This document shows, in pieces, positions 1 to 64,000 of a stretch of 64,000 nt of DNA (position 1 is its first letter; each line of letters opens with the position of its first letter). A program made the translations under genes and the position numbers. The notes under the pieces were generated by a model. That model was not told the DNA's origin. It worked only from the letters and a program-made list of their open reading frames with translations, and did no database searches. Source of the DNA: Tsuneonella rigui (GTDB lineage: Bacteria > Pseudomonadota > Alphaproteobacteria > Sphingomonadales > Sphingomonadaceae). The DNA lies in assembly GCF_003958625.1 (NCBI RefSeq), contig NZ_RSEL01000020.1:1-64000 (forward strand), read 5' to 3'.

Positions 1-552
1 GGTGGCGGCGGGCGCGGTGGCCGTGGCGGCGGCATGGGCGGCTTCGGCGGTCCGGGTGACGGGCAGGGCCGCTGGAACCTGTCGGTTTACCACACGATCG
101 AGCTCGAAAACCGCGCGCTGATCGCGCCGGGCGTGCCCGAGCTCGATCTGCTCGCCGGCGATGGCCTCAGCGACGGCGGCGTGTCGAAGCACAAGCTCGA
201 GCTCGACGCCGGCGTGTTCAAGGACGGCCTCGGCGCGCGTCTCTCGGCCAACTATCTCTCGGGCACCACGGTGCGTGGCAGCGGGTTGCCGGGATCGAGC
301 GACCTGCGGTTCGGCGACCTCGCCACCTTCAACCTCAATTTCTTCGCCGATCTGGCGCAGCAGAAGTGGCTGACCGGCGACGGCGATCCGGGGTTCTGGA
401 AGGGCGCCCGGTTGAGCCTCCGCATCAACAACCTGTTCGACGCGCACCAGCGGGTGACTGACGAGAACGGGGTGGTGCCGCTGCGCTACCAGCCCGCGCT
501 GATCGATCCCACCGGCCGCTCGTTCGCGATCCAGTTCCGCAAGATGTTCTGA
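1..552 (+). CDS. TonB-dependent receptor, C-terminal fragment (5' end outside window)
   Basis: This is the last 183 residues of an outer-membrane beta-barrel receptor whose beginning lies left of the window. The frame is open from base 1. The visible part starts with a Gly/Arg-rich run (GGGRGGRGGGMGGFGG), then alternating amphipathic strands typical of TonB-dependent receptor barrels (RWNLSVYHTIEL, LSLRINNLFD). The 'NLF' element near the end and the closing FAIQFRKMF, an aromatic C-terminal residue recognised by the BAM machinery, fit the last strands of such a barrel. The substrate cannot be deduced. The Gly-rich stretch probably lies in an extracellular loop, which is inference. A good ribosome-binding site for the next gene follows, so the receptor probably ends its own transcript. 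Confidence 0.85.
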   Translation, partial: GGGGRGGRGGGMGGFGGPGDGQGRWNLSVYHTIELENRALIAPGVPELDLLAGDGLSDGGVSKHKLELDAGVFKDGLGARLSANYLSGTTVRGSGLPGSSDLRFGDLATFNLNFFADLAQQKWLTGDGDPGFWKGARLSLRINNLFDAHQRVTDENGVVPLRYQPALIDPTGRSFAIQFRKMF

Positions 553-635
553 CCTCGGGCGCGCTTTGTCGCGTCCTTGCAATGCACTAGCCACTCTCCG
601 CGCTAGTCGCCGTCCCACAAGCAGGGGAGGGGTCG

Positions 636-1094
636 ATGAACGGTGTTTCCGTGGGAATGATTGCGCTCGGGCTAGCGATCTTCGCCTTCGGGTGGTGGCG
701 CTATAGCGTGGCGGTGAAGCGCAGCGAGGCCGCCGCGGGCACCTGGCGGCAGGTTCCGGGCACGCTGCACGAAGCGTCGGTGCGCGAGGAAGTCACGTGG
801 GACACCGACAACGACCGGGTGACGGAATACCACCCGGCGGTGCGCTACTCGTTCCAGGCCAATGGCGGCGAGCACGAAGGCTCGCGCGCGTTCCTCTCGC
901 GCGCCAAGTTCGACAGCGAGCGCGATGCGAAGGCGTGGCAGGCCAAGGTCAAGCCGGGCCCGGTCACTGTCTGGCATGACCCCGCCGATCCGGCGAACTG
1001 CGTGCTTGAAGTCGACCGCCCGACCAAGGCCGCGTTGTTCGTCGGCGGAGCGTTCGCGTTTTTCCTGATCGCTGGCGCGCTACTCGCCGGCTAA
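636..1094 (+). CDS. DUF3592 domain membrane protein
   Basis: A 152-residue protein with a hydrophobic segment at each end (about residues 5-24 and 131-150) and a soluble domain between them. The middle carries the pattern of DUF3592 proteins: a 'YHPAVRYSFQANGGEHEG' strand pair and, later, 'VTVWHDPADPANCVLE', corresponding to the family's V-x-V-x-Y/H-D-P-x-x-P element. It probably sits in the inner membrane with the domain on one face; the function of the family is unknown. The ATG follows a strong purine-rich ribosome-binding site (AGGGGAGGGGTCG). The gene converges on the hydrolase on the other strand with only three bases between the stop codons, leaving no room for a separate terminator. 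Confidence 0.75.
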   Translation: MNGVSVGMIALGLAIFAFGWWRYSVAVKRSEAAAGTWRQVPGTLHEASVREEVTWDTDNDRVTEYHPAVRYSFQANGGEHEGSRAFLSRAKFDSERDAKAWQAKVKPGPVTVWHDPADPANCVLEVDRPTKAALFVGGAFAFFLIAGALLAG

Positions 1095-1097
1095 AGT

Positions 1098-1907
1098 TCA
1101 GTTCAGCGTGGTGCGCGGAAACGCGAACGCCGCGCACCCGCTCGCCACGAACGGCTTCCACTCGCCCTCGGGCTGCGCCAGCCGGTCGGCAATGGCGTAC
1201 ATCACCGCCGGATTGACGCCGAGGCCGATGTGGCTCGCGAACACCTCGATGTTCTCGGTCTGCGGGTTGTCGCCCGGGTGCTGGACCGAACCGCGCCAGT
1301 GCACGACGCCGTCCGCCTTGGTCAGGATCGAGGTGGTCGGCACCGGGGGCGCGTCGGCAAGCTTCTTGAACTTGCCGCTCTTCATCGGCTCGGGCTTCTT
1401 GCCGTTGATCGCCTCGAAGATCGGCCGCGCATTGGTGAAGTTGCGATTGTCGCTGATCGGGCTGCCGAGCGTGATCACCTGGCGGACGTGCTCTGGCAGC
1501 TGCTTGGCGAGCTCGCGCGCGAACACGCCGCCCAGGCTCCACCCAATGATCGAAATCTTGCCGCCGGTCCGGGCCGCGAGATCGCGCACACAGCGCGCCA
1601 TCGCCTCGACCCGCTCATTGTCGACGCGCAGATTGCGGCCGAGCTCCCACCCGGCGACTTCGTAGCCGAGCTGCTTGAGCAGGCGGCGCATCGGTACGGT
1701 CGAGCTGTCGGTCGCCATGAACCCGGGCAGCACCAGCACGCCGTGCCCATCGCCACGCGGCAGGAACGAGAGCAGGGGGCGCAGCGCGTAAAACGCGGCG
1801 AGCTCGCCCAGCGCGCGGCTCGGCTCGGTCAGCGCGAGCAGCTTGCTCGGCGGATGGGCGCCGCGTTTGCTGGCGGGACGCGCCTTGGTGGCGGTGGCTG
1901 CGGTCAT
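1098..1907 (-). CDS. alpha/beta hydrolase coupled to wax-ester synthase
   Basis: A 269-residue alpha/beta-fold hydrolase. The nucleophile elbow reads G-W-S-L-G with Ser124 as candidate nucleophile, preceded by an oxyanion-type 'VLPGFMA' turn near residue 60. It resembles lipase/PGAP1-like esterases that recognise a hydrophobic acyl ester; the substrate is not known. The start is taken at 1907 because ATG overlaps the stop of the upstream wax-ester synthase gene as ATGA, the signature of translational coupling; the frame stays open further upstream but only inside that gene. The N-terminus (MTAATATKARPASKRG) is basic and Ala-rich, like the tail of the synthase encoded just before it. A role in acylglycerol or wax-ester turnover is inferred from this pairing. 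Confidence 0.8.
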   Translation of the reverse strand: MTAATATKARPASKRGAHPPSKLLALTEPSRALGELAAFYALRPLLSFLPRGDGHGVLVLPGFMATDSSTVPMRRLLKQLGYEVAGWELGRNLRVDNERVEAMARCVRDLAARTGGKISIIGWSLGGVFARELAKQLPEHVRQVITLGSPISDNRNFTNARPIFEAINGKKPEPMKSGKFKKLADAPPVPTTSILTKADGVVHWRGSVQHPGDNPQTENIEVFASHIGLGVNPAVMYAIADRLAQPEGEWKPFVASGCAAFAFPRTTLN

Positions 1908-3487
1908 GTGATGGATTTCCTGTTCGAAGCCGCGCGCTTGGCGGCCGGTTTCGTTTTGGAACGGGTCGCGGCGGGTTTGGTGCCCGTCTTGTCTTTTGTT
2001 GAGGCGGTCTTGGCGGCCTTGGAAACCTTGGCGGGTGTGGACGGGGCCTTCGCCGCCGGCCGGCCGCCCTTCGCCGCGTCGCGGAGCTCCTCGAAGCTCT
2101 CCTCGATGCACTGAGCGTAGAACTCGGGATCGGGCATGAGCTCGCGGCACCCGGTGAAGGCGATCGTCGCCTCGTCGGTGTACGATTGCACCACGTGGGC
2201 GAGGCCCATGCCGTCGGTCAGGCAGACGAGGCCCATCATGCTTTCGAGCCGCGCGCCGGTCGAATAGATCGGCACCGGCGGGCCGGGCACATTGGTCACC
2301 ACGGTGGTAAAGGGCGGGCCCATGCGGTTGGCGAGGCCGAGCCGGGTGTAGAGCTGCGCGCCCAGCGACATGTAGAGCGCGGGCGAGACCTTGCTCACTT
2401 CGGTCATGTTGCGCGCGCCGATCGCGTCGGTCATCGCCTTCGAATTCATCGTCCGCGAATGGACGAAGGCGAGCCGCTCGACCGGGTCTTCGATATGGGT
2501 GCCGAGCGGGGCGATCATCGCTGCGACCTGGTTGCCCATGTCGCCCTTCTCGTCCTTCGAGCGGACCGAGATCGGCGCCATCGCTGTCAGCGTCTTGTCG
2601 GGCAGGTCGTTCTTCGATTTGAGGTACTTGCGCAGCGCTCCTCCGATGATGGCGAGGAAGACGTCGTTGACCTTGCTCCCGTCCACTAGCTGGCGGATCG
2701 CCTTAATATCGGCCAGCGGCACGCTGCGCCCTTCGACCACCCGGTGCGCCGAGATCACCTTGTTGAAGCGAGTCTTGGGCGCAATCATCTCGCCCGAGAC
2801 ATTGAATTCCTTCGCCGCCAGCCCCTTGATCGCCTTGGCGATGCCCGGCGCGGCCTTCGCGGCGACCTGCAACTGCTTCATCGGGTTGGTCAGCGCGTTG
2901 AAGTAGCTCTTGCCGAGCAGCTCGGCCGGGTTGGGGATCTTCTCTGGCTTCCACGTGTCGGGTTTGCTCGGCGGCGGTTCGTTGGGATCGAGCGTGTGCA
3001 TCGCCTCCATCAGGTCGATGCCGCTCATGCCGTCGATCGCCGCGTGGTGGACCTTGGTCACCATCGCGAAGCAGCCCTTGGGCAGCCCTTCGATGCCGTC
3101 GAGCCCCTCGACCACGGTGAACTCCCACGGCGGGCGGGTGAGATCGAGGGGGCGGGCGAAGATGCGCGCGGCCTGGATGCACAGTTGCCGCCAGTCGCCG
3201 GGCTTGGGCAGCGCGACGTGGCGGACGTGGTATTCGAGATCGAAGTCCGGATCCTCGATCCAGTACGGATAGTCGAGGTCGAACGGCACCCGCACCAGCC
3301 GCTGGCGCACCGTCTTGGACAGCTGCAGCCGGCTCTCGAAGAAGTTCAGGATGTCCTTGAAGCGAACGAACCCGCCGGGCGCGGTCGCGGGGTTGTAGAT
3401 GAGGATCGAGCCGATGTGCATCGGCGAATTCTTCGTCTCGAGCGCGACGAAGCTCGCGTCCATGCCCTGCAGTTGCCGCAAGCGCAT
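1904..3487 (-). CDS. wax-ester synthase/diacylglycerol acyltransferase (WS/DGAT family)
   Basis: A 527-residue acyltransferase of the WS/DGAT family, which transfers an acyl group from acyl-CoA to a fatty alcohol or diacylglycerol to make storage lipid. The family active-site motif HHxxxDG is present as HHAAIDG (His147, His148, Asp152), and the N-terminus 'RQLQGMDASFVALET' matches the family start. The last 55-60 residues are an unusual Lys/Ala/Pro/Thr-rich tail resembling histone H1 or granule-binding tails. The start is uncertain: ATG at 3487 directly abuts an AGGAGG, giving no spacing, whereas the in-frame TTG at 3481 has ideal 6-base spacing and would give MRQLQGMDAS. The stop overlaps the hydrolase ATG. 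Confidence 0.88.
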   Translation of the reverse strand: MRLRQLQGMDASFVALETKNSPMHIGSILIYNPATAPGGFVRFKDILNFFESRLQLSKTVRQRLVRVPFDLDYPYWIEDPDFDLEYHVRHVALPKPGDWRQLCIQAARIFARPLDLTRPPWEFTVVEGLDGIEGLPKGCFAMVTKVHHAAIDGMSGIDLMEAMHTLDPNEPPPSKPDTWKPEKIPNPAELLGKSYFNALTNPMKQLQVAAKAAPGIAKAIKGLAAKEFNVSGEMIAPKTRFNKVISAHRVVEGRSVPLADIKAIRQLVDGSKVNDVFLAIIGGALRKYLKSKNDLPDKTLTAMAPISVRSKDEKGDMGNQVAAMIAPLGTHIEDPVERLAFVHSRTMNSKAMTDAIGARNMTEVSKVSPALYMSLGAQLYTRLGLANRMGPPFTTVVTNVPGPPVPIYSTGARLESMMGLVCLTDGMGLAHVVQSYTDEATIAFTGCRELMPDPEFYAQCIEESFEELRDAAKGGRPAAKAPSTPAKVSKAAKTASTKDKTGTKPAATRSKTKPAAKRAASNRKSIT

Positions 3488-3569
3488 CCTCCTGTTGCCG
3501 GTTTGCCCGGTCGGAGGGCGAGAGTAACACAAGTCAGAGTCTTGGCAATGCGGGGCCCAAAAACACTAC

Positions 3570-3660
3570 GTCACCCCGGACCTGATCCGGGGTGGTGCTT
3601 TTCTTCTGCGGGACGCCTGAAGGCAGCACTGGCCCGGATCAAGTCCGGGCCGACGGGGAG
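3570..3660. repeat. dispersed ~92-bp palindromic element, copy A
   Basis: A self-complementary element starting GTCACCCCGGACCTGATCC and ending GGATCAAGTCCGGGCCGAC, with inner complementary blocks GGTGCTTTTCTT and GGCAGCAC. It lies between the 3' end of the flavoprotein gene and the 5' side of the WS/DGAT gene. Two further copies occur at 6853-6945 and 11798-11890 in the same orientation. Read as protein, such elements give the 'HPGLDPG' peptide often seen in spurious alphaproteobacterial gene models. Confidence 0.85.
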
Positions 3661-3662
3661 AG

Positions 3663-4820
3663 TTAGAGCGCTTCTCCCGCCGCCACCCCGCTCGCCCAAG
3701 CCCACTGGAAGTTGTAGCCGCCGAGCCAGCCGGTCACGTCGACCGCCTCGCCGATAGCGTAGAGTCCAGGCACCTTCCTCGCCTCCATCGTCTGCGACGA
3801 CAGCTCGGCGGTGGAGATGCCACCGAAGGTGACCTCGGCCTTGGCGAAACCCTCGGTGCCGGTGGGGTGGAAGGTCCACGCAGCCAGCTTTGCCTCGGCC
3901 TCGCGCAGCGTCTTGTCCGGCGAGTTAGCGAGTTCGGCGGTGCAACCGAGCCGTTCGGCCAGGATGTCGGCCAACCGGTCCGACAGCGCCTCGCGCAGGA
4001 GCGAGCGGAGCGTAGCGCGAGGGTTCGTGCGCTTCGCCTCGAGCAGCCAGCCAGTGGACCGGCCGGGAAGGAAATCGATCGCAATCGGCTCGCCCGGTTT
4101 CCAGTAGCTGGAGACCTGCAGGATCGCCGGACCCGACAGGCCGCGGTGGGTGAAGAGCGCGGCCTCGGCGAAGCGCGCCTTGCCGGCGCTTGCCAACACG
4201 GGCGCGGAAACGCCGGAAATCTCCCGAAAAAGCACTTCCTCGCCGCCGAGCGTCAGCGGTACGAGGGCCGGGCGCGGCTCGACCACCTTGAGCCCGCACT
4301 GTCGCGCAAGATCGTAGGCGAAGCCGGTCGCGCCCATTTTGGGGATCGACGGCCCGCCGGTGGCGATCACCAGCGCGGGGGCGGACACGTCGCCGATGCG
4401 GAACAGGCTATTGGAGTGATCGACCGCGCCGACGTCGACCCCGCAGCGCAACTCGACACCTCCCTTACCACACTCCGTCAGCAGCATCTCGACGATCTGC
4501 CGCGCCGAACCGTCGCAGAACAGCTGGCCAAGCGTCTTCTCGTGCCAGGCGATGCCGTAGCTTTCGACCAGCTCAAGAAAATCGGCCGCCGTGTACCGCG
4601 CCAGCGCCGACTTCGCGAAATGCGGATTGGCCGACAGGTAGCGGTCGGGCGCGGTGTGGAGGTTGGTGAAATTGCAACGCCCGCCGCCCGAAATCAGGAT
4701 CTTCTTGCCCGGAGCTTCCGCCTTTTCGAGCACCACCACCCGCTTGCCGCGCTGACCCGCACGCGCGGCGCACATCAGGCCCGCCGCACCGCCGCCGAGG
4801 ATGATCGCATCGTATTCCAT
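3663..4820 (-). CDS. BaiN/HI0933-type NAD(P)/FAD-dependent oxidoreductase
   Basis: A 385-residue flavoprotein of the HI0933/BaiN/YhiN family. The FAD-binding Rossmann motif is at the very start (MEYDAIILGGGAAGLMCAA), followed by the family signature 'KKILISGGGRCNFTN' around residues 50-64. The end has the second dinucleotide segment 'GLYAIGEAVDVTGWLGGYN', also typical. One characterised member family (BaiN) reduces bile-acid intermediates, but most members have no proven substrate, so only a cytosolic flavin oxidoreductase can be claimed. The start at 4820 puts the GxGxxG motif at the usual distance; an upstream in-frame ATG (4871) would add 17 unrelated residues. It is divergent from uvrC across 53 bases. 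Confidence 0.85.
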   Translation of the reverse strand: MEYDAIILGGGAAGLMCAARAGQRGKRVVVLEKAEAPGKKILISGGGRCNFTNLHTAPDRYLSANPHFAKSALARYTAADFLELVESYGIAWHEKTLGQLFCDGSARQIVEMLLTECGKGGVELRCGVDVGAVDHSNSLFRIGDVSAPALVIATGGPSIPKMGATGFAYDLARQCGLKVVEPRPALVPLTLGGEEVLFREISGVSAPVLASAGKARFAEAALFTHRGLSGPAILQVSSYWKPGEPIAIDFLPGRSTGWLLEAKRTNPRATLRSLLREALSDRLADILAERLGCTAELANSPDKTLREAEAKLAAWTFHPTGTEGFAKAEVTFGGISTAELSSQTMEARKVPGLYAIGEAVDVTGWLGGYNFQWAWASGVAAGEAL

Positions 4821-4873
4821 TGCCCGCGCGCCTAGGGCTTCCCTTTCGCCGACGCGACTCTTAGCTGGCATCC

Positions 4874-6832
4874 ATGTCGCGCACCGAAGCCGGAACCCCG
4901 CCCAACCCGCGCGGCCAGGAACGCTTCCTCGAGGAGCGGGCGACCTACACGGTCAAGGGCGCCGGCGCGCAGCCCGATATCGAGGCGGGGGTGGCGGCGA
5001 TCCGCGACACCGTCCGCACGCTGAAGCCCAAGCCCGGCGTCTACCGCATGCTCGATGCGCGCGGCGACGTGCTCTACGTCGGCAAGGCGCGCAGCCTGAA
5101 GGCGCGGGTGGCGAACTATACCCAGGTGAAGGCGCTCTCCACCCGATTGAAGCGGATGGTCAGCCAGACCCGCGGCATGGAGATCGTCACGACGAACTCC
5201 GAGGCCGAGGCGCTGCTGCTCGAAGCGCAGCTGATCAAGCGCTTCCGCCCGCCCTACAACGTGCTGCTGCGCGACGACAAAAGCTTCCCCTTCATCCTCC
5301 TGCGCGCCGATCATGCCTTTCCGCGCATCCAGAAGCACCGCGGCGCGCGGCGCAGCAAGGGCAACTACTACGGCCCGTTCGCCAGCGCGGGCAGCGTCAA
5401 CACCACGATCAACGCGTTGCAGAAGCTGTTCCTCTTGAGGAGCTGCACCGACAGCTTCTTCGCCCGCCGCGACCGGCCGTGCCTGCTCTACCAGATCAAG
5501 CGCTGCAGTGCCCCGTGTGTCGGCCGGATCGACGAGGCCGGCTATGCCGAGCTGGTCGCCGAGACCAAAGACTTCCTCTCCGGCAAATCCGGCGCGGTGC
5601 AGAAGAAGATCGAGACCCAGATGGCCGCCGCCGCCGCCGATCTCGACTTCGAGCGCGCGGCGATGCTGCGCGACCGGCTGCGCGCGGCGACCGCGATCCA
5701 GGGCAGCCAGGCGATCAACGCCGCCGGGGTGGGCGATGCCGACGTGTTCGCGCTCGCCAGCAAGGGCGGGCAGATGGGCATCCAGGCGTTCTTCGTCCGC
5801 GGCGGGCAGAACTGGGGCCACCGCGCGTTCTTTCCCAGCCACGTCGAGGGCGAGACCGAGGCGGATGTGCTCGCCGACGTGCTCGCGCAGTTCTACGAGG
5901 AAGTCCCGCCGCCGCGCACCATCCTGCTCGACCGCAAGCTCCCCGAGGGCGAGCTGCTGGCCGAGGCGCTGTGCGAAAGCGCGGGCCACCGGGTCGAGAT
6001 CAGCGTCCCCCAGCGCGGCGACCGGCGGCGACTGATGGCGCAGGCCCAGCGCAACGCGATCGAGGCGCTTGATCGCCGCCTCGCCGAAAGCGGCACCAAG
6101 GCGAAGATCATGCGCGAGCTCGCCGACTTCCTCGAGCTCAGCGACGCGCCCGACCGGATCGAGGTCTACGACAACAGCCACATCCAGGGCACCAAGGCGG
6201 TCGGCGCTATGATCGTCGCCGGGCCCGAGGGCTACCGCAAGGGCCAGTACCGCAAGTTCAATATCAAGACCGCGCAGACCAACGACGATTTCGCGATGAT
6301 GCGCGAGGTGATGACCCGCCGCTTCGCCCGCGCGCTGGAGGAAGATCCCGACCGCAGCCAGGAGCGCGGCAGCGGCGTGTGGCCCGACCTCGTGCTGATC
6401 GACGGCGGCAAGGGCCAGATGTCGAGTGTCAAGGACGCGCTGGAGGAGCTCGGCATCGAGGACGTGCCGCTGATCGCCATCGCCAAGGGCCCGCATCACG
6501 GGCGCGAAGGGCGCGAGGTGTTCCACTTTCCCGACGGCCGCGAGAAGACCCTGCCGACCAACTCGCCGCTGCTGTTCTACCTCCAGACCCTACGCGACGA
6601 AGTCCACCGCTTCGCCATCGGCGCCCACCGCGCCAAGCGCAGCCGCGCGATCAGCGCCTCCCCGCTGGACGAAATCCCCGGCATCGGTCCGGGGCGGAAA
6701 CGGGCGCTGCTACTGCACTTCGGAACCGCGGGGAAGGTGAGGGCGGCGGCGCTGGAGGATCTGAAGCGCACGCCAGGGATCAGCGAGGGCGTCGCGCAGA
6801 AGATTTACGATTTCTATCACCCTGCGGGGTGA
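4874..6832 (+). CDS. uvrC: excinuclease ABC subunit C
   Basis: UvrC (652 residues) makes the two incisions around a lesion marked by UvrAB in nucleotide-excision repair. Domains in order: GIY-YIG nuclease (KPGVYRML at about 53-60, LYVGKARSLKARVANY at about 67-82), which cuts 3'; a Cys-containing linker (CLLYQIKRCSAPCVG); the UVR helix pair that binds UvrB (about 250-275); the RNase H-like 5' nuclease with 'RIEVYDNSHIQG' and 'DLVLIDGGKGQ'; and tandem helix-hairpin-helix motifs at the end (IPGIGPGRKRALL, TPGISEGVAQKI). About 50 residues precede the nuclease domain, longer than in E. coli but common in alphaproteobacteria, so a later start cannot be excluded. The gene ends in repeat-rich intergenic DNA. 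Confidence 0.96.
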   Translation: MSRTEAGTPPNPRGQERFLEERATYTVKGAGAQPDIEAGVAAIRDTVRTLKPKPGVYRMLDARGDVLYVGKARSLKARVANYTQVKALSTRLKRMVSQTRGMEIVTTNSEAEALLLEAQLIKRFRPPYNVLLRDDKSFPFILLRADHAFPRIQKHRGARRSKGNYYGPFASAGSVNTTINALQKLFLLRSCTDSFFARRDRPCLLYQIKRCSAPCVGRIDEAGYAELVAETKDFLSGKSGAVQKKIETQMAAAAADLDFERAAMLRDRLRAATAIQGSQAINAAGVGDADVFALASKGGQMGIQAFFVRGGQNWGHRAFFPSHVEGETEADVLADVLAQFYEEVPPPRTILLDRKLPEGELLAEALCESAGHRVEISVPQRGDRRRLMAQAQRNAIEALDRRLAESGTKAKIMRELADFLELSDAPDRIEVYDNSHIQGTKAVGAMIVAGPEGYRKGQYRKFNIKTAQTNDDFAMMREVMTRRFARALEEDPDRSQERGSGVWPDLVLIDGGKGQMSSVKDALEELGIEDVPLIAIAKGPHHGREGREVFHFPDGREKTLPTNSPLLFYLQTLRDEVHRFAIGAHRAKRSRAISASPLDEIPGIGPGRKRALLLHFGTAGKVRAAALEDLKRTPGISEGVAQKIYDFYHPAG

Positions 6833-6852
6833 GGGATACCCTACCACACTTC

Positions 6853-6945
6853 GTCGCCCCGGACTTGATCCGGGGCCGGTGCTGTTCTTCGGACGCGGCG
6901 CTGAAAGGAAGCACCACCCCGGATCAAGTCCGGGGTGACGGAGAG
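6853..6945. repeat. dispersed ~92-bp palindromic element, copy B
   Basis: Second copy of the element at 3570-3660: it opens with GTCGCCCCGGACTTGATCC and closes with GGATCAAGTCCGGGGTGAC, with the inner GGTGCT...AGCACC pair. It lies between the convergent 3' ends of uvrC and the CHAT-protein gene, where a transcript from either side would fold into a long stem. It could therefore act as a terminator or mRNA-stabilising structure, although there is no U-tract. Confidence 0.85.
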
Positions 6946-6958
6946 TAAGCGAATAGTG

Positions 6959-7079
6959 CCCTCTCCCCTTGAGGGAGAGGGTTGGGAGAGGGGTCCGCCG
7001 CGCCAGCGGCGGCTTGCGCCGCCGACCCCTCTCCCTCCGCGCCTGACGGCGCTCCTCCCTCTCCCTCAAGGGGAGAGGG
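6959..7079. repeat. long inverted repeat with 23-bp arms
   Basis: The left arm CCCTCTCCCCTTGAGGGAGA (6959 onward) is the exact reverse complement of the right arm ending at 7079, and each arm is nearly palindromic in itself. Between them is a second inverted pair (GAGAGGGGTC / GACCCCTCTC) and a small GCCGCC/GGCGGC stem. The whole folds into a multi-branched cruciform. It is a different family from the 92-bp elements next to it and ends four bases before the stop codon of the CHAT gene. This is probably a REP-like dispersed element. Confidence 0.8.
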
Positions 7080-7085
7080 CTAGGT

Positions 7086-10000
7086 CTACCCCGTCACGAT
7101 AAACGGCGCCCAGTAGAACGGGTGGTCGAACGGCAGAGTGTCCTCGCTGCTGCCGTCGATCGTCGGTCCTTCGCCGGCGCGGCCGCGCTTGATCAGGTCT
7201 AGCTGGGCGTCGCGCAGCGATTGCGCGCTAGTTTCGCCGGCCAGGAAGCGGGCCTTGTAGAACGCGCTCATGAACAGCGGGGTCGACTGGTCCGCGACCT
7301 GCCACAACGATGCGAGCACGGTGCCGGCGCCCGCCCCGCGGACGATCTCGGCCAGGCTTTCGAGCTCCGACCCGTTCGCCTCGCGCGTCGCGGCGGCGGT
7401 GTTGCACGCGCTGAGCGCGAGGAACTTGGCGTTCGCGAACTTGATCTCGCCATCGCTGAAGGCAGCCAGCGGCAGGTGATCGCCGTTGCCGAGCAGCAGG
7501 AACGACTTGTCGCGGCTGCGCGGGTCGAGCTTGAAGTGCGAGGCGACGTGGATCGCGCCGAAGCTGCCGCTCGCTGCTTGCGCCAGCGAGGCTTCGTCGA
7601 ACTGCTCGTCGAGCCGCGCGGTGCCGGGTAGCAGCCCCTCGCCGTCGGGCTGCCGCACCAGGGTGCGCAGTTCCTCGGCGACCATCGGCAGGGCGACGAA
7701 ATTGCCGCTTTTCTTGGTCATGCCGAAGCCGGCAAGCTCGCTGCCACCGGAGTTGACGCTGGCGGTGGCGATGTCGGCGGGCTTGCGGAACTGGCCGAAG
7801 GCGTAGCGCTCGACCAACCACTCCTTGCCATCGTGCAGCGCGGCGATCGGAACGTAGCGCAGCGTCTTGTCGAGCGAGAGCAGCACTTCGCCGATCCCGC
7901 GCGCCCGCAGCTCGGCATCGACCGGCGCGAAGATCGCCCGGTACAGCTCCTGCGCGCGCGCCTGCACCTCGGGGTCCGCCGTACTCAGCGCGGTGTGATA
8001 CTCGCGCACCATGCGGGTGAGGTCCGAGATGCCGAGGCGGATCTTGACCAGCTTCTGCTCGTCGGGAGTGGTGATCAGCCAGTAGATCTGGTCCGGCTGG
8101 ACGATCGCCTGCACCGCCGCGCGCCCGGTAGCATGGAGCTGCCGCAACTCGCCTTGCACGCTGCCGCCGCCATCGCCGGCTTGCGCGACGACCTGGCGAT
8201 CCCGCTCGAGGCCCGTCAGTCCCGCCACCAGCCGCTCGAACGCAGGCGTGAACGCCGCGCCGTGCGGGTCGCCGTCGAACCGCAGCGCGGCGTCGGCGAA
8301 ATCCTTCAGCACCCGCTCCTGCGCGGTGGTCATCGGCATCATGTCGAGGCTGGTGCCGCGATCGCCTGCCTCGCCCGTGTAGTTCTCGAGCTCGAAGTCC
8401 TTGAGCATGCCGAGCACGGTCTCCGCCTCGTCGAACCGGCCGAGGTCGAGGAAGCGGCTCGACAGCTCGCGGTAGCGGTCGCGGTGCGCGGCGATGAAGC
8501 ATTCGCGCACGTCGTCGTCGAGGCCGGAGATGAACCGCCGCGCCTGCTGCAGGCGGTTGACCGCGACCTTGGCGAACATGACCGCCGCCTCGGTCTTGCC
8601 GACAGTCTTTGCCGCGTTGCTGGCCGAGGCCCACGCGCACGAGCTTTCGAACAGCGCGAAGTAGTTGTCCTTGCTGCCGTAGAGCCGGTTCAGCGTGCGC
8701 TCCTTGTCGATGATGCGCAGCGCGTTGCTGGCGACCAGCTTGTCGCCTTCGCCGGCGATGCGGTAGCGCAAGTCGAGGTCGTGGAAGGCCAGCTCGACCC
8801 CGCGCGAGTCTGCCGCGACCATCGCCTGGTCGCGCACCGCGAGCAGCGGCCGGTCGTCGAGCTCCACCCCGGGCACGTCCTTCATCACCGCGACCGGCTT
8901 TTCCATCAGCGGGGTGATGCGGAAATCTTCATTCTTGCGCAGGCACGCGGCGGTGCGGTCGGTCGCGCAGTCGGTCAGTAGCGTTGTCGCCAGCTGGTTG
9001 CCGCGCAGCTGCGCTTCCTCCAGCCACTTGAACGCCTCGGGCAGGTTGGGCTTGTCCGTCCACCCGAGCGCGTTGGCTTGCGCCATGCCGAGTGCGCCCA
9101 GGCTCTCCTGGTCGAAGCTGGCGGCGAAGCGCATCCACTTGAGGCCCTTCTTGGCATCGCGCTCGACCCCCGCGCCTTCGAAGTAGGCCTGCGCGAGCAT
9201 GTAGAGCCCGTTGATGTCGAGGCAGTCGATCATCGTCCTAAGTGCCTCGATCGCGCCTTTCGGATCGAGCGCGGTGCCTTCGCCGCGGAACTTCATGCCC
9301 GCGATGTTGGCGTAGGAGTTGAGGTAGTGGCTCTGCGTCGCGAGCTGGAACCAGCGGTAGGCTTCCTCCGGGTTCTTCTCGACGCCCGAGCCTTCGCGGT
9401 ACATCGCGCCGATGTTGTGCCGCGCGGTCACGTTCCCCAGTGCCGCGGCCTGCTTGTACAGCGCGAGCGCGGCCGCCTTGTCCTCCGGCCCGCCGAAGCC
9501 GAAGCTGGTCATGTAGCCCAATGAGATCAGCGACCAGGAATCGCCGAGCTCGGCAGCGCGGCCGTACCAGTGGCGGGCGAGCTCCAAGTCCTGCTCGGGG
9601 TTGAGATCGCTGCCGTAGTACGTGCCGAGCGCGCGCGCGGCAGGGGCAATGCCGCGGTCGGCCATCGCGACCATCGTGTCGATCTCGCCCATCGCCGACG
9701 AGGCGGAGTTCTCGATCGTGGCGGCAAAGCGCGCCTCGAAGGTGCGGCGCAGCTCCTCGCTCGCGCCGGTGAACTCAGGGGAGCTGACGAACGCCTCGTA
9801 GCGCCGCAGCGCCGCGCCGTAGAGCTTCATCGCCACCAGCAGCTCGAGCTCCTGGCCCTTGGCGCTGAACGGATCGGCGGCGGCGGGCCGCCCGGCGAGG
9901 CGGAGCGCCTGGCCCAGGTCCTGCTCGACGATCAGCCCCTGCCGCATCGCCTCGGCGGCGGCGAACAGCGTCTCGGGCCGCTGGTCGCTGTCGAGCTTGG

Positions 10001-11684
10001 CGCGCCACGGGGCAGGATCGGGGAGGGCGTCGATCTGGCGCAACCGCTCGCCGGGATGGGCGAGCGCGGCGAGCGCCCAGCCATCCTCGCGCGCGGCGTG
10101 GCTCACCAGCAGGTCGACCGCCGCCTGCTCGCGGTCGGGCAGGGTCTGGTCGGACAGTGTCGCCAGCACCAAGAGCGGGCCGGCATTGTCGATCCCGCGC
10201 GCCAGCGCCTCACCCAGCCACTTGCGCGCCTCGGTGTAATCGACCGCGAACCCGTCGGCGCCGGTGTACAGGTTGCGGCCGAGCTCCAGCGCTGAGTTAC
10301 CGCCGTCGGTCGCCGCGGCCTTGCGGAACCAGTCGCGGGAGGCATCCATGTCCGCCGTCACCCCGCGCCCGTAGCGATAGGCGGCCGCCAGCGAACGCAT
10401 CGCGACCGCATCGTTCGCCTCGGCGGCTTCGCGAAGGTAGGTGAGCGACTTCGCCAAGTCCTGCGGCACCCCGACGCCGTTCTCGTACAGCGTCGAAAGC
10501 GCGCGCATCGCCAGGGTGGATTTCTTCTCCCGCCCGCGCTCGTACCACTCGATCGCCTTGGCGATGTCGCGCGTGGTTCCCTGGCCCTTCTCGTAGGCGT
10601 TGCCGATACGCACGAGCGAGTCGACGTCCCCGGCCTCGACCGCTTTGCGATACCACTCGAGCGCCTTCGCGTAGTCGGCCGGCACGCCGAGGCCGAAAGT
10701 GTACTGCTCGCCCAGGTTGCGCATGGCGAAAGGGTCGCCGCCCTCGGCCCCCTCGCGGTAGAGCGCGAGCGCCTTGGCTAGATCCTTGCGATCGACCCCG
10801 CGCCCGTTTTCGTACATCAGGGCAAGGTTGCTCGCAGCGTACATGCTGCCGGCCTCGCGCGCCGCGCCGAACCATTTGAACGCGGCCGCCGCGTCGGCGG
10901 GAACTCCTTCGCCGTCGAGCAGGGCGCGGGCGTATTCGTTCATCGCATCGGCATCGCCGCCTTCCGCGCCGCGTCGGTACCATTCGGCCGCCACCGCCAA
11001 ATCCTTTGCGACGCCTTCGCCGTGCGAATACTGCCAGCCCAGCAGCTCCATCGCGTTGGCATCGCCCAGGTCGGCGGCCATGCGATAGAGCGCCGTTTCG
11101 CGGGCATCGTCAGCGGGAACCACCTCGCCCTTGTCGTAGAGCAAGCCGAGATCCACCATCGCGCCGGTATCGCCCAGCGCGACGGCGCGTTCGTAGAGCG
11201 CGAGGCCGCCCGCAATGTCGCGCTGGTCGCCGGGGGCGGTCAGCAGCGCATCGGCGAGGGTGCCGATTGCCCGAACGTATCCCGCGTCGACCGCCTTGCG
11301 CAGCCACTCGCGCCCCTGCGCGGCCGCCTCCGGCGTGCCGAGCTTGGCGAGTTCGAGCCCCATCTGCCGCATCGCCTGGCCGTTGCCGGCCTCGGCCGCC
11401 ACCCGCAGCGCCGCCATCCCTTCGTCCTGGCGGCCGGCCTTGAGCAGCGCACGGGCAAGGTTGGCGCGGCTGGCCATGTCGCCATTGTCCGCCGCGAGCG
11501 CGGCCGTGCATTCCGCAATCGCCTTGTCGGCGTCGAGTTGCTCCCAGTTGGCGCCGGTCTTGTCGTCCGGTGTAGGAAGGCGGGCGGCCGCCGCGCACGC
11601 CGCCGCGATGTCGCGCGACTCCGCGGACGCAGGCAACGCCCACGCCGCGAGCACGCCCGCCGCTGCAATGACTAACGGTCGCAC
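7086..11684 (-). CDS. exported Sel1-repeat protein with C-terminal CHAT (caspase-like) domain
   Basis: A 1532-residue protein. It begins with a signal peptide (MRPLVIAAAGVLAAWALPASA), so it is probably periplasmic. Two blocks of Sel1-like/TPR solenoid repeats follow, about residues 90-480 and 680-900, each repeat with the A-x-x-x-G-x-x-x-A / LGxxYxxGxGVxxD pattern. The last ~170 residues are a CHAT domain, a clan CD cysteine-peptidase fold: candidate catalytic His1383 in 'IHVASHF' and Cys1427 in 'LALSACNTA', followed by the family 'GAGAGTVLASLWQVAD' strand. The start is GTG at 11684 behind GAGGGG. It stands alone between repeat elements, with no obvious substrate gene adjacent. Function is unknown; a protease with a protein-binding solenoid is the simplest reading. 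Confidence 0.85.
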   Translation of the reverse strand: MRPLVIAAAGVLAAWALPASAESRDIAAACAAAARLPTPDDKTGANWEQLDADKAIAECTAALAADNGDMASRANLARALLKAGRQDEGMAALRVAAEAGNGQAMRQMGLELAKLGTPEAAAQGREWLRKAVDAGYVRAIGTLADALLTAPGDQRDIAGGLALYERAVALGDTGAMVDLGLLYDKGEVVPADDARETALYRMAADLGDANAMELLGWQYSHGEGVAKDLAVAAEWYRRGAEGGDADAMNEYARALLDGEGVPADAAAAFKWFGAAREAGSMYAASNLALMYENGRGVDRKDLAKALALYREGAEGGDPFAMRNLGEQYTFGLGVPADYAKALEWYRKAVEAGDVDSLVRIGNAYEKGQGTTRDIAKAIEWYERGREKKSTLAMRALSTLYENGVGVPQDLAKSLTYLREAAEANDAVAMRSLAAAYRYGRGVTADMDASRDWFRKAAATDGGNSALELGRNLYTGADGFAVDYTEARKWLGEALARGIDNAGPLLVLATLSDQTLPDREQAAVDLLVSHAAREDGWALAALAHPGERLRQIDALPDPAPWRAKLDSDQRPETLFAAAEAMRQGLIVEQDLGQALRLAGRPAAADPFSAKGQELELLVAMKLYGAALRRYEAFVSSPEFTGASEELRRTFEARFAATIENSASSAMGEIDTMVAMADRGIAPAARALGTYYGSDLNPEQDLELARHWYGRAAELGDSWSLISLGYMTSFGFGGPEDKAAALALYKQAAALGNVTARHNIGAMYREGSGVEKNPEEAYRWFQLATQSHYLNSYANIAGMKFRGEGTALDPKGAIEALRTMIDCLDINGLYMLAQAYFEGAGVERDAKKGLKWMRFAASFDQESLGALGMAQANALGWTDKPNLPEAFKWLEEAQLRGNQLATTLLTDCATDRTAACLRKNEDFRITPLMEKPVAVMKDVPGVELDDRPLLAVRDQAMVAADSRGVELAFHDLDLRYRIAGEGDKLVASNALRIIDKERTLNRLYGSKDNYFALFESSCAWASASNAAKTVGKTEAAVMFAKVAVNRLQQARRFISGLDDDVRECFIAAHRDRYRELSSRFLDLGRFDEAETVLGMLKDFELENYTGEAGDRGTSLDMMPMTTAQERVLKDFADAALRFDGDPHGAAFTPAFERLVAGLTGLERDRQVVAQAGDGGGSVQGELRQLHATGRAAVQAIVQPDQIYWLITTPDEQKLVKIRLGISDLTRMVREYHTALSTADPEVQARAQELYRAIFAPVDAELRARGIGEVLLSLDKTLRYVPIAALHDGKEWLVERYAFGQFRKPADIATASVNSGGSELAGFGMTKKSGNFVALPMVAEELRTLVRQPDGEGLLPGTARLDEQFDEASLAQAASGSFGAIHVASHFKLDPRSRDKSFLLLGNGDHLPLAAFSDGEIKFANAKFLALSACNTAAATREANGSELESLAEIVRGAGAGTVLASLWQVADQSTPLFMSAFYKARFLAGETSAQSLRDAQLDLIKRGRAGEGPTIDGSSEDTLPFDHPFYWAPFIVTG

Positions 11685-11797
11685 GACCCTGAAACCCCTC
11701 GCAAAAATACGGGTGGGCTTTAGCGTAGAACGCAGACGGAGTCACGGTAGCGGGGCGGCGCACGACAAGGCCCCATCGGACAAAGGGTGCCCCTCCG

Positions 11798-11890
11798 GTC
11801 GCCCCGGGCTTGACCCGGGGTGGTGCTTCTCTTTGGTATGGTCGAAGAAGGCAGCCCGACCCCGGATCAAGTCCGGGGTGACGATGGGAA
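11798..11890. repeat. dispersed ~92-bp palindromic element, copy C
   Basis: Third copy, more diverged at its left end (GTCGCCCCGGGCTTGACCC) but with an intact right end (GGATCAAGTCCGGGGTGAC). It lies between the start of the CHAT gene and the 3' end of the serine-hydrolase gene, both on the minus strand, in a 268-base gap that holds nothing else recognisable. Confidence 0.85.
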
Positions 11891-11952
11891 TGGTTGCGAG
11901 GATTCCTCTCTAACGGGGAGCTGGCCTCGACCTTAGGCGAGTCCGCCCCCAA

Positions 11953-13509
11953 TCACTCCCGCACCAAGTTCAAATCCTGGAAATCGAACGAGAAGTCGGT
12001 GATGTCGGAAATCGGCTTCATCGTCATGCCGGTTACCTTGCCGTCTTCGACCTTGAAGGTGACGAAAGCATCGGCCTTCATCGTCTTGTCGGGCCAGATC
12101 GCGGCGAAGGTGTCACCGTCGTAGGGCGTCAGCGGTCCGTCGAGCAGTTCCGACCGGCTCATGTCGATCGCCAGCTTGCCGCGCTTCTCGGTGATTGTGA
12201 CAGTGCCATACCACGGGTCGCGGTAGGTTCCGGCGTAGGCGCTCAAGGACAAGCTCGGCTTCTTCGCGTCCTTGGGCGTTACCGCGGCCTTGGCGACGGC
12301 GAGCTTGGCCTCGGCATTAACCTTGTCGTTCTGCTTGATAGCCGCCGCGATCACGTCGCTGTCCTGCTTCCCGTCGATCAGCTTGTCGGCGATCTGGCGG
12401 GTCCATGCGCCGGCGGTACTCATGTAGTCGTTGGACGAGGCGAACACCGCGATGTGCTTCTGCGGGATCAGGATGAAGTTGCTGGTCACCCCCGGCGCGC
12501 CGCCCGAATGGTGGACGATCGGGGTGCCTTCCATGTCGGCGACGAACCAGCCGAGCGCGTAGAGCTGCAGGTTGGTCGACCCGCCCATCGGCTTGATGAT
12601 CCCGCTGCCGACCGGGGTCACGCCCTTCCACAGCTCGTTCTTCTGCTTCTCGCTGATCAGCCGCTGGCCGCTGGCGGTGACTCCGCCGTCGAGCCAGAAC
12701 TTGGCCCACTTCATCATGTCGCCCGACGGACACCAGATGCCGCCCGCGGGCGCCACGGTGGGGCTGAACTCCATCCGCTTGTCGATCGGCACGCCGACGC
12801 TGGCGCCCGCCTCGCGCTCATGACCGCGCACGAAGCTTTGCCCGGCACGCAGGCGCGAGCCGTCGGCGGCGCATTCGGTCATGCCGACCGGCTGGAAGAT
12901 GTTGTTCGTGACGAAGTCCTGCCAGCTTTGGCCGGAGACCCGGCCGACCACTTCGCCGGCGATGATGTAGAGCAGGTTGTCGTACGCGTAGCCGTCGCGG
13001 AAGCCGGTGACCGGTTTCAGGTGCTTGACCGCGTTGATCACGTCGGCCGGCTTGGCGTTGCCGTCGGGCCACATGACGAGATCACCGGCACCGAGGCCCA
13101 GGCCCGAGCGGTGGGTGAGCAGGTCGCGCACCGTGAAGTGCTCGGCGACCCAGGGGTCCCACATGCCGAATTCGGGCACATATTTGCGCACCGGATCGTC
13201 CCACCCGAGCTTGCCCTGGTCCACCAGCATCGCGAGCGCGGTGGTGGTGAACGCCTTGGAGATCGAGGCGATGGGGAACAGCGTGTCGGTGGTGACCGGC
13301 TTGCCCGATCCCTCCTCCAGCGTGCCGAACGCACCCGAATAGACCACCTTGCCGTCGATCATCACCGCTGCGGTCATGCCGGTGGCATCGAGCCCGTCGA
13401 TGATGCGCTTGGCCTCGGCTTCGTAATCGGGCTGGGCGACTTCGTGCGCCTGTGTCGAAGAGGCTGCGAGAGCCAAGGCCGCGGCGGTGCTTGCAAGGAT
13501 CCATTTCAC
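11953..13509 (-). CDS. serine hydrolase, class C beta-lactamase/penicillin-binding-protein-like
   Basis: A 518-residue exported protein of the beta-lactamase (PF00144-type) superfamily. After a signal peptide (MKWILASTAAALALAASSTQA) it has the three active-site elements: SxxK as Ser82-Ile-Ser-Lys85, YxN as Tyr176-Asp-Asn178, and the third motif as HSG in 'VHHSGGAPG'. The last ~130 residues form an extra beta-rich C-terminal domain (SAYAGTYRDPWYGTVTI) seen in esterase/D-aminopeptidase-like members. It may be an esterase, a D,D-peptidase or an unspecialised hydrolase; resistance activity should not be assumed. The start is GTG at 13509 with GAGGGG eight bases upstream. The ATG three codons back in the DNA is out of frame. 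Confidence 0.85.
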   Translation of the reverse strand: MKWILASTAAALALAASSTQAHEVAQPDYEAEAKRIIDGLDATGMTAAVMIDGKVVYSGAFGTLEEGSGKPVTTDTLFPIASISKAFTTTALAMLVDQGKLGWDDPVRKYVPEFGMWDPWVAEHFTVRDLLTHRSGLGLGAGDLVMWPDGNAKPADVINAVKHLKPVTGFRDGYAYDNLLYIIAGEVVGRVSGQSWQDFVTNNIFQPVGMTECAADGSRLRAGQSFVRGHEREAGASVGVPIDKRMEFSPTVAPAGGIWCPSGDMMKWAKFWLDGGVTASGQRLISEKQKNELWKGVTPVGSGIIKPMGGSTNLQLYALGWFVADMEGTPIVHHSGGAPGVTSNFILIPQKHIAVFASSNDYMSTAGAWTRQIADKLIDGKQDSDVIAAAIKQNDKVNAEAKLAVAKAAVTPKDAKKPSLSLSAYAGTYRDPWYGTVTITEKRGKLAIDMSRSELLDGPLTPYDGDTFAAIWPDKTMKADAFVTFKVEDGKVTGMTMKPISDITDFSFDFQDLNLVRE

Positions 13510-13734
13510 GGCTTCATCCCCCTCGATCTCATCGGTTGGGCGCGGTTGTAACGCGCGCCAAGCGCATGCCAAGAAACCATTTTCCTACAAGGCGCTCGCT
13601 GCGCTAGCCTCGCATTGGCTCTTTCATACTGTCGCTCCTCGCGCCCTTCAAAAGTCGCAGTCGCCCGTTATTCGGGGGGTGGGTGATGTTTGCGACCTTT
13701 CCCTCGGGCGGCGCTCACCCTCCCGACCGCGAAT

Positions 13735-13763
13735 AAAAAAGGGCGCCGGATTACTCCGGCGCC
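13735..13763 (-). terminator. rho-independent terminator of the 100-residue gene
   Basis: Read on the minus strand, GGCGCCGGA-GTAA-TCCGGCGCC is followed by C and six T. It begins 28 bases after the stop codon of the 13791-14093 gene and separates it from the serine hydrolase. The remaining ~220 bases up to 13509 show no gene and presumably hold the serine-hydrolase promoter. Confidence 0.9.
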
Positions 13764-13790
13764 TCCTTGGTGATCAGTTTGCTGGCGAAA

Positions 13791-14093
13791 TCAGCCCTGG
13801 CGGGTGCCGTTCATCGCCATCGAGCCGAACGCGCCGGCGTTGATGCTGCCGGTCAGCGTGTCGCCGTCGACCGTCGCGCTGCCTTCGAGCTTCATCGGCA
13901 TCGGCACGGTCATGTTCATGGTCCAGGTCAGGTTGTTGCCGTTTATCTTCCCGTTCTCGACGTCCATCGAACCCATCGCGCCGGCGTTCGAGCCGGTGAA
14001 GGTACCGTCGCCGTTGTCGGTGACGGTGAACACGCTCTTCTGGTCGCCCATCGGGGTCTTGGTGACGCAATCGTAGCTGCCGGCAACGGACAT
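13791..14093 (-). CDS. 100-residue conserved-type hypothetical protein with internal repeat
   Basis: A small soluble protein with no signal peptide or membrane segment. It begins MSVAGSYDCVTKTPMGDQK and is rich in Gly, Thr, Asn and Met. Two copies of a short motif, TGSNAGAMGSMDV (middle) and TGSINAGAFGSMAM (end), suggest a duplicated beta-hairpin unit; the alternating pattern suggests a small beta-barrel or lipocalin-like fold, which is inference. A clear ribosome-binding site (AGGAGAGAG) precedes the ATG and a strong terminator follows, so this is a real monocistronic gene. The product is not assigned to any family I can name with confidence. Confidence 0.75.
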   Translation of the reverse strand: MSVAGSYDCVTKTPMGDQKSVFTVTDNGDGTFTGSNAGAMGSMDVENGKINGNNLTWTMNMTVPMPMKLEGSATVDGDTLTGSINAGAFGSMAMNGTRQG

Positions 14094-14164
14094 GGCTCTC
14101 TCCTGAAAAGTGTCGGTGCAATCCCGCCCGAGTTCTTCGAGCGTGCTTACACCGCTGTCAATAC

Positions 14165-17065
14165 TTACTGCTCGGCCGAACGGACCTCGACCGGCAGGCC
14201 GATCTTGTCGAGCTGCGGCTTCACCACCTTGGCGTCGCCGACCACGACATAGACGAGGTCGCCGCCCTTGAAGTCCGCCAACGCCGCCGCGTCGAGATCG
14301 GCGGCCTTGAGCGCCTCGTACCGTGCAGCCAGCGTCTCGTAGTAATCGTCGGGCCGGTTGTGCTCGACGATGTCGACGATCCCGCCGAGCACGTCGCCCG
14401 AAGTCTCGAACCGGCCGGGCAGCTCGCGCACGTTGCCGTTGATCAGCCGCTCCAGCTCCTCCGCCGTCACGCCCTTACCGCTGGTGTAGGCGGCCAGGTC
14501 CTTGCGCAACTCGACGATCGAATCCCCGGTGCGGTCGGCCTGGACCGGGGCGTAGATCATGAAGCTGGTGCGATCGAGCGGCGCGCGGACCAGGCTGTTG
14601 ACGCCGTACGACCAGCCCTTGGTCTCGCGCAGGTTGGTGTTGATGCGGCTGAGGAAGCTGCCGCCGAACACTTCGTTCGCGGCGTTGAGCACGATCAGGT
14701 CGTCGGTGCCCTTCTGCGGCAGCACGCGGCCGCCGAAGATGATCGACTGCGGCGAGGCGGGCCGGTCGATCAGGATGATGCGGCTGGTCTGGCTGGGCAC
14801 GTCGACCGCGAAGTTCTTGGTCGGGGCAGGGCCGGCGGGGGCCTTCCAGTCGCCGAAGCTCGCTTCGAGCAGGCGGACCACTTCGGGCAGGGTCGTGTCG
14901 CCGACCACGAACACCTTGGCGGTGTCGGGCCGCAGCCAGGTGTCGTGGAACGACTGGAGGTCGTCGCGGGTCAGCTTGGCGACCACCGCCGGATCGCCCG
15001 TCCCGCTGGGCGGAATGCCGTAGGGGTGGTTGGGCCCGTACAGGATCGGCAGCAGCGCCCGTTGCGCGATCGAGGAGGGGTTGTTGAGCTCGTTCTTGAT
15101 GCGGGTGAGCTGCTGGGTGCGCACCCGCTCCAGGTCGGCCGGCGCGAACGCCGGGTGGCGGACGTAGTCGGCCAGCAGGTCGAACGAGGCGGCCAGGTTC
15201 GGCGTCATCGCGCCGAGGCTGAAGCCGGTCATGTCCGACCCGGCGAACCCGCCGAGGCTGGCGCCGAGACGCTCCTTGGCGATCGCGAGCTGGGTCGAAT
15301 CGAGGCTGGTGGTGCCTTCGTCCATCGCCTCGAGCATCAGCGACTGCAGGCCGAGCTTGTCGCGCGGATCGGCGGCGTAACCGGCGTCGAAGTCGATCCG
15401 CACGCTCACCGCCGGCACCGCGTCGCGGCGGGCGAAGTAGACCTGCATGCCGTTCGAGAGCGTGGCGCGCTCGATGGCGGGGAAGTCGAGCGGCTTCAGC
15501 TCGGTCACCGGCGGCAGCGACTTGCGCTCGGCGGCGGTGGCGTAGGTCACGCCCGCCTCGGTGCCCGGCGCCATGTAGTACGCGGGGTGCGGGCCCTCGC
15601 TCTCGGGCGCGGTACGGTAGCCGCCGCGGTTCTCGCCGCCTTCGGTGCGGGTGCCGGGCTCGACGGTGAGCGCGAAGACCGGGCGCGAGAGGTACTTGGC
15701 GGTGACCGTGCGGACCTCGTCCGGCGTCATCGCCGCGGCTTCCTCCAGTTCCTTGCGGTACTGGGCGGGATTGCCGTTGTAGAGCAGCCCTTCGGCCAGC
15801 GTCGGCGCCTTGCCGCCGAACCCGCCGACCGATTCCAGCCCGCGGATCTGCGCCGCGGCGTAGACGGTGGCGGCGCGCTGCAACTCGTCGGCAGTCGGGC
15901 CCGAGGCGATGAACTTGGCGATCTCGGCGTCGAGCGCGGCGCCCAATGCCTCCTCACTCACGCCCGGCTTGGCGTCGGCCGAGACCACGAACTGGCCGGC
16001 CTGCGCGTAGATCTCGGCCCCTGCCGAAACGCGCACCGCGACCTGCTGCTGGCGGACCAGCGCATCGTCGAGCCGCGAGCTGGCCAGCCCGCCGAGCACC
16101 GAGGCGCCGAGCGCCAGCGGCATGCTCTCCTCGCTGTCGAGCCCGGGGATCGCCCACATGCGGTAGATGCGCGGGGTCGCGACCTTGTCGAGGATGGTCT
16201 TCTCGAGCTTGGCGGGCAGGGTCGGCACCGGCGCGGCGACCGGCTGCACCTTGGGCCCGGCGGGGATCGCGCCGAACCACTTGGTCACCTTGGCCCGTGC
16301 GGTCGCCTCGTCGATGTCGCCGGCGAGCACCAGGATGGCGTTGTTGGGACCGTAGTGGTCCTTGAACCACTTCTTGACGTCATCGAGGCTCGCGCTGCTC
16401 AAATCCTTCATCGAGCCAATGGTCGAGTGGTGGTACGGGTGCCCGCTGGGATAGAGATTCTCGAGCTGCTCGTACTCGACCAGACCATAGGGCTGGTTGT
16501 CGCCCTGGCGCTTCTCGTTCTGGACGACGCCGATCTGGTTATCGAGCTTCTCCTGCGTCACCGCGCCGAGCAGATAGCCCATGCGGTCGCTTTCCAGCAT
16601 CAGCGCGCGGTCGAGCGCGCCGGTGGGTACGGTCTCGAAGTAGTTGGTGCGGTCGAACCAGGTGGTGCCGTTGTAGTCGGTCGCGCCGACCTGCTGGAGG
16701 GGCTCGAAAAAATCGCCCGGCGAGTTTTCCGAGCCGTTGAACATCAGGTGCTCGAACAAGTGCGCGAAGCCGGTCTTGCCCTTCGGCTCGTTCTTGGAGC
16801 CGACGCCGTACCACACCGAAACCGCAACCACCGGCGCCTTGCGATCTTCGTGCACGAGGACGCGAAGGCCGTTATCGAGGGTGAACTCACTGTAAGGGAT
16901 CGATACCGCCTCGACCAACTGACTCACCGGCGCGGGAGCGGGCGGGGTGAGGGCGGCGGGAGCCTCCGCCGTCGGCGCGCTGGCGACGCTCTCGGCCTGG
17001 GGCGCGGTGGCGCAGGCGGACAGGGCGAGCGCAAGCACGCTGGCGGTGGCAAGGCGGTATGTCAT
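14165..17065 (-). CDS. M16 family zinc metallopeptidase, two-domain lipoprotein
   Basis: A 966-residue pitrilysin/insulinase-family peptidase. The N-terminus is a lipoprotein signal with lipobox LSAC (Cys18), followed by an Ala/Pro linker, which anchors it in the envelope. The first M16 domain has the inverted zinc motif HxxEH as His102-Leu-Phe-Glu105-His106 and the distal zinc ligand Glu184 in 'VVQNEKRQ'. The second half repeats the M16 fold (ERATLSNGMQVYFARRDAVP...) but has no HxxEH, as expected for the inactive partner domain. The two halves together form the clam-shell chamber of this family. It follows the penicillin-acylase-family gene on the same strand after 41 bases, so the two are probably co-transcribed. 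Confidence 0.9.
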   Translation of the reverse strand: MTYRLATASVLALALSACATAPQAESVASAPTAEAPAALTPPAPAPVSQLVEAVSIPYSEFTLDNGLRVLVHEDRKAPVVAVSVWYGVGSKNEPKGKTGFAHLFEHLMFNGSENSPGDFFEPLQQVGATDYNGTTWFDRTNYFETVPTGALDRALMLESDRMGYLLGAVTQEKLDNQIGVVQNEKRQGDNQPYGLVEYEQLENLYPSGHPYHHSTIGSMKDLSSASLDDVKKWFKDHYGPNNAILVLAGDIDEATARAKVTKWFGAIPAGPKVQPVAAPVPTLPAKLEKTILDKVATPRIYRMWAIPGLDSEESMPLALGASVLGGLASSRLDDALVRQQQVAVRVSAGAEIYAQAGQFVVSADAKPGVSEEALGAALDAEIAKFIASGPTADELQRAATVYAAAQIRGLESVGGFGGKAPTLAEGLLYNGNPAQYRKELEEAAAMTPDEVRTVTAKYLSRPVFALTVEPGTRTEGGENRGGYRTAPESEGPHPAYYMAPGTEAGVTYATAAERKSLPPVTELKPLDFPAIERATLSNGMQVYFARRDAVPAVSVRIDFDAGYAADPRDKLGLQSLMLEAMDEGTTSLDSTQLAIAKERLGASLGGFAGSDMTGFSLGAMTPNLAASFDLLADYVRHPAFAPADLERVRTQQLTRIKNELNNPSSIAQRALLPILYGPNHPYGIPPSGTGDPAVVAKLTRDDLQSFHDTWLRPDTAKVFVVGDTTLPEVVRLLEASFGDWKAPAGPAPTKNFAVDVPSQTSRIILIDRPASPQSIIFGGRVLPQKGTDDLIVLNAANEVFGGSFLSRINTNLRETKGWSYGVNSLVRAPLDRTSFMIYAPVQADRTGDSIVELRKDLAAYTSGKGVTAEELERLINGNVRELPGRFETSGDVLGGIVDIVEHNRPDDYYETLAARYEALKAADLDAAALADFKGGDLVYVVVGDAKVVKPQLDKIGLPVEVRSAEQ

Positions 17066-17106
17066 TGGATGTCCCCGGGGAGTAAAAATCGAAAGTTAGG
17101 CTAACA

Positions 17107-19269
17107 CTAGTCGGCGCGCAGGCGATGAGTCACGGTTTTTCGACTAACGGCATTCGCCAGCGCATCGGCGCGGGTGAAGTGCACGGGTTTGAGCTTGTGC
17201 TGCACGAACAGCGGCGCCTGATCGGTAAAGTGGACGTTGCCTGGCCGAGTGGTCGCCGCGCCGAACGGCTGGATCGACTGGCTGACCACCGGCTTGCCGG
17301 GCGCCCACTCGACGAACATCACGAAGCTGTCGCCATGCTTGACCTTGAGCCGGCCGTCAGGCTCGACATCCCACAGCGTTGATGCGCGCAGCGTGTCGCT
17401 GCCACCGTCGAGCGGCAGGTCGACCGTGAAGCGGCCGGGGCCGTGGCGGAGGCGCAGGAGGTCCTGCAGCGGCGGATCGAGCCGGCCGAAGTGGGTCATC
17501 AGGTGATTGGCGGCATCGGCCAGAAGGGTTTCGGCTGGGCGGAGGGGTTTGCCGGTGTAGCTGTCGCCCATCGCCGGCCGCATCACGAGCAGCGCGAGCG
17601 AGTCCGCACGGCCGACCCCGTCCGAGGTCAGGTCCCACTGCGCCATCAAGCGCTGCGCGGCGGCAAGCTTCGGGTCCCTGCGAAGGTCGAGCGCGGCAAT
17701 TCCGTCGAGCACCTGCTTGACGTAACCGGCGCGCTCCCACCCGGTGTCGTACTTGATCCGCTCCAGCCGCTCTCGGCTGATCGGCCCGGGCTCGTCGAGC
17801 AGCTTCTCGGCGCGATAGGCCCGATTGGTCATGCGCAGCTCGACACCCATCTCGGGTGGCGCGCCGGCAGGGTCGAGGTTGCTGCTCGCGCCGGCAGCGA
17901 CGAATGGCGTGTTGTTCGAATTGAACACGAAGCCCGAGGCCGGGTTCAGGTAATGCGGCAGGCTGTCATACGGCACGAGGGAGTGCCAGATGAGGTCGCT
18001 GCGGTCCCCCGGCAGCACGCCGCGCCAGTTCGCGCCCTTCTGCCGCTGCGGGATCGCCGCGTTGTACCAGTACGCGATGTTGCCGGCCTTGTCGGCGTAG
18101 ATGAAGTTGGTCGATGGCACCGCTCCGCGCGCGAGGATGCCCTGCCACTCGGTGTAGGTCTTCGCTTTGTTGAGATCGTAATAGGCGTCGAGCGTGGCGA
18201 GGCTGCCCATCCCGCCATAGCGGAAGGCGAACGCGCCCTTGTCGTTCAAGATCACCGGCCCGTGCACGCTGCGATAGACCGTGCGGCTGACCGGCAACAC
18301 GACCGGGCCGAAGCGCACCGGCAGGCGCACGTTGGTCACCTCCAGCGGCAGCCACTTGCCGTCTAACCGGTAGCGCGTCTTGCTATTGTCGAGCACAAGC
18401 TTGTAGACGTCGACCATGTCCGGTTCGTTGACCGTGTTGGTCCAGCCGAGGTCCTCGTTGTGGCCGAGAAATGGGAACGGGCTGCCGGGGAAATTCGCAC
18501 CGGCGTAGTGCCAGCCTTCGCTGCTCTCTACGACCAGCTCATACCACGCGACCCCGCCTTCCCACGGCTGGTGGCTGTTGGAGACGAGGCGCGTGACGCC
18601 ATCATCGGCGCGCTTGGGCGAGATGGCGAAGGCGTTGGAGCCGAGGTGCTCGGCTGCCTCGCGATCCGGCAGCGGTGTGTTCAGCGCTGGGCCGGGATCG
18701 GGGAGAAGAGTGTCGCCCTTCACCAGCGGGCCGATCGTGTTGTTGAGCCCGAAAAAGAACGGTTGGCGCAGCGCAAAGCCGGTGGCGACATCCTCGCCGT
18801 TGACCGGAAACAGGTTGCCCAGCCGCACTTCGCCCGGGTGGTCCTTGGCGTAGTCGTTGAGCCCAGTGGCATAGGCGTCGAGCAGCGCGCGAGTGCGCGG
18901 CTTGAGCTTAGCGTACTCGCGCTTCACCGTGCCGCGCGCGTCGAGCAGCGCGAGCACGTAGTCGAACTGCGCGCCATCTTCGCCCGCCAGCGCGCCATAG
19001 CGGCCGCGGGTCATCGCGATCACGTCCTGCAGGGTGCGGAAGTCGTCCTCCGAATGCGCGAGCGCCACGCCGTAAGCCACGTCGGCATCGGTGTTGCCGT
19101 AGATGTGCGGCACGCCCCATTCGTCGCGCACGATCTCAGCGGTGTAGGCATGAGCGGGTGGAGCCTTGCCGGTCCGCGCTGCGAGCGGCTCCCACACCAT
19201 CAAGCCCACCAGCACGGCCAGCGCCAGCACCAGCAGCGCGGCGGCGAGCCGGATCACCCATTTGCGCAT
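17107..19269 (-). CDS. penicillin acylase family (Ntn-hydrolase) enzyme
   Basis: A 720-residue amidase precursor of the penicillin G acylase/AHL acylase family. These are made as a single chain, exported, and cleaved so that an internal Ser becomes the N-terminal nucleophile of the beta chain. The N-terminus is a hydrophobic signal/anchor (RLAAALLVLALAVLVGLMVW). The A-chain start 'EIVRDEWGVPHIYG' is typical. The cleavage-site motif is LGSNAFAIS, making Ser211 the expected nucleophile; 'GGVAWYELVV', 'NNTPFVAAG' and 'LNYKAD'-region equivalents follow in order. Substrate could be acyl-homoserine lactones, cyclic lipopeptides or other N-acyl compounds. The start at 19269 has GGGAGG six bases upstream; earlier in-frame ATGs lack one. 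Confidence 0.88.
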   Translation of the reverse strand: MRKWVIRLAAALLVLALAVLVGLMVWEPLAARTGKAPPAHAYTAEIVRDEWGVPHIYGNTDADVAYGVALAHSEDDFRTLQDVIAMTRGRYGALAGEDGAQFDYVLALLDARGTVKREYAKLKPRTRALLDAYATGLNDYAKDHPGEVRLGNLFPVNGEDVATGFALRQPFFFGLNNTIGPLVKGDTLLPDPGPALNTPLPDREAAEHLGSNAFAISPKRADDGVTRLVSNSHQPWEGGVAWYELVVESSEGWHYAGANFPGSPFPFLGHNEDLGWTNTVNEPDMVDVYKLVLDNSKTRYRLDGKWLPLEVTNVRLPVRFGPVVLPVSRTVYRSVHGPVILNDKGAFAFRYGGMGSLATLDAYYDLNKAKTYTEWQGILARGAVPSTNFIYADKAGNIAYWYNAAIPQRQKGANWRGVLPGDRSDLIWHSLVPYDSLPHYLNPASGFVFNSNNTPFVAAGASSNLDPAGAPPEMGVELRMTNRAYRAEKLLDEPGPISRERLERIKYDTGWERAGYVKQVLDGIAALDLRRDPKLAAAQRLMAQWDLTSDGVGRADSLALLVMRPAMGDSYTGKPLRPAETLLADAANHLMTHFGRLDPPLQDLLRLRHGPGRFTVDLPLDGGSDTLRASTLWDVEPDGRLKVKHGDSFVMFVEWAPGKPVVSQSIQPFGAATTRPGNVHFTDQAPLFVQHKLKPVHFTRADALANAVSRKTVTHRLRAD

Positions 19270-19397
19270 CGAAATCCTCCCGTTCTCGCGGGACATAGCG
19301 GGCAGCCGATGCGTTGCAACGCGGGACTTGTTTCGAAGCGCTTTTCGACCCACCTAGTCGGCTAATACACCGGCGAGACAAAATCTGCCGCGAGGGC

Positions 19398-19425
19398 CTT
19401 GTGTTGCATTCACGCAACACTATCT
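19398..19425 (+). promoter_or_regulatory. candidate RpoH (heat-shock) promoter of clpB with internal inverted repeat
   Basis: CTTG (19398-19401), 17 bases, then ACTATCT (19419-19425) resembles the alphaproteobacterial heat-shock pattern CTTG-N17/18-CYTATNT with one mismatch. It ends 27 bases before the clpB ATG. An exact inverted repeat, GTGTTGC-attcac-GCAACAC (19401-19420), fills the spacer and could bind a regulator. The assignment is by eye. Confidence 0.5.
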
Positions 19426-19452
19426 CGCACGGGAAGGATTGAGGGAGCACCC

Positions 19453-22032
<2,580 letters not shown>

Positions 22033-22056
22033 TCCGCGATCGAGGCGAATAAAAAA

Positions 22057-22093
22057 GGGGCGGCCTTCACAGCGAAGGCCGCCCCAATTTTTT
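22057..22093. terminator. bidirectional rho-independent terminator between clpB and TonB receptor 1
   Basis: GGGGCGGCCTTC-ACAGC-GAAGGCCGCCCC is a perfect 12-base-pair stem. It has a T-rich run after it on the plus strand (AATTTTTT) and a run of A before it, which is the T-tract on the minus strand. It serves both clpB and the convergent receptor gene. Confidence 0.95.
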
Positions 22094-22110
22094 AGGCGGA
22101 GGTCGTTCCC

Positions 22111-25100
22111 TTACTTCACCTTGGCGGTGAAGTTCATGAAGAACGTCCGGCCGACGAAATCGTAACCGCTGTAGAGGGGCGCGTTGCCCAGGCGGTTGTA
22201 GCCGTAGCCCGAAATCTGCGGCGGTTCCTTGTCGGTGAAGTTCTTGACGCCGAGGGTCCACGCATAATTGTCAGTCGTCCAGCGGACCGACGCGTTGTGC
22301 GTGAAGTAGTTCGGGGTCTTGAACTGGTAGATCGAGTTGTTCTCGTCTTCACCCAGTGCATCGTAGCTGTTCGTACGACCGACCCAGTTGAGGCCGTAGT
22401 AGAAGCTCACCTCGTCGATCTTGTAGGTCGCGTCGAACGTGCCGGTCCACTTCGGATAGTAGATGTCGCCGTTCCGCTCGGTCACCGGGTTGGTGGAGAA
22501 GGTCTGGCCCGACTGCTCGAAGTACTTGGTCGCGCCGACGTTCAGGCGGAGCGAACCCGGACCGACCGGAACGACGTAGCGTGCGTTCATGTCGATGCCG
22601 CGAACGGTGTTGGTCGAGATGTTGATGTACGAGTTGGTGACGGTCGCGCGGTACGGCGTCGTGCTGCTGGCCGCATCACGGACGACCAGTGCGCACAGTT
22701 CGCCGCCATTGGTGCCCGACTTGAAGGCGACGTCGTTGTAGCAGCTCGAGATGATGTTGCCGCCGCCAAACTGGGCCACGCCGTTCTTCACCTGGATATC
22801 GAAGTAATCGACCGCCAGCTCCATCTTGCCGAGCGAGGCGGGCAGCGGAGGCTGCACGATCGCGCCGACGGTCAGGTTGGTGGAGGTTTCCGCTTCGATC
22901 CCACTGCCGGCACCGCCGGTGCTCAGGACGCGAACGTTCTGGCCGAGCGGGTCACCCGCGCCGCCGAGACCGTAGTTGATCGGAATGCCTTCCGCGGCGC
23001 AGTTCTTGTACACCGTCAGGGTCGGCGACTTGTTGCCGTACTGATAGCACGGATCGACCGTGTTCGAGAGGAACCCCGCGGTCGGCGCCTGGAACTGCTC
23101 CGACAGCGACGGAGCGCGGTACGAAGTGCCGTAAGTCGCACGGAACGACAGCGCCTCGATCGGCGACCACAGGCCACCGACCTTGTAGGTCCAGCCCGAG
23201 CCGTACGAATTGTAGTCCGTATAGCGCGCCGAACCGTTGAGGGTCAGCTCGTGGAAGAACGGACGATCGGCGAGCAGCGGAACTTCGAGCTCGGCGAAGA
23301 CCTCGCGCACGGCGTCCTTGCCCTGCGTGATGCCCGCGGTCGAGTAACCGTAGAGAGCGCCCGTCTGCTGTTCGATCGGCGGCTGGTCGTCGATCTTCTG
23401 GCGGCGATACTCGGCGCCGATCGCAAGGCCGACGTTACCGCCGGGGACCGCGAACAGGCTGCCGCTGAGCGAGCCCGAAACGGTGGTTTCCCAGAACTTG
23501 GTGGTGCCGAACACTTCCGGCGCGACGAAGTTCAGGAAGGCCTGCGGGATGTTCCCGTTGACGACCGCACCGGTCAGGATCGGCGCCGCGACGCAACCGT
23601 TCGAGGTGTCGACGCAATTGAACCCACCGGCGCCATTCGAGACGACGTTCTGGGCCTGCTGCAGGCGCGAGGTAACGAGCTGCTGGAGGCTGTACTTGCC
23701 GTCGCTCTTCGACTGGCCGACGTAGAGGTCGTAGCTCCAGTCGCTCAGGCCCAGGTCGCCGCGGATGCCGCCGCCGACGCGGTAGTAGTCGACCCGCTGG
23801 GCCGACTGGTAGTTGCGGCTGCTGAAGACGCGCACGCCCACTGCCTTGCCGCCCGACTGGTCGGTCGCACCGATGTTCGAGAACTTCAGCTCGTTGGGGA
23901 TCAGCGGGCTACCGAACAGATAGTCGATGGTCGCCTGGAAGAAGGTCGGCTGGCTCGATTCGCGGCGCGTGTACAGCGCATCGAAGTAGAGCTGGGCATT
24001 GCCGAGCGCCTGCAGGTCGAACGTGCCCTGGAGGTAGCCGTTGTAGTTGGTGGTCGGCGACACCAGCGAGCGGTTGAAGAACAGCTGGTTGTAGAGGTCG
24101 CGGTTGCCGAGAGCGGTCGAGCCGCCGCCGTTGACGCCTTCCCAACCCGGGACGCTGCCGCCGGCCGCCGGATTGTAGCGGAAGCGGTTGAAAGTGCCGA
24201 TGGCGGGGTTGCCCGGACCGCCGGCGGCGCCAGCGCGGTTGCTGGTGCCGATGGTGTTGACGGTCACGCCGCTGAGGCCGGTCGCGCCGCTCGGGTAGCA
24301 CTTGGGCTGGCCGGTGCGCGGATCCTTGTAGTCGCCCGAACCGAACGGCTGGCCGGGGGCCGAGGCGATGTATTCGGTCTGGCACAGCAGGTAGTCGTGC
24401 GCGCCGAAGGTCATGATGTTGCGGTCGAGCACTTCGAACGAGCCCGAGATGTTCACTCGGTCGCTGTTGTAGCCCGCGATCACCGCGATGCGCTTGGTGA
24501 TGCCTTCGCCGACTTCGGGGACCGAGACGCCGCCGTCGAGGACGAGGCCGCGGGTCTTCTTGTCGGTGATGATGTTGACGACGCCCGCGATCGCGTCCGA
24601 ACCGTAGATCGACGAAGCGCCGGCCTTGAGGATTTCGATGCGGTCGACGATCGCGCTCGGCAGGACGTTAAGGTCCGCCGACAGCAGCGAGCCGCTGGTG
24701 CCCGAGGGCGCGAGGCGGCGGCCATTGAGCAGGATCAGCGTGCGCGCGGTGCCGAGGCTGCGCAGCGACAGGGTGTTGGCACCCGGGCCGCCATCGGTGA
24801 TGAAGCCGGTGAAGGTGTTGTCGATCTGACGCGCGCCAGCGGTCACGCCGGTGCTCTGCAGCACTTCGTTGGTCGAGTTGAAGCCGGCGATCGTGGTGTC
24901 GTCGCGGGTCACGACCTGCAGCGGCGAGGGCGACGTGAAGTTGCTGCGCTGGATGCGCGAACCGGTAACGACGATCGCGCCGCTATCGTTCGTGGTGGTG
25001 CCATCGGCGTTCTCGACGACCGGATCGCACACGCCGTCGGCGTCGGCATCCGGGCATTCAGCGGCGGCCGCGGCGCTCGTGTCCTGCGCAAACGCAGGCG

Positions 25101-25179
25101 TGCTGAACACGGTCAGCGCGGCCAGCGCCGCGCAAACGGAGGTCGAGCCGCGCAGAGCGGCCTTGTTGATGAATTTCAC
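22111..25179 (-). CDS. TonB-dependent receptor 1 with N-terminal DxDxDG motif
   Basis: A 1022-residue outer-membrane active transporter. Signal peptide MKFINKAALRGSTSVCAALA... ends at AFA-QD. A short acidic segment with the calcium-loop pattern D44-x-D46-x-D48-G-x-x-D52 (DADADGVCD) precedes the TonB-box/plug start 'GAIVVTGSRIQRSN'. The plug shows 'TLILLNGRRLAPSGTSG' and 'ASSIYGSDAIAGVVNIIT', as in sphingomonad/Xanthomonas-type receptors. The barrel includes 'VGRTNSYDALGEDENN' and closes with FFMNFTAKVK, lacking the usual terminal aromatic residue. The substrate is unknown; no siderophore or vitamin gene is adjacent. The start codon is GTG at 25179. It is divergent from receptor 2 and near two sulfotransferases and an oxygenase. 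Confidence 0.93.
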   Translation of the reverse strand: MKFINKAALRGSTSVCAALAALTVFSTPAFAQDTSAAAAAECPDADADGVCDPVVENADGTTTNDSGAIVVTGSRIQRSNFTSPSPLQVVTRDDTTIAGFNSTNEVLQSTGVTAGARQIDNTFTGFITDGGPGANTLSLRSLGTARTLILLNGRRLAPSGTSGSLLSADLNVLPSAIVDRIEILKAGASSIYGSDAIAGVVNIITDKKTRGLVLDGGVSVPEVGEGITKRIAVIAGYNSDRVNISGSFEVLDRNIMTFGAHDYLLCQTEYIASAPGQPFGSGDYKDPRTGQPKCYPSGATGLSGVTVNTIGTSNRAGAAGGPGNPAIGTFNRFRYNPAAGGSVPGWEGVNGGGSTALGNRDLYNQLFFNRSLVSPTTNYNGYLQGTFDLQALGNAQLYFDALYTRRESSQPTFFQATIDYLFGSPLIPNELKFSNIGATDQSGGKAVGVRVFSSRNYQSAQRVDYYRVGGGIRGDLGLSDWSYDLYVGQSKSDGKYSLQQLVTSRLQQAQNVVSNGAGGFNCVDTSNGCVAAPILTGAVVNGNIPQAFLNFVAPEVFGTTKFWETTVSGSLSGSLFAVPGGNVGLAIGAEYRRQKIDDQPPIEQQTGALYGYSTAGITQGKDAVREVFAELEVPLLADRPFFHELTLNGSARYTDYNSYGSGWTYKVGGLWSPIEALSFRATYGTSYRAPSLSEQFQAPTAGFLSNTVDPCYQYGNKSPTLTVYKNCAAEGIPINYGLGGAGDPLGQNVRVLSTGGAGSGIEAETSTNLTVGAIVQPPLPASLGKMELAVDYFDIQVKNGVAQFGGGNIISSCYNDVAFKSGTNGGELCALVVRDAASSTTPYRATVTNSYINISTNTVRGIDMNARYVVPVGPGSLRLNVGATKYFEQSGQTFSTNPVTERNGDIYYPKWTGTFDATYKIDEVSFYYGLNWVGRTNSYDALGEDENNSIYQFKTPNYFTHNASVRWTTDNYAWTLGVKNFTDKEPPQISGYGYNRLGNAPLYSGYDFVGRTFFMNFTAKVK

Positions 25180-25739
25180 GCTTTAGTCCCCAGTACTAAG
25201 GCCGGTGTCTCGCCGGCCAATGTCAGCTCGGTTGGCAATTCCGCGGTGTCCGCAGCAGCCGCCGCGGCGACGAAATGCCAAGTCAAACCTGCGTCGGGAT
25301 ATCGGCTAAGCATCGCCGGGGCAATGCGCGGAACGCCCTGAAACCTGCGCAACGTCGACAGAATGTGTCGCCGGCTAACAATCTCCACCCAACTCGAACC
25401 TAACAAAAGTTCGGCCAAGAAACGCGAAAGAGAGGTAGGATGGCTATGAGGATCGTTAGGATATGAGTCCGCTTGGGCCGCGAACCCCGCGGATTTGCGC
25501 GACTCCCGGTTTCCGGTCGCCGCCCGGTGTGGAAAATTTGTCACAAGCAGTCGCAAAAGTGCAAATTGCGCCCGCTCCGGATGGTCATGGCCGATGGAAA
25601 GGGGCTATCGACCTGCCGTCCGGGGACTGGGCATTCAATCATCGACCAGTTGGGGGATCGCCACGCGCCATGCGTGCGAGCAACCCCGAACGGGATCGAT
25701 TGCATCAGCTCCCCATCGAATTGTTCGGGAGTTGCAAGA
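25180..25739. other. 560-bp divergent intergenic region between two TonB-receptor genes
   Basis: No gene is supported here; the open frames lack ribosome-binding sites and family resemblance. On the minus strand a 6-bp perfect hairpin (GGCCGG-N7-CCGGCC, 25200-25218) sits about 20 bases upstream of the receptor 1 GTG and could affect its translation. Long leaders of this size suggest promoters for both receptors and room for a regulator, but I could not define -35/-10 boxes with confidence. Confidence 0.5.
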
Positions 25740-28700
25740 ATGATCAAGTTTAGGGCTGCGAGGGGGCTCGCGTTTTCGGTTTCGGCAGTTGCACTGGCCG
25801 TCACCACGTCGGCGTTTGCCCAGGATACCGAAAACCGTGCCGGCCAGCCGACGGGTGTCGCGACTAACGACACCGAAGAGCAGCCGGAACAGGCGGACAT
25901 CAGCAACACCGACGCCGAAGGCAACGTCGATGAAGGCGCGATCGTCGTCACCGGCTCGCGCATTCAGCGCACGACCACTTACAGCAGCATCTCGCCGCTC
26001 CAGGTTCTCGAGACCGAGACCCTGCAGGACACCGGCCAGTTCCAGGCCGCGCAGATCCTCCAGCAGTCGGAATCGGCCGCCGGTACGCAGATCGACGCGA
26101 CCTTCTCGGGCTTCGTGCTGAACAACGGCCCGAACTCGCAGACGCTCGACCTTCGCGGCCTGGGCGCGGATCGCACCCTGCTGCTGATCAACGGCCGCCG
26201 CATGGCGCCTGCCGGCGTCGAAGGCGCGCCGACCAGCCCGTCGATCAACCTGCTGCCGAGCTCGCTGATCGCGCGCTACGACCTGCTGCTCGACGGTGCG
26301 TCGTCGGTGTACGGTTCGGACGCGGTCGCCGGTGTGGGCAACATCATCCTGCGCAAGGACATTGACCGGCTTGAGCTGTTCGCGTCGGGCACGCTGCCGA
26401 CCCATGGCGGCGACAGCGATTACACGGCCAGCCTCGCGTGGGGTAAGAAGGGCTCGAACTGGTCGTTCGGTATCGGCGCAGAATACAACCACCGCGGCGA
26501 GATCCTGCTGCAGGACAAGCCGTGGCTCGCCGGCTGCGACCGTCACTACGAAGAAACCAGCACGGGCGAAATCCGCAACGTTGACCTGGGCACCAACGCC
26601 CAGGTGCAGGAAGACAGCGGCGGCACCATCAGCACCAGCGAAGGCGAGTGCAAGATCGGCCTGCTCGCCGGCCGTATTTTCCTCAACGGCACGTACTTCG
26701 GTTCGGTCTACGGCGACACCACCACCTATCCCTCGACCGGCAAGGCGGGCAACTCCGGCGTCCCGGGCTTCAGTGAATCGACGGACGCGTTCGGCCTGCC
26801 GGTCGACCGCAACGGCGACGGCATCCGCGACGTTGATTTCCAGAAGGTCAACCTCAACGGCCGTGAGCAGGACATCACGTTCGTCAGCCCCGAAGACCTG
26901 TACAACGTCATGGCCTATGGCGAGTACACCTTCGACGGCGACATGAACATCACGCCGTTCTTCGAAGCCAACTACAGCCGTTCGGACGTCAAGGTCGCGA
27001 ACAGCGGCACCCCGCAGCTGTTCCCGTTCGTGCGCGGCACCAATCAGTTCAACCCGTGCAACATCAGCCTTTCGGGCGGCGTGCGTATCAACCCGAACGG
27101 TGTTGACTGCCGCGCGGTCAATAACGTGTTCGAAGGCTTTGTCCCTGGCGGCGGTTTCCCGGCTAGCTACGCGCTCGGTACCGGCACCTCGGTTGCGGTG
27201 CAGCCGATCGTCGCGGTCCGCGGCGATCGTAACAACGTCAAAACCCGGCTGGAGCAATACCGCGGTGTGCTTGGTGTGCGCGGCGACCTGCCGTTCATCA
27301 ACATCAGCGGCGACAACGACTGGACCTTCGAGATCGCGGGCGTCTACTCGCACTCGCGCGGTACGTCGGTGCGCAATGGTATCCGCGAGGACAAGCTGGC
27401 GTTCGCGCTCGGCCTCGATCCGACCGGCGACTACACCGGCGACGGCGTGGTCGATAACAACGGCGACGGCATTGCCGACGACTACAACACCAACCAGTCG
27501 GCCCCTCCGTCGATCACCACGCCGTGTAACGCGGCTGGCCTGCGCAACCCTAACCTGGCCGCGCCGGACCTGATCGCGGGTTGCGTCCCGGTGAACCTGT
27601 TCGCCGCGTCGCTGTTCCCGGGCGGCCCGGTCGGCGACTTCGCCAGCCAGGCTGAGCGCGACTACCTGTTCGGTGCCCGCACCTTCCTGACCAAGTACGA
27701 CCAGACCGATATTTCGGCGTTCGTCCAGGGCAGCGTGTTCAACCTCCCCGGCGGTCCGGCGAAGGTCGTGCTCGGCGGCGAATATCGTAAGGACAAGCTC
27801 AACTCGCAGCCCGACTTCGTGGCTTCGAACGGCTTGGCCTACGGGTTCTTCGCCGACCAGGGCGCCCAGGGTTCGAAGGAAATCTGGGAAGCGTTCGGCG
27901 AAATCGACCTGCCGCTGATCACCGGCCAGACGATGGCCCAGGAACTGCGGCTCAACCTGTCGGGCCGTGCGACGCACGACCAGTACTACGGTTGGAACGA
28001 GACCTACTCGGTCAAGCTGGGCTGGCGTCCGGTCGAGCAGCTGCTGCTCAAGATGGCTGCGGGCACCTCGTTCCGTGCGCCGAACCTGCGCGAGAACTTC
28101 CTCGCGGGTCAGTCGGGCTTCAACACGATCATCGATCCGTGCGCGGTGCCGGCCGATGCCTACACCGGTCCGACCGACACCTACGATCCGTCGAAGGACA
28201 AGCGTGCGGGTTACATTATCGCCAACTGCATCCGCGAAGGCCGCGATCCGACCCGCGTCGGCATCCAACCCAAGCTGAACTCGAACAACGCCGCCAGCGC
28301 CGAAATCACCAGCGGTGGCAGCCTGTTGCTCGATCCGGAAACGTCGAAGTCGTTCACCACCGGCTTTGCGTTCCAGGAGCGGTTCGGCCCGGTCAACTTC
28401 AACTTCAACTTCAACTACTACAACATCCGCGTCAGCGGTGCGATCGCCGAGCCGACTGGTCAGTACATCGTGAACCAGTGCTTCAACGATCAGGACGGCG
28501 TCCGCAGCTCGTACTGTGATTTCATCAGCTACGATCAGGACCCGACCGGCCGCCAGCTGGTGGAGAAGGTGTTCGCCGGCTTCATCAACATCAACAAGGA
28601 GACGGTGAAGGGCATCGACCTCAACGCCAACTTCGACACCGATGTGCGGCTGTTCGGCGAGGATGTGGGCCTCGGCCTCAACCTGCGCGCAAACCACCTG

Positions 28701-29243
28701 ATCACGCGCAACACCGAACTGCTCAACGACGACGGCAGCCCGGACCTGAGCAAGGACGCCGGCACCTTCGGCTTCCCGCATTGGACCGGCCGGGCGACCT
28801 TCACCGCGAAGGTCAAGCGTCTGACGGCGACCTGGCAGACCCGCTGGATCGGCAAGGTTTCGGAGAAGGAAGACCAGATCGATCCGTTCGCGGATTACTT
28901 CGGCAACGGCCCGGACGGGAATCCGGTCGACGTCGACGGCGACGGTTCGGCCGACTTCTTCGGCGACACCTGCACCGGCGGCGGTTCGCCGAGCGGTGTG
29001 GTGGCCGGCGACGGCGTGTTCTGCCGCGACATCGGATGGGCGGGTAACTACTTCATCCACTCGGCTTCGCTGCGTTACACCACCGACCGCTGGGAAGCCC
29101 GCGTGGGTGTGAGCAACATCTTCGACAAGGCCCCGCCGCGGGTCGACAGCGACGAAGTGTTCTCGGTTGCCAACACCCCGATCGGCACCGGCTACGACCT
29201 CAACGGTCGCCAGTTCTTCGGCTCGGTGCAGCTGAAGTTCTAA
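25740..29243 (+). CDS. TonB-dependent receptor 2 with four DxDxDG-type loops
   Basis: A 1167-residue outer-membrane receptor, larger than the usual 700-1000. Signal peptide MIKFRAARGLAFSVSAVALA... ends AFA-QD. Plug start 'GAIVVTGSRIQRTTTYSS' is close to that of receptor 1, followed by 'TLLLINGRRMAPAGVEG' and 'ASSVYGSDAVAGVGNIIL'. Four calcium-loop-like elements are seen: D356RNGDGIRD364, D564YTGDGVVD572 immediately continued by D572NNGDGIAD580, and D1064VDGDGSAD1072. They probably lie in extracellular loops, which is inference. The barrel ends FFGSVQLKF with the expected terminal Phe. ATG at 25740 follows GGGAG; the earlier in-frame ATG has no signal peptide. A terminator follows, so the receptor is a separate transcript from the sulfotransferase downstream. 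Confidence 0.93.
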   Translation: MIKFRAARGLAFSVSAVALAVTTSAFAQDTENRAGQPTGVATNDTEEQPEQADISNTDAEGNVDEGAIVVTGSRIQRTTTYSSISPLQVLETETLQDTGQFQAAQILQQSESAAGTQIDATFSGFVLNNGPNSQTLDLRGLGADRTLLLINGRRMAPAGVEGAPTSPSINLLPSSLIARYDLLLDGASSVYGSDAVAGVGNIILRKDIDRLELFASGTLPTHGGDSDYTASLAWGKKGSNWSFGIGAEYNHRGEILLQDKPWLAGCDRHYEETSTGEIRNVDLGTNAQVQEDSGGTISTSEGECKIGLLAGRIFLNGTYFGSVYGDTTTYPSTGKAGNSGVPGFSESTDAFGLPVDRNGDGIRDVDFQKVNLNGREQDITFVSPEDLYNVMAYGEYTFDGDMNITPFFEANYSRSDVKVANSGTPQLFPFVRGTNQFNPCNISLSGGVRINPNGVDCRAVNNVFEGFVPGGGFPASYALGTGTSVAVQPIVAVRGDRNNVKTRLEQYRGVLGVRGDLPFINISGDNDWTFEIAGVYSHSRGTSVRNGIREDKLAFALGLDPTGDYTGDGVVDNNGDGIADDYNTNQSAPPSITTPCNAAGLRNPNLAAPDLIAGCVPVNLFAASLFPGGPVGDFASQAERDYLFGARTFLTKYDQTDISAFVQGSVFNLPGGPAKVVLGGEYRKDKLNSQPDFVASNGLAYGFFADQGAQGSKEIWEAFGEIDLPLITGQTMAQELRLNLSGRATHDQYYGWNETYSVKLGWRPVEQLLLKMAAGTSFRAPNLRENFLAGQSGFNTIIDPCAVPADAYTGPTDTYDPSKDKRAGYIIANCIREGRDPTRVGIQPKLNSNNAASAEITSGGSLLLDPETSKSFTTGFAFQERFGPVNFNFNFNYYNIRVSGAIAEPTGQYIVNQCFNDQDGVRSSYCDFISYDQDPTGRQLVEKVFAGFININKETVKGIDLNANFDTDVRLFGEDVGLGLNLRANHLITRNTELLNDDGSPDLSKDAGTFGFPHWTGRATFTAKVKRLTATWQTRWIGKVSEKEDQIDPFADYFGNGPDGNPVDVDGDGSADFFGDTCTGGGSPSGVVAGDGVFCRDIGWAGNYFIHSASLRYTTDRWEARVGVSNIFDKAPPRVDSDEVFSVANTPIGTGYDLNGRQFFGSVQLKF

Positions 29244-29267
29244 GCCGGTCCACTCGGACCCAAATCG

Positions 29268-29302
29268 AAGGGCCCCCTGCTTCGGCACGGGGCCCTTTTT
29301 TT
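29268..29302 (+). terminator. rho-independent terminator after receptor 2
   Basis: AAGGGCCCC-loop-GGGGCCC followed by seven T, starting about 25 bases after the receptor 2 stop codon. It separates receptor 2 from the sulfotransferase/oxygenase operon whose ATG is 57 bases further on. Confidence 0.92.
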
Positions 29303-29358
29303 GACCCAGATCAGCGGACCGGGTTCCCGCGCGCGTCGCCGAACCCTAGGAACACCAG

Positions 29359-30798
29359 ATGGAGATCGACTGGGCAGAGCTTTCCGAACAGGCGACCCGC
29401 GCCTTGCGCGAAGATCGGCTGGCCGAGGCGGTCGCGCTGTTCGAACGCATCGTCGAGCTGGTGCCCGAGGCGGGTAACAACTGGTTCAACCTCGGCTACG
29501 CCAAGCGCGGTGCGCGCGATTTCGACGGCGCGCTGGCGGCCTACAGCAAGGCGCTGCGGGTAGGCGGGCTAGGTGAGCCGCAGGCCGCGCACGTCAACCG
29601 CGCGATCATCTTCAAGGACGATCTCGGCCAGAACCGCGAGGCGGAACGTGAACTGCGCAAAGCCCTGCGGATCGCACCGAACGATCAGCATGCCTGGTTC
29701 AACCTCGGGCTGCTGTACGAGACCGAAGGCCGCAAGGAAGACGCTCGCGCCGCCCACCAGCGCGCGGTTGCCGCCGATCCGCTGTGCGCGCCGGCGCACG
29801 CGCGGCTGGGGACGCTCGAAGAGGATCCGGAGCGTGCAGTCGCTCTGCTCGTCGCGGCACTCAGGCGCGGCGTATTCCCCGGCGAGGGTGCATCGGCGAT
29901 CGAGTTCTCGCTCGCGAACGCGCTCGACCGGGCGGGCCGCTATGACGAGGCTTTCATGGTCGTCACCAAGGCGAATGCGCGCAAGGCCGCGATGCGGCGA
30001 CCGCAGTTCCGGTACGATCCGGCTGCGCATGCAGCGTTGGTGGATGCGCTGATCGCGGCCTATCCCGATCGCCCTTCAGGGCGGGCCGAGCACGGCGACT
30101 TGCGCCCGATTTTCATGTGCGGGCTGTTCCGATCGGGCTCAACGCTGTGCGAGAACCGGCTGGCGCGGCATCCGAGAATCGCCGCGGGCGGCGAGCTCGA
30201 CGCGATCCCGCTGATGGTGCGCGACGAGCTGCAGCCCTATCCTGCGGCCGCGGTCCAGTTGGGTACAGACAAGCGCGGGGCACTGCGGGAGGCATACCTC
30301 GCCGCCCTCGACCGCGTCGACCGCCGCGCGGCACATGTGTCCGACAAGCGGTCGGACAATTTCCTGCACCTCGGTCTGATCAAGACGCTCTTTCCTGGCG
30401 CACCGATCGTCCACACCGCGCGCGATCTGCTCGATGTCGCCGTATCGACCTACTTCCTCGATTTCGCCGAGCACTTCGGTCACACCACGCGCCTGGAGGA
30501 TATCGCGCATTACCTGGGGCAGTATCGCCGCCTGATGGATCATTGGGCCGGTGTGTTCGGCGACGATATCGTCACCGTGCAATACGAGCAGATGGTCGTC
30601 GATCCGGACGCCGCGCTGGCGCCGGTCTACTCCGCTTGGGGGCTCGATGCCGCAGCGGGGGCGAGCAAGCGCAAGGCGGCACCGGTCCGCACCCCGAGCA
30701 CCTGGGCGGTGCGCGGCAAGCTGCACACTGGCTCCATCGACCGCTGGCGTAATTACGAAAGACACCTCGGGCCGGTCCGCGAGGCGCTTGGATTGTGA
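29359..30798 (+). CDS. TPR-sulfotransferase 1
   Basis: A 479-residue cytosolic-looking protein (no signal peptide) with two parts. Residues 1-210 are TPR repeats (NWFNLGYAKRGARDFDGALA, HAWFNLGLLYETEGRKEDA). Residues 245-479 are a sulfotransferase domain: 5'-phosphosulfate loop of PAPS in 'FMCGLFRSGSTL' (about 252-263), then 'DKRSDNFLHLG' (about 329-339) and the 3'-phosphate element with Arg355 and Ser363 in 'HTARDLLDVAVST'. This arrangement resembles the protein-tyrosine sulfotransferase-like Sulfotransfer_3 group; the TPRs suggest that the acceptor is a peptide or protein. The next gene starts inside its stop codon (GTGA), so the two are translationally coupled. Confidence 0.87.
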   Translation: MEIDWAELSEQATRALREDRLAEAVALFERIVELVPEAGNNWFNLGYAKRGARDFDGALAAYSKALRVGGLGEPQAAHVNRAIIFKDDLGQNREAERELRKALRIAPNDQHAWFNLGLLYETEGRKEDARAAHQRAVAADPLCAPAHARLGTLEEDPERAVALLVAALRRGVFPGEGASAIEFSLANALDRAGRYDEAFMVVTKANARKAAMRRPQFRYDPAAHAALVDALIAAYPDRPSGRAEHGDLRPIFMCGLFRSGSTLCENRLARHPRIAAGGELDAIPLMVRDELQPYPAAAVQLGTDKRGALREAYLAALDRVDRRAAHVSDKRSDNFLHLGLIKTLFPGAPIVHTARDLLDVAVSTYFLDFAEHFGHTTRLEDIAHYLGQYRRLMDHWAGVFGDDIVTVQYEQMVVDPDAALAPVYSAWGLDAAAGASKRKAAPVRTPSTWAVRGKLHTGSIDRWRNYERHLGPVREALGL

Positions 30799-31523
30799 CG
30801 ATCGAGCTTAACCCACGGCCCGATGCCCCACTTCTCGCCGCGCGCTACGCGACCGAGGGCGCGGTTTCGGTGCCCGGCTTTCTCTCGCCCGCCAGCGCGG
30901 AGGAACTCGCGGCCGAGCTGGCGCAGGCCGAGCTGTGGGTCGAAATCTTCCGCGCCGGGGAGAAAGTCTACGAGATGCCGCACGCGCAGTTTCTCGCCTT
31001 GCCCGCTGCGCAAAAGGACGAGTTGCGCCGCAAGATCGAGGATGCCGCGCGCGGCGGCTTGCAGTACCGTTATCGCGCGATCCGGGTGTCGGAGGACGCG
31101 GCCGAGCGAATGACGCGCGGACTGGCGCTCGATCGCTTCGCCGATGCGCTCAACGCGCCCGCCACGATCGACCTGCTCCGGACCATCACCGGATCGGCTT
31201 CACTCGACTTTGCCGATGCGCAAGCCACCGACTATCGGGCGGGCGACTTCCTGACCACGCACGACGATGCGATCGAGGGCAAGAACCGCGTCGCCGCCTA
31301 CGTCTACAGCCTCACCTCGCACTGGCAGGCCGACTGGGGCGGGCTGCTGCTGTTCGAGCGCGGCGCCGAAGTGACCGGATTCGTCCCCGATTACAACGTG
31401 CTGCGCCTGTTCGCCGTGCCGAGCACGCATCACGTCAGCTACGTCGCGCCGTGGGTCGACGCGCGGCGGTTGTCGGTCACCGGTTGGCTGCGCTCGCGCG
31501 TGTCCGGTCAGAGCGGGGCGTAG
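30795..31523 (+). CDS. 2-oxoglutarate/Fe(II) dioxygenase, prolyl-hydroxylase (Tpa1/EGL-9)-like
   Basis: A 242-residue enzyme of the 2OG-Fe(II) oxygenase superfamily, closest by eye to the Tpa1/EGL-9 prolyl-hydroxylase group (COG3751 type). The double-stranded beta-helix core has the iron triad HxD...H as His156, Asp158 and probably His212, and the 2-oxoglutarate-binding Arg225 in 'RRLSVTGW'. Family segments 'RVAAYVYSLTSHW', 'DWGGLLLF' and 'LRLFAVPSTHHVSYV' are in order. Relatives hydroxylate proline in proteins. The GTG start overlaps the TPR-sulfotransferase stop by four bases, and the 3' end overlaps the convergent sulfotransferase 2 gene by 16 bases. A joint role with the sulfotransferases in modifying a peptide or protein is inferred. 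Confidence 0.86.
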   Translation: MTIELNPRPDAPLLAARYATEGAVSVPGFLSPASAEELAAELAQAELWVEIFRAGEKVYEMPHAQFLALPAAQKDELRRKIEDAARGGLQYRYRAIRVSEDAAERMTRGLALDRFADALNAPATIDLLRTITGSASLDFADAQATDYRAGDFLTTHDDAIEGKNRVAAYVYSLTSHWQADWGGLLLFERGAEVTGFVPDYNVLRLFAVPSTHHVSYVAPWVDARRLSVTGWLRSRVSGQSGA

Positions 31524-33493
31524 CCGAACTTCTCGACCCACGGGGCCAGGATCGGGAAGATCGGCTCCATGTGCTTGGCGTACGCTTCCCACCGGCCGCT
31601 CGAGCGGGTGTACACCTTCTCGGTCACCTGCGCGTAGCTTGGGGTGCGGATGTACCCGCGGTCGCGCGCGGTCTTCTGGTGGTTCAGCAGCGCGTCGTCC
31701 CACTCCAGCCCCAGGAAGGCGATCAGCGGCCGCAGCTCGCTCTCGAGGTCCTGCACCATATCTTCGTATCGGACGGTGTGGACGTCGAGCGGAAGGATTT
31801 CGCGCGCGCGCTCCCAATGGCTCATCGCGGCGTCGTAGAACCGGGCGCCGTTCTCCAGCGTCAGGAAGCTCGACATCGCGCTGGTGACGCGGAAATTCTG
31901 CATGAAGCAGCTCAGCACCACGTCGCATGGATGGCGCAGCGCGAACACGAACTTGGCGTCGGGGAATGCGCGGTGCACGTAGGCCGCGCGCAGCGTCATC
32001 AGCGGGAACTTGTCGATCACCAGCTTGCCCGGCGCGACCGCGCCGCCGGCGCGCAATTCCGCGAAATAGGCCGCGCGCATCATCCCGATCCGGTCGCGCG
32101 GCAGCGTCGGCAAGGATTCGAGGTTCTGCGCAATCTCCCGCAGGCGGGTGATCATCTCCTGCTCTTCGCGCACCTCGGTGTCCTCGTGACCCATCAGGAT
32201 CGTGTCGAGCAGGGTGGTGCCTGAACGAAGGAAGCCGCCGAGGAAGGCGGGGGAGGGGCGGCCGTCTGGCGGCGGGCTGCCGGTCCAGCGCGCGAACCAT
32301 TCGGGCGTCAGCTTGGCGGTGTTGGCCTGAATGTTCGCGGTGTACTCGGTCCCGGGATGGCGCTGACCGGCGGGGGTCAGGATCATCTCGTGGTTCATCG
32401 CGCTGAACGACGCGAACGCCTTGTCGGCATCGCCCAGCCGGTCGGCGAGCTGGCCGATCAGCTGCTCGCGCGCATACTCGTCCATCCCTTCGGGATGGTT
32501 CGCCTCGATGATCTCGAGCGCCTGAGCGTTGTTGCCCTGGCGGCGCAGGATCAGCGCCTCGCAATAGCGCAGCTCGGGACCATCCGCACCGTGCGCGCGG
32601 GCTTCGTTCGCCAGAGCCTCGATCTCATCCTCGCGATTCTCGCGTTCGAGCTGGAGGGCGAGGTTGAGCAGCGCGCTCGCATGGCCGGGCGCGATGGTGA
32701 GCGCGGTGCGGTATGCGCGTTCCGCCTCGGGTAGCCGCTCCATGCCGGCGTAACACAGCCCGATCATGACGATGACCTGCGGGTCGCGCTGACCGCCACG
32801 CGCCGCCTCGGACAAGCGTCCGAGCGCCTGTTCGTGAAAGCCGTAGCGAAGGAGGGACTTGCCGAGCTCCAGATTGAGCTCGGCGTCTTGCGGGCTCAGC
32901 GCGAGGGCGCGGTCGAACGCCTCGATCGCCGCGTCGAAATGCTTCGCGATGCTGCGCGCGCGTCCGAGGTTGAGCCACACTTGCGGCTGCTGGGGATCGA
33001 GCTGCGCCGCGCGTTCCAGCACCGCCACGGCTTCGTCCGCGCGGCCCACTTCGGTCAGCGCGTTGCCGTAGTTGTTGAGGATCCGGACATCGCGCGGATG
33101 CTGCGCCGCCAAGGCTGACAGGCGCTCGGCGGCGGCTTCGACGTCTCCGGTCAGCTTGGCCGCCTGCGCGATCACCTGCTGCGCCGCGGCGTCCTGGCCG
33201 AGCGGTGCGCACAGGGCCTCTACCTCGGCCGGCAGCCCCGCGTCGATCGCGGCGCGCGCGGCATTGAGCCGAAGCTGCTTGTCGCCTGGCGCCAGTCCGA
33301 TCGCGCGTTTGAGGGTCGCAAAGCCGGTTTCGGGATCGCCGGACTGCGCCTGGGCGATGCCGAGGAATTGCAGCACTTGCGCATTGGCGGGCTGACTCAA
33401 GGCAGCGCGCTGAGCGAGATCACGCGCACGCGCGAAATCGCCCCCGCGAAATGCGCCGGTAGCTTGCGCCATGATGCTGGCGAGATCGTTCAT
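31508..33493 (-). CDS. TPR-sulfotransferase 2
   Basis: A 661-residue relative of the 29359-30798 protein with a longer repeat region. Residues 1 to about 390 are TPRs (ARDLAQRAALSQPANAQVLQ, VWLNLGRARSIAKHFDAAIE, LNLELGKSLLRYGFHEQALG). The C-terminal sulfotransferase domain has the PAPS loop 'GGFLRSGTTLLDTIL' near residue 420 and the 3'-phosphate element 'FALRHPCDVVLSCFMQNF'. There is no signal peptide. The start ATG at 33493 gives a standard TPR N-terminus; the frame remains open upstream through the next gene but reads as Arg/Ser-rich noise. It is on the opposite strand to sulfotransferase 1 and the oxygenase, meeting the oxygenase tail to tail with a 16-base overlap. It is probably co-transcribed with the 82-residue gene upstream, 49 bases away. 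Confidence 0.87.
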   Translation of the reverse strand: MNDLASIMAQATGAFRGGDFARARDLAQRAALSQPANAQVLQFLGIAQAQSGDPETGFATLKRAIGLAPGDKQLRLNAARAAIDAGLPAEVEALCAPLGQDAAAQQVIAQAAKLTGDVEAAAERLSALAAQHPRDVRILNNYGNALTEVGRADEAVAVLERAAQLDPQQPQVWLNLGRARSIAKHFDAAIEAFDRALALSPQDAELNLELGKSLLRYGFHEQALGRLSEAARGGQRDPQVIVMIGLCYAGMERLPEAERAYRTALTIAPGHASALLNLALQLERENREDEIEALANEARAHGADGPELRYCEALILRRQGNNAQALEIIEANHPEGMDEYAREQLIGQLADRLGDADKAFASFSAMNHEMILTPAGQRHPGTEYTANIQANTAKLTPEWFARWTGSPPPDGRPSPAFLGGFLRSGTTLLDTILMGHEDTEVREEQEMITRLREIAQNLESLPTLPRDRIGMMRAAYFAELRAGGAVAPGKLVIDKFPLMTLRAAYVHRAFPDAKFVFALRHPCDVVLSCFMQNFRVTSAMSSFLTLENGARFYDAAMSHWERAREILPLDVHTVRYEDMVQDLESELRPLIAFLGLEWDDALLNHQKTARDRGYIRTPSYAQVTEKVYTRSSGRWEAYAKHMEPIFPILAPWVEKFGYAPL

Positions 33494-33542
33494 CGGTTTA
33501 TCGGGTGCGATCGTGGACGGCACAAAGGCTGCCGTCGTTCCT

Positions 33543-33791
33543 CTACCGCTCGCGCGGAATGAAGATTTTGTGACGGCTCTGGTTCTCGGCGAAGTCGCGC
33601 TTGTTCGCCTCGGCAATCGCCTCCCACTGGCCGCGCGTGAGGCACGTCTTGGTCGTGAAGCGCGAATTGACCTTCTTTTCCCGCTTGCAGATGACTTCGT
33701 CCGGGTCTTTCGGCGCGGCATCGGCCTGCGCCAGCACCGGCACCGCGATCACCGCGAATCCGAGCATCAAACCTGCAACTGCGATCTTCAT
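33543..33791 (-). CDS. small secreted two-cysteine protein
   Basis: An 82-residue exported protein. A clear signal peptide (MKIAVAGLMLGFAVIAVPVLA, cleavage before QAD) leaves a mature chain of about 61 residues with exactly two cysteines, in 'DEVICKREKK' and 'TKTCLTRGQWE', likely to form a disulfide in the periplasm. The mature part is charged and ends KIFIPRER. Similar small proteins with an 'ICK-E...CLTR-QWE' pattern are, from memory, common in sphingomonads, but their function is unknown. It sits between TPR-sulfotransferase 2 and TonB receptor 3. Start chosen at 33791 because it gives the signal peptide directly. Confidence 0.75.
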   Translation of the reverse strand: MKIAVAGLMLGFAVIAVPVLAQADAAPKDPDEVICKREKKVNSRFTTKTCLTRGQWEAIAEANKRDFAENQSRHKIFIPRER

Positions 33792-33872
33792 TTCATCGGT
33801 CCCTCACACGAGGGCTGAGGATAGCAGGCCGGCGGGCAAAATTGAAGAGCGGCCGCGACTGCCCGGCGCAAC

Positions 33873-33902
33873 GAAAAAGGGCGGAGCCGAAGCCCCGCCC
33901 TT
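33873..33902 (-). terminator. rho-independent terminator of TonB receptor 3
   Basis: On the minus strand GGGCGGGGCTTCGGCTCCGCCC is followed by five T. The stem is strong with a UUCG loop. It lies about 25 bases after the receptor 3 stop codon. Confidence 0.92.
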
Positions 33903-33927
33903 GTTCTTGTTCGCCTTGCGGCCAGGA

Positions 33928-36900
33928 TCAGAGCTTGAGGCCGACCTGCACGTAGTAGCGGCGGCCGATCACGTCGAACAGCGACGGATCGGTGCCCGAC
34001 TGCACGTTCGGGGCGTAGAGCTCCGGCTTGCGGTTGAGCAGGTTGTTGACGCCGACGCGGAAGGTGAACTTGTCCGCCACGGTCGCCTGGATCGCCGTGT
34101 CGACATAGGCCGCGACGTCCGTGCCCTCGAAGGTCTCACCGACGAACTGGACCGAAGCCCGGTTCTTCATGCCGTCGATGACGCGCACGCGGGTATCCCA
34201 CGCGAGGTTTTCGTCGAAGTGCAGGATGGTGTTGAACGTCGCCTTCCAGCGCGGGAAGCTCGTCCCGAGGTTGGCGCCGAAGTACGACACGGTGTCGGCG
34301 TAGTCGATCACGATGCCGGGCAGTTCCTCGACCTTATAGTCGAAGATGTAGTTCGCCATCAGGTTGAACTGCAGTGCCGACTCCGGACCGATGAACTCGG
34401 TCGGCAGGTTGTAGCCGAGCTGAAGGTCGAGACCCGAGGTCTTGATGGTGCCCTGGTTGATCTGCTGGAAGTAGTTGGCGCCGTTACCGCCAAGCGCAAC
34501 CGGCAGGTAGACATAGCTGATGTCCGGGGTACGCGAGTAGATGCTGCTCCCGCCGTCCGAGCAGTACTTGCTGCCGAAGTCCAGGTTGTCGTTGACACCC
34601 AGGTAGCCGTAGCAAGCGGCGATCAGGATGTTCGGATCGGGCGCGAGGATCGCGTCGCTGATGCGGATGTTGTAGTAATCCAGCGAGCCGGTGAAGCCCC
34701 ACTGCTGGAACACCGCACCGACCGTGAAGGTGTCGGCCGATTCCGGTTGCAGGTTCGGGTTGCCGGTGATGCCGAGGTAGACCTGGCTGCCCGGGGTCTG
34801 CGAGTAGGTGCCGATCGCGCCTGCATCGATACCGGTCGCCACGCAGAGTGCGTCGGCCTTTGCGCCGCCACTCGTGCGGAAGTTCGTCCCCTTCGAGCAA
34901 GGATCGAAGTACTGCGGGAAGGAACCGCCGCCCGAGAACAGCTCACCGAAGTTCGGCGCACGCACCGAGTGCTGGTAGCTGCCGCGCAGCCGGAAGTTGT
35001 CGAACGGCTCGACGCTGAGCGTCGCGCCGTAGGCCCACGAGCCGTTGCTCTTACCATCGATACCGTTCTCGATATCGTTGAAGTCGCTGGTCGAGTGACG
35101 TGCCTGCAGGGTCAGTTCGGCCGAGTTGACGAAACCGTCCTTGATGAGCGGGATCGAGAGCTCGCCGAAGTAGTCCATGAAGGTGTTGGTGCCGTTGTCA
35201 TCGGTACCCGTGTTGAAACCGGCGATCGGGCCGTTCAGCGTACCGGCGTCATACTGGTAGGTGAACTTGCGATGCTCGGCGCCGAGCACGACCGAGACCG
35301 GACCGGCCGGCATTTCAAACACGTTGCCCGTGATGTAGCCCTGGAAGATCTCCTGGGTGAACTCGGTAGTCGTGAACGCCGGCTCCGACACGAAGTCGAT
35401 GCAATCCTGCGACAGCGGCTGCACACCGAACGGGTTGAAGCCGCCGGCGCACTGCGAGGCGCCCCCGTCCGCCGCTTCGAGCAGGCCCTGCACCTTCTGC
35501 ACGTTGACGTTGCCGCCAAGGCTGTCGGTGATCGTGGTCTTGCCCTTCGAAGCGTAGGCTTCGTAGTTCCAGCCCGGAGCGAACTCGCCGCGCACGCCGA
35601 GCAGGCCCTGGACCACCTCGTTGGTCAGGGTTTCCTGGCGCAAGCCAGTGTCGAGGAAGCGCTTGGAAACCTGGAAGGCTTCGTTGGCGCCCGATCCGAC
35701 GAATGTCGCGCTGTCTCCGGTACGCGAGTTGAGCAATGCGCGCAGATCAGCCGAAATGAAGGGGTTGGTCACGGGAACAACGAACGCCGATGCACGCCCA
35801 CCCGGCTCGATCAGGTTCGAGGTGGCGTCACGCGGCGACAGCGCAGTCCGGCGCACGGTGGTGCTGACCGGGGTCGGTGCAAGCGCGGTGGCAGACGAGT
35901 ACTTGGTCCAGCCACCTTGAGCGAAGAACTCAAGCGCGTCGCTGACCTTGTAATTGGCGACGCCGAACACCGAATCGCGCTGGTACGGCAGCACCAGCAA
36001 GTTGATGATGTCGAAGTTGTAGGAATAGAAGTCCGGCAGGAAGTTGAGGTTCGGATTGACGCCCGCCGTCGGCTTCAGGTTGGTCACGTCCTCCGGATCG
36101 TTGAATACGCCGGTGCCGAACAGTGTGCCATCGATGTTGAAGCCGATGTTGGAAAGTCCCTGGCTGGGAGCGCCCGCCGCACTCACACCGTACTGGGCGA
36201 AGACTGCATTGATCGCCGCCTGCGTGATCGGGTTGTCGACATTCTCCACGAACCGCCCGGTGGGGAAGGTGCGGGTGGTCGAGGTCGCCTGGGCCGAGAA
36301 CGGCCGCTGCGACTTGATCAGGCCCTGACGTTCCGAGTGCTCGGCGGCGATCGCGATGTTGCCGCGGTCGTCGGCGAAGTTGCCGCCGATCACGCCGCTG
36401 ACCGCCCACTCACGGGCGTCGGCCGCCGCGGTGTTGGCATAGGTCCCGCGCAGGTCGATGCCTTCGAAATCGTGCTTCATGCGGATGTTGACGACACCCG
36501 CGATGGCGTCGGCACCGTAAGTCGCGCCGGCGCCGCCGGTGACGACTTCGATCCGCTCGATCAGGCCCTGCGGAATGGTGTTGAGGTCGACCGTCTGGTC
36601 GGACGCCGACACCATCGGGCGGCGGCCGTCGATCAGCACGAGGTTGCGGTTCGAGCCGAGGCCGCGAAGGTCGACGTTCGACTGGCCACCGTTGCTCGGG
36701 TTGTTCGAGGTGGTGGTGCCGGCCGGGTTGACCTGCGGCAGCGTGTTGAGGAACGTGTCGAGCGTCACGTCGGCGTTCTTGACCGTCTCTTCGCCGGTCA
36801 CGACCGCGATCGGGCTGTTCGCCTCGAGGTTCGGACGGATGATACGCGAACCGGTGACGACGATCGGCGCGCCGGTGTCTTCGACCGGGGTGGTTTCACC

Positions 36901-37002
36901 GGTCGGATCGCTCGCCTCCTGCGCGAACGCAGTCTGCGAAGCCAGGGCTGCGCCGATGACCGCAGTCGCCGAGCCAGCCTTGAGAATCTGTTGGAATTTC
37001 AC
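33928..37002 (-). CDS. TonB-dependent receptor 3
   Basis: A 1024-residue outer-membrane receptor. The start is the GTG at 37002, with AAGGGA upstream, because it gives a proper signal peptide (VKFQQILKAGSATAVIGAAL... AFA-QE); the frame is open further upstream without signal character. The plug begins 'APIVVTGSRIIRPNLEANS' after an acidic linker, then 'NLVLIDGRRPMVSASDQ' and 'GATYGADAIAGVVNIRM'. The barrel shows 'LRGSYQHSVRAPNFGELFSG', a typical RAPN motif, and ends YYVQVGLKL. Similarity of layout to receptors 1 and 2 is clear, but its plug is less similar to them than they are to each other. The substrate is unknown. It is divergent from the thiolase gene and followed by a strong terminator. 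Confidence 0.92.
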   Translation of the reverse strand: MKFQQILKAGSATAVIGAALASQTAFAQEASDPTGETTPVEDTGAPIVVTGSRIIRPNLEANSPIAVVTGEETVKNADVTLDTFLNTLPQVNPAGTTTSNNPSNGGQSNVDLRGLGSNRNLVLIDGRRPMVSASDQTVDLNTIPQGLIERIEVVTGGAGATYGADAIAGVVNIRMKHDFEGIDLRGTYANTAAADAREWAVSGVIGGNFADDRGNIAIAAEHSERQGLIKSQRPFSAQATSTTRTFPTGRFVENVDNPITQAAINAVFAQYGVSAAGAPSQGLSNIGFNIDGTLFGTGVFNDPEDVTNLKPTAGVNPNLNFLPDFYSYNFDIINLLVLPYQRDSVFGVANYKVSDALEFFAQGGWTKYSSATALAPTPVSTTVRRTALSPRDATSNLIEPGGRASAFVVPVTNPFISADLRALLNSRTGDSATFVGSGANEAFQVSKRFLDTGLRQETLTNEVVQGLLGVRGEFAPGWNYEAYASKGKTTITDSLGGNVNVQKVQGLLEAADGGASQCAGGFNPFGVQPLSQDCIDFVSEPAFTTTEFTQEIFQGYITGNVFEMPAGPVSVVLGAEHRKFTYQYDAGTLNGPIAGFNTGTDDNGTNTFMDYFGELSIPLIKDGFVNSAELTLQARHSTSDFNDIENGIDGKSNGSWAYGATLSVEPFDNFRLRGSYQHSVRAPNFGELFSGGGSFPQYFDPCSKGTNFRTSGGAKADALCVATGIDAGAIGTYSQTPGSQVYLGITGNPNLQPESADTFTVGAVFQQWGFTGSLDYYNIRISDAILAPDPNILIAACYGYLGVNDNLDFGSKYCSDGGSSIYSRTPDISYVYLPVALGGNGANYFQQINQGTIKTSGLDLQLGYNLPTEFIGPESALQFNLMANYIFDYKVEELPGIVIDYADTVSYFGANLGTSFPRWKATFNTILHFDENLAWDTRVRVIDGMKNRASVQFVGETFEGTDVAAYVDTAIQATVADKFTFRVGVNNLLNRKPELYAPNVQSGTDPSLFDVIGRRYYVQVGLKL

Positions 37003-37433
37003 GTCGAATGTCCCTTTCGAACAGCGGTATCGTCCGCCTTTAAGAGCCCGCAACCGGAGCATTCGCAACGCCTGCGCACGCCGCGAAAATCTGGTTGTGG
37101 ATGGTCCCGCCTTGCCGAAAGTTAGGGTCCATTGGCAAAGCGTTTCTGCGGGGCGCAGGCAAATGGCCAACGGCTGTTGCCCCGCGACCACAGATTGCCA
37201 TTCATGCGCAAGAGTGTTTCGTTTGCGCCGCGCCTAACGAAAGGTACTTTCCCTCCGTCGGAACAAATATTGTTGGTTTCGCGGGAGCTTTCCCTTGCGA
37301 TTCAATGATCGGATGTAACGGCATACAACTGGCGTCCGCAAACGGCTCGGCGGTGCTGCGCGGACCGCGCTTGACCGGGCTCAACCTGCCGTTTACGCGA
37401 ACGTCAAGTGAGTTGCAGGAAGGGACCTATCGC
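37003..37433. other. 431-bp divergent intergenic region between receptor 3 and thiolase
   Basis: No gene is supported. The plus-strand frame into the thiolase is open from 37095 but has no family resemblance before the GTG at 37434. A TTGACC hexamer at 37371-37376 with a weak TTTACG 15 bases later could be the thiolase promoter. Near 37263 there is a short A/T-rich imperfect palindrome (AACAAATATTGTT) in otherwise GC-rich DNA, a possible protein-binding site. The receptor 3 promoter must also lie here. Confidence 0.45.
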
Positions 37434-38606
37434 GTGAGCACCGCCTATATCGTCGATGCCGTTCGAACCGCCGGCGGCCGCCGCGGCGGGAAGCTTGCCG
37501 GGGTTCATCCGGTCGACCTCGCCGCCGCATCGCTCGATGCGCTGGTCTCGCGCACCGGCATCGATCCGGCGCGCGTCGACGACGTGGTCATGGGCTGCGT
37601 CACCCAGGCCGGTGAACAGTCGATGCAGGTCGGCCGCATGGCGGTTCTCGCATCGCAGACGCTGCCGCAATCGACCCCGGCGGTGACGATCGACCGGCAG
37701 TGCGGCTCTTCGCAGCAGGCGATCCAATTCGCCGCGCAGGCGGTGATGAGCGGCACGCAGGACGCGGTAATCGCTGCGGGGGTCGAGAGCATGAGCAGGG
37801 TGCCGATGGGCACCAACCTGACCTTCCACCTGAAAGAGGGGCTGGGTCACTATAAGTCGCCAGGGTTGGAAGCGAAGTACCCCGGCATCATGTGGTCGCA
37901 GTTCGAGGGCGCCGAGATGCTGTGCGACAAGCACGGTTTCACCAAAGAAGACCTCGACCGGTTCGGCTACGAGAGCCAGCGGAAGGCGATCGCGGCGACC
38001 GAAAGCGGCGCGTTCGAGCGCGAGATCGTGCCGATCACCATCCAGACTCCCGAGGGCGAGGCGCAGCACACGGTCGACGAGGGCATCCGCTTCGACGCGA
38101 CGCCCGAGAGCATCGCCGGGGTGAAGCTGCTGAAGGAAGGCGGCCGGCTGACCGCTGCCACCTCCAGCCAGATTTGCGATGGATCGAGCGCCGCGCTGAT
38201 CGTGTCCGAAACTGCGCTCAAGGAGCTCGGCCTGACGCCGCGCGCGCGCATCCACACGCTGACGGTGACCGCGGGCGACCCGGTGATCATGCTCGAAGAA
38301 CCGTTGTTCGCGACCGACAAGGCGCTCGCCCGCGCCGGCCTCAAGATCGACGATATCGACCTTTACGAGGTCAACGAGGCGTTCGCCTCGGTGCCGCTCG
38401 CCTGGCTCAAGCACACCGGTGCCGATCCGAGCCGGCTCAACGTCAACGGCGGCGCGATTGCGCTCGGTCACCCGCTCGGCGCCAGCGGCACCAAGCTGAT
38501 GGCGACCCTGCTCAACGCGCTCCAGGCGCGCGGCAAGAAGTACGGCCTGCAGACGATGTGCGAAGGCGGCGGCGTCGCCAACGTGACCATTATCGAAGCG
38601 GTCTGA
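37434..38606 (+). CDS. acetyl-CoA acetyltransferase (thiolase)
   Basis: A 390-residue thiolase, the normal length of the family. Acyl-acceptor Cys90 lies in 'DRQCGSSQQAIQ', the His of the active site in 'NVNGGAIALGHPLGASG', and the second Cys in 'MCEGGGVANV'. It either condenses two acyl-CoAs or cleaves 3-ketoacyl-CoA, in the cytosol. Start GTG at 37434 gives the family N-terminus (VSTAYIVDAVRTAGG) with a GGAAGGGA ribosome-binding site. The next gene, a type II 3-hydroxyacyl-CoA dehydrogenase, starts 25 bases after its stop, so the two enzymes of consecutive beta-oxidation steps form an operon ended by the terminator at 39475. Confidence 0.93.
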   Translation: MSTAYIVDAVRTAGGRRGGKLAGVHPVDLAAASLDALVSRTGIDPARVDDVVMGCVTQAGEQSMQVGRMAVLASQTLPQSTPAVTIDRQCGSSQQAIQFAAQAVMSGTQDAVIAAGVESMSRVPMGTNLTFHLKEGLGHYKSPGLEAKYPGIMWSQFEGAEMLCDKHGFTKEDLDRFGYESQRKAIAATESGAFEREIVPITIQTPEGEAQHTVDEGIRFDATPESIAGVKLLKEGGRLTAATSSQICDGSSAALIVSETALKELGLTPRARIHTLTVTAGDPVIMLEEPLFATDKALARAGLKIDDIDLYEVNEAFASVPLAWLKHTGADPSRLNVNGGAIALGHPLGASGTKLMATLLNALQARGKKYGLQTMCEGGGVANVTIIEAV

Positions 38607-38631
38607 TCCATTCCAATCGGGAGAGAGTTTG

Positions 38632-39414
38632 ATGAAAGTCGATAGCAACACCGCCGCGGTCGTGACCGGCGGCGCCTCGGGCCTCGGGGCCGCCACTGCC
38701 CGCGCGCTGGCCGCGAAGGGCGCCAAGGTGGCGATCTTCGACCTGCAAGCGGAAAAGGGCGAAGCGGTCGCCAAGGAAATCGGCGGCGTGTTCTGTGAGG
38801 TCAACGTGACCGACGACGCCTCGGTCGACGCCGGTTTCGCCAAGGCGCGCGCGGCGCACGGGCAGGAGCGCATCCTGGTCAACTGCGCAGGCACCGGCAA
38901 CGCAATCAAGACCGCCAGCCGCTCGAAGGAAGACGGGTCGATCAAGCACTTCCCGCTCGATGCTTTCAACTGGATCATCCAGATCAACCTCGTCGGCACC
39001 TTCCGCTGCATCGCCAAGTCGGCGGCCGGCATGCTGACGCTTGAGCCGGGCGAGGACGGCGAGCGCGGCGCGATCGTCAACACCGCGAGCGTGGCGGCCG
39101 AGGATGGCCAGATGGGCCAGGCGGCCTATTCGGCGTCCAAGGGCGGGGTGGTCGGCATGACCCTTCCCATCGCGCGTGACCTGATGAGCGAAGGCATCCG
39201 GGTGAACACCATTCTTCCGGGCATCTTCAACACCCCGTTGATGAACGCCGCGCCGCAGCAGGTGAAGGATGCGCTCGCCGCGTCGGTCCCGTTTCCGAAG
39301 CGCCTCGGCAACGCCGAAGAGTACGCCATGCTCGCGATGACCATGATCGAGTGCGGCTACTTCAACGGTGAGGACGTGCGCCTCGACGGCGCGATCCGCA
39401 TGGCGCCGCGCTAA
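38632..39414 (+). CDS. SDR-type 3-hydroxyacyl-CoA dehydrogenase (HSD17B10-like)
   Basis: A 260-residue short-chain dehydrogenase. The NAD-binding motif is TGGASGLG near residue 13, the NAG equivalent is 'VNCAGTGNA', and the catalytic pair is YSASK. The segments 'NTASVAAEDGQMGQ' and 'GVVGMTLPIARDL' match type II 3-hydroxyacyl-CoA dehydrogenases, so oxidation of a 3-hydroxyacyl-CoA is more likely than a generic alcohol dehydrogenase role. ATG at 38632 has GGGAGAGAG upstream. It forms an operon with the thiolase. Confidence 0.9.
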   Translation: MKVDSNTAAVVTGGASGLGAATARALAAKGAKVAIFDLQAEKGEAVAKEIGGVFCEVNVTDDASVDAGFAKARAAHGQERILVNCAGTGNAIKTASRSKEDGSIKHFPLDAFNWIIQINLVGTFRCIAKSAAGMLTLEPGEDGERGAIVNTASVAAEDGQMGQAAYSASKGGVVGMTLPIARDLMSEGIRVNTILPGIFNTPLMNAAPQQVKDALAASVPFPKRLGNAEEYAMLAMTMIECGYFNGEDVRLDGAIRMAPR

Positions 39415-39474
39415 GGCGATGCGCTTTCCTACACGCCCGCCGGTCGATTAGACCCCACGGCGATGATGTTTCCC

Positions 39475-39523
39475 GGCGCCCTTCTTCCCGCTTTTTATGG
39501 CGGGTCGAAGGGCGCCGGTTTTT
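39475..39523 (+). terminator. rho-independent terminator after the thiolase-dehydrogenase operon
   Basis: GGCGCCCTTC and GAAGGGCGCC form a 10-bp stem enclosing a second small stem (CCCGC...GCGGG); GG and five T follow. It ends the operon about 60 bases after the dehydrogenase stop. Confidence 0.9.
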
Positions 39524-39525
39524 CT

Positions 39526-39554
39526 TGTCCAGGACAGTGTGACAAGTGTGACAA
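39526..39554 (+). promoter_or_regulatory. candidate operator upstream of the crotonase-marR operon
   Basis: An 11-base palindrome TGTCC-A-GGACA (39526-39536) is followed at once by two tandem copies of GTGTGACAA (39537-39554). The block ends 26 bases before the crotonase ATG, where a repressor would block transcription. The MarR-family protein encoded downstream is the obvious candidate ligand, which is inference. Confidence 0.4.
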
Positions 39555-39580
39555 GTCCAACATTTCGGAAGGATTGTGGC

Positions 39581-40453
39581 ATGAGCGGCTACACTCAGAT
39601 CACCTATGAGCGCCAAGGCCCGGCGGCGATCGTCACGCTCAACCGGCCCGAAAAGATGAACGCGTTCACCCGCACGATGATGGACGAGATCATCGCCGCG
39701 ACCGACGAGGCTGATGCCGACGACACGGTGCGCGCGGTGGTGTTCACCGGCAGCGGCGAGAGGGCGTTCTGCGCCGGCGCCGACCTGACGCCAGAGGGCG
39801 GCGGCCAGGTGTTCTCCGATCCAAACCCGGTCGAGGACCTGTCCGACGAGCGCGTGCGTGATGGCGGCGGCCGCCTGACGCTGCGTCTGTTCGATAGCAA
39901 GAAGCCGCTGATCTCTGCCTGCAACGGGGTCGCGGTCGGGGTCGGCATCACCATGCAGCTCCCGATGGACATCCGCCTTGCTTCCGACAACGCGCGCTAC
40001 GGCTTCGTGTTCGCGCGCCGCGGCATCGTGCCCGAGGCCGCTTCGAGCTGGTTCCTGCCGCGCATCGTCGGCGTGCCGACGGCGCTGGAATGGTGCATGA
40101 CCGGGCGGCTGTTCGATGCCGCCGAGGCGCTCGATAAGGGCCTCGTGCGCTCGGTCCACCCGCAAGGCGAACTGATGGACGCGGCGCTCGCCAAGGTTGC
40201 CGAGATCGCCGACAACACCTCCGCAGTGTCGGTGGCGATGACCCGCGCGATGCTGTGGCGCCTGTCCGCCACCGAGCACCCGATGATGGCGCATCGGATC
40301 GACAGCCGCGCGATCTACCGCCTCAGCCGCAGCGCCGACGCGCGCGAAGGCATCCAGAGCTTCCTCGAGAAACGCAACCCGGCCTATCCGGATACCGTCA
40401 GCGGTGACATGCCCGATTTCTATCCGTGGTGGGAGCAGCCCGGTTACGAGTGA
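39581..40453 (+). CDS. enoyl-CoA hydratase/isomerase (crotonase) family protein
   Basis: A 290-residue crotonase-fold enzyme. The N-terminus 'YERQGPAAIVTLNRPEKMNAF' is standard, the first oxyanion segment is 'AFCAGADL', and 'RRGIVPEAASSWFLPRIVG' carries one conserved Glu. The usual first catalytic Glu (GGG-CE) is replaced in 'GVAVGVGITMQL', so it may act as an isomerase or on an unusual acyl-CoA instead of as a standard hydratase. A 30-residue tail (NPAYPDTVSGDMPDFYPWW) is typical of this subgroup. ATG at 39581 with GGAAGG upstream. The MarR regulator gene follows within 45 bases. Confidence 0.87.
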   Translation: MSGYTQITYERQGPAAIVTLNRPEKMNAFTRTMMDEIIAATDEADADDTVRAVVFTGSGERAFCAGADLTPEGGGQVFSDPNPVEDLSDERVRDGGGRLTLRLFDSKKPLISACNGVAVGVGITMQLPMDIRLASDNARYGFVFARRGIVPEAASSWFLPRIVGVPTALEWCMTGRLFDAAEALDKGLVRSVHPQGELMDAALAKVAEIADNTSAVSVAMTRAMLWRLSATEHPMMAHRIDSRAIYRLSRSADAREGIQSFLEKRNPAYPDTVSGDMPDFYPWWEQPGYE

Positions 40454-40495
40454 CGCGCTTGCCTTGGCCGGCGCATGCTCCATAACCGATTACAG

Positions 40496-40975
40496 ATGAA
40501 ACAGCCTTCCTCGCCCGCGCGCCTTTCCGAGTTCCTGCCCTACCTGCTGTCGGTGACCTCGAACGCGGTCAGCAGCCGGGTCGCCGATGCGTACCGCGCG
40601 CGGTTCGGGCTGCGCATTCCCGAATGGCGGGTGATGGCGGTGCTCGGCGATTCAGGCGCGCTGACCCAGCGCGAGCTCACCAGCGCGACCTTGATGGACA
40701 AGGTGGCGGTCAACCGCGCGTGCAAGGCGCTGGAGGACCGCGGGCTCGCCGCGCGCCAGGCGAACGAGCGCGACGGGCGCTCGCACCATCTTGAGCTGAC
40801 CGGCGAGGGCAGGGCGATGCACGCGCGGATCATGCCGCTCGCCTTGGAGATGGAAGCGCGGCTGTTCGATACGTTCTCGGACGAGGACCGCGAGGCGTTC
40901 GGCCAGCTCCTCGCCCGGTTGCGCGCCGCGGCCAGCGCGCTCAGGGCCGATGGCGACGAGGGCGGGGCCGACTAG
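40496..40975 (+). CDS. MarR family transcriptional regulator
   Basis: A 159-residue winged-helix regulator. The DNA-binding part runs from 'IPEWRVMAVLGDSGALTQREL' through the recognition helix region 'MDKVAVNRACKALEDRGL' to the wing 'RQANERDGRSHHLELT'. MarR proteins bind as dimers to palindromes and respond to small molecules, often aromatic or acyl compounds. It lies directly behind a crotonase gene whose upstream DNA carries tandem repeats, so control of its own operon is likely. The start is uncertain: ATG at 40496 (MKQPSSPARL) is preferred, with an in-frame ATG at 40475; neither has a good ribosome-binding site. It converges on tadC. Confidence 0.88.
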   Translation: MKQPSSPARLSEFLPYLLSVTSNAVSSRVADAYRARFGLRIPEWRVMAVLGDSGALTQRELTSATLMDKVAVNRACKALEDRGLAARQANERDGRSHHLELTGEGRAMHARIMPLALEMEARLFDTFSDEDREAFGQLLARLRAAASALRADGDEGGAD

Positions 40976-40996
40976 CGACCCCGCCGCCCGATTTCG

Positions 40997-42004
40997 CTAC
41001 TGCCCCGGCTTGGCGGCGAAGGCGTCGCTGATCGAACAGGCCGCCGGGCCGAGAATGACGATGAACAGCGTCGGCAGGATGAACAGGATCAGCGGCACGG
41101 TCATGATCGCCGGCAGGCGCGCGGCCTTTTCCTCCGCGCGCATCATGCGCTCGTTGCGGAACTCGGCCGACAGCACGCGCAGCGCGCTCGCCAGCGGCGT
41201 ACCGTAGCGCTCGGTCTGGATCATGGTCGTGACCACGCCCTTCACCGCGTCGAGGTTGACCCGGTAGGCGAGGTTTTCGAACGCCATGCGCCGCTCGTTG
41301 AGGAACGACAGTTCGATCGCGGTCAGCGCGAACTCGTCGCCGAGCTCGGGATAGGCGCGGCCCAGTTCCTTGGCCACGCGGTTGAACGCGGCGTCGACGG
41401 TGAGACCGGCCTCGGCGCAGATGACCAGCAGGTCGAGCGCGTCAGGGAGGCCCTTGCGCACCGCGTCGGTCCGCTTGCCGGCCTTGTTCTTGAGGAAGAT
41501 CTCGGGCGCCTTGTAGCCCAGGCCCACCGCCGCGGCGAGCGCGAACAGCCGCTTCGAGCTGCCCCACTCGGGGAAGAAATTGAGCGCATAGATGAACAGG
41601 AATGCGAGGATGCCGAACACGATCGGCAGCACCGCGCGCGCGCCGATCACATAGACCGCCAGCTCCTTGTTACGGTACCCGGCCCAGGCGAGCTTCTGCT
41701 GGATGTCTTCCAGCTGGCTCTGCTGGAGCACCTTCATGTTCGCCAGCGTTTCCTTGACCTTGTCGGTCTGGTCGGTGCGGCGGACGAGGCTGGTGCGCTT
41801 GCGCGCGTTGGCCTTGATGATGCCAGCCTTGAGCTCGTCGCGGCGGGCGGCCAGTGCCTTCACGCGCTTGGCCATCGGGTCCTTGACGGTGACCGCGGCA
41901 TAGATGGCGAGGATCACCGCGAAGGCGGCGACGCCGGCCAGGAGCGTGCCGACGGCGAGGACGTCGAAGCCGAGGAGCTGGGGACCTGGTGAACTGCTGA
42001 TCAT
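40997..42004 (-). CDS. tadC: Tad pilus inner-membrane protein TadC
   Basis: A 335-residue type II secretion F-domain protein. An N-terminal membrane segment (about 12-35) is followed by a cytosolic linker rich in Lys/Arg, two membrane segments (about 120-160), the F domain with 'KGLPDALDLLVICAEAGLTVDAA', and a final membrane segment (LILFILPTLFIVIL). With TadB it forms the platform on which the Tad ATPase drives Flp pilin polymerisation. It is the last gene of the cluster, starting 13 bases after tadB. Confidence 0.88.
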   Translation of the reverse strand: MISSSPGPQLLGFDVLAVGTLLAGVAAFAVILAIYAAVTVKDPMAKRVKALAARRDELKAGIIKANARKRTSLVRRTDQTDKVKETLANMKVLQQSQLEDIQQKLAWAGYRNKELAVYVIGARAVLPIVFGILAFLFIYALNFFPEWGSSKRLFALAAAVGLGYKAPEIFLKNKAGKRTDAVRKGLPDALDLLVICAEAGLTVDAAFNRVAKELGRAYPELGDEFALTAIELSFLNERRMAFENLAYRVNLDAVKGVVTTMIQTERYGTPLASALRVLSAEFRNERMMRAEEKAARLPAIMTVPLILFILPTLFIVILGPAACSISDAFAAKPGQ

Positions 42005-42017
42005 GGCTGACTGACTC

Positions 42018-42989
42018 TCAGATCTCGAAGCTGACCATCTTGGCCATGATGAACACGCCGATACCCATCCATACCATGCCGCCGAGGCCGGCGACGATCA
42101 GCCGGTCTTCTGAGAAGAACCCGCTGATGTAGGTCGGATTGATCCACCAGATCATGACGAACACGATGAACGGCAGGGCGCCGACGATGTAGGCGGATGC
42201 CTTCGATTCCGAGCTCATCGCGCGGATCTTGAGCTTCATCTGTCCGCGCTTGCGCAGCACGTCGGCAAGGTTCGACAGCGTCTCCGCCAGGTTGCCGCCC
42301 GTCTCCCGCTGGATCGCGAGGGTGATGCAGAAGAAGTTGAATTCGGGAATGCCGAGACGGTCGGCGGTCTCCTGGAGCGCGTCCTCCATCGTCCGGCCGA
42401 CGCGGATGCGGTCGGTGATCGACTTGAATTCCTCGCCCACCGGGCCGGGGACTTCCTGCGCCACCACGCCAAGAGTTTCAGTGACGGGCAGACCCGAGCG
42501 CAGGCCGCGCACGAGCAGCTCGATCGCGTCGGGGAACTTGCCGTTAAACTGGTTGGTCCGGCGCTTGATGAAGAAGTTCACCACCATGTGCGGGATACCC
42601 GCGCCGAGGAACAGGCCGACGCCGAGCGACATCAACGGCGCGCCGGTGCGCAGGTAGATCAACACCGTGAAGGCGAGGGCGAGACCCAGGCTGGCGTAGA
42701 GATACTGAGTCAGCGTCCAGGGCTTGCCCGTGCGGTCGAGCCGGATAGCGAGCGCCTCGGTACGTGAGCTCGAGCCGGCGAGCTTGAATGTCTTGGGCTT
42801 ACGCGCCGCGATCGCCTTCTTGAGCTGCGATTCGACTTTGGTGTCGGTGCTTTCGGAATGGCGATAGCGCACCGCCTGCAGGCGCCGATTGCCTTCCTTG
42901 GCGACCGACGGTCCGGACATTGCCGTGTAGCCGAGCACCAGGACGGCCATCAGGCCGCCGGCGAACAGCAGCAACTGGAAAATGCTCAT
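42018..42989 (-). CDS. tadB: Tad pilus inner-membrane protein TadB
   Basis: A 323-residue type II secretion F-domain protein, partner of TadC. Membrane segments lie near residues 4-22, about 90-130 and at the C-terminus. The F domain includes 'FPDAIELLVRGLRSGLPVTE' and 'FFCITLAIQRETGGNLAETL', both close to the TadB consensus. The ATG lies 70 bases after the cpaE stop; in most Tad clusters the ATPase gene cpaF/tadA occupies this position, and here it is absent, replaced by a strong hairpin. Confidence 0.9.
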   Translation of the reverse strand: MSIFQLLLFAGGLMAVLVLGYTAMSGPSVAKEGNRRLQAVRYRHSESTDTKVESQLKKAIAARKPKTFKLAGSSSRTEALAIRLDRTGKPWTLTQYLYASLGLALAFTVLIYLRTGAPLMSLGVGLFLGAGIPHMVVNFFIKRRTNQFNGKFPDAIELLVRGLRSGLPVTETLGVVAQEVPGPVGEEFKSITDRIRVGRTMEDALQETADRLGIPEFNFFCITLAIQRETGGNLAETLSNLADVLRKRGQMKLKIRAMSSESKASAYIVGALPFIVFVMIWWINPTYISGFFSEDRLIVAGLGGMVWMGIGVFIMAKMVSFEI

Positions 42990-43023
42990 CGAACCGTCCC
43001 GCCTTCTTGTCGTTCAGCGATCA

Positions 43024-43052
43024 CGCCGCGGTGCCCGGGGGACACCGCGGCG
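43024..43052 (-). other. strong hairpin between cpaE and tadB
   Basis: CGCCGCGGTG and CACCGCGGCG form a perfect 10-bp GC stem with a nine-base loop, starting about 8 bases after the cpaE stop codon. There is no T-tract, so a full intrinsic terminator is unlikely. A transcription-attenuating or RNA-stabilising element is more likely. It sits exactly where cpaF would normally be. Confidence 0.8.
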
Positions 43053-43059
43053 CTACTCG

Positions 43060-44337
43060 TCAGGCGTCCGCGCGCGCGGCTGCCTTGTCCTTTTTCGCCA
43101 GCAGCGACTTGAAGTCGAAGCTGCCGAGCAGCGACTTCTTGCCGGCCGGGCTGTCGCCCGCATCTTCGTCGCTCGCACCGATCACGCTTTCGGCGAGCTG
43201 GCGGATCGCCGTGCTCGCCTTGCTCGCGCGGTTGGCGTCGGCGAAGGTCTGGCCGAGCTTTGCGGCGTTGGCAGCAGCCTTGAGGTCGTAGGGCACAGTG
43301 AAGTCGATCTTGCGCTCGATCGAGGCTTCGAAGTCGGCCTTGCTGATCTCCGCGATGCCGGCCTGCACCTTGTTGGCGACGATCAACGGCTGCGCGTGCG
43401 CGGCGTTGGTCTTGAGCCAGCTCAGGATACGGATCGTGTCGCGCGCGCTCGCCAGCGTCATCTCGGTCGCGAGGACCACGACGTTGACGTCGGCCAGCAG
43501 ATGCGGGAAGTTGATCAGCATGTTGCGCGGCAAATCGATGACCGTCATCTCGAACGCGTGGCGGAACTCCTCCTCCAGCTGAACGAAGGCGCTGCCGTCG
43601 GTCATCAGGGGTGAGTTGATCGGCGCTTCGGCCGACAGGATCGCCAGGTTGTCGTTCGCGCGGATCATCGCCCGTTCGATGAACAGGCCGTCGATGCGGC
43701 TCGGATTGTCGATCGCGTCGGTCAGGCCGCGGCCCGGCTCGAGGTCGAGCGCGAGCGCGCCGGTCCCGAAGTGCACGTCGAGGTCGAGCAGCGCGGTCGG
43801 CAGCTTGTGATCGGCCGAGAACAGCCATGCGAGCGAGGTCGCCAGCGTCGAGGCGCCGACGCCGCCGCGGGTCCCGACCACCGCGGTCGAGATGTGCCGC
43901 TTGGCCGCATCCGGGTCGCTCGCCTTCGGCGCCGCGAACACCGCCTGGGCGTGCGTCAGCGCGTCGCGCAGCTGACCTGCCGACAGCGGCTTGAGCAGGT
44001 AATCGTGAATGCCGCTCGCGAGCAGGTCGCGGTAGAGGCGCACGTCATTTACCTGGCCGATCGCGACCACCACCGTGCCCGGTTCACAAACCTCGGCAAG
44101 GGCGTTGATGTCGTTGAGCGGATCGCCGCTCTCCGATAGGTCAACCATCAGGATGTTCGGGCTCGCCGAGACCGAGAGCGACTGCACGGCATTGCGCAGA
44201 CCGCCCTTGGCGCATTTCTCGGGCTGCCAGCCCATCTCGATGACGACCGGGCGCAGCGTGTCGAGCGCGGTCTCGTCGCAAATGAACGCGGCGAACGGAT
44301 CGCGGCCGCCGGCACCGGGTTTCCAGGGAGCATTCAT
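43060..44337 (-). CDS. cpaE: Tad pilus assembly ATPase-like protein CpaE/TadZ
   Basis: A 425-residue ParA/MinD-type protein that localises the Tad machine at a cell pole. Residues 1-130 form a receiver-like domain (ILMVDLSESGDPLNDINALA, 'GIHDYLLKPL'), followed by the ATPase domain with a deviant Walker A, 'GTRGGVGASTLAT', and 'TALLDLDVHFG'. The receiver-like domain lacks an obvious phosphorylatable Asp pocket, as usual in this family. The start codon ATG at 44337 is three bases from the cpaD stop, indicating co-translation. Confidence 0.9.
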   Translation of the reverse strand: MNAPWKPGAGGRDPFAAFICDETALDTLRPVVIEMGWQPEKCAKGGLRNAVQSLSVSASPNILMVDLSESGDPLNDINALAEVCEPGTVVVAIGQVNDVRLYRDLLASGIHDYLLKPLSAGQLRDALTHAQAVFAAPKASDPDAAKRHISTAVVGTRGGVGASTLATSLAWLFSADHKLPTALLDLDVHFGTGALALDLEPGRGLTDAIDNPSRIDGLFIERAMIRANDNLAILSAEAPINSPLMTDGSAFVQLEEEFRHAFEMTVIDLPRNMLINFPHLLADVNVVVLATEMTLASARDTIRILSWLKTNAAHAQPLIVANKVQAGIAEISKADFEASIERKIDFTVPYDLKAAANAAKLGQTFADANRASKASTAIRQLAESVIGASDEDAGDSPAGKKSLLGSFDFKSLLAKKDKAAARADA

Positions 44338-44340
44338 GGG

Positions 44341-44994
44341 TTAGTTACCTCCTCCGCTGGCCGTCGACGATGCCTTCAGATCGCCTGCGCCGGTGTTTGC
44401 CTTGTCGCGATAGGTCTCGATCGCCTTGGTCGAGCTCATGATCACAGTTTCGCCGCTGCCCTGCTGGCCGTGCAGCAGGTCTTCCGGATTGGCGACCATC
44501 GCCGCCAGGTTGCCGTTGACCGCGCAGCCGTAGCCGGGCGAGGTCGCATTGGCGTAATTGGCGTCGTTGCGCTTGCCCCAGTCGGGACAGCCGGGGACGC
44601 TGGCGGTCGTGCGGGTGATCACCACCCGTGCGGTGCCGGGCTGCAGGAAGCCTTCGGTCACCGGAGCGCCGTCGGCCAGGAGCAGACCGTGCCGCGCCGC
44701 GATGCGGGCAACCGCTTCGCGCGTCGCGCCGCTGACCAGCGGATCCTCGATCGAGACCCGGTCGCCGTAACGCAGGTCCATCGAATCGAACCAGCCCGAC
44801 AGGCGCTGCTGTTCCGGGATCGACAGCCCATCATAGGTAGTGGCCACGTCCATCGTGTAGCTGGTGCGCGCCACGACCGGCTGCTTCACCGAATAGAGGC
44901 TGCGGTTGTCGAGCGCGCCGGGCGCGTTGCACGCCGCCAGCGTGGACACGAGGGTGAGGGCGAGGGCGCCCGCGAGTTTGCGTTTGATGGTCAT
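44341..44994 (-). CDS. cpaD: Tad pilus lipoprotein CpaD
   Basis: A 217-residue outer-membrane-associated lipoprotein. The signal ends in lipobox LAAC ('LVSTLAACNAPG'). Family features are 'VPGCPDWGKRNDANYANATS' and 'GCAVNGNLAAMVANPEDLLHG', characteristic of CpaD proteins that help the CpaC secretin assemble. ATG at 44994 has GAGAGG eight bases upstream and is preferred to the in-frame GTG at 45003. It lies between cpaC and cpaE with gaps of only a few bases. Confidence 0.9.
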   Translation of the reverse strand: MTIKRKLAGALALTLVSTLAACNAPGALDNRSLYSVKQPVVARTSYTMDVATTYDGLSIPEQQRLSGWFDSMDLRYGDRVSIEDPLVSGATREAVARIAARHGLLLADGAPVTEGFLQPGTARVVITRTTASVPGCPDWGKRNDANYANATSPGYGCAVNGNLAAMVANPEDLLHGQQGSGETVIMSSTKAIETYRDKANTGAGDLKASSTASGGGN

Positions 44995-45006
44995 CACACT
45001 CACCTC

Positions 45007-46566
45007 TCAGTTGAAGCTGAAGCCGGGGGTCGCCGCGTCGTTGCTGGCGCGGCGGTCCTTGCGGCGTTTCTTGTCGGAGGCGCTGGCCTGGGCCGGGACG
45101 ATCGCAGCAGGCTGCGCCTGCGAGATCGCCGGACCGACAGGCACGGTGCCCTGCACAGCCGAGGGCTGCGGCTGGGCGCTGAGCCCGGGGGCCGCTTCCT
45201 GGTTGCCGAAGATGCGCGCGGCATCGTCCGGGGCGTTGTAACCGTCGGTCGGCAGCTTGATTTCGTGCCCATCCACCGGGTTGACCAGGTACGGGGTGAC
45301 GATGATCACCAGCTCGGTCTCGCCCTTGCGATAGTTGCTGGAGCGGAACAGGTTGCCGAGGATCGGCACGTCGCCCACGCCCGGGGTCTTGTCGATCAGG
45401 TTCTGCGAGTTGTTGCTCAGCAGGCCGGCGATCATGAAGCTCTGTCCCGAGCCCAGCTCGATGGTGGTTTCCGCCCGGCGCGTGGTCAGCGCGGGGATCT
45501 GGAAGCCGTTGAGCGTAACCGAGTTCTGGCTTGAGATTTCCGACACCTCAGGGCGCACGCGCAGCGAGATGCGGCCATTCGACAGCACCGTCGGCGTGTA
45601 GGCGAGGCTGACGCCGTACTTCTTGTACTCGACCGAGGTCGAGCCGAGGCCCTGGCTGATCGGGATCGGGAATTCGCCGCCGGCCAGGAAGTCGGCGGTC
45701 TCGCCCGACAGCGCGGTCAGGTTGGGCTGCGACAGCGTGGTCACCAGGCCGACCGTTTCGGCGAGGTCGAAGGCGCTCGCGATATCGAGGCCGAGCAGCT
45801 TGCCGAACAGGCCCAGGGTCGAACCCTTGCCAGTGCCCTTGACCAGGCTGCCGTCATCCGGCGCAGCGGTGAAGCCCACGCCGAGGCCGCCGGGGCTGCC
45901 CGGAGTGTACTGGGTGGTGGGCCCGCGGCCGGTGGTGATGCCGAACTTGAAGCCGCCGGTGGTGTCGACCGTCTGCAGGTTGGCGCCCATCGCCTTCACC
46001 AGCGAGCGGCTGACTTCGGCGAACTTGACCTGCAGGTTGACCTGCAGCGGGGTAGCGGTGCGCAGACGGCTGATGACATTGGCGTCGTCGCCGACAAAGG
46101 CGGAGACGAGGCGCTCGGCCTCGGCCGCGTCTTCCGGCGCGGCGACCGTGCCGGTCAGCAGGAACGTGTTCGTGCCCATCGTCGCGACGCTGATTTTCGC
46201 CTCGGGCATCGCCAGGTTGAGCATCTGGTCGACGCTGTCGATGTTCGATCCCACCCGGACGTTGGCCGACCAGATGATCGCGCCCGCCTTATTGCTGGCG
46301 TAGACCGTGGTCACGCCGCCGGATTTGCCGAACAGGTAGAGCTGGCGCTCCGACTTGATCTGCACATCGGCGACCGCATCGTTAGCGACGAAGACGTCGG
46401 CCATCGTGCCGGGCACGTTGATCAGTTCGCCGCGGCCGATCGACAAGTTGAGGTCGCGGCTGGGGGCGATGGTTTCCTGGGCGTTCGCCGCTTGAGCGGG
46501 CAGCCCGGCGAGCGGCGCGGCGGCGATGCCGGCGAGCAGCAGCGTGGCGGTAAGGCGGCGTTTCAT
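45007..46566 (-). CDS. cpaC: Tad pilus outer-membrane secretin CpaC/RcpA
   Basis: A 519-residue secretin that forms the outer-membrane pore for the Flp pilus. Signal peptide MKRRLTATLLLAGIAAAP... precedes an N-terminal domain with 'LNLSIGRGELINVPG' and 'QLYLFGKSGGVTTVYA', a BON/N1-like segment (about 110-170), and the secretin core with 'LSQPNLTALSGETADFLAG', 'EFPIPISQG' and 'VPILGNLFRSSNYRKGETEL'. The C-terminus is an Ala/Pro/Gln-rich tail ending in a KKRRK run. ATG at 46566 (GAGGGG, eight bases spacing) is chosen over the in-frame ATG at 46605. Confidence 0.93.
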   Translation of the reverse strand: MKRRLTATLLLAGIAAAPLAGLPAQAANAQETIAPSRDLNLSIGRGELINVPGTMADVFVANDAVADVQIKSERQLYLFGKSGGVTTVYASNKAGAIIWSANVRVGSNIDSVDQMLNLAMPEAKISVATMGTNTFLLTGTVAAPEDAAEAERLVSAFVGDDANVISRLRTATPLQVNLQVKFAEVSRSLVKAMGANLQTVDTTGGFKFGITTGRGPTTQYTPGSPGGLGVGFTAAPDDGSLVKGTGKGSTLGLFGKLLGLDIASAFDLAETVGLVTTLSQPNLTALSGETADFLAGGEFPIPISQGLGSTSVEYKKYGVSLAYTPTVLSNGRISLRVRPEVSEISSQNSVTLNGFQIPALTTRRAETTIELGSGQSFMIAGLLSNNSQNLIDKTPGVGDVPILGNLFRSSNYRKGETELVIIVTPYLVNPVDGHEIKLPTDGYNAPDDAARIFGNQEAAPGLSAQPQPSAVQGTVPVGPAISQAQPAAIVPAQASASDKKRRKDRRASNDAATPGFSFN

Positions 46567-46616
46567 GGTCTGGCCCCTCGAATGGGAAATGGCGTGCGTG
46601 GTCATGTCCGGCCCCT

Positions 46617-47717
46617 TCAGAATGCGCCGGTCGCGCCGACCGCGCTGGAGACCGTCTGGCCTCCGTTGCGGATGGCTTCGGCCTGGGTGCCGGTGAACTG
46701 GCTGACCTGGCCGCCGCGAGAAATCTCAACGGTGGTCGTGGCCTTGCCGCGAGTGACGGTGACGGTGGAGCGCGGCGGAGCGTAGGCCCGAGGCGGCGCG
46801 CCCGGTCCGGCCGGGCCAGCGACCACGGTGGCCGGTGCGGAAGGCATGGTGCGGCGCTGGAAGCGCGACACGTCGCCGCCAGTCTGGTAGGTGGTCGTGC
46901 CTTCGCTCGGACGGTTCATCGCCGCAGCGAGCAGCTTTTCTTCCTGCTGCGGCGTGGCGCCGTCCGGGATCTTGACGTCGCCCTGCGCAATGGCGCGCTC
47001 GAGCTCGGTCTGGCTGTCCGCGATCGAGCGCAGCGAGAGGCTGAGCGTGCCGATGGTCTGCGCGACCGAGACCTTTTCGGCGATCTTGGGAGTGACTTCG
47101 AGCGTGACCGTCTGGAACTGGCGCACGACGGTGTTGCCGTTAACCGTTTCCTGGCTCGTCGACTGATCGGTCGCGAGCACACGAATATTGCGCAGGATGG
47201 TTTCCGACGCCTTGAGGTCGCCCTCGCTACCTTCGCCGCCCTTGACGCTCTGGGTCAGCATCAGGTCGACCCGGTCGCCAGGAAAGACGAAGCCGCCGAC
47301 GCCGGTCTTGGCTGACACCGGAACGGTGATGGCGCGCATGCCGGGCCCGAGCGCGGCGGCGAGGAAGCCGCGATCGCCGGGCTTAACCAGCGAACCTTGG
47401 GTAACCGGCTCACCGGCGGTGATCGGGAAGCGGACCACGGTGCCCAGGAGCTTCGACACGTCGGACGAGCCGTCGATGTAGTAGGCGTCCTTGACGAGCT
47501 CCTTGGGCCAGGGCTGGAAGCCGATCGCATCGGCGGTGATGATCGTGCCGGTCGGCAGCACGCGCTGCGCAACGAGCACCTTGGGCCCCTGCGGCACGGG
47601 CGCGGCGGCCTCGGCCTGAGGTGCCGATGCTCCGGCGAACATGCTCCGGGCCATCATGGCGGTCACGATCGCGATCGCAAGCGCACCTACCAGCAGCAGC
47701 AGCTTCTTCCTGTCCAT
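46617..47717 (-). CDS. cpaB: Tad pilus assembly protein CpaB/RcpC
   Basis: A 366-residue periplasmic protein with one N-terminal membrane anchor (KLLLLVGALAIAIVTAMMA). A SAF domain follows (VLVAQRVLPTGTIITADAIG), then the CpaB core with 'FPGDRVDLMLTQSV' and 'VTLEVTPKIAEKVSVAQ'. The C-terminal third is low-complexity with Pro/Ala. It stabilises the secretin in the periplasm. ATG at 47717 is preferred because it begins MDRKKLL before the anchor; the upstream extension is not conserved-looking. Confidence 0.9.
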   Translation of the reverse strand: MDRKKLLLLVGALAIAIVTAMMARSMFAGASAPQAEAAAPVPQGPKVLVAQRVLPTGTIITADAIGFQPWPKELVKDAYYIDGSSDVSKLLGTVVRFPITAGEPVTQGSLVKPGDRGFLAAALGPGMRAITVPVSAKTGVGGFVFPGDRVDLMLTQSVKGGEGSEGDLKASETILRNIRVLATDQSTSQETVNGNTVVRQFQTVTLEVTPKIAEKVSVAQTIGTLSLSLRSIADSQTELERAIAQGDVKIPDGATPQQEEKLLAAAMNRPSEGTTTYQTGGDVSRFQRRTMPSAPATVVAGPAGPGAPPRAYAPPRSTVTVTRGKATTTVEISRGGQVSQFTGTQAEAIRNGGQTVSSAVGATGAF

Positions 47718-47803
47718 GGCTATCAAAGCCCCCTTAAACGGCCCGCGTAATCCCACGGGCGGGAATGAAATTCGTGGTTAAGCGCGAACGGTTAAAATCG
47801 GGT

Positions 47804-48292
47804 TCACCCCACCAGCGTGGCTTGCGCGGCTGGGAGGTAATGCGTGCCGATGACCCACAGGCCGGCGATCGCGATCGCCACCCCATAGGGGATGGCGAGC
47901 TTGTCGCGCTGGCGGCGGGCGATGTGCCACGCGCCCAGCACGAGCGTCAGCACGCCGCCCACCAGCGCCATCATGATCAGCAGCTTCAGAAACCATTCGA
48001 GCTCGATCCACAGCGCCAGCGCGGTCAGCAGCTTGACGTCGCCGCCGCCCATCCACTTGAGCGCGAAGAACGCTGCGAAAACGGCGAATGCCGCCACTCC
48101 GACACCGAGTTGGATGGCGACCCCGGGCCACAGCGACAGGCCGCTTGCCCACCAGTAAAACGGTGCGCCGACGACGATCGCGAGGTTGAGCCAGTTGTCG
48201 ATCTGGCGGCGGCGCCAGTCGGTCGCGGCGGCGACCAGCAGCGCAATTGCCAAGGCTACGAGCAGCCCGTAGTGCAGATATCCGCCCAGCAT
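47804..48292 (-). CDS. cpaA: prepilin peptidase CpaA/TadV
   Basis: A 162-residue polytopic aspartic peptidase that removes the leader from Flp pilins. It is the short type without the methyltransferase domain. The two catalytic Asp are in 'AATDWRRRQIDNWLN' and in the family motif GGGD ('WMGGGDVKLLTA'). About five membrane segments are visible. ATG at 48292 is chosen over an upstream in-frame ATG because it leaves a short periplasmic N-terminus as in relatives. It is the first gene of the cluster and is divergent from the lysophospholipase gene. Confidence 0.88.
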   Translation of the reverse strand: MLGGYLHYGLLVALAIALLVAAATDWRRRQIDNWLNLAIVVGAPFYWWASGLSLWPGVAIQLGVGVAAFAVFAAFFALKWMGGGDVKLLTALALWIELEWFLKLLIMMALVGGVLTLVLGAWHIARRQRDKLAIPYGVAIAIAGLWVIGTHYLPAAQATLVG

Positions 48293-48309
48293 TGAATTCA
48301 GCCCCCCGA

Positions 48310-49353
48310 GTGCCCCAATGGGCCTCAGCACCGGGTGCTAACGCGCAGTGCTTACCAAATAGTAACCAAGGCCGGAGGCTCGCAATTAGGCAAACTGGAG
48401 AAGCCCGGCCGGCCGCGGTCGACCGGCGCGCTATCCCGCCAGATGCGACCGAGAGCCGCTGGATCGCGCCCGATGGCCACGCGATCCGCCGGATCGACCT
48501 GCTGTCCGCGCAAAGCCCGGCGCGCGGCTCAATCCTGTTCCTCGGCGGACGCGGCGATTTCTACGAGAAGTACCTCGAAACCCTCGCTTACTGGAGCGAT
48601 GCGGGCTGGCGGGTGACTGCAGCCGATTGGCGCGGGCAGGCTGGTTCGGGCCGCTTCGGCACGGACGCGGTGACCGGCCATATCGGCGACTATGCGCAGT
48701 GGGTGGACGATCTTGCCGCGCTGTGGTCGCAATGGCTGGCTGAGACACCCGGTCCGCACGTGCTTGCTGGGCATTCGATGGGTGGGCATCTGATCCTGCG
48801 CGCCGCTGCCGAGGGCAAGGTCGCCCCCGACGGGCTGGTGCTCGTCGCCCCGATGCTGGGGCTCGGCGGGCGGATGCCGCCGGTGGTGATGCACGCCGTA
48901 GCGCGAATGATGAGCGCGCTCGGCGACGCTCGCCGCCCCGCGTGGAAATGGAGCGAGATTCCTGGCGAGCCGCCAGCTTCGCGCGCGCACCTGCTGACGC
49001 ACGATCCGGCGCGCTACGAGGATGAGCTGTGGTGGCGCGGCCAGCGGCCCGAGCTGGTCATGGGGCCCGGCAGTTGGGGCTGGGTCGAGCGCGGCTACGC
49101 CTCGATGCGCGGACTCTACGCGCCTGGCGTGTTGGAAAACATGACGGTGCCCACGCTGATTATCGCGACAACCGAGGACAAGCTGGTCTCTTACGCCGCA
49201 ATCGCTGCCGCCGCGGCGCGCTTGCCGAATGCCGAACTGGTGACGTTTGGCGAGGAGGCGCGCCACGAGATTCTTCGCGAATCCGATTCCGCGCGCACCC
49301 GTGCACTCAAAGCAATCGACGCCTTCATCGATCGGCTGGCGGCGGCGCGATGA
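48310..49353 (+). CDS. alpha/beta hydrolase, lysophospholipase/monoacylglycerol-lipase-like
   Basis: A serine hydrolase with nucleophile elbow 'LAGHSMGGHL' (GxSxG) and an early oxyanion segment 'ILFLGGRGDFYEKYLE' typical of the PldB/lysophospholipase group; the acidic and His residues probably come from 'TTEDKLVSY' and 'GEEARHEILRE'. It would cleave acyl esters such as lysophospholipids or monoacylglycerols. The start is uncertain: recognisable homology begins around base 48430 (RRAIPPDATESRW) and the only in-frame conventional start upstream is GTG at 48310, which overlaps a region expected to hold the divergent cpaA promoter. Its stop overlaps the next gene's ATG (ATGA). Confidence 0.8.
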   Translation: MPQWASAPGANAQCLPNSNQGRRLAIRQTGEARPAAVDRRAIPPDATESRWIAPDGHAIRRIDLLSAQSPARGSILFLGGRGDFYEKYLETLAYWSDAGWRVTAADWRGQAGSGRFGTDAVTGHIGDYAQWVDDLAALWSQWLAETPGPHVLAGHSMGGHLILRAAAEGKVAPDGLVLVAPMLGLGGRMPPVVMHAVARMMSALGDARRPAWKWSEIPGEPPASRAHLLTHDPARYEDELWWRGQRPELVMGPGSWGWVERGYASMRGLYAPGVLENMTVPTLIIATTEDKLVSYAAIAAAAARLPNAELVTFGEEARHEILRESDSARTRALKAIDAFIDRLAAAR

Positions 49354-50444
49354 CGACGGATATCGCCATCGTCGGCGCCGGCATCGCCGGGGCGAGCCTC
49401 GCTGCCGAGCTGGTCGCGCTGGGTGCACGCGAAGTTCTACTACTCGAGGCCGAGGACCGGCCCGGCTACCACACCACTGGGCGGTCGGCGGCGTTCTACG
49501 AGGAATGCTACGGCGGGCCGGGCGTGGTTCCGCTGTCGCTCGCGTCCGGTGAGTGGCTGCGCGCGAACGGCTTCCTCAGCCCGCGCGGGGCGCTCTATGT
49601 AGGGCGCGACGCCGACGGACCCGCGCTCGACGCCTTCATGGACCGGTTCGCAGGCACCGGCGTGCACATCCACCGCCTCGGGCGCGAGGAGGTCGAGAGA
49701 CACCTGCCGGGCCTACGCACTGAGTGGACCGGTGCGGTGTGGGAGCCGGCCTGCGCCGATATCGATGTCGCGCGGCTCCATCATCACTACCTGGCCGCCG
49801 CCAGCCGCGGTGGCGTCACCCTCGTGACTCGGACACGGATCGTGAGCGCCGATCGAACCGCGGAGGGCTGGCGGCTCGGCAGCGAACGCGGCGACCCGAT
49901 CGATGCGCGCATCGTGGTCAACGCCGCGGGCGCGTGGGCGGACAGCTTCGCCGAGCTGGCGGGCGCCCGGTCACTCGGCATCCAGCCTTTGCGGCGAACT
50001 GTCGCGCAGCTGCGCACCGATCCGCCGCCACCCGAGCACCTGCCGTTGGTGCTCGACATTGGCGGGCAGTTCTACTTCAAGCCCGAGAGCGGCAAGCTGT
50101 GGCTCAGCCCGCACGACGAGGAGCCGAGCCCGCCCTGCGACGCCGCGCCCGAAGAAGTTGCGGTCGCCGAAGCGATCGACCGCTTCGAAGCGGTGGTCGA
50201 CTGGCGTGTGCTGGCGGTCGAGCGCAAATGGGCCGGGCTGCGCTCGTTCGCGCCCGATCGCCTGCCGGTTTACGGCTTCGATCCCGTGGTGGATGGCCTG
50301 TTCTGGTTCGCCGGCCAAGGCGGCTTCGGCATCCAGACCGCGCCCGCAGCGGCGCGCCTGGCGGCGCAGTTGCTTACCGGCGCCCCCCGTGATGCGATGA
50401 CAGAGGGGCTTGCCGCCGCGCTCTACGATCCGGGACGGTTCTAG
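49350..50444 (+). CDS. FAD-dependent oxidoreductase, D-arginine dehydrogenase (DauA)-like
   Basis: A 364-residue DAO-family flavoenzyme. The FAD motif '[18 protein letters not shown]' starts at residue 4. Several stretches resemble DauA-type D-amino-acid dehydrogenases: '[14 protein letters not shown]', '[11 protein letters not shown]', '[17 protein letters not shown]', '[16 protein letters not shown]' and '[12 protein letters not shown]'. It would oxidise the alpha-amino group of a D-amino acid or related amine; substrate specificity cannot be fixed. Its ATG overlaps the stop of the hydrolase (ATGA), so the two are coupled. The 3' end overlaps the convergent rnhA gene by four bases. Confidence 0.85.
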
Positions 50445-50881
50445 CCCGCGGCGGCCTTTTCGGCGGCGGCGCAGGCGAGGGCATCGACCCGCTCGTTCTC
50501 AACGTGGCCGTTGTGGCCTTTGACCCAGACCCACTCGACCTGGTGCGGCTTGGCGGCGGCGATGAGCTCGTGCCACAAGTCGGCGTTGCGGACCGGCTGC
50601 TTGCTGGCGTTCTTCCAGCCGTTCTTCTGCCAGCCGTGAACCCACTTGGTGATCCCGTCGAGGACGTACTTGCTGTCACTGTGCAGTGTGATTGCACACG
50701 GCTCGATCAGCGCTTCCAGCGCCTTGATCGCCGCGGTCAGCTCCATGCGGTTGTTGGTCGTCGCCGGCTCGCCGCCGGACATTTCTTTTTCGTGGCGGCC
50801 CATCCGCAGCAGCGCGCCCCAGCCGCCGGGCCCCGGATTGCCCTTGCAGGCTCCGTCGGTGAAAATCTCGACTTTCTTCAT
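50441..50881 (-). CDS. rnhA: ribonuclease HI
   Basis: A 146-residue RNase HI, which degrades RNA in RNA-DNA hybrids in the cytosol. The metal-binding carboxylates are all present: Asp9 ([12 protein letters not shown]), Glu47 (NNRMELTA), Asp69 (LHSDSKYV) and Asp133 (ERVDALA). His123 is in 'VKGHNGH'. The basic-protrusion Trp/Lys segment '[13 protein letters not shown]' is intact. The ATG overlaps the thrB stop by four bases (ATGA), so rnhA is the last gene of the ispH-thrB-rnhA operon. Confidence 0.97.
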
Positions 50882-51855
50882 GATTGGAATGCGCTTTCAC
50901 CCGCCTCGGTGTAGAATTGCAAGCGCCGGACGAAGTCCATCGGGTTCTTGCGTGTGACCAAAGCGCCAGGCGGTGTTTCCAGCCAGTCGTAGGCCCGGCT
51001 GGAGATGAACCGCATGCAGGCCCCGCGTGCGAGCGTCGGCAGCTCGGCCAGTTCGTCCGCGCTCAGCGTCCGGGCCGAGCGATAGCCGTCCAGCAACGCG
51101 TCGCCGACATCGCGCCGAAAGGACCGGCCCTGCTTGGTGAACGCCCAGGCTGCGTGGGTCACCGCCAGGTCGTAGGCGAAGAAGTCCTCGGCGGCGAAGT
51201 AAAAGTCGATCAGTCCCGACACGGTCTCGCCCCGCATCAGCACGTTGTCGGGGAACAGGTCGCAATGAACCACGCCCCCGGGCAGCCCGCCGGGCCAGGC
51301 CGAGGCGAGGTGCGACAACTCTGCGTAGGCGATGTCCGGCAGTGTGGGGTCGATCTCGGCCAGCCGGTCGCTGCCGCACAGGTGAAGCAGACGGTCCCAT
51401 TCGGCGAGGCCCATCGTCTGCGCGCCGCGCATGGGGAAGTCGGCCACCGCCAAGTGTAGCCGGCCGAGCGCCGCGCCGACCGCGCGCGCCTGTCCAGGTG
51501 TGGGCCGATCGACTGAAATGCCTGAAAGGTATTCGATCAATGCGACCGCCTTTCCTTCGATTGTACGGTAGAGCTGCCCCTCGCGATCGTGGATCGTCGC
51601 GGGCACGGGGCAGCCCTTGGCCGACAGGTGGTCGAGCAGCCCGAGGTAAAACGGCAAGTCGGCGGTATCGATGCGCCGCTCGTACATGGTGAGGATGTAG
51701 CGAGCGCCGCGACCATCGCGGCCGGTGGTCTCGACCAGCCAGTTCGAATTGGAAACACCCTCGGCGATGCCCTTCGCCGATACTAATCCGCCGACGTCGT
51801 ATTCGGCGATCAGCGCCGCGAGGTCCTCGGCCGCGAGGTGGGTGTAGACCGCCAC
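50878..51855 (-). CDS. thrB: homoserine kinase (type II, APH-fold)
   Basis: A 325-residue kinase of the aminoglycoside-phosphotransferase fold used for threonine synthesis in many alphaproteobacteria, which phosphorylates homoserine with ATP. The Brenner motif is '[14 protein letters not shown]' (catalytic Asp, metal-binding Asn) and the metal-binding Asp follows in '[18 protein letters not shown]'. N-terminal '[20 protein letters not shown]' matches the ThrB start of this type. GTG start at 51855 shares one base with the ispH stop (TAGTG), implying translational coupling. It does not resemble the GHMP-type ThrB of E. coli. Confidence 0.93.
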
Positions 51856-52829
51856 TAATCGAGGAGCTGGCGGGGCAGCTTGAAGACCATCTTCTCCTCG
51901 GCGCTGACGAGGGTGTGCTCCTCAACCTCGCGCCACTGCGACAGCCGCTCGACCACCTCGCGCACGAGCTTCTCGGGTGCCGATGCGCCGGCGGTGAGCC
52001 CGAGCGTAGCCACGCCGTCGAGCCAAGCCGGATCGATGTCGCTCGCGCGCTCGATCAACTTGGCATCGGTGCCCATCCGCTGCGCTACTTCCACCAATCG
52101 TACCGAGTTCGATGACGTCGGCGAACCGATGACCAGCACCAGATCGCTCCCCGGCGCGATCGTCTTGACCGCCGTCTGGCGGTTGGAGGTGGCGTAGCAG
52201 ATATCCTCCGCCTTGGGCCCGACGATGTGGGGGTACTTCGTTTCCAGCGCGGTGACGATCTCGCGCGTGTCGTCGACCGAAAGCGTGGTCTGGGTCAGGA
52301 ACGCGAGCGGCAGGCCGGCGGGGATGTCGAGCGCGGCGACATCGGCCAGCGTCTCCACCAACGTGATCGCACCCTCCGGCACCTGGCCCATGGTTCCGAT
52401 CACTTCCGGGTGGCCACGGTGCCCGATGAACAGGATGTGCCGTCCGGCCTCGATCTGGCGCTCGGCCTGGCGGTGCACCTTGCTGACCAGCGGGCAGGTC
52501 GCATCGACCCATACCATCTCGCGCCGGGTCGCCTCGATGGGGACCGCCTTGGGCACCCCGTGGGCGCTGAATACCACGGGAGCGCCGTCGGGGACCTCGT
52601 CGAGCTCGTCGACGAAGATCGCTCCTTGCGCCTTCAACGCATTCACCACGTACTGGTTGTGGACGATCTCGTGCCGCACGTAGACGGGCGCGCCGTAGCG
52701 CTCAAGCGCGCGCTCGACGATCTCGATCGCGCGGTCGACGCCAGCGCAGAAACCGCGCGGCGCGGCGATCAGAAGCTGCAGCGGGAGACGCTCTCCGGCG
52801 GGGCGCGTGGCTTGCAAGGGGGCGTTCAT
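51855..52829 (-). CDS. ispH: 4-hydroxy-3-methylbut-2-enyl diphosphate reductase
   Basis: IspH (324 residues) is the last enzyme of the MEP pathway, a [4Fe-4S] protein making IPP and DMAPP. The three cluster cysteines are in '[12 protein letters not shown]' (Cys28), '[13 protein letters not shown]' and '[11 protein letters not shown]'. '[12 protein letters not shown]' and '[11 protein letters not shown]' are the substrate-binding segments. A 15-residue N-terminal extension precedes the core. It is the first gene of ispH-thrB-rnhA and divergent from a lipoprotein gene across 76 bases. Confidence 0.97.
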
Positions 52830-52905
52830 ACGCGCGCCTCTAGCGCTTCGCCGCGCGCCCCGCTAGGGCGGCGCTCACTAACGACTGTTCGGGACCGATC
52901 CTGCC

Positions 52906-53562
52906 ATGACCATGCCTGTGCGCCTTGCTGTCCTGCTGACTTTGGGAGCGGCGCTTGCCGGATGCAGCACCAAGGGTGCGATCATCCTGCAGGAAGGCGT
53001 GGGCATCCAGGCGGTGCGCACCGTGTGCCCCGCAGTGGGCGTGCCTGACTATACCGGCGACGTGACCACTTTCCGCGTGCCCGGCGACACGAGCGCGGCG
53101 AATATCGACGTGACCGCGGCGATCACCAACCTGCGCTCGACCTGCGACGATGCGAGCGGCGGCGCGCGTATCTACACCAACGCCACCTTCGATGTGCTTG
53201 GCCGCCGCACCGACGTCCGCGGCGCGCGCACCGTGACGCTGCCGTATTATTCGGTGGTCCTGCGCGGCGGCAGCTCGGTGGTGACCAAGCGGGTCGGCCA
53301 GGTGACGCTGAACTTCGCCGACGGCCAGGAGCGGGCGCAGGCGCGCGCTCAGGCCGGCGCCTACGTCGATCGGGCCGAAGCGACGCTGCCGGCCGACGTG
53401 CGCGAGCAGATCACCCGCAAGCGCAAGGCGGGCGACGAGGACGCCGCGATCGATCCGCTGAGTGATCCGGCGGTCAAGGCTGCGGTGGCCCGCGCGACCT
53501 TCGAGCTGCTGGTAGGCTTCCAGTTGACCGAGCAGCAACTGGCCTACAACGCCACCCGCTAA
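52906..53562 (+). CDS. hypothetical outer-envelope lipoprotein
   Basis: A 218-residue lipoprotein with lipobox LAGC in '[15 protein letters not shown]'. The mature protein has a beta-rich middle ([41 protein letters not shown]) and an Arg/Ala-rich C-terminal helix region, with a conserved-looking '[15 protein letters not shown]' end. There are two cysteines in the mature chain (besides the lipidated one). The family is unnamed as far as I can tell. It lies 47 bases upstream of argS on the same strand and may be co-transcribed, but no functional link to translation is evident. Confidence 0.78.
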
Positions 53563-53609
53563 TTCCCCTCCGGGTTGCGCTTTGGCGCGGTTCGGCTAAC
53601 CCGCGCCGC

Positions 53610-55355
53610 ATGCCCGATACCCAGACCCTGCACGCCGCGTTCGCCGAGCGTATCGCCGCGGTTTTGCACGCGCTTGAGATGGAAGGCGCGCTGCCGCACG
53701 GCGCGTCCACGACCGCCGTGACGGTCGAGCCGCCGCGCGATCCGTCGCACGGCGACCTCGCGACCAACGCCGCGATGGTGCTTGCCAAACCCGCCGCGAC
53801 CAATCCGCGTGCGCTAGCGGAAAAGATCGTCGCGCATCTTGAAAAGGAGCCTGCCGTCTCCAGAGCCGAGATCGCCGGTCCCGGGTTTATCAATCTCCGG
53901 TTGGCCGACAGCGTCTGGCTTGACGAATTGCAGGTGATCGCCGCGCTCGGTCCCGACTATGGTCGCTCACGCGTTGGCGCCGGGCGGCGGGTGAATGTCG
54001 AGTATGTGTCGGCCAACCCGACCGGGCCGATGCACATGGGTCACTGCCGCGGCGCGGTGGTCGGCGATGCGCTCGCCAACTTGCTCGAATTCGTCGGGCA
54101 TCCCGTGACGCGCGAATACTACGTCAACGATGCCGGCGCGCAGGTCGATGTGCTCGCCCGCTCGGCGCACCTCAGATACCGCGAGGCGCTGGGCGAGAGC
54201 ATCGGGGAGATCCCCGAAGGGCTCTATCCCGGCGATTACCTCGTGCCGGTCGGCAAGGTGCTGGCGGCTGAGTTCGGCGATCGCTTTGCCGATGCGCCCG
54301 AAGGCGAATGGCTGCCGGTGTTCAAGCCGCAAGTGGTCCACGCGATGATGGACATGATCCGCAGCGATCTCGCTCTGCTCGGCATCGAGCACGACGTGTT
54401 CGCCTCCGAGGCCGAGCTTCAGGGTGCCGGCAAGCCCGCCGAGGCGGAAGCGTGGATGCGCGCGCACGACCTGGTGTTCGACGGCGTGCTCGAAGCCCCC
54501 AAGGGCAAGACGCCGGAGGACTGGGAGCCGGTTGAGTTGCCGCTGTTCCGTGCGACCAAGTTCGGCGACGACCAGGACCGGCCGATCAGGAAGTCCGACG
54601 GCAACTGGACCTATTTCGGCGCCGACCTCGCCTACCACATGCAGAAAGCCTCGGCGGCGGACGAGCTGATCGACATCTGGGGGGCCGACCACGCGGGCAC
54701 CGTCAAGCGGATCAAGGCCGCCGTCGCCGCGCTGGCCGAGGGCGAGGGGCGGGCGATCCCGTTCGACGTCAAGCTGGTGCAGATGGTCCAGCTCCTGCGC
54801 GGGGGCGAACCGGTCAAGATGTCCAAGCGCAGCGGCACCTTCGTCACCCTCGCCGACGTGGTGCGCGAGGTCGGCAAGGACGTGGTCCGCTTCACCATGC
54901 TGACCCGCAAGCCTGAAGCGCAGATGGAGTTCGACTTCGCCAAGGTGGTCGAGGCGTCGAAGGACAACCCGGTGTTCTACGTCCAGTACGCCAGCGCGCG
55001 GATCCATTCGACGCTGCGCAAGGCGGCGGCCGAGGGGCTGGGGCCCGATCCCTCCGCGCTCGACCGGCTCGGCGCCGACGAGCTCGCGTTGATCAAGCAA
55101 GCCGCGCAGTTCCCGCGGCTGGTAGAAGCCGCCGCCGCTGCGCGCGAGCCGCACCGGGTGGCCTTCTTCCTCTACGACCTCGCGGCCGCCTTCCACGCGT
55201 TTTGGAACGCGGGCAACGACGCGCCCGAAAAGCGCATCATCGTGACACAAGACCCCGCGCTTACCGGCGCAAGGCTTTTCCTGGCCACGCAGATCGGGCA
55301 AGTTATCCGTAACGGTCTGGCGCTATTGGGCGTCGAGGCGGTCGAGGAGATGTGA
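53610..55355 (+). CDS. argS: arginyl-tRNA synthetase
   Basis: ArgS (581 residues) charges tRNA-Arg. The N-terminal Arg-tRNA-synthetase-specific domain (about 1-110) is followed by the class I catalytic core with HIGH as HMGH in '[14 protein letters not shown]' and KMSKS as KMSKRSG. The C-terminal DALR anticodon-binding domain starts near '[15 protein letters not shown]' and ends '[13 protein letters not shown]'. The next gene starts one base after its stop, so expression is coupled with the SPOR protein. This begins the housekeeping block argS-SPOR-nagZ-scpA-scpB-tatA-tatB-tatC. Confidence 0.97.
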
Positions 55356-55356
55356 G

Positions 55357-56031
55357 ATGGCGGGCCGGGGGATCACCGACGACGATTACGTCGCCGACGA
55401 GCAGCTGACGCTCGCCGACGAGGACGAGCGCCTACCGTGGCTCGAAAGTGGCGATGACGACGAGGACGACGTCGGCGGAGTCGATACCGGCCGCATCGTC
55501 GGCTTCGCGATGTTCGCCGCGCTCGCACTGGCGGCGCTGGTGGGCGGCATCTGGTGGTTCGGCCAGCGCGACGCCGCACCCGAGCTGGTTGCCGACGGCA
55601 GCACGATCGAGGCGCCGGTCGGCCCGTACAAGGAAAAACCGGCCAACCCCGGCGGCAAGACTTTCGAAGGCACCGGCAACCTCGCCCCCGCGGTGGGCGA
55701 GGGCAAGACGACCGAGGGCGTCATCGCCGAAGAGCTGCCCAAGCCTAGCATCGACGCGCCCAAGCCCGGCCAGACGCCCGCGCCTGCCGCAGCCGGCGGC
55801 GTTGGCGTGCAGGTCGGCGCCTACAACAGCAAGGAAACCGCCGAGGCGGGCTGGCAGAAGCTGCTGTCGCGCACCGACAAGCTCGCCGGTGTCAGCCACC
55901 GGGTGGTCGAGGGCAAGGCCGACATGGGCACCGTCTATCGCCTGCAGGCCGTGGCGGGCGATGCCGCCGGCGCCAGCGCGTTGTGCCGGGCGCTCAAGGG
56001 CGACGGCATCGACTGCCAGGTAAAGCGCTAG
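55357..56031 (+). CDS. SPOR-domain inner-membrane protein
   Basis: A 224-residue bitopic protein. An acidic cytosolic N-terminus (rich in Asp/Glu, residues 5-45) is followed by one membrane segment (GFAMFAALALAALVGGIWWF, about 48-68), a Pro/Ala linker, and a C-terminal SPOR domain (VGVQVGAYNSKETAEAGWQ to the end) that binds denuded peptidoglycan at septa. Its place between argS and nagZ is the usual one in alphaproteobacteria. A septal or peptidoglycan-related role is inferred from the domain. Confidence 0.88.
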   Translation: MAGRGITDDDYVADEQLTLADEDERLPWLESGDDDEDDVGGVDTGRIVGFAMFAALALAALVGGIWWFGQRDAAPELVADGSTIEAPVGPYKEKPANPGGKTFEGTGNLAPAVGEGKTTEGVIAEELPKPSIDAPKPGQTPAPAAAGGVGVQVGAYNSKETAEAGWQKLLSRTDKLAGVSHRVVEGKADMGTVYRLQAVAGDAAGASALCRALKGDGIDCQVKR

Positions 56032-56108
56032 CCGAACGCGGCAAGCCGTAGGGGATTGCCCCGGCGCGCGGGTTGCGGCGCGCGCGGGTTCTGTGCGAAT
56101 CTCCGCCG

Positions 56109-57125
56109 ATGACGCCCGCGATCTTCGGCCTTGCCGGCCTCACGCTAACCGACGACGAACGCGCCTTCTTCCGCGAGTGCGACCCGGCGGGCTACATCCT
56201 GTTCGGCCGCAACATCGACACGCCTGAACAGGTGCGCGCGCTGACCGACGAGCTGCGGACCATTCACCGGCGCGACAAGCTGCTCATCTCGATCGACCAG
56301 GAAGGCGGCCGCGTCGCGCGTATGCGCCCGCCGCACTTCAGCCCGTTTCCCGCCGGATCGGCCTTCGATGCGCTTTATGAGATTGCGCCGTCCTCGGCGA
56401 TCGCCGCGGCACGGATGAACGCGCATGCGATGGGGATCGAACTCGCCGAAGCCGGCATCACGGTTGACTACTACCCCTCGCTCGACGTTCGCCAGCACGG
56501 CGCGCACGACGTGATCGGGGATCGCTCGTTCGGGTTCGAGCCGCTGCGGGTGGCGGCGATCGGCCGCGCGATCCTCGAAGGCCTCGCCGCTGCGGGCGTC
56601 GCGGGCTGCATCAAGCATATGCCAGGCCACGGCCGATCGGCGGTCGATACGCACAAGGAGTTGCCCACCGTCACCGCGAGCGAGGAGGAGCTCGAGCTCG
56701 ACCTTGCCCCGTTCAAGGCGCTCGCCGATACGCCCATCGGCATGACCGGGCACCTCGTGTTCCCGGTGTGGGATGCCGAAAATCCGGCCACGCAGTCGCC
56801 AACTGTCATCCGTGATGTCATCCGGGACAAGATCGGGTTCGACGGCCTGCTCCTCACCGACGATCTCGACATGCAGGCGCTGTCGGGCTCGGTGCCCGAG
56901 CGGGCCGAGCGTTCGGTCGCCGCGGGGTGCGACCTCGCGCTCAACTGCTGGGCGAAGATGGACGACATGGTCGGCATCGTCGAGCGGTTGCCGGCGATGA
57001 GCGACGCAACCGCCGCCCGTCTGGAGCGCGCGCTGGAGGGCACCGGCATCACTCCGCAGGGCGACAAGGCGGAGCTGCTGGCGCAGCGCGATCAATTGCT
57101 GGCGCTGGCCGGCGCGGCCGCGTGA
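56109..57125 (+). CDS. nagZ: beta-N-acetylglucosaminidase NagZ (GH3)
   Basis: A 338-residue cytosolic GH3 enzyme that removes GlcNAc from anhydro-muropeptides during peptidoglycan recycling. The family His-Asp dyad motif is 'KHMPGHGRSAVDTHKELP', the nucleophile Asp is in 'LLTDDLDMQAL', and the 'ISIDQEGGRVARM' segment is standard. ATG at 56109 gives the typical short N-terminus; an earlier in-frame start at 56073 would add 12 Arg-rich residues. Its last bases overlap the scpA start (GTGA). Confidence 0.94.
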   Translation: MTPAIFGLAGLTLTDDERAFFRECDPAGYILFGRNIDTPEQVRALTDELRTIHRRDKLLISIDQEGGRVARMRPPHFSPFPAGSAFDALYEIAPSSAIAAARMNAHAMGIELAEAGITVDYYPSLDVRQHGAHDVIGDRSFGFEPLRVAAIGRAILEGLAAAGVAGCIKHMPGHGRSAVDTHKELPTVTASEEELELDLAPFKALADTPIGMTGHLVFPVWDAENPATQSPTVIRDVIRDKIGFDGLLLTDDLDMQALSGSVPERAERSVAAGCDLALNCWAKMDDMVGIVERLPAMSDATAARLERALEGTGITPQGDKAELLAQRDQLLALAGAAA

Positions 57126-57922
57126 GCGAGGACAGCCTCATCCTGCCATTGGGCGAGGCCGAGGCCGACGACTGGTCCGGCCCCGCCTCCTCCCCGACCG
57201 ACGACGCCGCGCTCTATCTCGAACTCGACGGGTGGGAAGGGCCGCTGGACCTGCTGCTCGACCTCGCGCGGCGGCAGAAGGTCGATCTCAAGGCGATCTC
57301 GATCCTCGCGCTGGTCGACCAGTACATTGCCTACATCGAGCGCGCCGAGGCGCTGAAGCTGGAACTGGCCGCCGACTACCTCGTGATGGCCGCCTGGCTC
57401 GCGTACCTCAAATCCGCGCTGCTGTTGCCGCGCGACGAGCAGGAGGACCCGAGCCCCGAAGACCTCGCCCTGCGCTTGCAGCTGCGGCTCGCCCGGCTCG
57501 GCGCTATGCGCGAGGCGGCGGCGCGGCTGATGGGGCGCGACCGGTTGGGCCGCGACGTGTTCCTGCGCGGCGCTCCCGAGGGCCTTCGGACCGACCGCAA
57601 GACGCAGTGGCAGTGCGATTGGTTCGCGCTCGTCCAGGCCTACGGCCAAGTCAATGCGCGGACCGCGCCGGTGGTGCACATGGTGCGCGAGCGGCCTGTA
57701 ATGACCCTGGAATCGGCGCTGGACCGGGTTTCGGCCATGCTCGGAGTCACGCTCGACTGGATCGAGCTCAGGCAGTTCCTCCCGCCGCATGCCGAGCCTC
57801 GGTTGCGCAAGTCCGCGCTCGCCTCCAGCTTCGTCGCCGCGCTGGAGCTTGCGCGGCTCGGGCGCGCCGAACTGGCCCAGGACGAAATCTTCGGCCCGCT
57901 ACGCCTGCGCCGGGTCGCATGA
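57122..57922 (+). CDS. scpA: segregation and condensation protein A
   Basis: ScpA (266 residues) is the kleisin that joins SMC heads in the condensin complex. The N-terminal kleisin part reads 'LELDGWEGPLDLLLDLARRQ' and 'DLKAISILALVDQYIAYIE', followed by 'AADYLVMAAWLAYLKSALLLP'; the C-terminal winged helix is 'SALASSFVAALELARLGRAEL'. GTG start at 57122 overlaps the nagZ stop. The scpB ATG in turn overlaps its stop (ATGA). Confidence 0.95.
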   Translation: MSEDSLILPLGEAEADDWSGPASSPTDDAALYLELDGWEGPLDLLLDLARRQKVDLKAISILALVDQYIAYIERAEALKLELAADYLVMAAWLAYLKSALLLPRDEQEDPSPEDLALRLQLRLARLGAMREAAARLMGRDRLGRDVFLRGAPEGLRTDRKTQWQCDWFALVQAYGQVNARTAPVVHMVRERPVMTLESALDRVSAMLGVTLDWIELRQFLPPHAEPRLRKSALASSFVAALELARLGRAELAQDEIFGPLRLRRVA

Positions 57923-58506
57923 GCGACGAGATTGAGCGCGCGCTCGAAGCGACGCTGTTCGCGGCGGAGGAGCCGCTGACCGCCGAAGCATTGGCGGGCC
58001 ACCTCGGCGGCGCTTCGCCGAGCGAGGTGCGCGAAGGCCTCGACGGGCTCCAGCAGCACTACCGCGACCGTGGCATCCACCTCGTCGAGCGGGGCGGGCG
58101 CTGGCACTTCCAAACCGCCCCCGACCTGGCGCACGTCCTGCGCCGGGAGCGCGAGGCGGTCCGCCGCCTCTCCCGCGCCGCCACCGAGGTGCTGGCGATC
58201 GTCGCCTACCACGAACCCGTCAGCCGCGCCGAGATCGAGGCGATCCGCGGCGTGCAGACCTCCCCCGGCACGCTCGACGTGCTGATGGAGGCGGGCTGGG
58301 TGCGCGTCGCCGGTCGGCGCGAGGTGCCGGGCCGTCCGGTGATCTACGCTACGACGCCCGAATTCCTCGAGCACTTCGGCCTCAAATCCCGCCGCGACCT
58401 CCCCGGGATCGACGAGCTCAAGGCGGCCGGCCTGCTCGATCCGGTCGATGACGCGTTCGATGCGCTGACGATGAGCCCGGAACCGGCCCAAGAATCGGAC
58501 GGCTAG
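57919..58506 (+). CDS. scpB: segregation and condensation protein B
   Basis: ScpB (195 residues) is the dimeric winged-helix partner of ScpA in the SMC condensin. Recognisable segments are 'ERALEATLFAAEEPLT', 'LSRAATEVLAIVAYHEPVSRAEIEAIRG' (split across the two winged helices) and 'GRPVIYATTPEFLEHFGL'. The start overlaps the scpA stop by four bases. The acidic end is not conserved in family members. Confidence 0.95.
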   Translation: MSDEIERALEATLFAAEEPLTAEALAGHLGGASPSEVREGLDGLQQHYRDRGIHLVERGGRWHFQTAPDLAHVLRREREAVRRLSRAATEVLAIVAYHEPVSRAEIEAIRGVQTSPGTLDVLMEAGWVRVAGRREVPGRPVIYATTPEFLEHFGLKSRRDLPGIDELKAAGLLDPVDDAFDALTMSPEPAQESDG

Positions 58507-58557
58507 GCTGGCGCTTCCCCGCCGCATCTCCTAGATTGCGGCCCAAGGAGAATACCC

Positions 58558-58815
58558 ATGGGTGGATTATCAATCTGGCATTGGCTGGTCGTTTTGCTGA
58601 TCGTGCTGGTGCTGTTCGGGCGCGGCCGCGTGGCCGACATCATGGGCGACTTCGGCAAGGGCATCAAAAGCTTCAAGCAGGGCATGGGCGACGACGAGGA
58701 GGAGGCGAAAGCCAAGGCCGCCAAGATCCACAGCCTCGAAGGCCCGCATCATGATGCCAAGCCCGCCGGCGAAGCGGCCAAGGACCCGCACCCCGGCGCC
58801 GAACACCGCAACTGA
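58558..58815 (+). CDS. tatA: Sec-independent protein translocase TatA
   Basis: TatA (85 residues) forms the translocating pore for folded twin-arginine proteins. One membrane helix near the start ([16 protein letters not shown]), the hinge '[22 protein letters not shown]' with the conserved F-G-K, then an amphipathic helix and a charged tail. A clean ribosome-binding site (AAGGAG) precedes the ATG. tatB starts 32 bases downstream. Confidence 0.96.
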
Positions 58816-58847
58816 GCTTTGATCGCCCGCTGAAGGGCGCGTGACCC

Positions 58848-59213
58848 ATGTTCGATATCGGCGCATCCGAACTGCTTATGATCGTGATCGTCGCGGTCGT
58901 CGTGATCGGTCCCAAGGACCTGCCGCGCGCGCTGCGTACCGCGGGCAAGTGGATCGGCAAGGTGCGCCGGACCTCCAACCATTTCCGCGCCGGCATCGAG
59001 ACGATGATCCGCGAGGCGGAGATGGAGGAAATGGAGAAGAAGTGGGCCGAGCAGAACGCCCGCATCATGGCCGAGCACCCGCCGGTCGACCTGTCCGATC
59101 ACGAGATGCGTCCGCTCCCAGCGCCGACAGCTGAATCGCGAGCGGAAGAGCCTGCGGCCGAGCCGGCGGCTCAGGCTCCGGCGGACGACGAACCGCAATT
59201 GCCGCTTCGCTGA
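58848..59213 (+). CDS. tatB: Sec-independent protein translocase TatB
   Basis: TatB (121 residues) recognises twin-arginine substrates together with TatC. The membrane helix is 'ELLMIVIVAVVVIGPKDLPRAL', with the typical Glu early in the helix and the GP hinge. The amphipathic helix 'GKVRRTSNHFRAGIETM' and a long acidic helix follow. The tail is Ala/Pro/Glu-rich. Its stop shares one base with the tatC ATG (TGATG). Confidence 0.95.
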   Translation: MFDIGASELLMIVIVAVVVIGPKDLPRALRTAGKWIGKVRRTSNHFRAGIETMIREAEMEEMEKKWAEQNARIMAEHPPVDLSDHEMRPLPAPTAESRAEEPAAEPAAQAPADDEPQLPLR

Positions 59214-60007
59214 TGGCCTTCAAGATCCGCGATCTCGACGAAACGCAGGCGCCTCTGCTCGATCACCTGATCGAGTTGCGTGCGCGGCTGCTGCGCTCAT
59301 TCCTCGCGCTCGCTGTGGCGTTCGGCGTATGCTTCTACTTCGCGCAGGACATCCTCGCGTTCCTCGTCCAGCCGCTGAAAGATGCCGGGCAGGACAAGCT
59401 CATCTACACCAAGCTCTACGGCCAGTTCTTCGTCGAGCTGAAGGTGGCGCTGTGGGCGGCGTTCTTCCTCGCGTTCCCGATCATCGCCAACCAGTTATGG
59501 GCGTTCGTCGCGCCGGGGCTTTACGCCAAGGAGAAGAAGGCGTTCCTGCCGTTCCTGTTGGCGACGCCGGTGCTGTTCATCGCCGGGGGCGCGCTTGCCT
59601 ACTACGTGGTCATGCCGACCGCGTTCCACTGGTTCCTCGGCTTCCAGGGGACGCCGGGCGGGGTGCAGATTGAGGCGCTGCCCAACTCCGAGGACTACCT
59701 CGGGCTAGTGATGCAATTCATCCTCGCCTTCGGCCTCAGCTTCCTGCTGCCGGTGCTTTTGCTGCTCCTGAATCGCGCGGGCATCGTCAGCCGGGCGCAA
59801 CTGGTCGGCGCGCGCCGCTATGCGATCGTCGCCGTGTGCGTAGTCGCCGCAGTCGCCACGCCGCCTGACGTGATCAGCCAGCTCATGCTTGCGATTCCGC
59901 TGCTGCTGCTGTTCGAAGGCGCGCTGGCGATCATGTGGTTCACGGAAGCGCGGGACGCCCGCGAAAAGGCGGAAGAGGACGCGGCGGTTACTTCAGCGTC
60001 CGAATGA
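59213..60007 (+). CDS. tatC: Sec-independent protein translocase TatC
   Basis: TatC (264 residues) is the six-helix receptor for the twin-arginine signal. The N-terminal 'LLDHLIELRARLLRS' is the family H-L-x-E-L-R motif. Membrane helices follow near residues 23-45, 75-100, 115-135, 165-185, 200-220 and 222-240. The first periplasmic loop carries 'VQPLKDAGQDKLIYTKLYGQF', shown here only in outline. The 3' end overlaps the convergent mmsB gene by 20 bases. Confidence 0.96.
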   Translation: MAFKIRDLDETQAPLLDHLIELRARLLRSFLALAVAFGVCFYFAQDILAFLVQPLKDAGQDKLIYTKLYGQFFVELKVALWAAFFLAFPIIANQLWAFVAPGLYAKEKKAFLPFLLATPVLFIAGGALAYYVVMPTAFHWFLGFQGTPGGVQIEALPNSEDYLGLVMQFILAFGLSFLLPVLLLLLNRAGIVSRAQLVGARRYAIVAVCVVAAVATPPDVISQLMLAIPLLLLFEGALAIMWFTEARDAREKAEEDAAVTSASE

Positions 60008-60860
60008 TGCCGCTGAAATCGACGGTGCCGTTCCCGGCGCCGACGAAGTCCTCGTAGAGCGCTCGTGCCCGCTGACCCATCGGTACCGGCGCATCGGCGG
60101 TTTCGGCCGCTTCCATCGCCAACCGCAGGTCCTTCAGCATCAGGCCCGCCGCGAACCCGCCCTGGTAGTCGTTGTCCGCTGGCGAGGTCGGGCCGACGCC
60201 CGGGACCGGGCAGTAGCTCGTCATCGACCAGCACTGGCCGCTGGAAACGCTGGAGATGTCGTAAAACGTCTGTGGGTCGAGTCCCAGCTTCTGCGCCATC
60301 GCGAACGCCTCGCAGGTGCCGATCATGCTGATCCCGAGCAGCATGTTGTTGCAGATCTTGGCCGCCTGCCCGTTGCCCGCCGCGCCGGCGTGGATCACCG
60401 CCTTGCCCATCGCCTGCAGGATCGGCTCGGCGCGCTGGAAGGCGCTATCGCTGCCGCCGACCATGAAGGTCAGCGTCCCGCCGTTCGCCGCCGCGATGCC
60501 GCCGGAAACGGGCGCATCAACCATCTCATAACCCGCCTTGTGCGCCTGGTCGGCCACTTCGCGTGCGGTGGCGACATCGATGGTGGAGCAATCGAGCAAA
60601 ATCGCGCCCGCCGGGGCGTTGCCGAACACCTCGGCGGTGTAGGCGCTAAGCACGATCTGCCCGTTGGGCAGCATCGAAACGACAGCATCCACGCCTTGCA
60701 CTGCTTCGCCCGCTGTTCCAAAGGTCGAACACCCGTGTTCTGCGGCGCGATCGAGCGCTTCATTCGCAAGGTCGAACGCGTGAACCTCGTGCCCCGCCTT
60801 GACCAGGTTCGCGGCCATCCCACCGCCCATGTTGCCGAGGCCGATGAAGGCGATTTTCAT
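59988..60860 (-). CDS. mmsB: 3-hydroxyisobutyrate dehydrogenase
   Basis: A 290-residue beta-hydroxyacid dehydrogenase that oxidises 3-hydroxyisobutyrate to methylmalonate semialdehyde in valine breakdown. The NAD motif is 'IAFIGLGNMGGGMAANL' at residue 3, the substrate loop 'DAPVSGGIAAANGGTLTF' contains the SGG signature, and the catalytic Lys is in 'GNGQAAKICNNMLLG'. It is the last gene of the valine operon, two bases after the stop of the small membrane-protein gene, and overlaps tatC at its 3' end. Confidence 0.93.
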   Translation of the reverse strand: MKIAFIGLGNMGGGMAANLVKAGHEVHAFDLANEALDRAAEHGCSTFGTAGEAVQGVDAVVSMLPNGQIVLSAYTAEVFGNAPAGAILLDCSTIDVATAREVADQAHKAGYEMVDAPVSGGIAAANGGTLTFMVGGSDSAFQRAEPILQAMGKAVIHAGAAGNGQAAKICNNMLLGISMIGTCEAFAMAQKLGLDPQTFYDISSVSSGQCWSMTSYCPVPGVGPTSPADNDYQGGFAAGLMLKDLRLAMEAAETADAPVPMGQRARALYEDFVGAGNGTVDFSGIIRTLK

Positions 60861-60861
60861 T

Positions 60862-61095
60862 CTACTCTCCAGAAAGTTTCACGACGAGACCCACGGCGAC
60901 AAATGCAAGACCGACGATCAGCATGACGCCCGCTGCCAGTCGGTCTGATATGCGCTCGACCCCAAATCTCGACGGTGGCTGACGCCACAGGAGCCGATGT
61001 AGGGGGCCAAGGCGCTCGCTCTTGACGCTCCACCAAGTTTCCAGCGCAAACCAGATTGCGTAAGCACCAAAGAAAATCAGTCCGACGCCAAGCAT
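60862..61095 (-). CDS. 77-residue membrane protein of unknown function
   Basis: Two hydrophobic segments (GLIFFGAYAIWFALETWW near the start, 'AGVMLIVGLAFVAVGLVV' near the end) flank a basic loop (KSERLGPLHRLLWRQPPSRFG), giving a predicted hairpin in the inner membrane. It starts four bases after the enoyl-CoA hydratase stop and ends two bases before mmsB, so it is firmly inside the valine-degradation operon. I do not recognise the family, and no catalytic motif is visible. The tight spacing and plausible topology argue that it is real. Confidence 0.65.
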   Translation of the reverse strand: MLGVGLIFFGAYAIWFALETWWSVKSERLGPLHRLLWRQPPSRFGVERISDRLAAGVMLIVGLAFVAVGLVVKLSGE

Positions 61096-61099
61096 CGGA

Positions 61100-61882
61100 T
61101 CACCGTCCCTTCCAGTTGCCTTCGCGCTTCTCGATGAAGGCGGCCATGCCTTCCGCCTTGTCCTCGCTGGCGGCGAGGATCTGGAAGATGCGCCGCTCGA
61201 CGATCAGACCCTGATCGAGGGTGGTCTCGAACGCGGCATTGACCATTTCCTTGTTCGCGATCGCGGCCATCGGCGGCATGCTTGCGATCGCGGTGGCGGT
61301 CTTGAGTGCTTCATCGAGCAGGGTTTCGTGCGGCACCACGCGCGCGACCAGCCCGCTGCGCTCGGCCTCGGCGCCGTCCATCATCCGGCCGGTGAGGCAC
61401 ATCTCCATCGCCTTGGCCTTGCCGACCGCGCGGGTCAGGCGCTGGCTGCCGCCCATGCCGGGCGCGACGCCGAGCTTGATCTCGGGCTGGCCGAACTTTG
61501 CTTTCTCCGAAGCGATGATGAAGTCTGCCATCATGGCGAGCTCGCATCCGCCGCCGAGCGCGAAGCCGTTGACCGCCGCGATCCACGGCTTGCGGACCGC
61601 CTTGACGAGGTGGCTGGTCCAGCGGGCGAAAAAGTCGTCGAGGTAGAAATCGGCTGACGGCTTGTCGGCCATTTCCTTGATGTCAGCGCCGGCGGCGAAA
61701 GCCTTGTCGCCTGCGCCGGTGAGCACCGCGCAGCGCTGGCCGGGGTCGGCCTCGAACGCGGTGAATGCCCCGATCAGGTCCTCGAGCACCTGCGAATTCA
61801 ACGCGTTAAGCGCCTGCGGGCGATTGAGCGTGATCAGCGTCACCGCATCGCGCTGCTCGACGGTGATGGTCTCGTAGCTCAC
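61100..61882 (-). CDS. enoyl-CoA hydratase
   Basis: A 260-residue crotonase with both catalytic glutamates: in '[14 protein letters not shown]' and '[16 protein letters not shown]'. It hydrates 2-enoyl-CoA; in this operon the expected substrate is methacrylyl-CoA from valine. The GTG at 61882 is preferred because it overlaps the stop of the preceding gene (GTGA) and gives the family N-terminus [12 protein letters not shown]. An in-frame ATG at 61894 would add four residues. Confidence 0.93.
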
Positions 61883-62925
61883 AGGGGTTTCCATTCTTCG
61901 TGTTCGGGGAGGGGGGCGAAGATGCTGTCGATCAGCGCATCACTCACGCCTTCGGGAGTGGCGGGGTCCCACTTGGGATCGCCAGTCTTGTCGACGATCA
62001 CCGCGCGCACGCCCTCGGCAAAGTCCGGGCGGGTGAGGACGCGGCTGGCGATGCGGTATTCCATCGCCATCTCGTCGGCGAAGTCATCGAGCCGAGCTGC
62101 CTCGGCAAGCTGACGCAGCGCGACCTTGCAGGTCTGCGGACTCTTGGTCCGCAGTGTCGCGCGTTCCTTCATCGCCCATTCGCCATCGTCTGCTTCCAAG
62201 CTGGCGATGATCTCCTCCAGTCCATCCGATTTGAAGTGGTGCGCGATCTTGTCGGCGTTCTCTTCGATCCGGGCCGGGGGCGGGGTGACCGACAGTTCGG
62301 ACAAGATGCCGGCGATGCGGTCGGGATGCTCGGCGATGCGGGCCTTGGCGTCGTCAAGCTTGTCCGAGGGCAGGTAGTGGGTGGCCAGACCGGCCCAGAG
62401 GCACTCCGCCCCATCGAGCCGGGCGCCGGTCAGCGCGAGGAACTGGCCGAGCCGGCCGGGCAGGCGCGAGAGGTACCAGCCGCCGCCGACGTCGGGAAAC
62501 AGGCCGATGCCGGTCTCGGGCATGGCGAAGCGGGTATGCTCGGTCGCCACGCGGAACTGCGCCGGCTGCGAGATGCCGACCCCACCGCCCATCGTCACCC
62601 CGTCCATGAAGGCGACGATCGGCTTGGGGTACTCGAACATCTGGTGGTTGAGCTGGTACTCGTCGTGGAAGAACTTGCGGCCCGACACGCCGCCATCGTT
62701 GAGCGCCGAGTTGCGCAGGAAGGCGATGTCGCCCCCGGCGCAGAACCCGCGGCCCTCGGCGTGGTCGACGATCGCCGCCTCGACCGCTTCGTCCTTCGCC
62801 CAGTCGCTCAGCGCCGCGCTCATCGCGTGGCACATGGGAAGCGTCAGCGCATGGAGCGCCTTAGGGCGATTGAGCGAGATGTGCCCGACGCGGCCGTCGG
62901 TGCGGATGAGGACTTCGTCGGTCAT
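61879..62925 (-). CDS. 3-hydroxyisobutyryl-CoA hydrolase
   Basis: A 348-residue crotonase-superfamily thioesterase of the HIBCH type, which releases 3-hydroxyisobutyrate from its CoA ester, the step between enoyl-CoA hydratase and MmsB. Diagnostic segments are '[15 protein letters not shown]', '[14 protein letters not shown]', '[18 protein letters not shown]' and the C-terminal extension that plain hydratases lack. ATG at 62925 overlaps the upstream dehydrogenase stop (ATGA). Confidence 0.92.
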
Positions 62926-64000
62926 TGCCGCAGCATATCCCGGCCGACGATCATGCGCATGACCTGGTTAGTCCCTTCGAGGATCGAGTGCACCCGCAGA
63001 TCGCGCCAGAACCGCTCGATCGGATAGTCCTTGAGGTAGCCGTAGCCACCGAACAACTGCAGCGCGTCATTGACGATCTTGCTGCCGCTGTCGGTTGCCA
63101 GCCGCTTGGCCATCGCCGAGAAACGGGTCTTGTCGGGCGCGTTCTCGGTCACCTTGGCCGCGGCGAGGTAGAGCAGGGCACGCGCGGCCTCGAGGTCGGT
63201 CGCCATGTCGGCGAGCATGAACTGGGTGTTCTGGAAGTCGGCGATCGGGGACCCAAACTGCTGGCGTTCCTTGGTGTACTTGACCGCTTCGTCGAGACAG
63301 CGCTGCGCCCCGCCCAACGAGCATGCGCCGATGTTGAGCCGCCCGCCGTCGAGCCCCGCCATCGCGAAGCGGAAGCCTTCGCCTTCGCCGCCGACCCGGT
63401 TGGCGACCGGCACCCGGCAATCCTCGAAGATGAGCTGCGCGGTGGGCGAGGCGTTCCAGCCGAGCTTGTTCTCGGGCGCACCGTGGCTGAGGCCGGGGGT
63501 GCCCTTCTCGACCACCAGGCAGCTGACGCCCTTCGACTTGTCCTCGCTGGTGCGCACCATCACGACGTAGATGTCGTTGAACCCGCTGCCGCTGATGAAC
63601 TGCTTGGTGCCGTTGAGCACGTAGTGGTCACCGTCCAAGACCGCGGTGGTCTTGAGCGCCGCCGCGTCCGAGCCCGAGCCCGGCTCGGTCAGCGCGTAGC
63701 TCGCGATATGCTCCATGCTGACGAGCTTGGGCAGGAACTTCGCCTTGACCTCGGCCCCGCCGAAGCGGTCGATCATCCAGCTCGCCATGTTGTGAATTGA
63801 GATATAGGCGCTGGTCGCGGGACAGCCGTAGGCCATCGCCTCCATGATCAGCGCCGCTTCGAGCCGGCCGAGCGCGATGCCGCCGCTCTCTTCGGAGACG
63901 TAGATCGCGCCGAAGCCCAATTCGCCCGCCGCCTGCACCACGTCGCGCGGGAAGTGGTGATCCTCGTCCCATTGCGCTGCAAAGGGCGTGATGCGGTCGG
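62922..64000 (-). CDS. acyl-CoA dehydrogenase, probably isobutyryl-CoA dehydrogenase (5' end outside window)
   Basis: At least 359 residues of a flavin-dependent acyl-CoA dehydrogenase; the frame runs past the right edge (the visible N-terminal part reads ITPFAAQWDEDHHFPRD), so the true start is outside. Present are 'ALTEPGSGSDAAALKT' (FAD/acyl contact), 'NGTKQFISGSGFNDIY', 'AKRLATDSGSKIVNDALQLFG' and 'GYGYLKDYPIERFWRDLRV' with the region that supplies the catalytic Glu in 'HSILEGTNQVMR'. Isobutyryl-CoA oxidation is inferred from the downstream valine enzymes. A branched-chain or medium-chain specificity cannot be ruled out by sequence alone. Confidence 0.9.
   Translation of the reverse strand, partial: DRITPFAAQWDEDHHFPRDVVQAAGELGFGAIYVSEESGGIALGRLEAALIMEAMAYGCPATSAYISIHNMASWMIDRFGGAEVKAKFLPKLVSMEHIASYALTEPGSGSDAAALKTTAVLDGDHYVLNGTKQFISGSGFNDIYVVMVRTSEDKSKGVSCLVVEKGTPGLSHGAPENKLGWNASPTAQLIFEDCRVPVANRVGGEGEGFRFAMAGLDGGRLNIGACSLGGAQRCLDEAVKYTKERQQFGSPIADFQNTQFMLADMATDLEAARALLYLAAAKVTENAPDKTRFSAMAKRLATDSGSKIVNDALQLFGGYGYLKDYPIERFWRDLRVHSILEGTNQVMRMIVGRDMLRQ

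Follow-up and report, generated by a model that had tools for sequence, protein, structure and literature searches.

TonB-dependent receptor genes paired with genes for TPR-armed sulfotransferases in Tsuneonella rigui: a possible case of receptor modification

The window analysed here is a stretch of 64,000 nucleotides from Tsuneonella rigui (contig NZ_RSEL01000020.1, positions 1 to 64,000). Between a ClpB and an ACAT gene it holds an island in which TonB-dependent receptors (TBDRs) are encoded next to two TPR-sulfotransferases (ST1 and ST2), an oxygenase and a small protein:

19453..22032 (+): ClpB, flanking the conserved position on the left (named by eye)
22111..25179 (-): TBDR1, TonB-dependent receptor, 1022 aa (gene call; Pfam Plug and barrel)
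25740..29243 (+): TBDR2, TonB-dependent receptor, 1167 aa, same strand as and upstream of ST1 and the oxygenase (gene call; Pfam)
29359..30798 (+): ST1, TPR arm and Sulfotransfer_3 domain, 479 aa, without a signal-like start (PF13469, 110 bits)
30795..31523 (+): Fe(II)/2-oxoglutarate oxygenase, OGFOD1/Tpa1-like, single domain, 242 aa (PF13661/PF13640)
31508..33493 (-): ST2, TPR arm and TPST-like sulfotransferase domain, 661 aa (PF13469, 119 bits)
33543..33791 (-): small two-Cys protein, 82 aa, signal-like start (gene call, sequence)
33928..37002 (-): TBDR3, TonB-dependent receptor, 1024 aa, paired with ST2 (gene call; Pfam)
37434..38606 (+): ACAT (acetyl-CoA acetyltransferase), right anchor (named by eye)

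Gene calling returned the same lengths for the three full-length receptors as the initial annotation, and Pfam found Plug and TonB barrel in each of them; the 22 strands of such a barrel were seen in the model of one relative only (locus L213, of the sister-family host Novosphingobium endophyticum). Pfam likewise bore out the two TPR-sulfotransferases (Sulfotransfer_3 and TPRs in both) and the 2-oxoglutarate oxygenase (2OG-FeII_Oxy_4, 71 bits). The genes form two strand sets, TBDR2-ST1-oxygenase on the forward strand, with a 4-base overlap between the ST1 and oxygenase genes, and TBDR3-small protein-ST2 on the reverse strand. ClpB and ACAT recur in relatives, where they adjoin TBDR or modifier genes; kin of TBDR1 were found in genomes G003, G007 and G010, with ClpB and/or ACAT in their loci too. 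The 82-residue product, annotated as a small secreted two-Cys protein of the set, does have a signal-like start and two Cys, but its membership did not hold: tblastn at E 1e-4 gave no match in 40 loci from relatives and six other loci of its own genome, and weak paralogues lie elsewhere in that genome, on contig C5. By sequence it is probably not a functional part of the island, and we rejected it as a peptide substrate because it is not conserved.

The sulfotransferase domain had been assigned to the group of protein-tyrosine sulfotransferases (TPSTs), and this was upheld. ST2 matches TPST chains to E 2e-16 in the comparison with PDB sequences, and for a modelled sulfotransferase of a sister family TPST is the best fold match, so that TPST is the closest known kin of the former by sequence and of the latter by model. 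ST1 has no TPST chain among its PDB matches at E 1e-6; its alignment holds the RSGST 5' loop and the aligned Glu. Both ST1 and ST2 combine Sulfotransfer_3 (PF13469) with motifs which we take, under their customary names, to be the PAPS-binding ones. In the sulfotransferase tree ST1 has no close kin and no close paired kin, which counts against receptor modification. The TPR arm of the sister model is OGT-like and, together with TPST as best fold match, points to protein substrates. A Sulfotransfer_3 match was found in 75 of 78 relatives, TPR-armed or not.

The pairing of receptor and sulfotransferase is not confined to the window. In a survey across the taxonomic order, with a called sulfotransferase in 39 of 40 loci, TPR-sulfotransferase genes adjoined a TBDR in 34/40 cases versus 8/325 control genes, labels here coming from a profile of the sulfotransferase domain only. 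The controls were 20 regions at positions that were picked, not drawn at random, two of which (L165 and L173) yielded almost no genes, and genes are missing from the counts where calls failed or were thin (loci such as L145, L165, L173 and L197). In the sister family the same order, TBDR followed by sulfotransferase, is kept in 69 of 80 loci from Alpha- and Gammaproteobacteria. It might be argued that the island is a chance neighbourhood at a variable locus, since TBDRs are common in these genomes (one was called in 4/20 control regions), but for the pair of sulfotransferase and TBDR these counts contradict chance, which we regard as very improbable; the small protein may lie there by chance. 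As to the earlier question of whether the set recurs in varied contexts, the pair of TBDR and TPR-sulfotransferase does so; the trio with the oxygenase occurred in three genomes among the loci read (the window's, G005 and G056). A search by title and start of abstract found no paper on the pairing of a TonB-dependent receptor with a sulfotransferase, which is weak evidence of novelty, as preprints and most subscription papers lay outside its scope.

Trees showed that the pairs follow the sulfotransferase and receptor lineages. In G005, the orthologue of ST2 directly adjoins that of TBDR3, which is 71-72% identical. Kin of TBDR2 in G009 (66% identical) is followed instead by an oxygenase, a TPR-2OG oxygenase and a methyltransferase. 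Other observations count against receptor modification. The arrangement in the order survey varies (16 TBDR then sulfotransferase, 11 the reverse, 7 on opposite strands), and receptor groups A and B share a common ancestry in a tree whose sulfotransferase labels came from a profile that also picked up TPR plus PF13759 oxygenases, among others; Pfam bore out the mislabelling for four of them. Moreover, in other alphaproteobacterial orders TPR-sulfotransferases adjoin a TBDR in only 4 of 26 cases, so many of them have other substrates.

A candidate acceptor was found in the sister family, whose receptors keep a Tyr motif, D-Y-[ST]-x-Y, in surface loop L4. At two loci (L270 and L278) it is kept without an adjacent sulfotransferase; 17 and 10 Sulfotransfer_3 matches, respectively, lie elsewhere in these genomes. 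Receptors were compared in groups A to D, given as explicit lists under the same older labels, and as other "paired" or "unpaired" receptors, that is, with or without a gene of the old label, 380 aa or longer, no more than two genes away. On this grouping the motif is present in 1/19 receptors of group C (TBDR3 kin), 4/7 of group D (TBDR1/2 kin) and 1/6 other paired receptors, which argues that it has not been carried over to the receptors of the window. All four positive members of group D, TBDR1 among them, owe it to an RYTDYxSYG-type stretch, and it is absent from TBDR2 and TBDR3. Within the receptor groups to which the window's TBDRs belong, a search for conserved acidic Tyr gave weak candidates only. 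Acidic Tyr per protein did not differ by pairing in the long-receptor class (1.56 next to a sulfotransferase, n=9, versus 1.5 without, n=4) but did differ in the short class (3.18, n=38, versus 1.0, n=8).

The neighbours of the sister pairs offer another explanation of this motif. Among third families within four genes of 69 such pairs, a BCCT transporter is the commonest (46/69), followed by a MarR-type regulator (24/69). The L4 Tyr may consequently owe its conservation to ligand binding, as part of an aromatic cage around a quaternary amine, or such a compound may itself be what the sulfotransferase acts on. An acidic Tyr tail of BCCT, seen at one locus, was dropped as a general feature after a rough scan ([DE]Y near the aligned start in 4/51). 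These two findings lower the probability of receptor modification and of its extension to many lineages, and raise that of enzymes tailoring a small molecule, glycan or peptide handled by the receptor, for example by sulfation of a quaternary amine, choline for instance, taken up in the sister family. Receptor genes are often grouped with ligand-handling genes, and small-molecule sulfotransferase domains also match the sister model (16.4 and 15.9). Nevertheless, TPST remains its best fold match and its TPR arm is OGT-like, no BCCT or comparable set was noticed by eye in the window's island, and no single neighbour family is common to all sulfotransferase loci of the order survey. We thus judge a small-molecule role unlikely, yet a rival to be reckoned with.

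That the enzymes modify a secreted or surface-exposed partner instead of the receptor appears more improbable still. Such a partner could be c5, a secreted protein of about 175 aa encoded among receptors in ten ClpB-ACAT relatives drawn (L044, L045, L065-L069, L072, L074 and L155), and animal TPSTs act on many secreted proteins. However, gene calling gave no c5 in the window, in G005 or in G006, all of which carry sulfotransferases, and the BCCT and MarR-type families that lead beside the sister pairs are not small secreted proteins. The initial annotation had proposed two targets for the enzymes, a peptide and the receptors. Of these the receptors would be the better fit, since the pairs track lineages, one family retains a Tyr motif in a surface loop, and by eye the island's gene calls show neither a peptide precursor nor a dedicated exporter.

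The oxygenase was correctly recognised as Tpa1-like: OGFOD1 and TPA1 lead its PDB matches, and it has the H-x-D...H iron site and the 2OG-binding Arg, with H156, H212 and R225 invariant in 26 sequences and D158 kept in at least 90%. OGFOD1 and TPA1 are two-domain proteins that hydroxylate a ribosomal protein; the enzyme of the island has one oxygenase domain in 242 aa. Its tie to the receptors is at most partly supported: of 50 oxygenase genes, 29 stand away from any TBDR, so that the enzyme also has an independent distribution, which the initial annotation had itself named as evidence to the contrary. It might be a captured enzyme that hydroxylates something other than the receptors, perhaps a ribosomal protein, while the sulfotransferases serve receptors; this is compatible with the best explanation for the sulfotransferases. 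Its closest PDB kin agree with this, and so does its place in the tree, nested among stand-alone relatives, several by an RlmN-like gene, which is a point against a receptor target. On the other hand, its gene overlaps that of ST1 by four bases, of 48 called oxygenases 13 stand right next to a TPR-2OG enzyme or a sulfotransferase, and TBDR context requires nine changes on the oxygenase tree, eight of them forced. Capture seems to us rather unlikely. As 12 of these 13 adjoin a TPR-2OG oxygenase (one of them a sulfotransferase as well), we no longer suppose that, as a rule, the hydroxyl sulfated by a sulfotransferase is supplied by the oxygenase.

From gene content, recurrence, domain similarity and the loop motif, we infer a substrate, an order of events and a purpose. 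The explanation that we tentatively prefer, short of confidence, is a widespread arrangement in which TBDR genes lie next to those of cytosolic enzymes that modify the receptors. The OGT-like arm of the TPR-sulfotransferase would hold the unfolded receptor precursor and, ahead of export through Sec, sulfate from PAPS would pass to the hydroxyl of a side chain destined for a surface loop. For the sister family with the best sampling, this acceptor is probably Tyr within the L4 motif D-Y-[ST]-x-Y. The island would be one site of the arrangement, with TBDR3 as the target of ST2 and TBDR2 as that of ST1; the OGFOD1-like oxygenase, whose gene overlaps ST1, would hydroxylate TBDR2 as well. The added negative charge may adjust how the receptor catches its ligand, perhaps a cationic quaternary amine in the sister family, or block binding of phages or bacteriocins. 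It is a more doubtful extension that sulfotyrosine is placed in TBDR surface loops by a dedicated adjoining TPR-sulfotransferase in many lineages, and that some sphingomonads swap or combine it with hydroxylases and a methyltransferase, as an exchangeable tailoring of receptors. Among the lineages that would sulfate their TBDRs in this way are Sphingomonadales, Hyphomonadaceae, SAR86, SAR92, Alteromonas and Colwellia.

Should this hold, sulfated proteins would be common in Gram-negative outer membranes, compared with a single documented case in Xanthomonas, and many sulfotransferases of these genomes would gain a role. Sulfation would also have a defined site open to testing, D-Y-[ST]-x-Y in L4, on nutrient-uptake receptors of a kind through which phages and bacteriocins enter elsewhere. 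Even without the Tyr reading, the conserved operon of receptor and TPR-sulfotransferase, often with BCCT, is an unexplained uptake system of Alpha- and Gammaproteobacteria.

The documented case is RaxST of Xanthomonas, a bacterial tyrosylprotein sulfotransferase acting on RaxX before export and termed the only documented one in a 2019 paper (PMC6637879). There the substrate is a small peptide exported by RaxAB, whereas in the island the neighbour is a receptor; no raxX-like peptide or RaxAB exporter was noticed by eye among the genes called from ClpB to ACAT. With the prolyl hydroxylases OGFOD1 and TPA1, the island's oxygenase shares the 2OG-Fe(II) domain with H-x-D...H and Arg; it differs in being a single oxygenase domain of 242 aa. 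The sulfotransferases share with TPST1 and TPST2 the catalytic domain, by sequence for ST2 and by fold for the sister model, with the 5' PAPS loop and the aligned Glu. In contrast to them, the bacterial proteins are putative enzymes, TPR-armed, without a signal-like start and encoded next to TonB-dependent receptors. As in OGT, a TPR superhelix is joined to a protein-modifying domain, which is a glycosyltransferase there and a sulfotransferase here.

In the window, the island lies between two genes which, like the remaining flanking genes, were named by eye:

19453-22032: ClpB, left flank of the island
37434-38606: acetyl-CoA acetyltransferase (ACAT), right flank of the island

From ClpB to ACAT the order is TBDR1 (-), TBDR2 (+), ST1 (+), oxygenase (+), ST2 (-), a small protein (-) and TBDR3 (-). 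Pfam recognized Plug and barrel in the three TonB-dependent receptors (TBDR1-3), TPR and Sulfotransfer_3 in both sulfotransferases (ST1, ST2) and 2OG-FeII_Oxy_4/3 in the oxygenase, while NCBIfam returned only partial receptor matches, far under the cut-offs. The finding of the initial annotation, an island of receptors, sulfotransferases and an oxygenase, is real, and broader than it was described there. Among PDB entries, the C-terminal domain of ST2 matches tyrosylprotein sulfotransferases (TPST) from a tick (8w5z, E 2e-16) and from human (TPST1/2, E about 1e-12), and an ST2 glutamate lines up with the GEE motif of TPST. ST1 carries the same motifs in the alignment, with no TPST chain among its PDB matches at E 1e-6. 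The oxygenase matched OGFOD1 (E 2e-4) and TPA1 (E 0.008); across 26 sequences H156, H212 and R225 are invariant and D158 nearly so. The genome itself holds an APS kinase, four Sulfotransfer_3 matches and five PF13640 matches.

Sulfotransfer_3 was found in 75 of 78 genomes searched, this one counted. In an order survey of 40 loci, one per genome and mostly chosen as the best-scoring TPR-type place, hence not a random draw, a TBDR directly adjoined 34/40 TPR-sulfotransferase genes under strict labels (33/39 loci with a called sulfotransferase), versus 8/325 non-receptor genes in 20 control regions (Fisher p 4e-34, which overstates independence since the loci share ancestry); within the same loci it adjoined 50/456 other genes. 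Order and strand varied (receptor first 16, sulfotransferase first 11, opposite strands 7). Adjacency was seen for 4/26 genes (4/20 loci) in other alphaproteobacterial orders and, in other classes, in 5 of the 9 loci with a called sulfotransferase (10 fetched). On a strict tree of 79 sulfotransferases, adjacency required 6 changes, 3 of them forced by well-supported branches, versus 25.2 in shuffles; it reached 29/30 in one lineage, 13/17 in another and 3/3 for ST2 with its kin from relatives G005 and G003. ST1 had no clear kin in this tree, whose bootstrap is not settled.

The best-sampled pairs, a sister family, came from scanning named genomes with a receptor of the large sulfotransferase lineage. 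At least 593 stretches matched; the best 80 of them came from hosts as diverse as Sphingomonadales, SAR86, SAR92, Alteromonas, Colwellia, Idiomarina and Microbulbifer, and the sulfotransferase lay directly downstream of the receptor on the same strand in 69 loci by strict calls. Tblastn also placed one beside the receptor in L227, L242 and L271, and L209 has in its place a 459-aa gene failing the strict label; L244-L246 stop at or shortly past the receptor, and L260 contains a receptor fragment. No sulfotransferase adjoins the receptor in L270, L274 and L278, whose genomes hold 17, 8 and 10 Sulfotransfer_3 matches elsewhere, weak ones counted. The 4.5 kb downstream of the Alteromonas receptor of L274 (8700-13233) contain no called gene and no sulfotransferase match; its close kin L268 and L280 carry one there. 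Conversely, a receptor search of the 78 genomes at E 1e-60, read by hand, yielded 22 receptors in 18 genomes; among the Sulfotransfer_3 matches listed, 20/22 had one within 1.6 kb, one was a tandem copy 4.6 kb off and one was undecidable.

In 102 receptors (23 + 79, L260 left out), neither tyrosine of D-Y-[ST]-x-Y varies, and 97 keep the first aspartate. In the predicted L213 receptor (pLDDT 90), 22 strands are joined by turns of 2-7 residues at one end and by loops of 5-65 residues at the opposite end; the motif starts the 37-residue loop L4, close to a conserved cysteine pair, on the long-loop side, which is taken as extracellular. A review (PMC6272617) describes acidic residues around sulfated tyrosines and a basic residue at -1 as abolishing sulfation. 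By receptor group, [DE]Y.{1,2}Y occurred in 28/28 members of A, 10/11 of B, 1/19 of C (kin of TBDR3) and 4/7 of D (kin of TBDR1/2), and in 1/6 other paired and 3/19 unpaired receptors. We argue for tyrosine as modification target in the sister family alone, ligand binding being a live alternative. A BCCT (betaine/carnitine/choline) transporter gene lies within four genes of 46/69 sister pairs (within L206-L285) and a MarR-type regulator of 24/69, both identified by Pfam on one member each. Because of the BCCT gene, the sister receptor probably imports a quaternary amine, and receptor, sulfotransferase and transporter form a probable uptake operon. Aromatic cages are known from quaternary-amine binding sites. 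The tyrosine-rich L4 may thus be such a cage, with or without sulfation, or the sulfotransferase might possibly act on a quaternary-amine compound. Sulfotyrosine, too, would be plausible next to a cationic ligand, so that this result cuts both ways.

Modification of the receptors is also hinted at by the ClpB-ACAT interval or flank of relatives, where receptors stand with varying modifier sets. At this position G003 and G006 have sulfotransferases without oxygenase, G005 a sulfotransferase and an oxygenase (detected by tblastn, not by gene calling), and the window two sulfotransferases around an oxygenase; some relatives have the oxygenase, a TPR-2OG oxygenase (TPR plus PF13759 in Pfam), a methyltransferase and c5, a secreted protein of ~175 aa, beside receptors. 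In G009, the gene for TBDR2 kin (66%) precedes an oxygenase and a TPR-2OG oxygenase gene, in the place of ST1 and the oxygenase in the window, and of 16 TPR-2OG genes in the loci read, 13 have a TBDR no more than two genes away. Of the local evidence, this exchange of modifiers around similar receptors hints most strongly at the receptors, or at something they share, as the substrate. A cassette of TBDRs, c5, TPR-PF13759 oxygenase and OGFOD1-like oxygenase recurs in L044, L045, L065-L069, L072 and L074, with a SAM methyltransferase in 8/9 (not L045). Another repeat-armed modifier, a Sel1-repeat protein with a PF13640 oxygenase domain, stands beside the same kinds of receptor in L068 (12925-13875, by Pfam) and L046 (8099-9010, by clustering).

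The distribution of the oxygenase, which the initial annotation had joined to receptors and sulfotransferases, speaks against this hint at the receptors: 29/50 oxygenase genes have no TBDR context, and those of the window and G005 nest within stand-alone forms, several of them near an RlmN-like gene. RlmN-like genes within two genes of stand-alone kin (L041, L042, L047, L049, L051, L053), together with OGFOD1 kinship, hint at a bacterial ribosomal-protein hydroxylase. The small genome G065 (contigs C56, C91, C71, C94) has Sulfotransfer_3 matches in runs of five, four and three, and three consecutive oxygenase copies on C94.

From the genomic pairing, the fold and the motif, we infer receptor modification before export, one of the options in the initial annotation, as the best mechanism. 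Searches of open papers turned up no account of a receptor-sulfotransferase pairing, and one elsewhere may exist. According to PMC6637879, RaxX was, as of 2019, the sole documented case of bacterial tyrosine sulfation.
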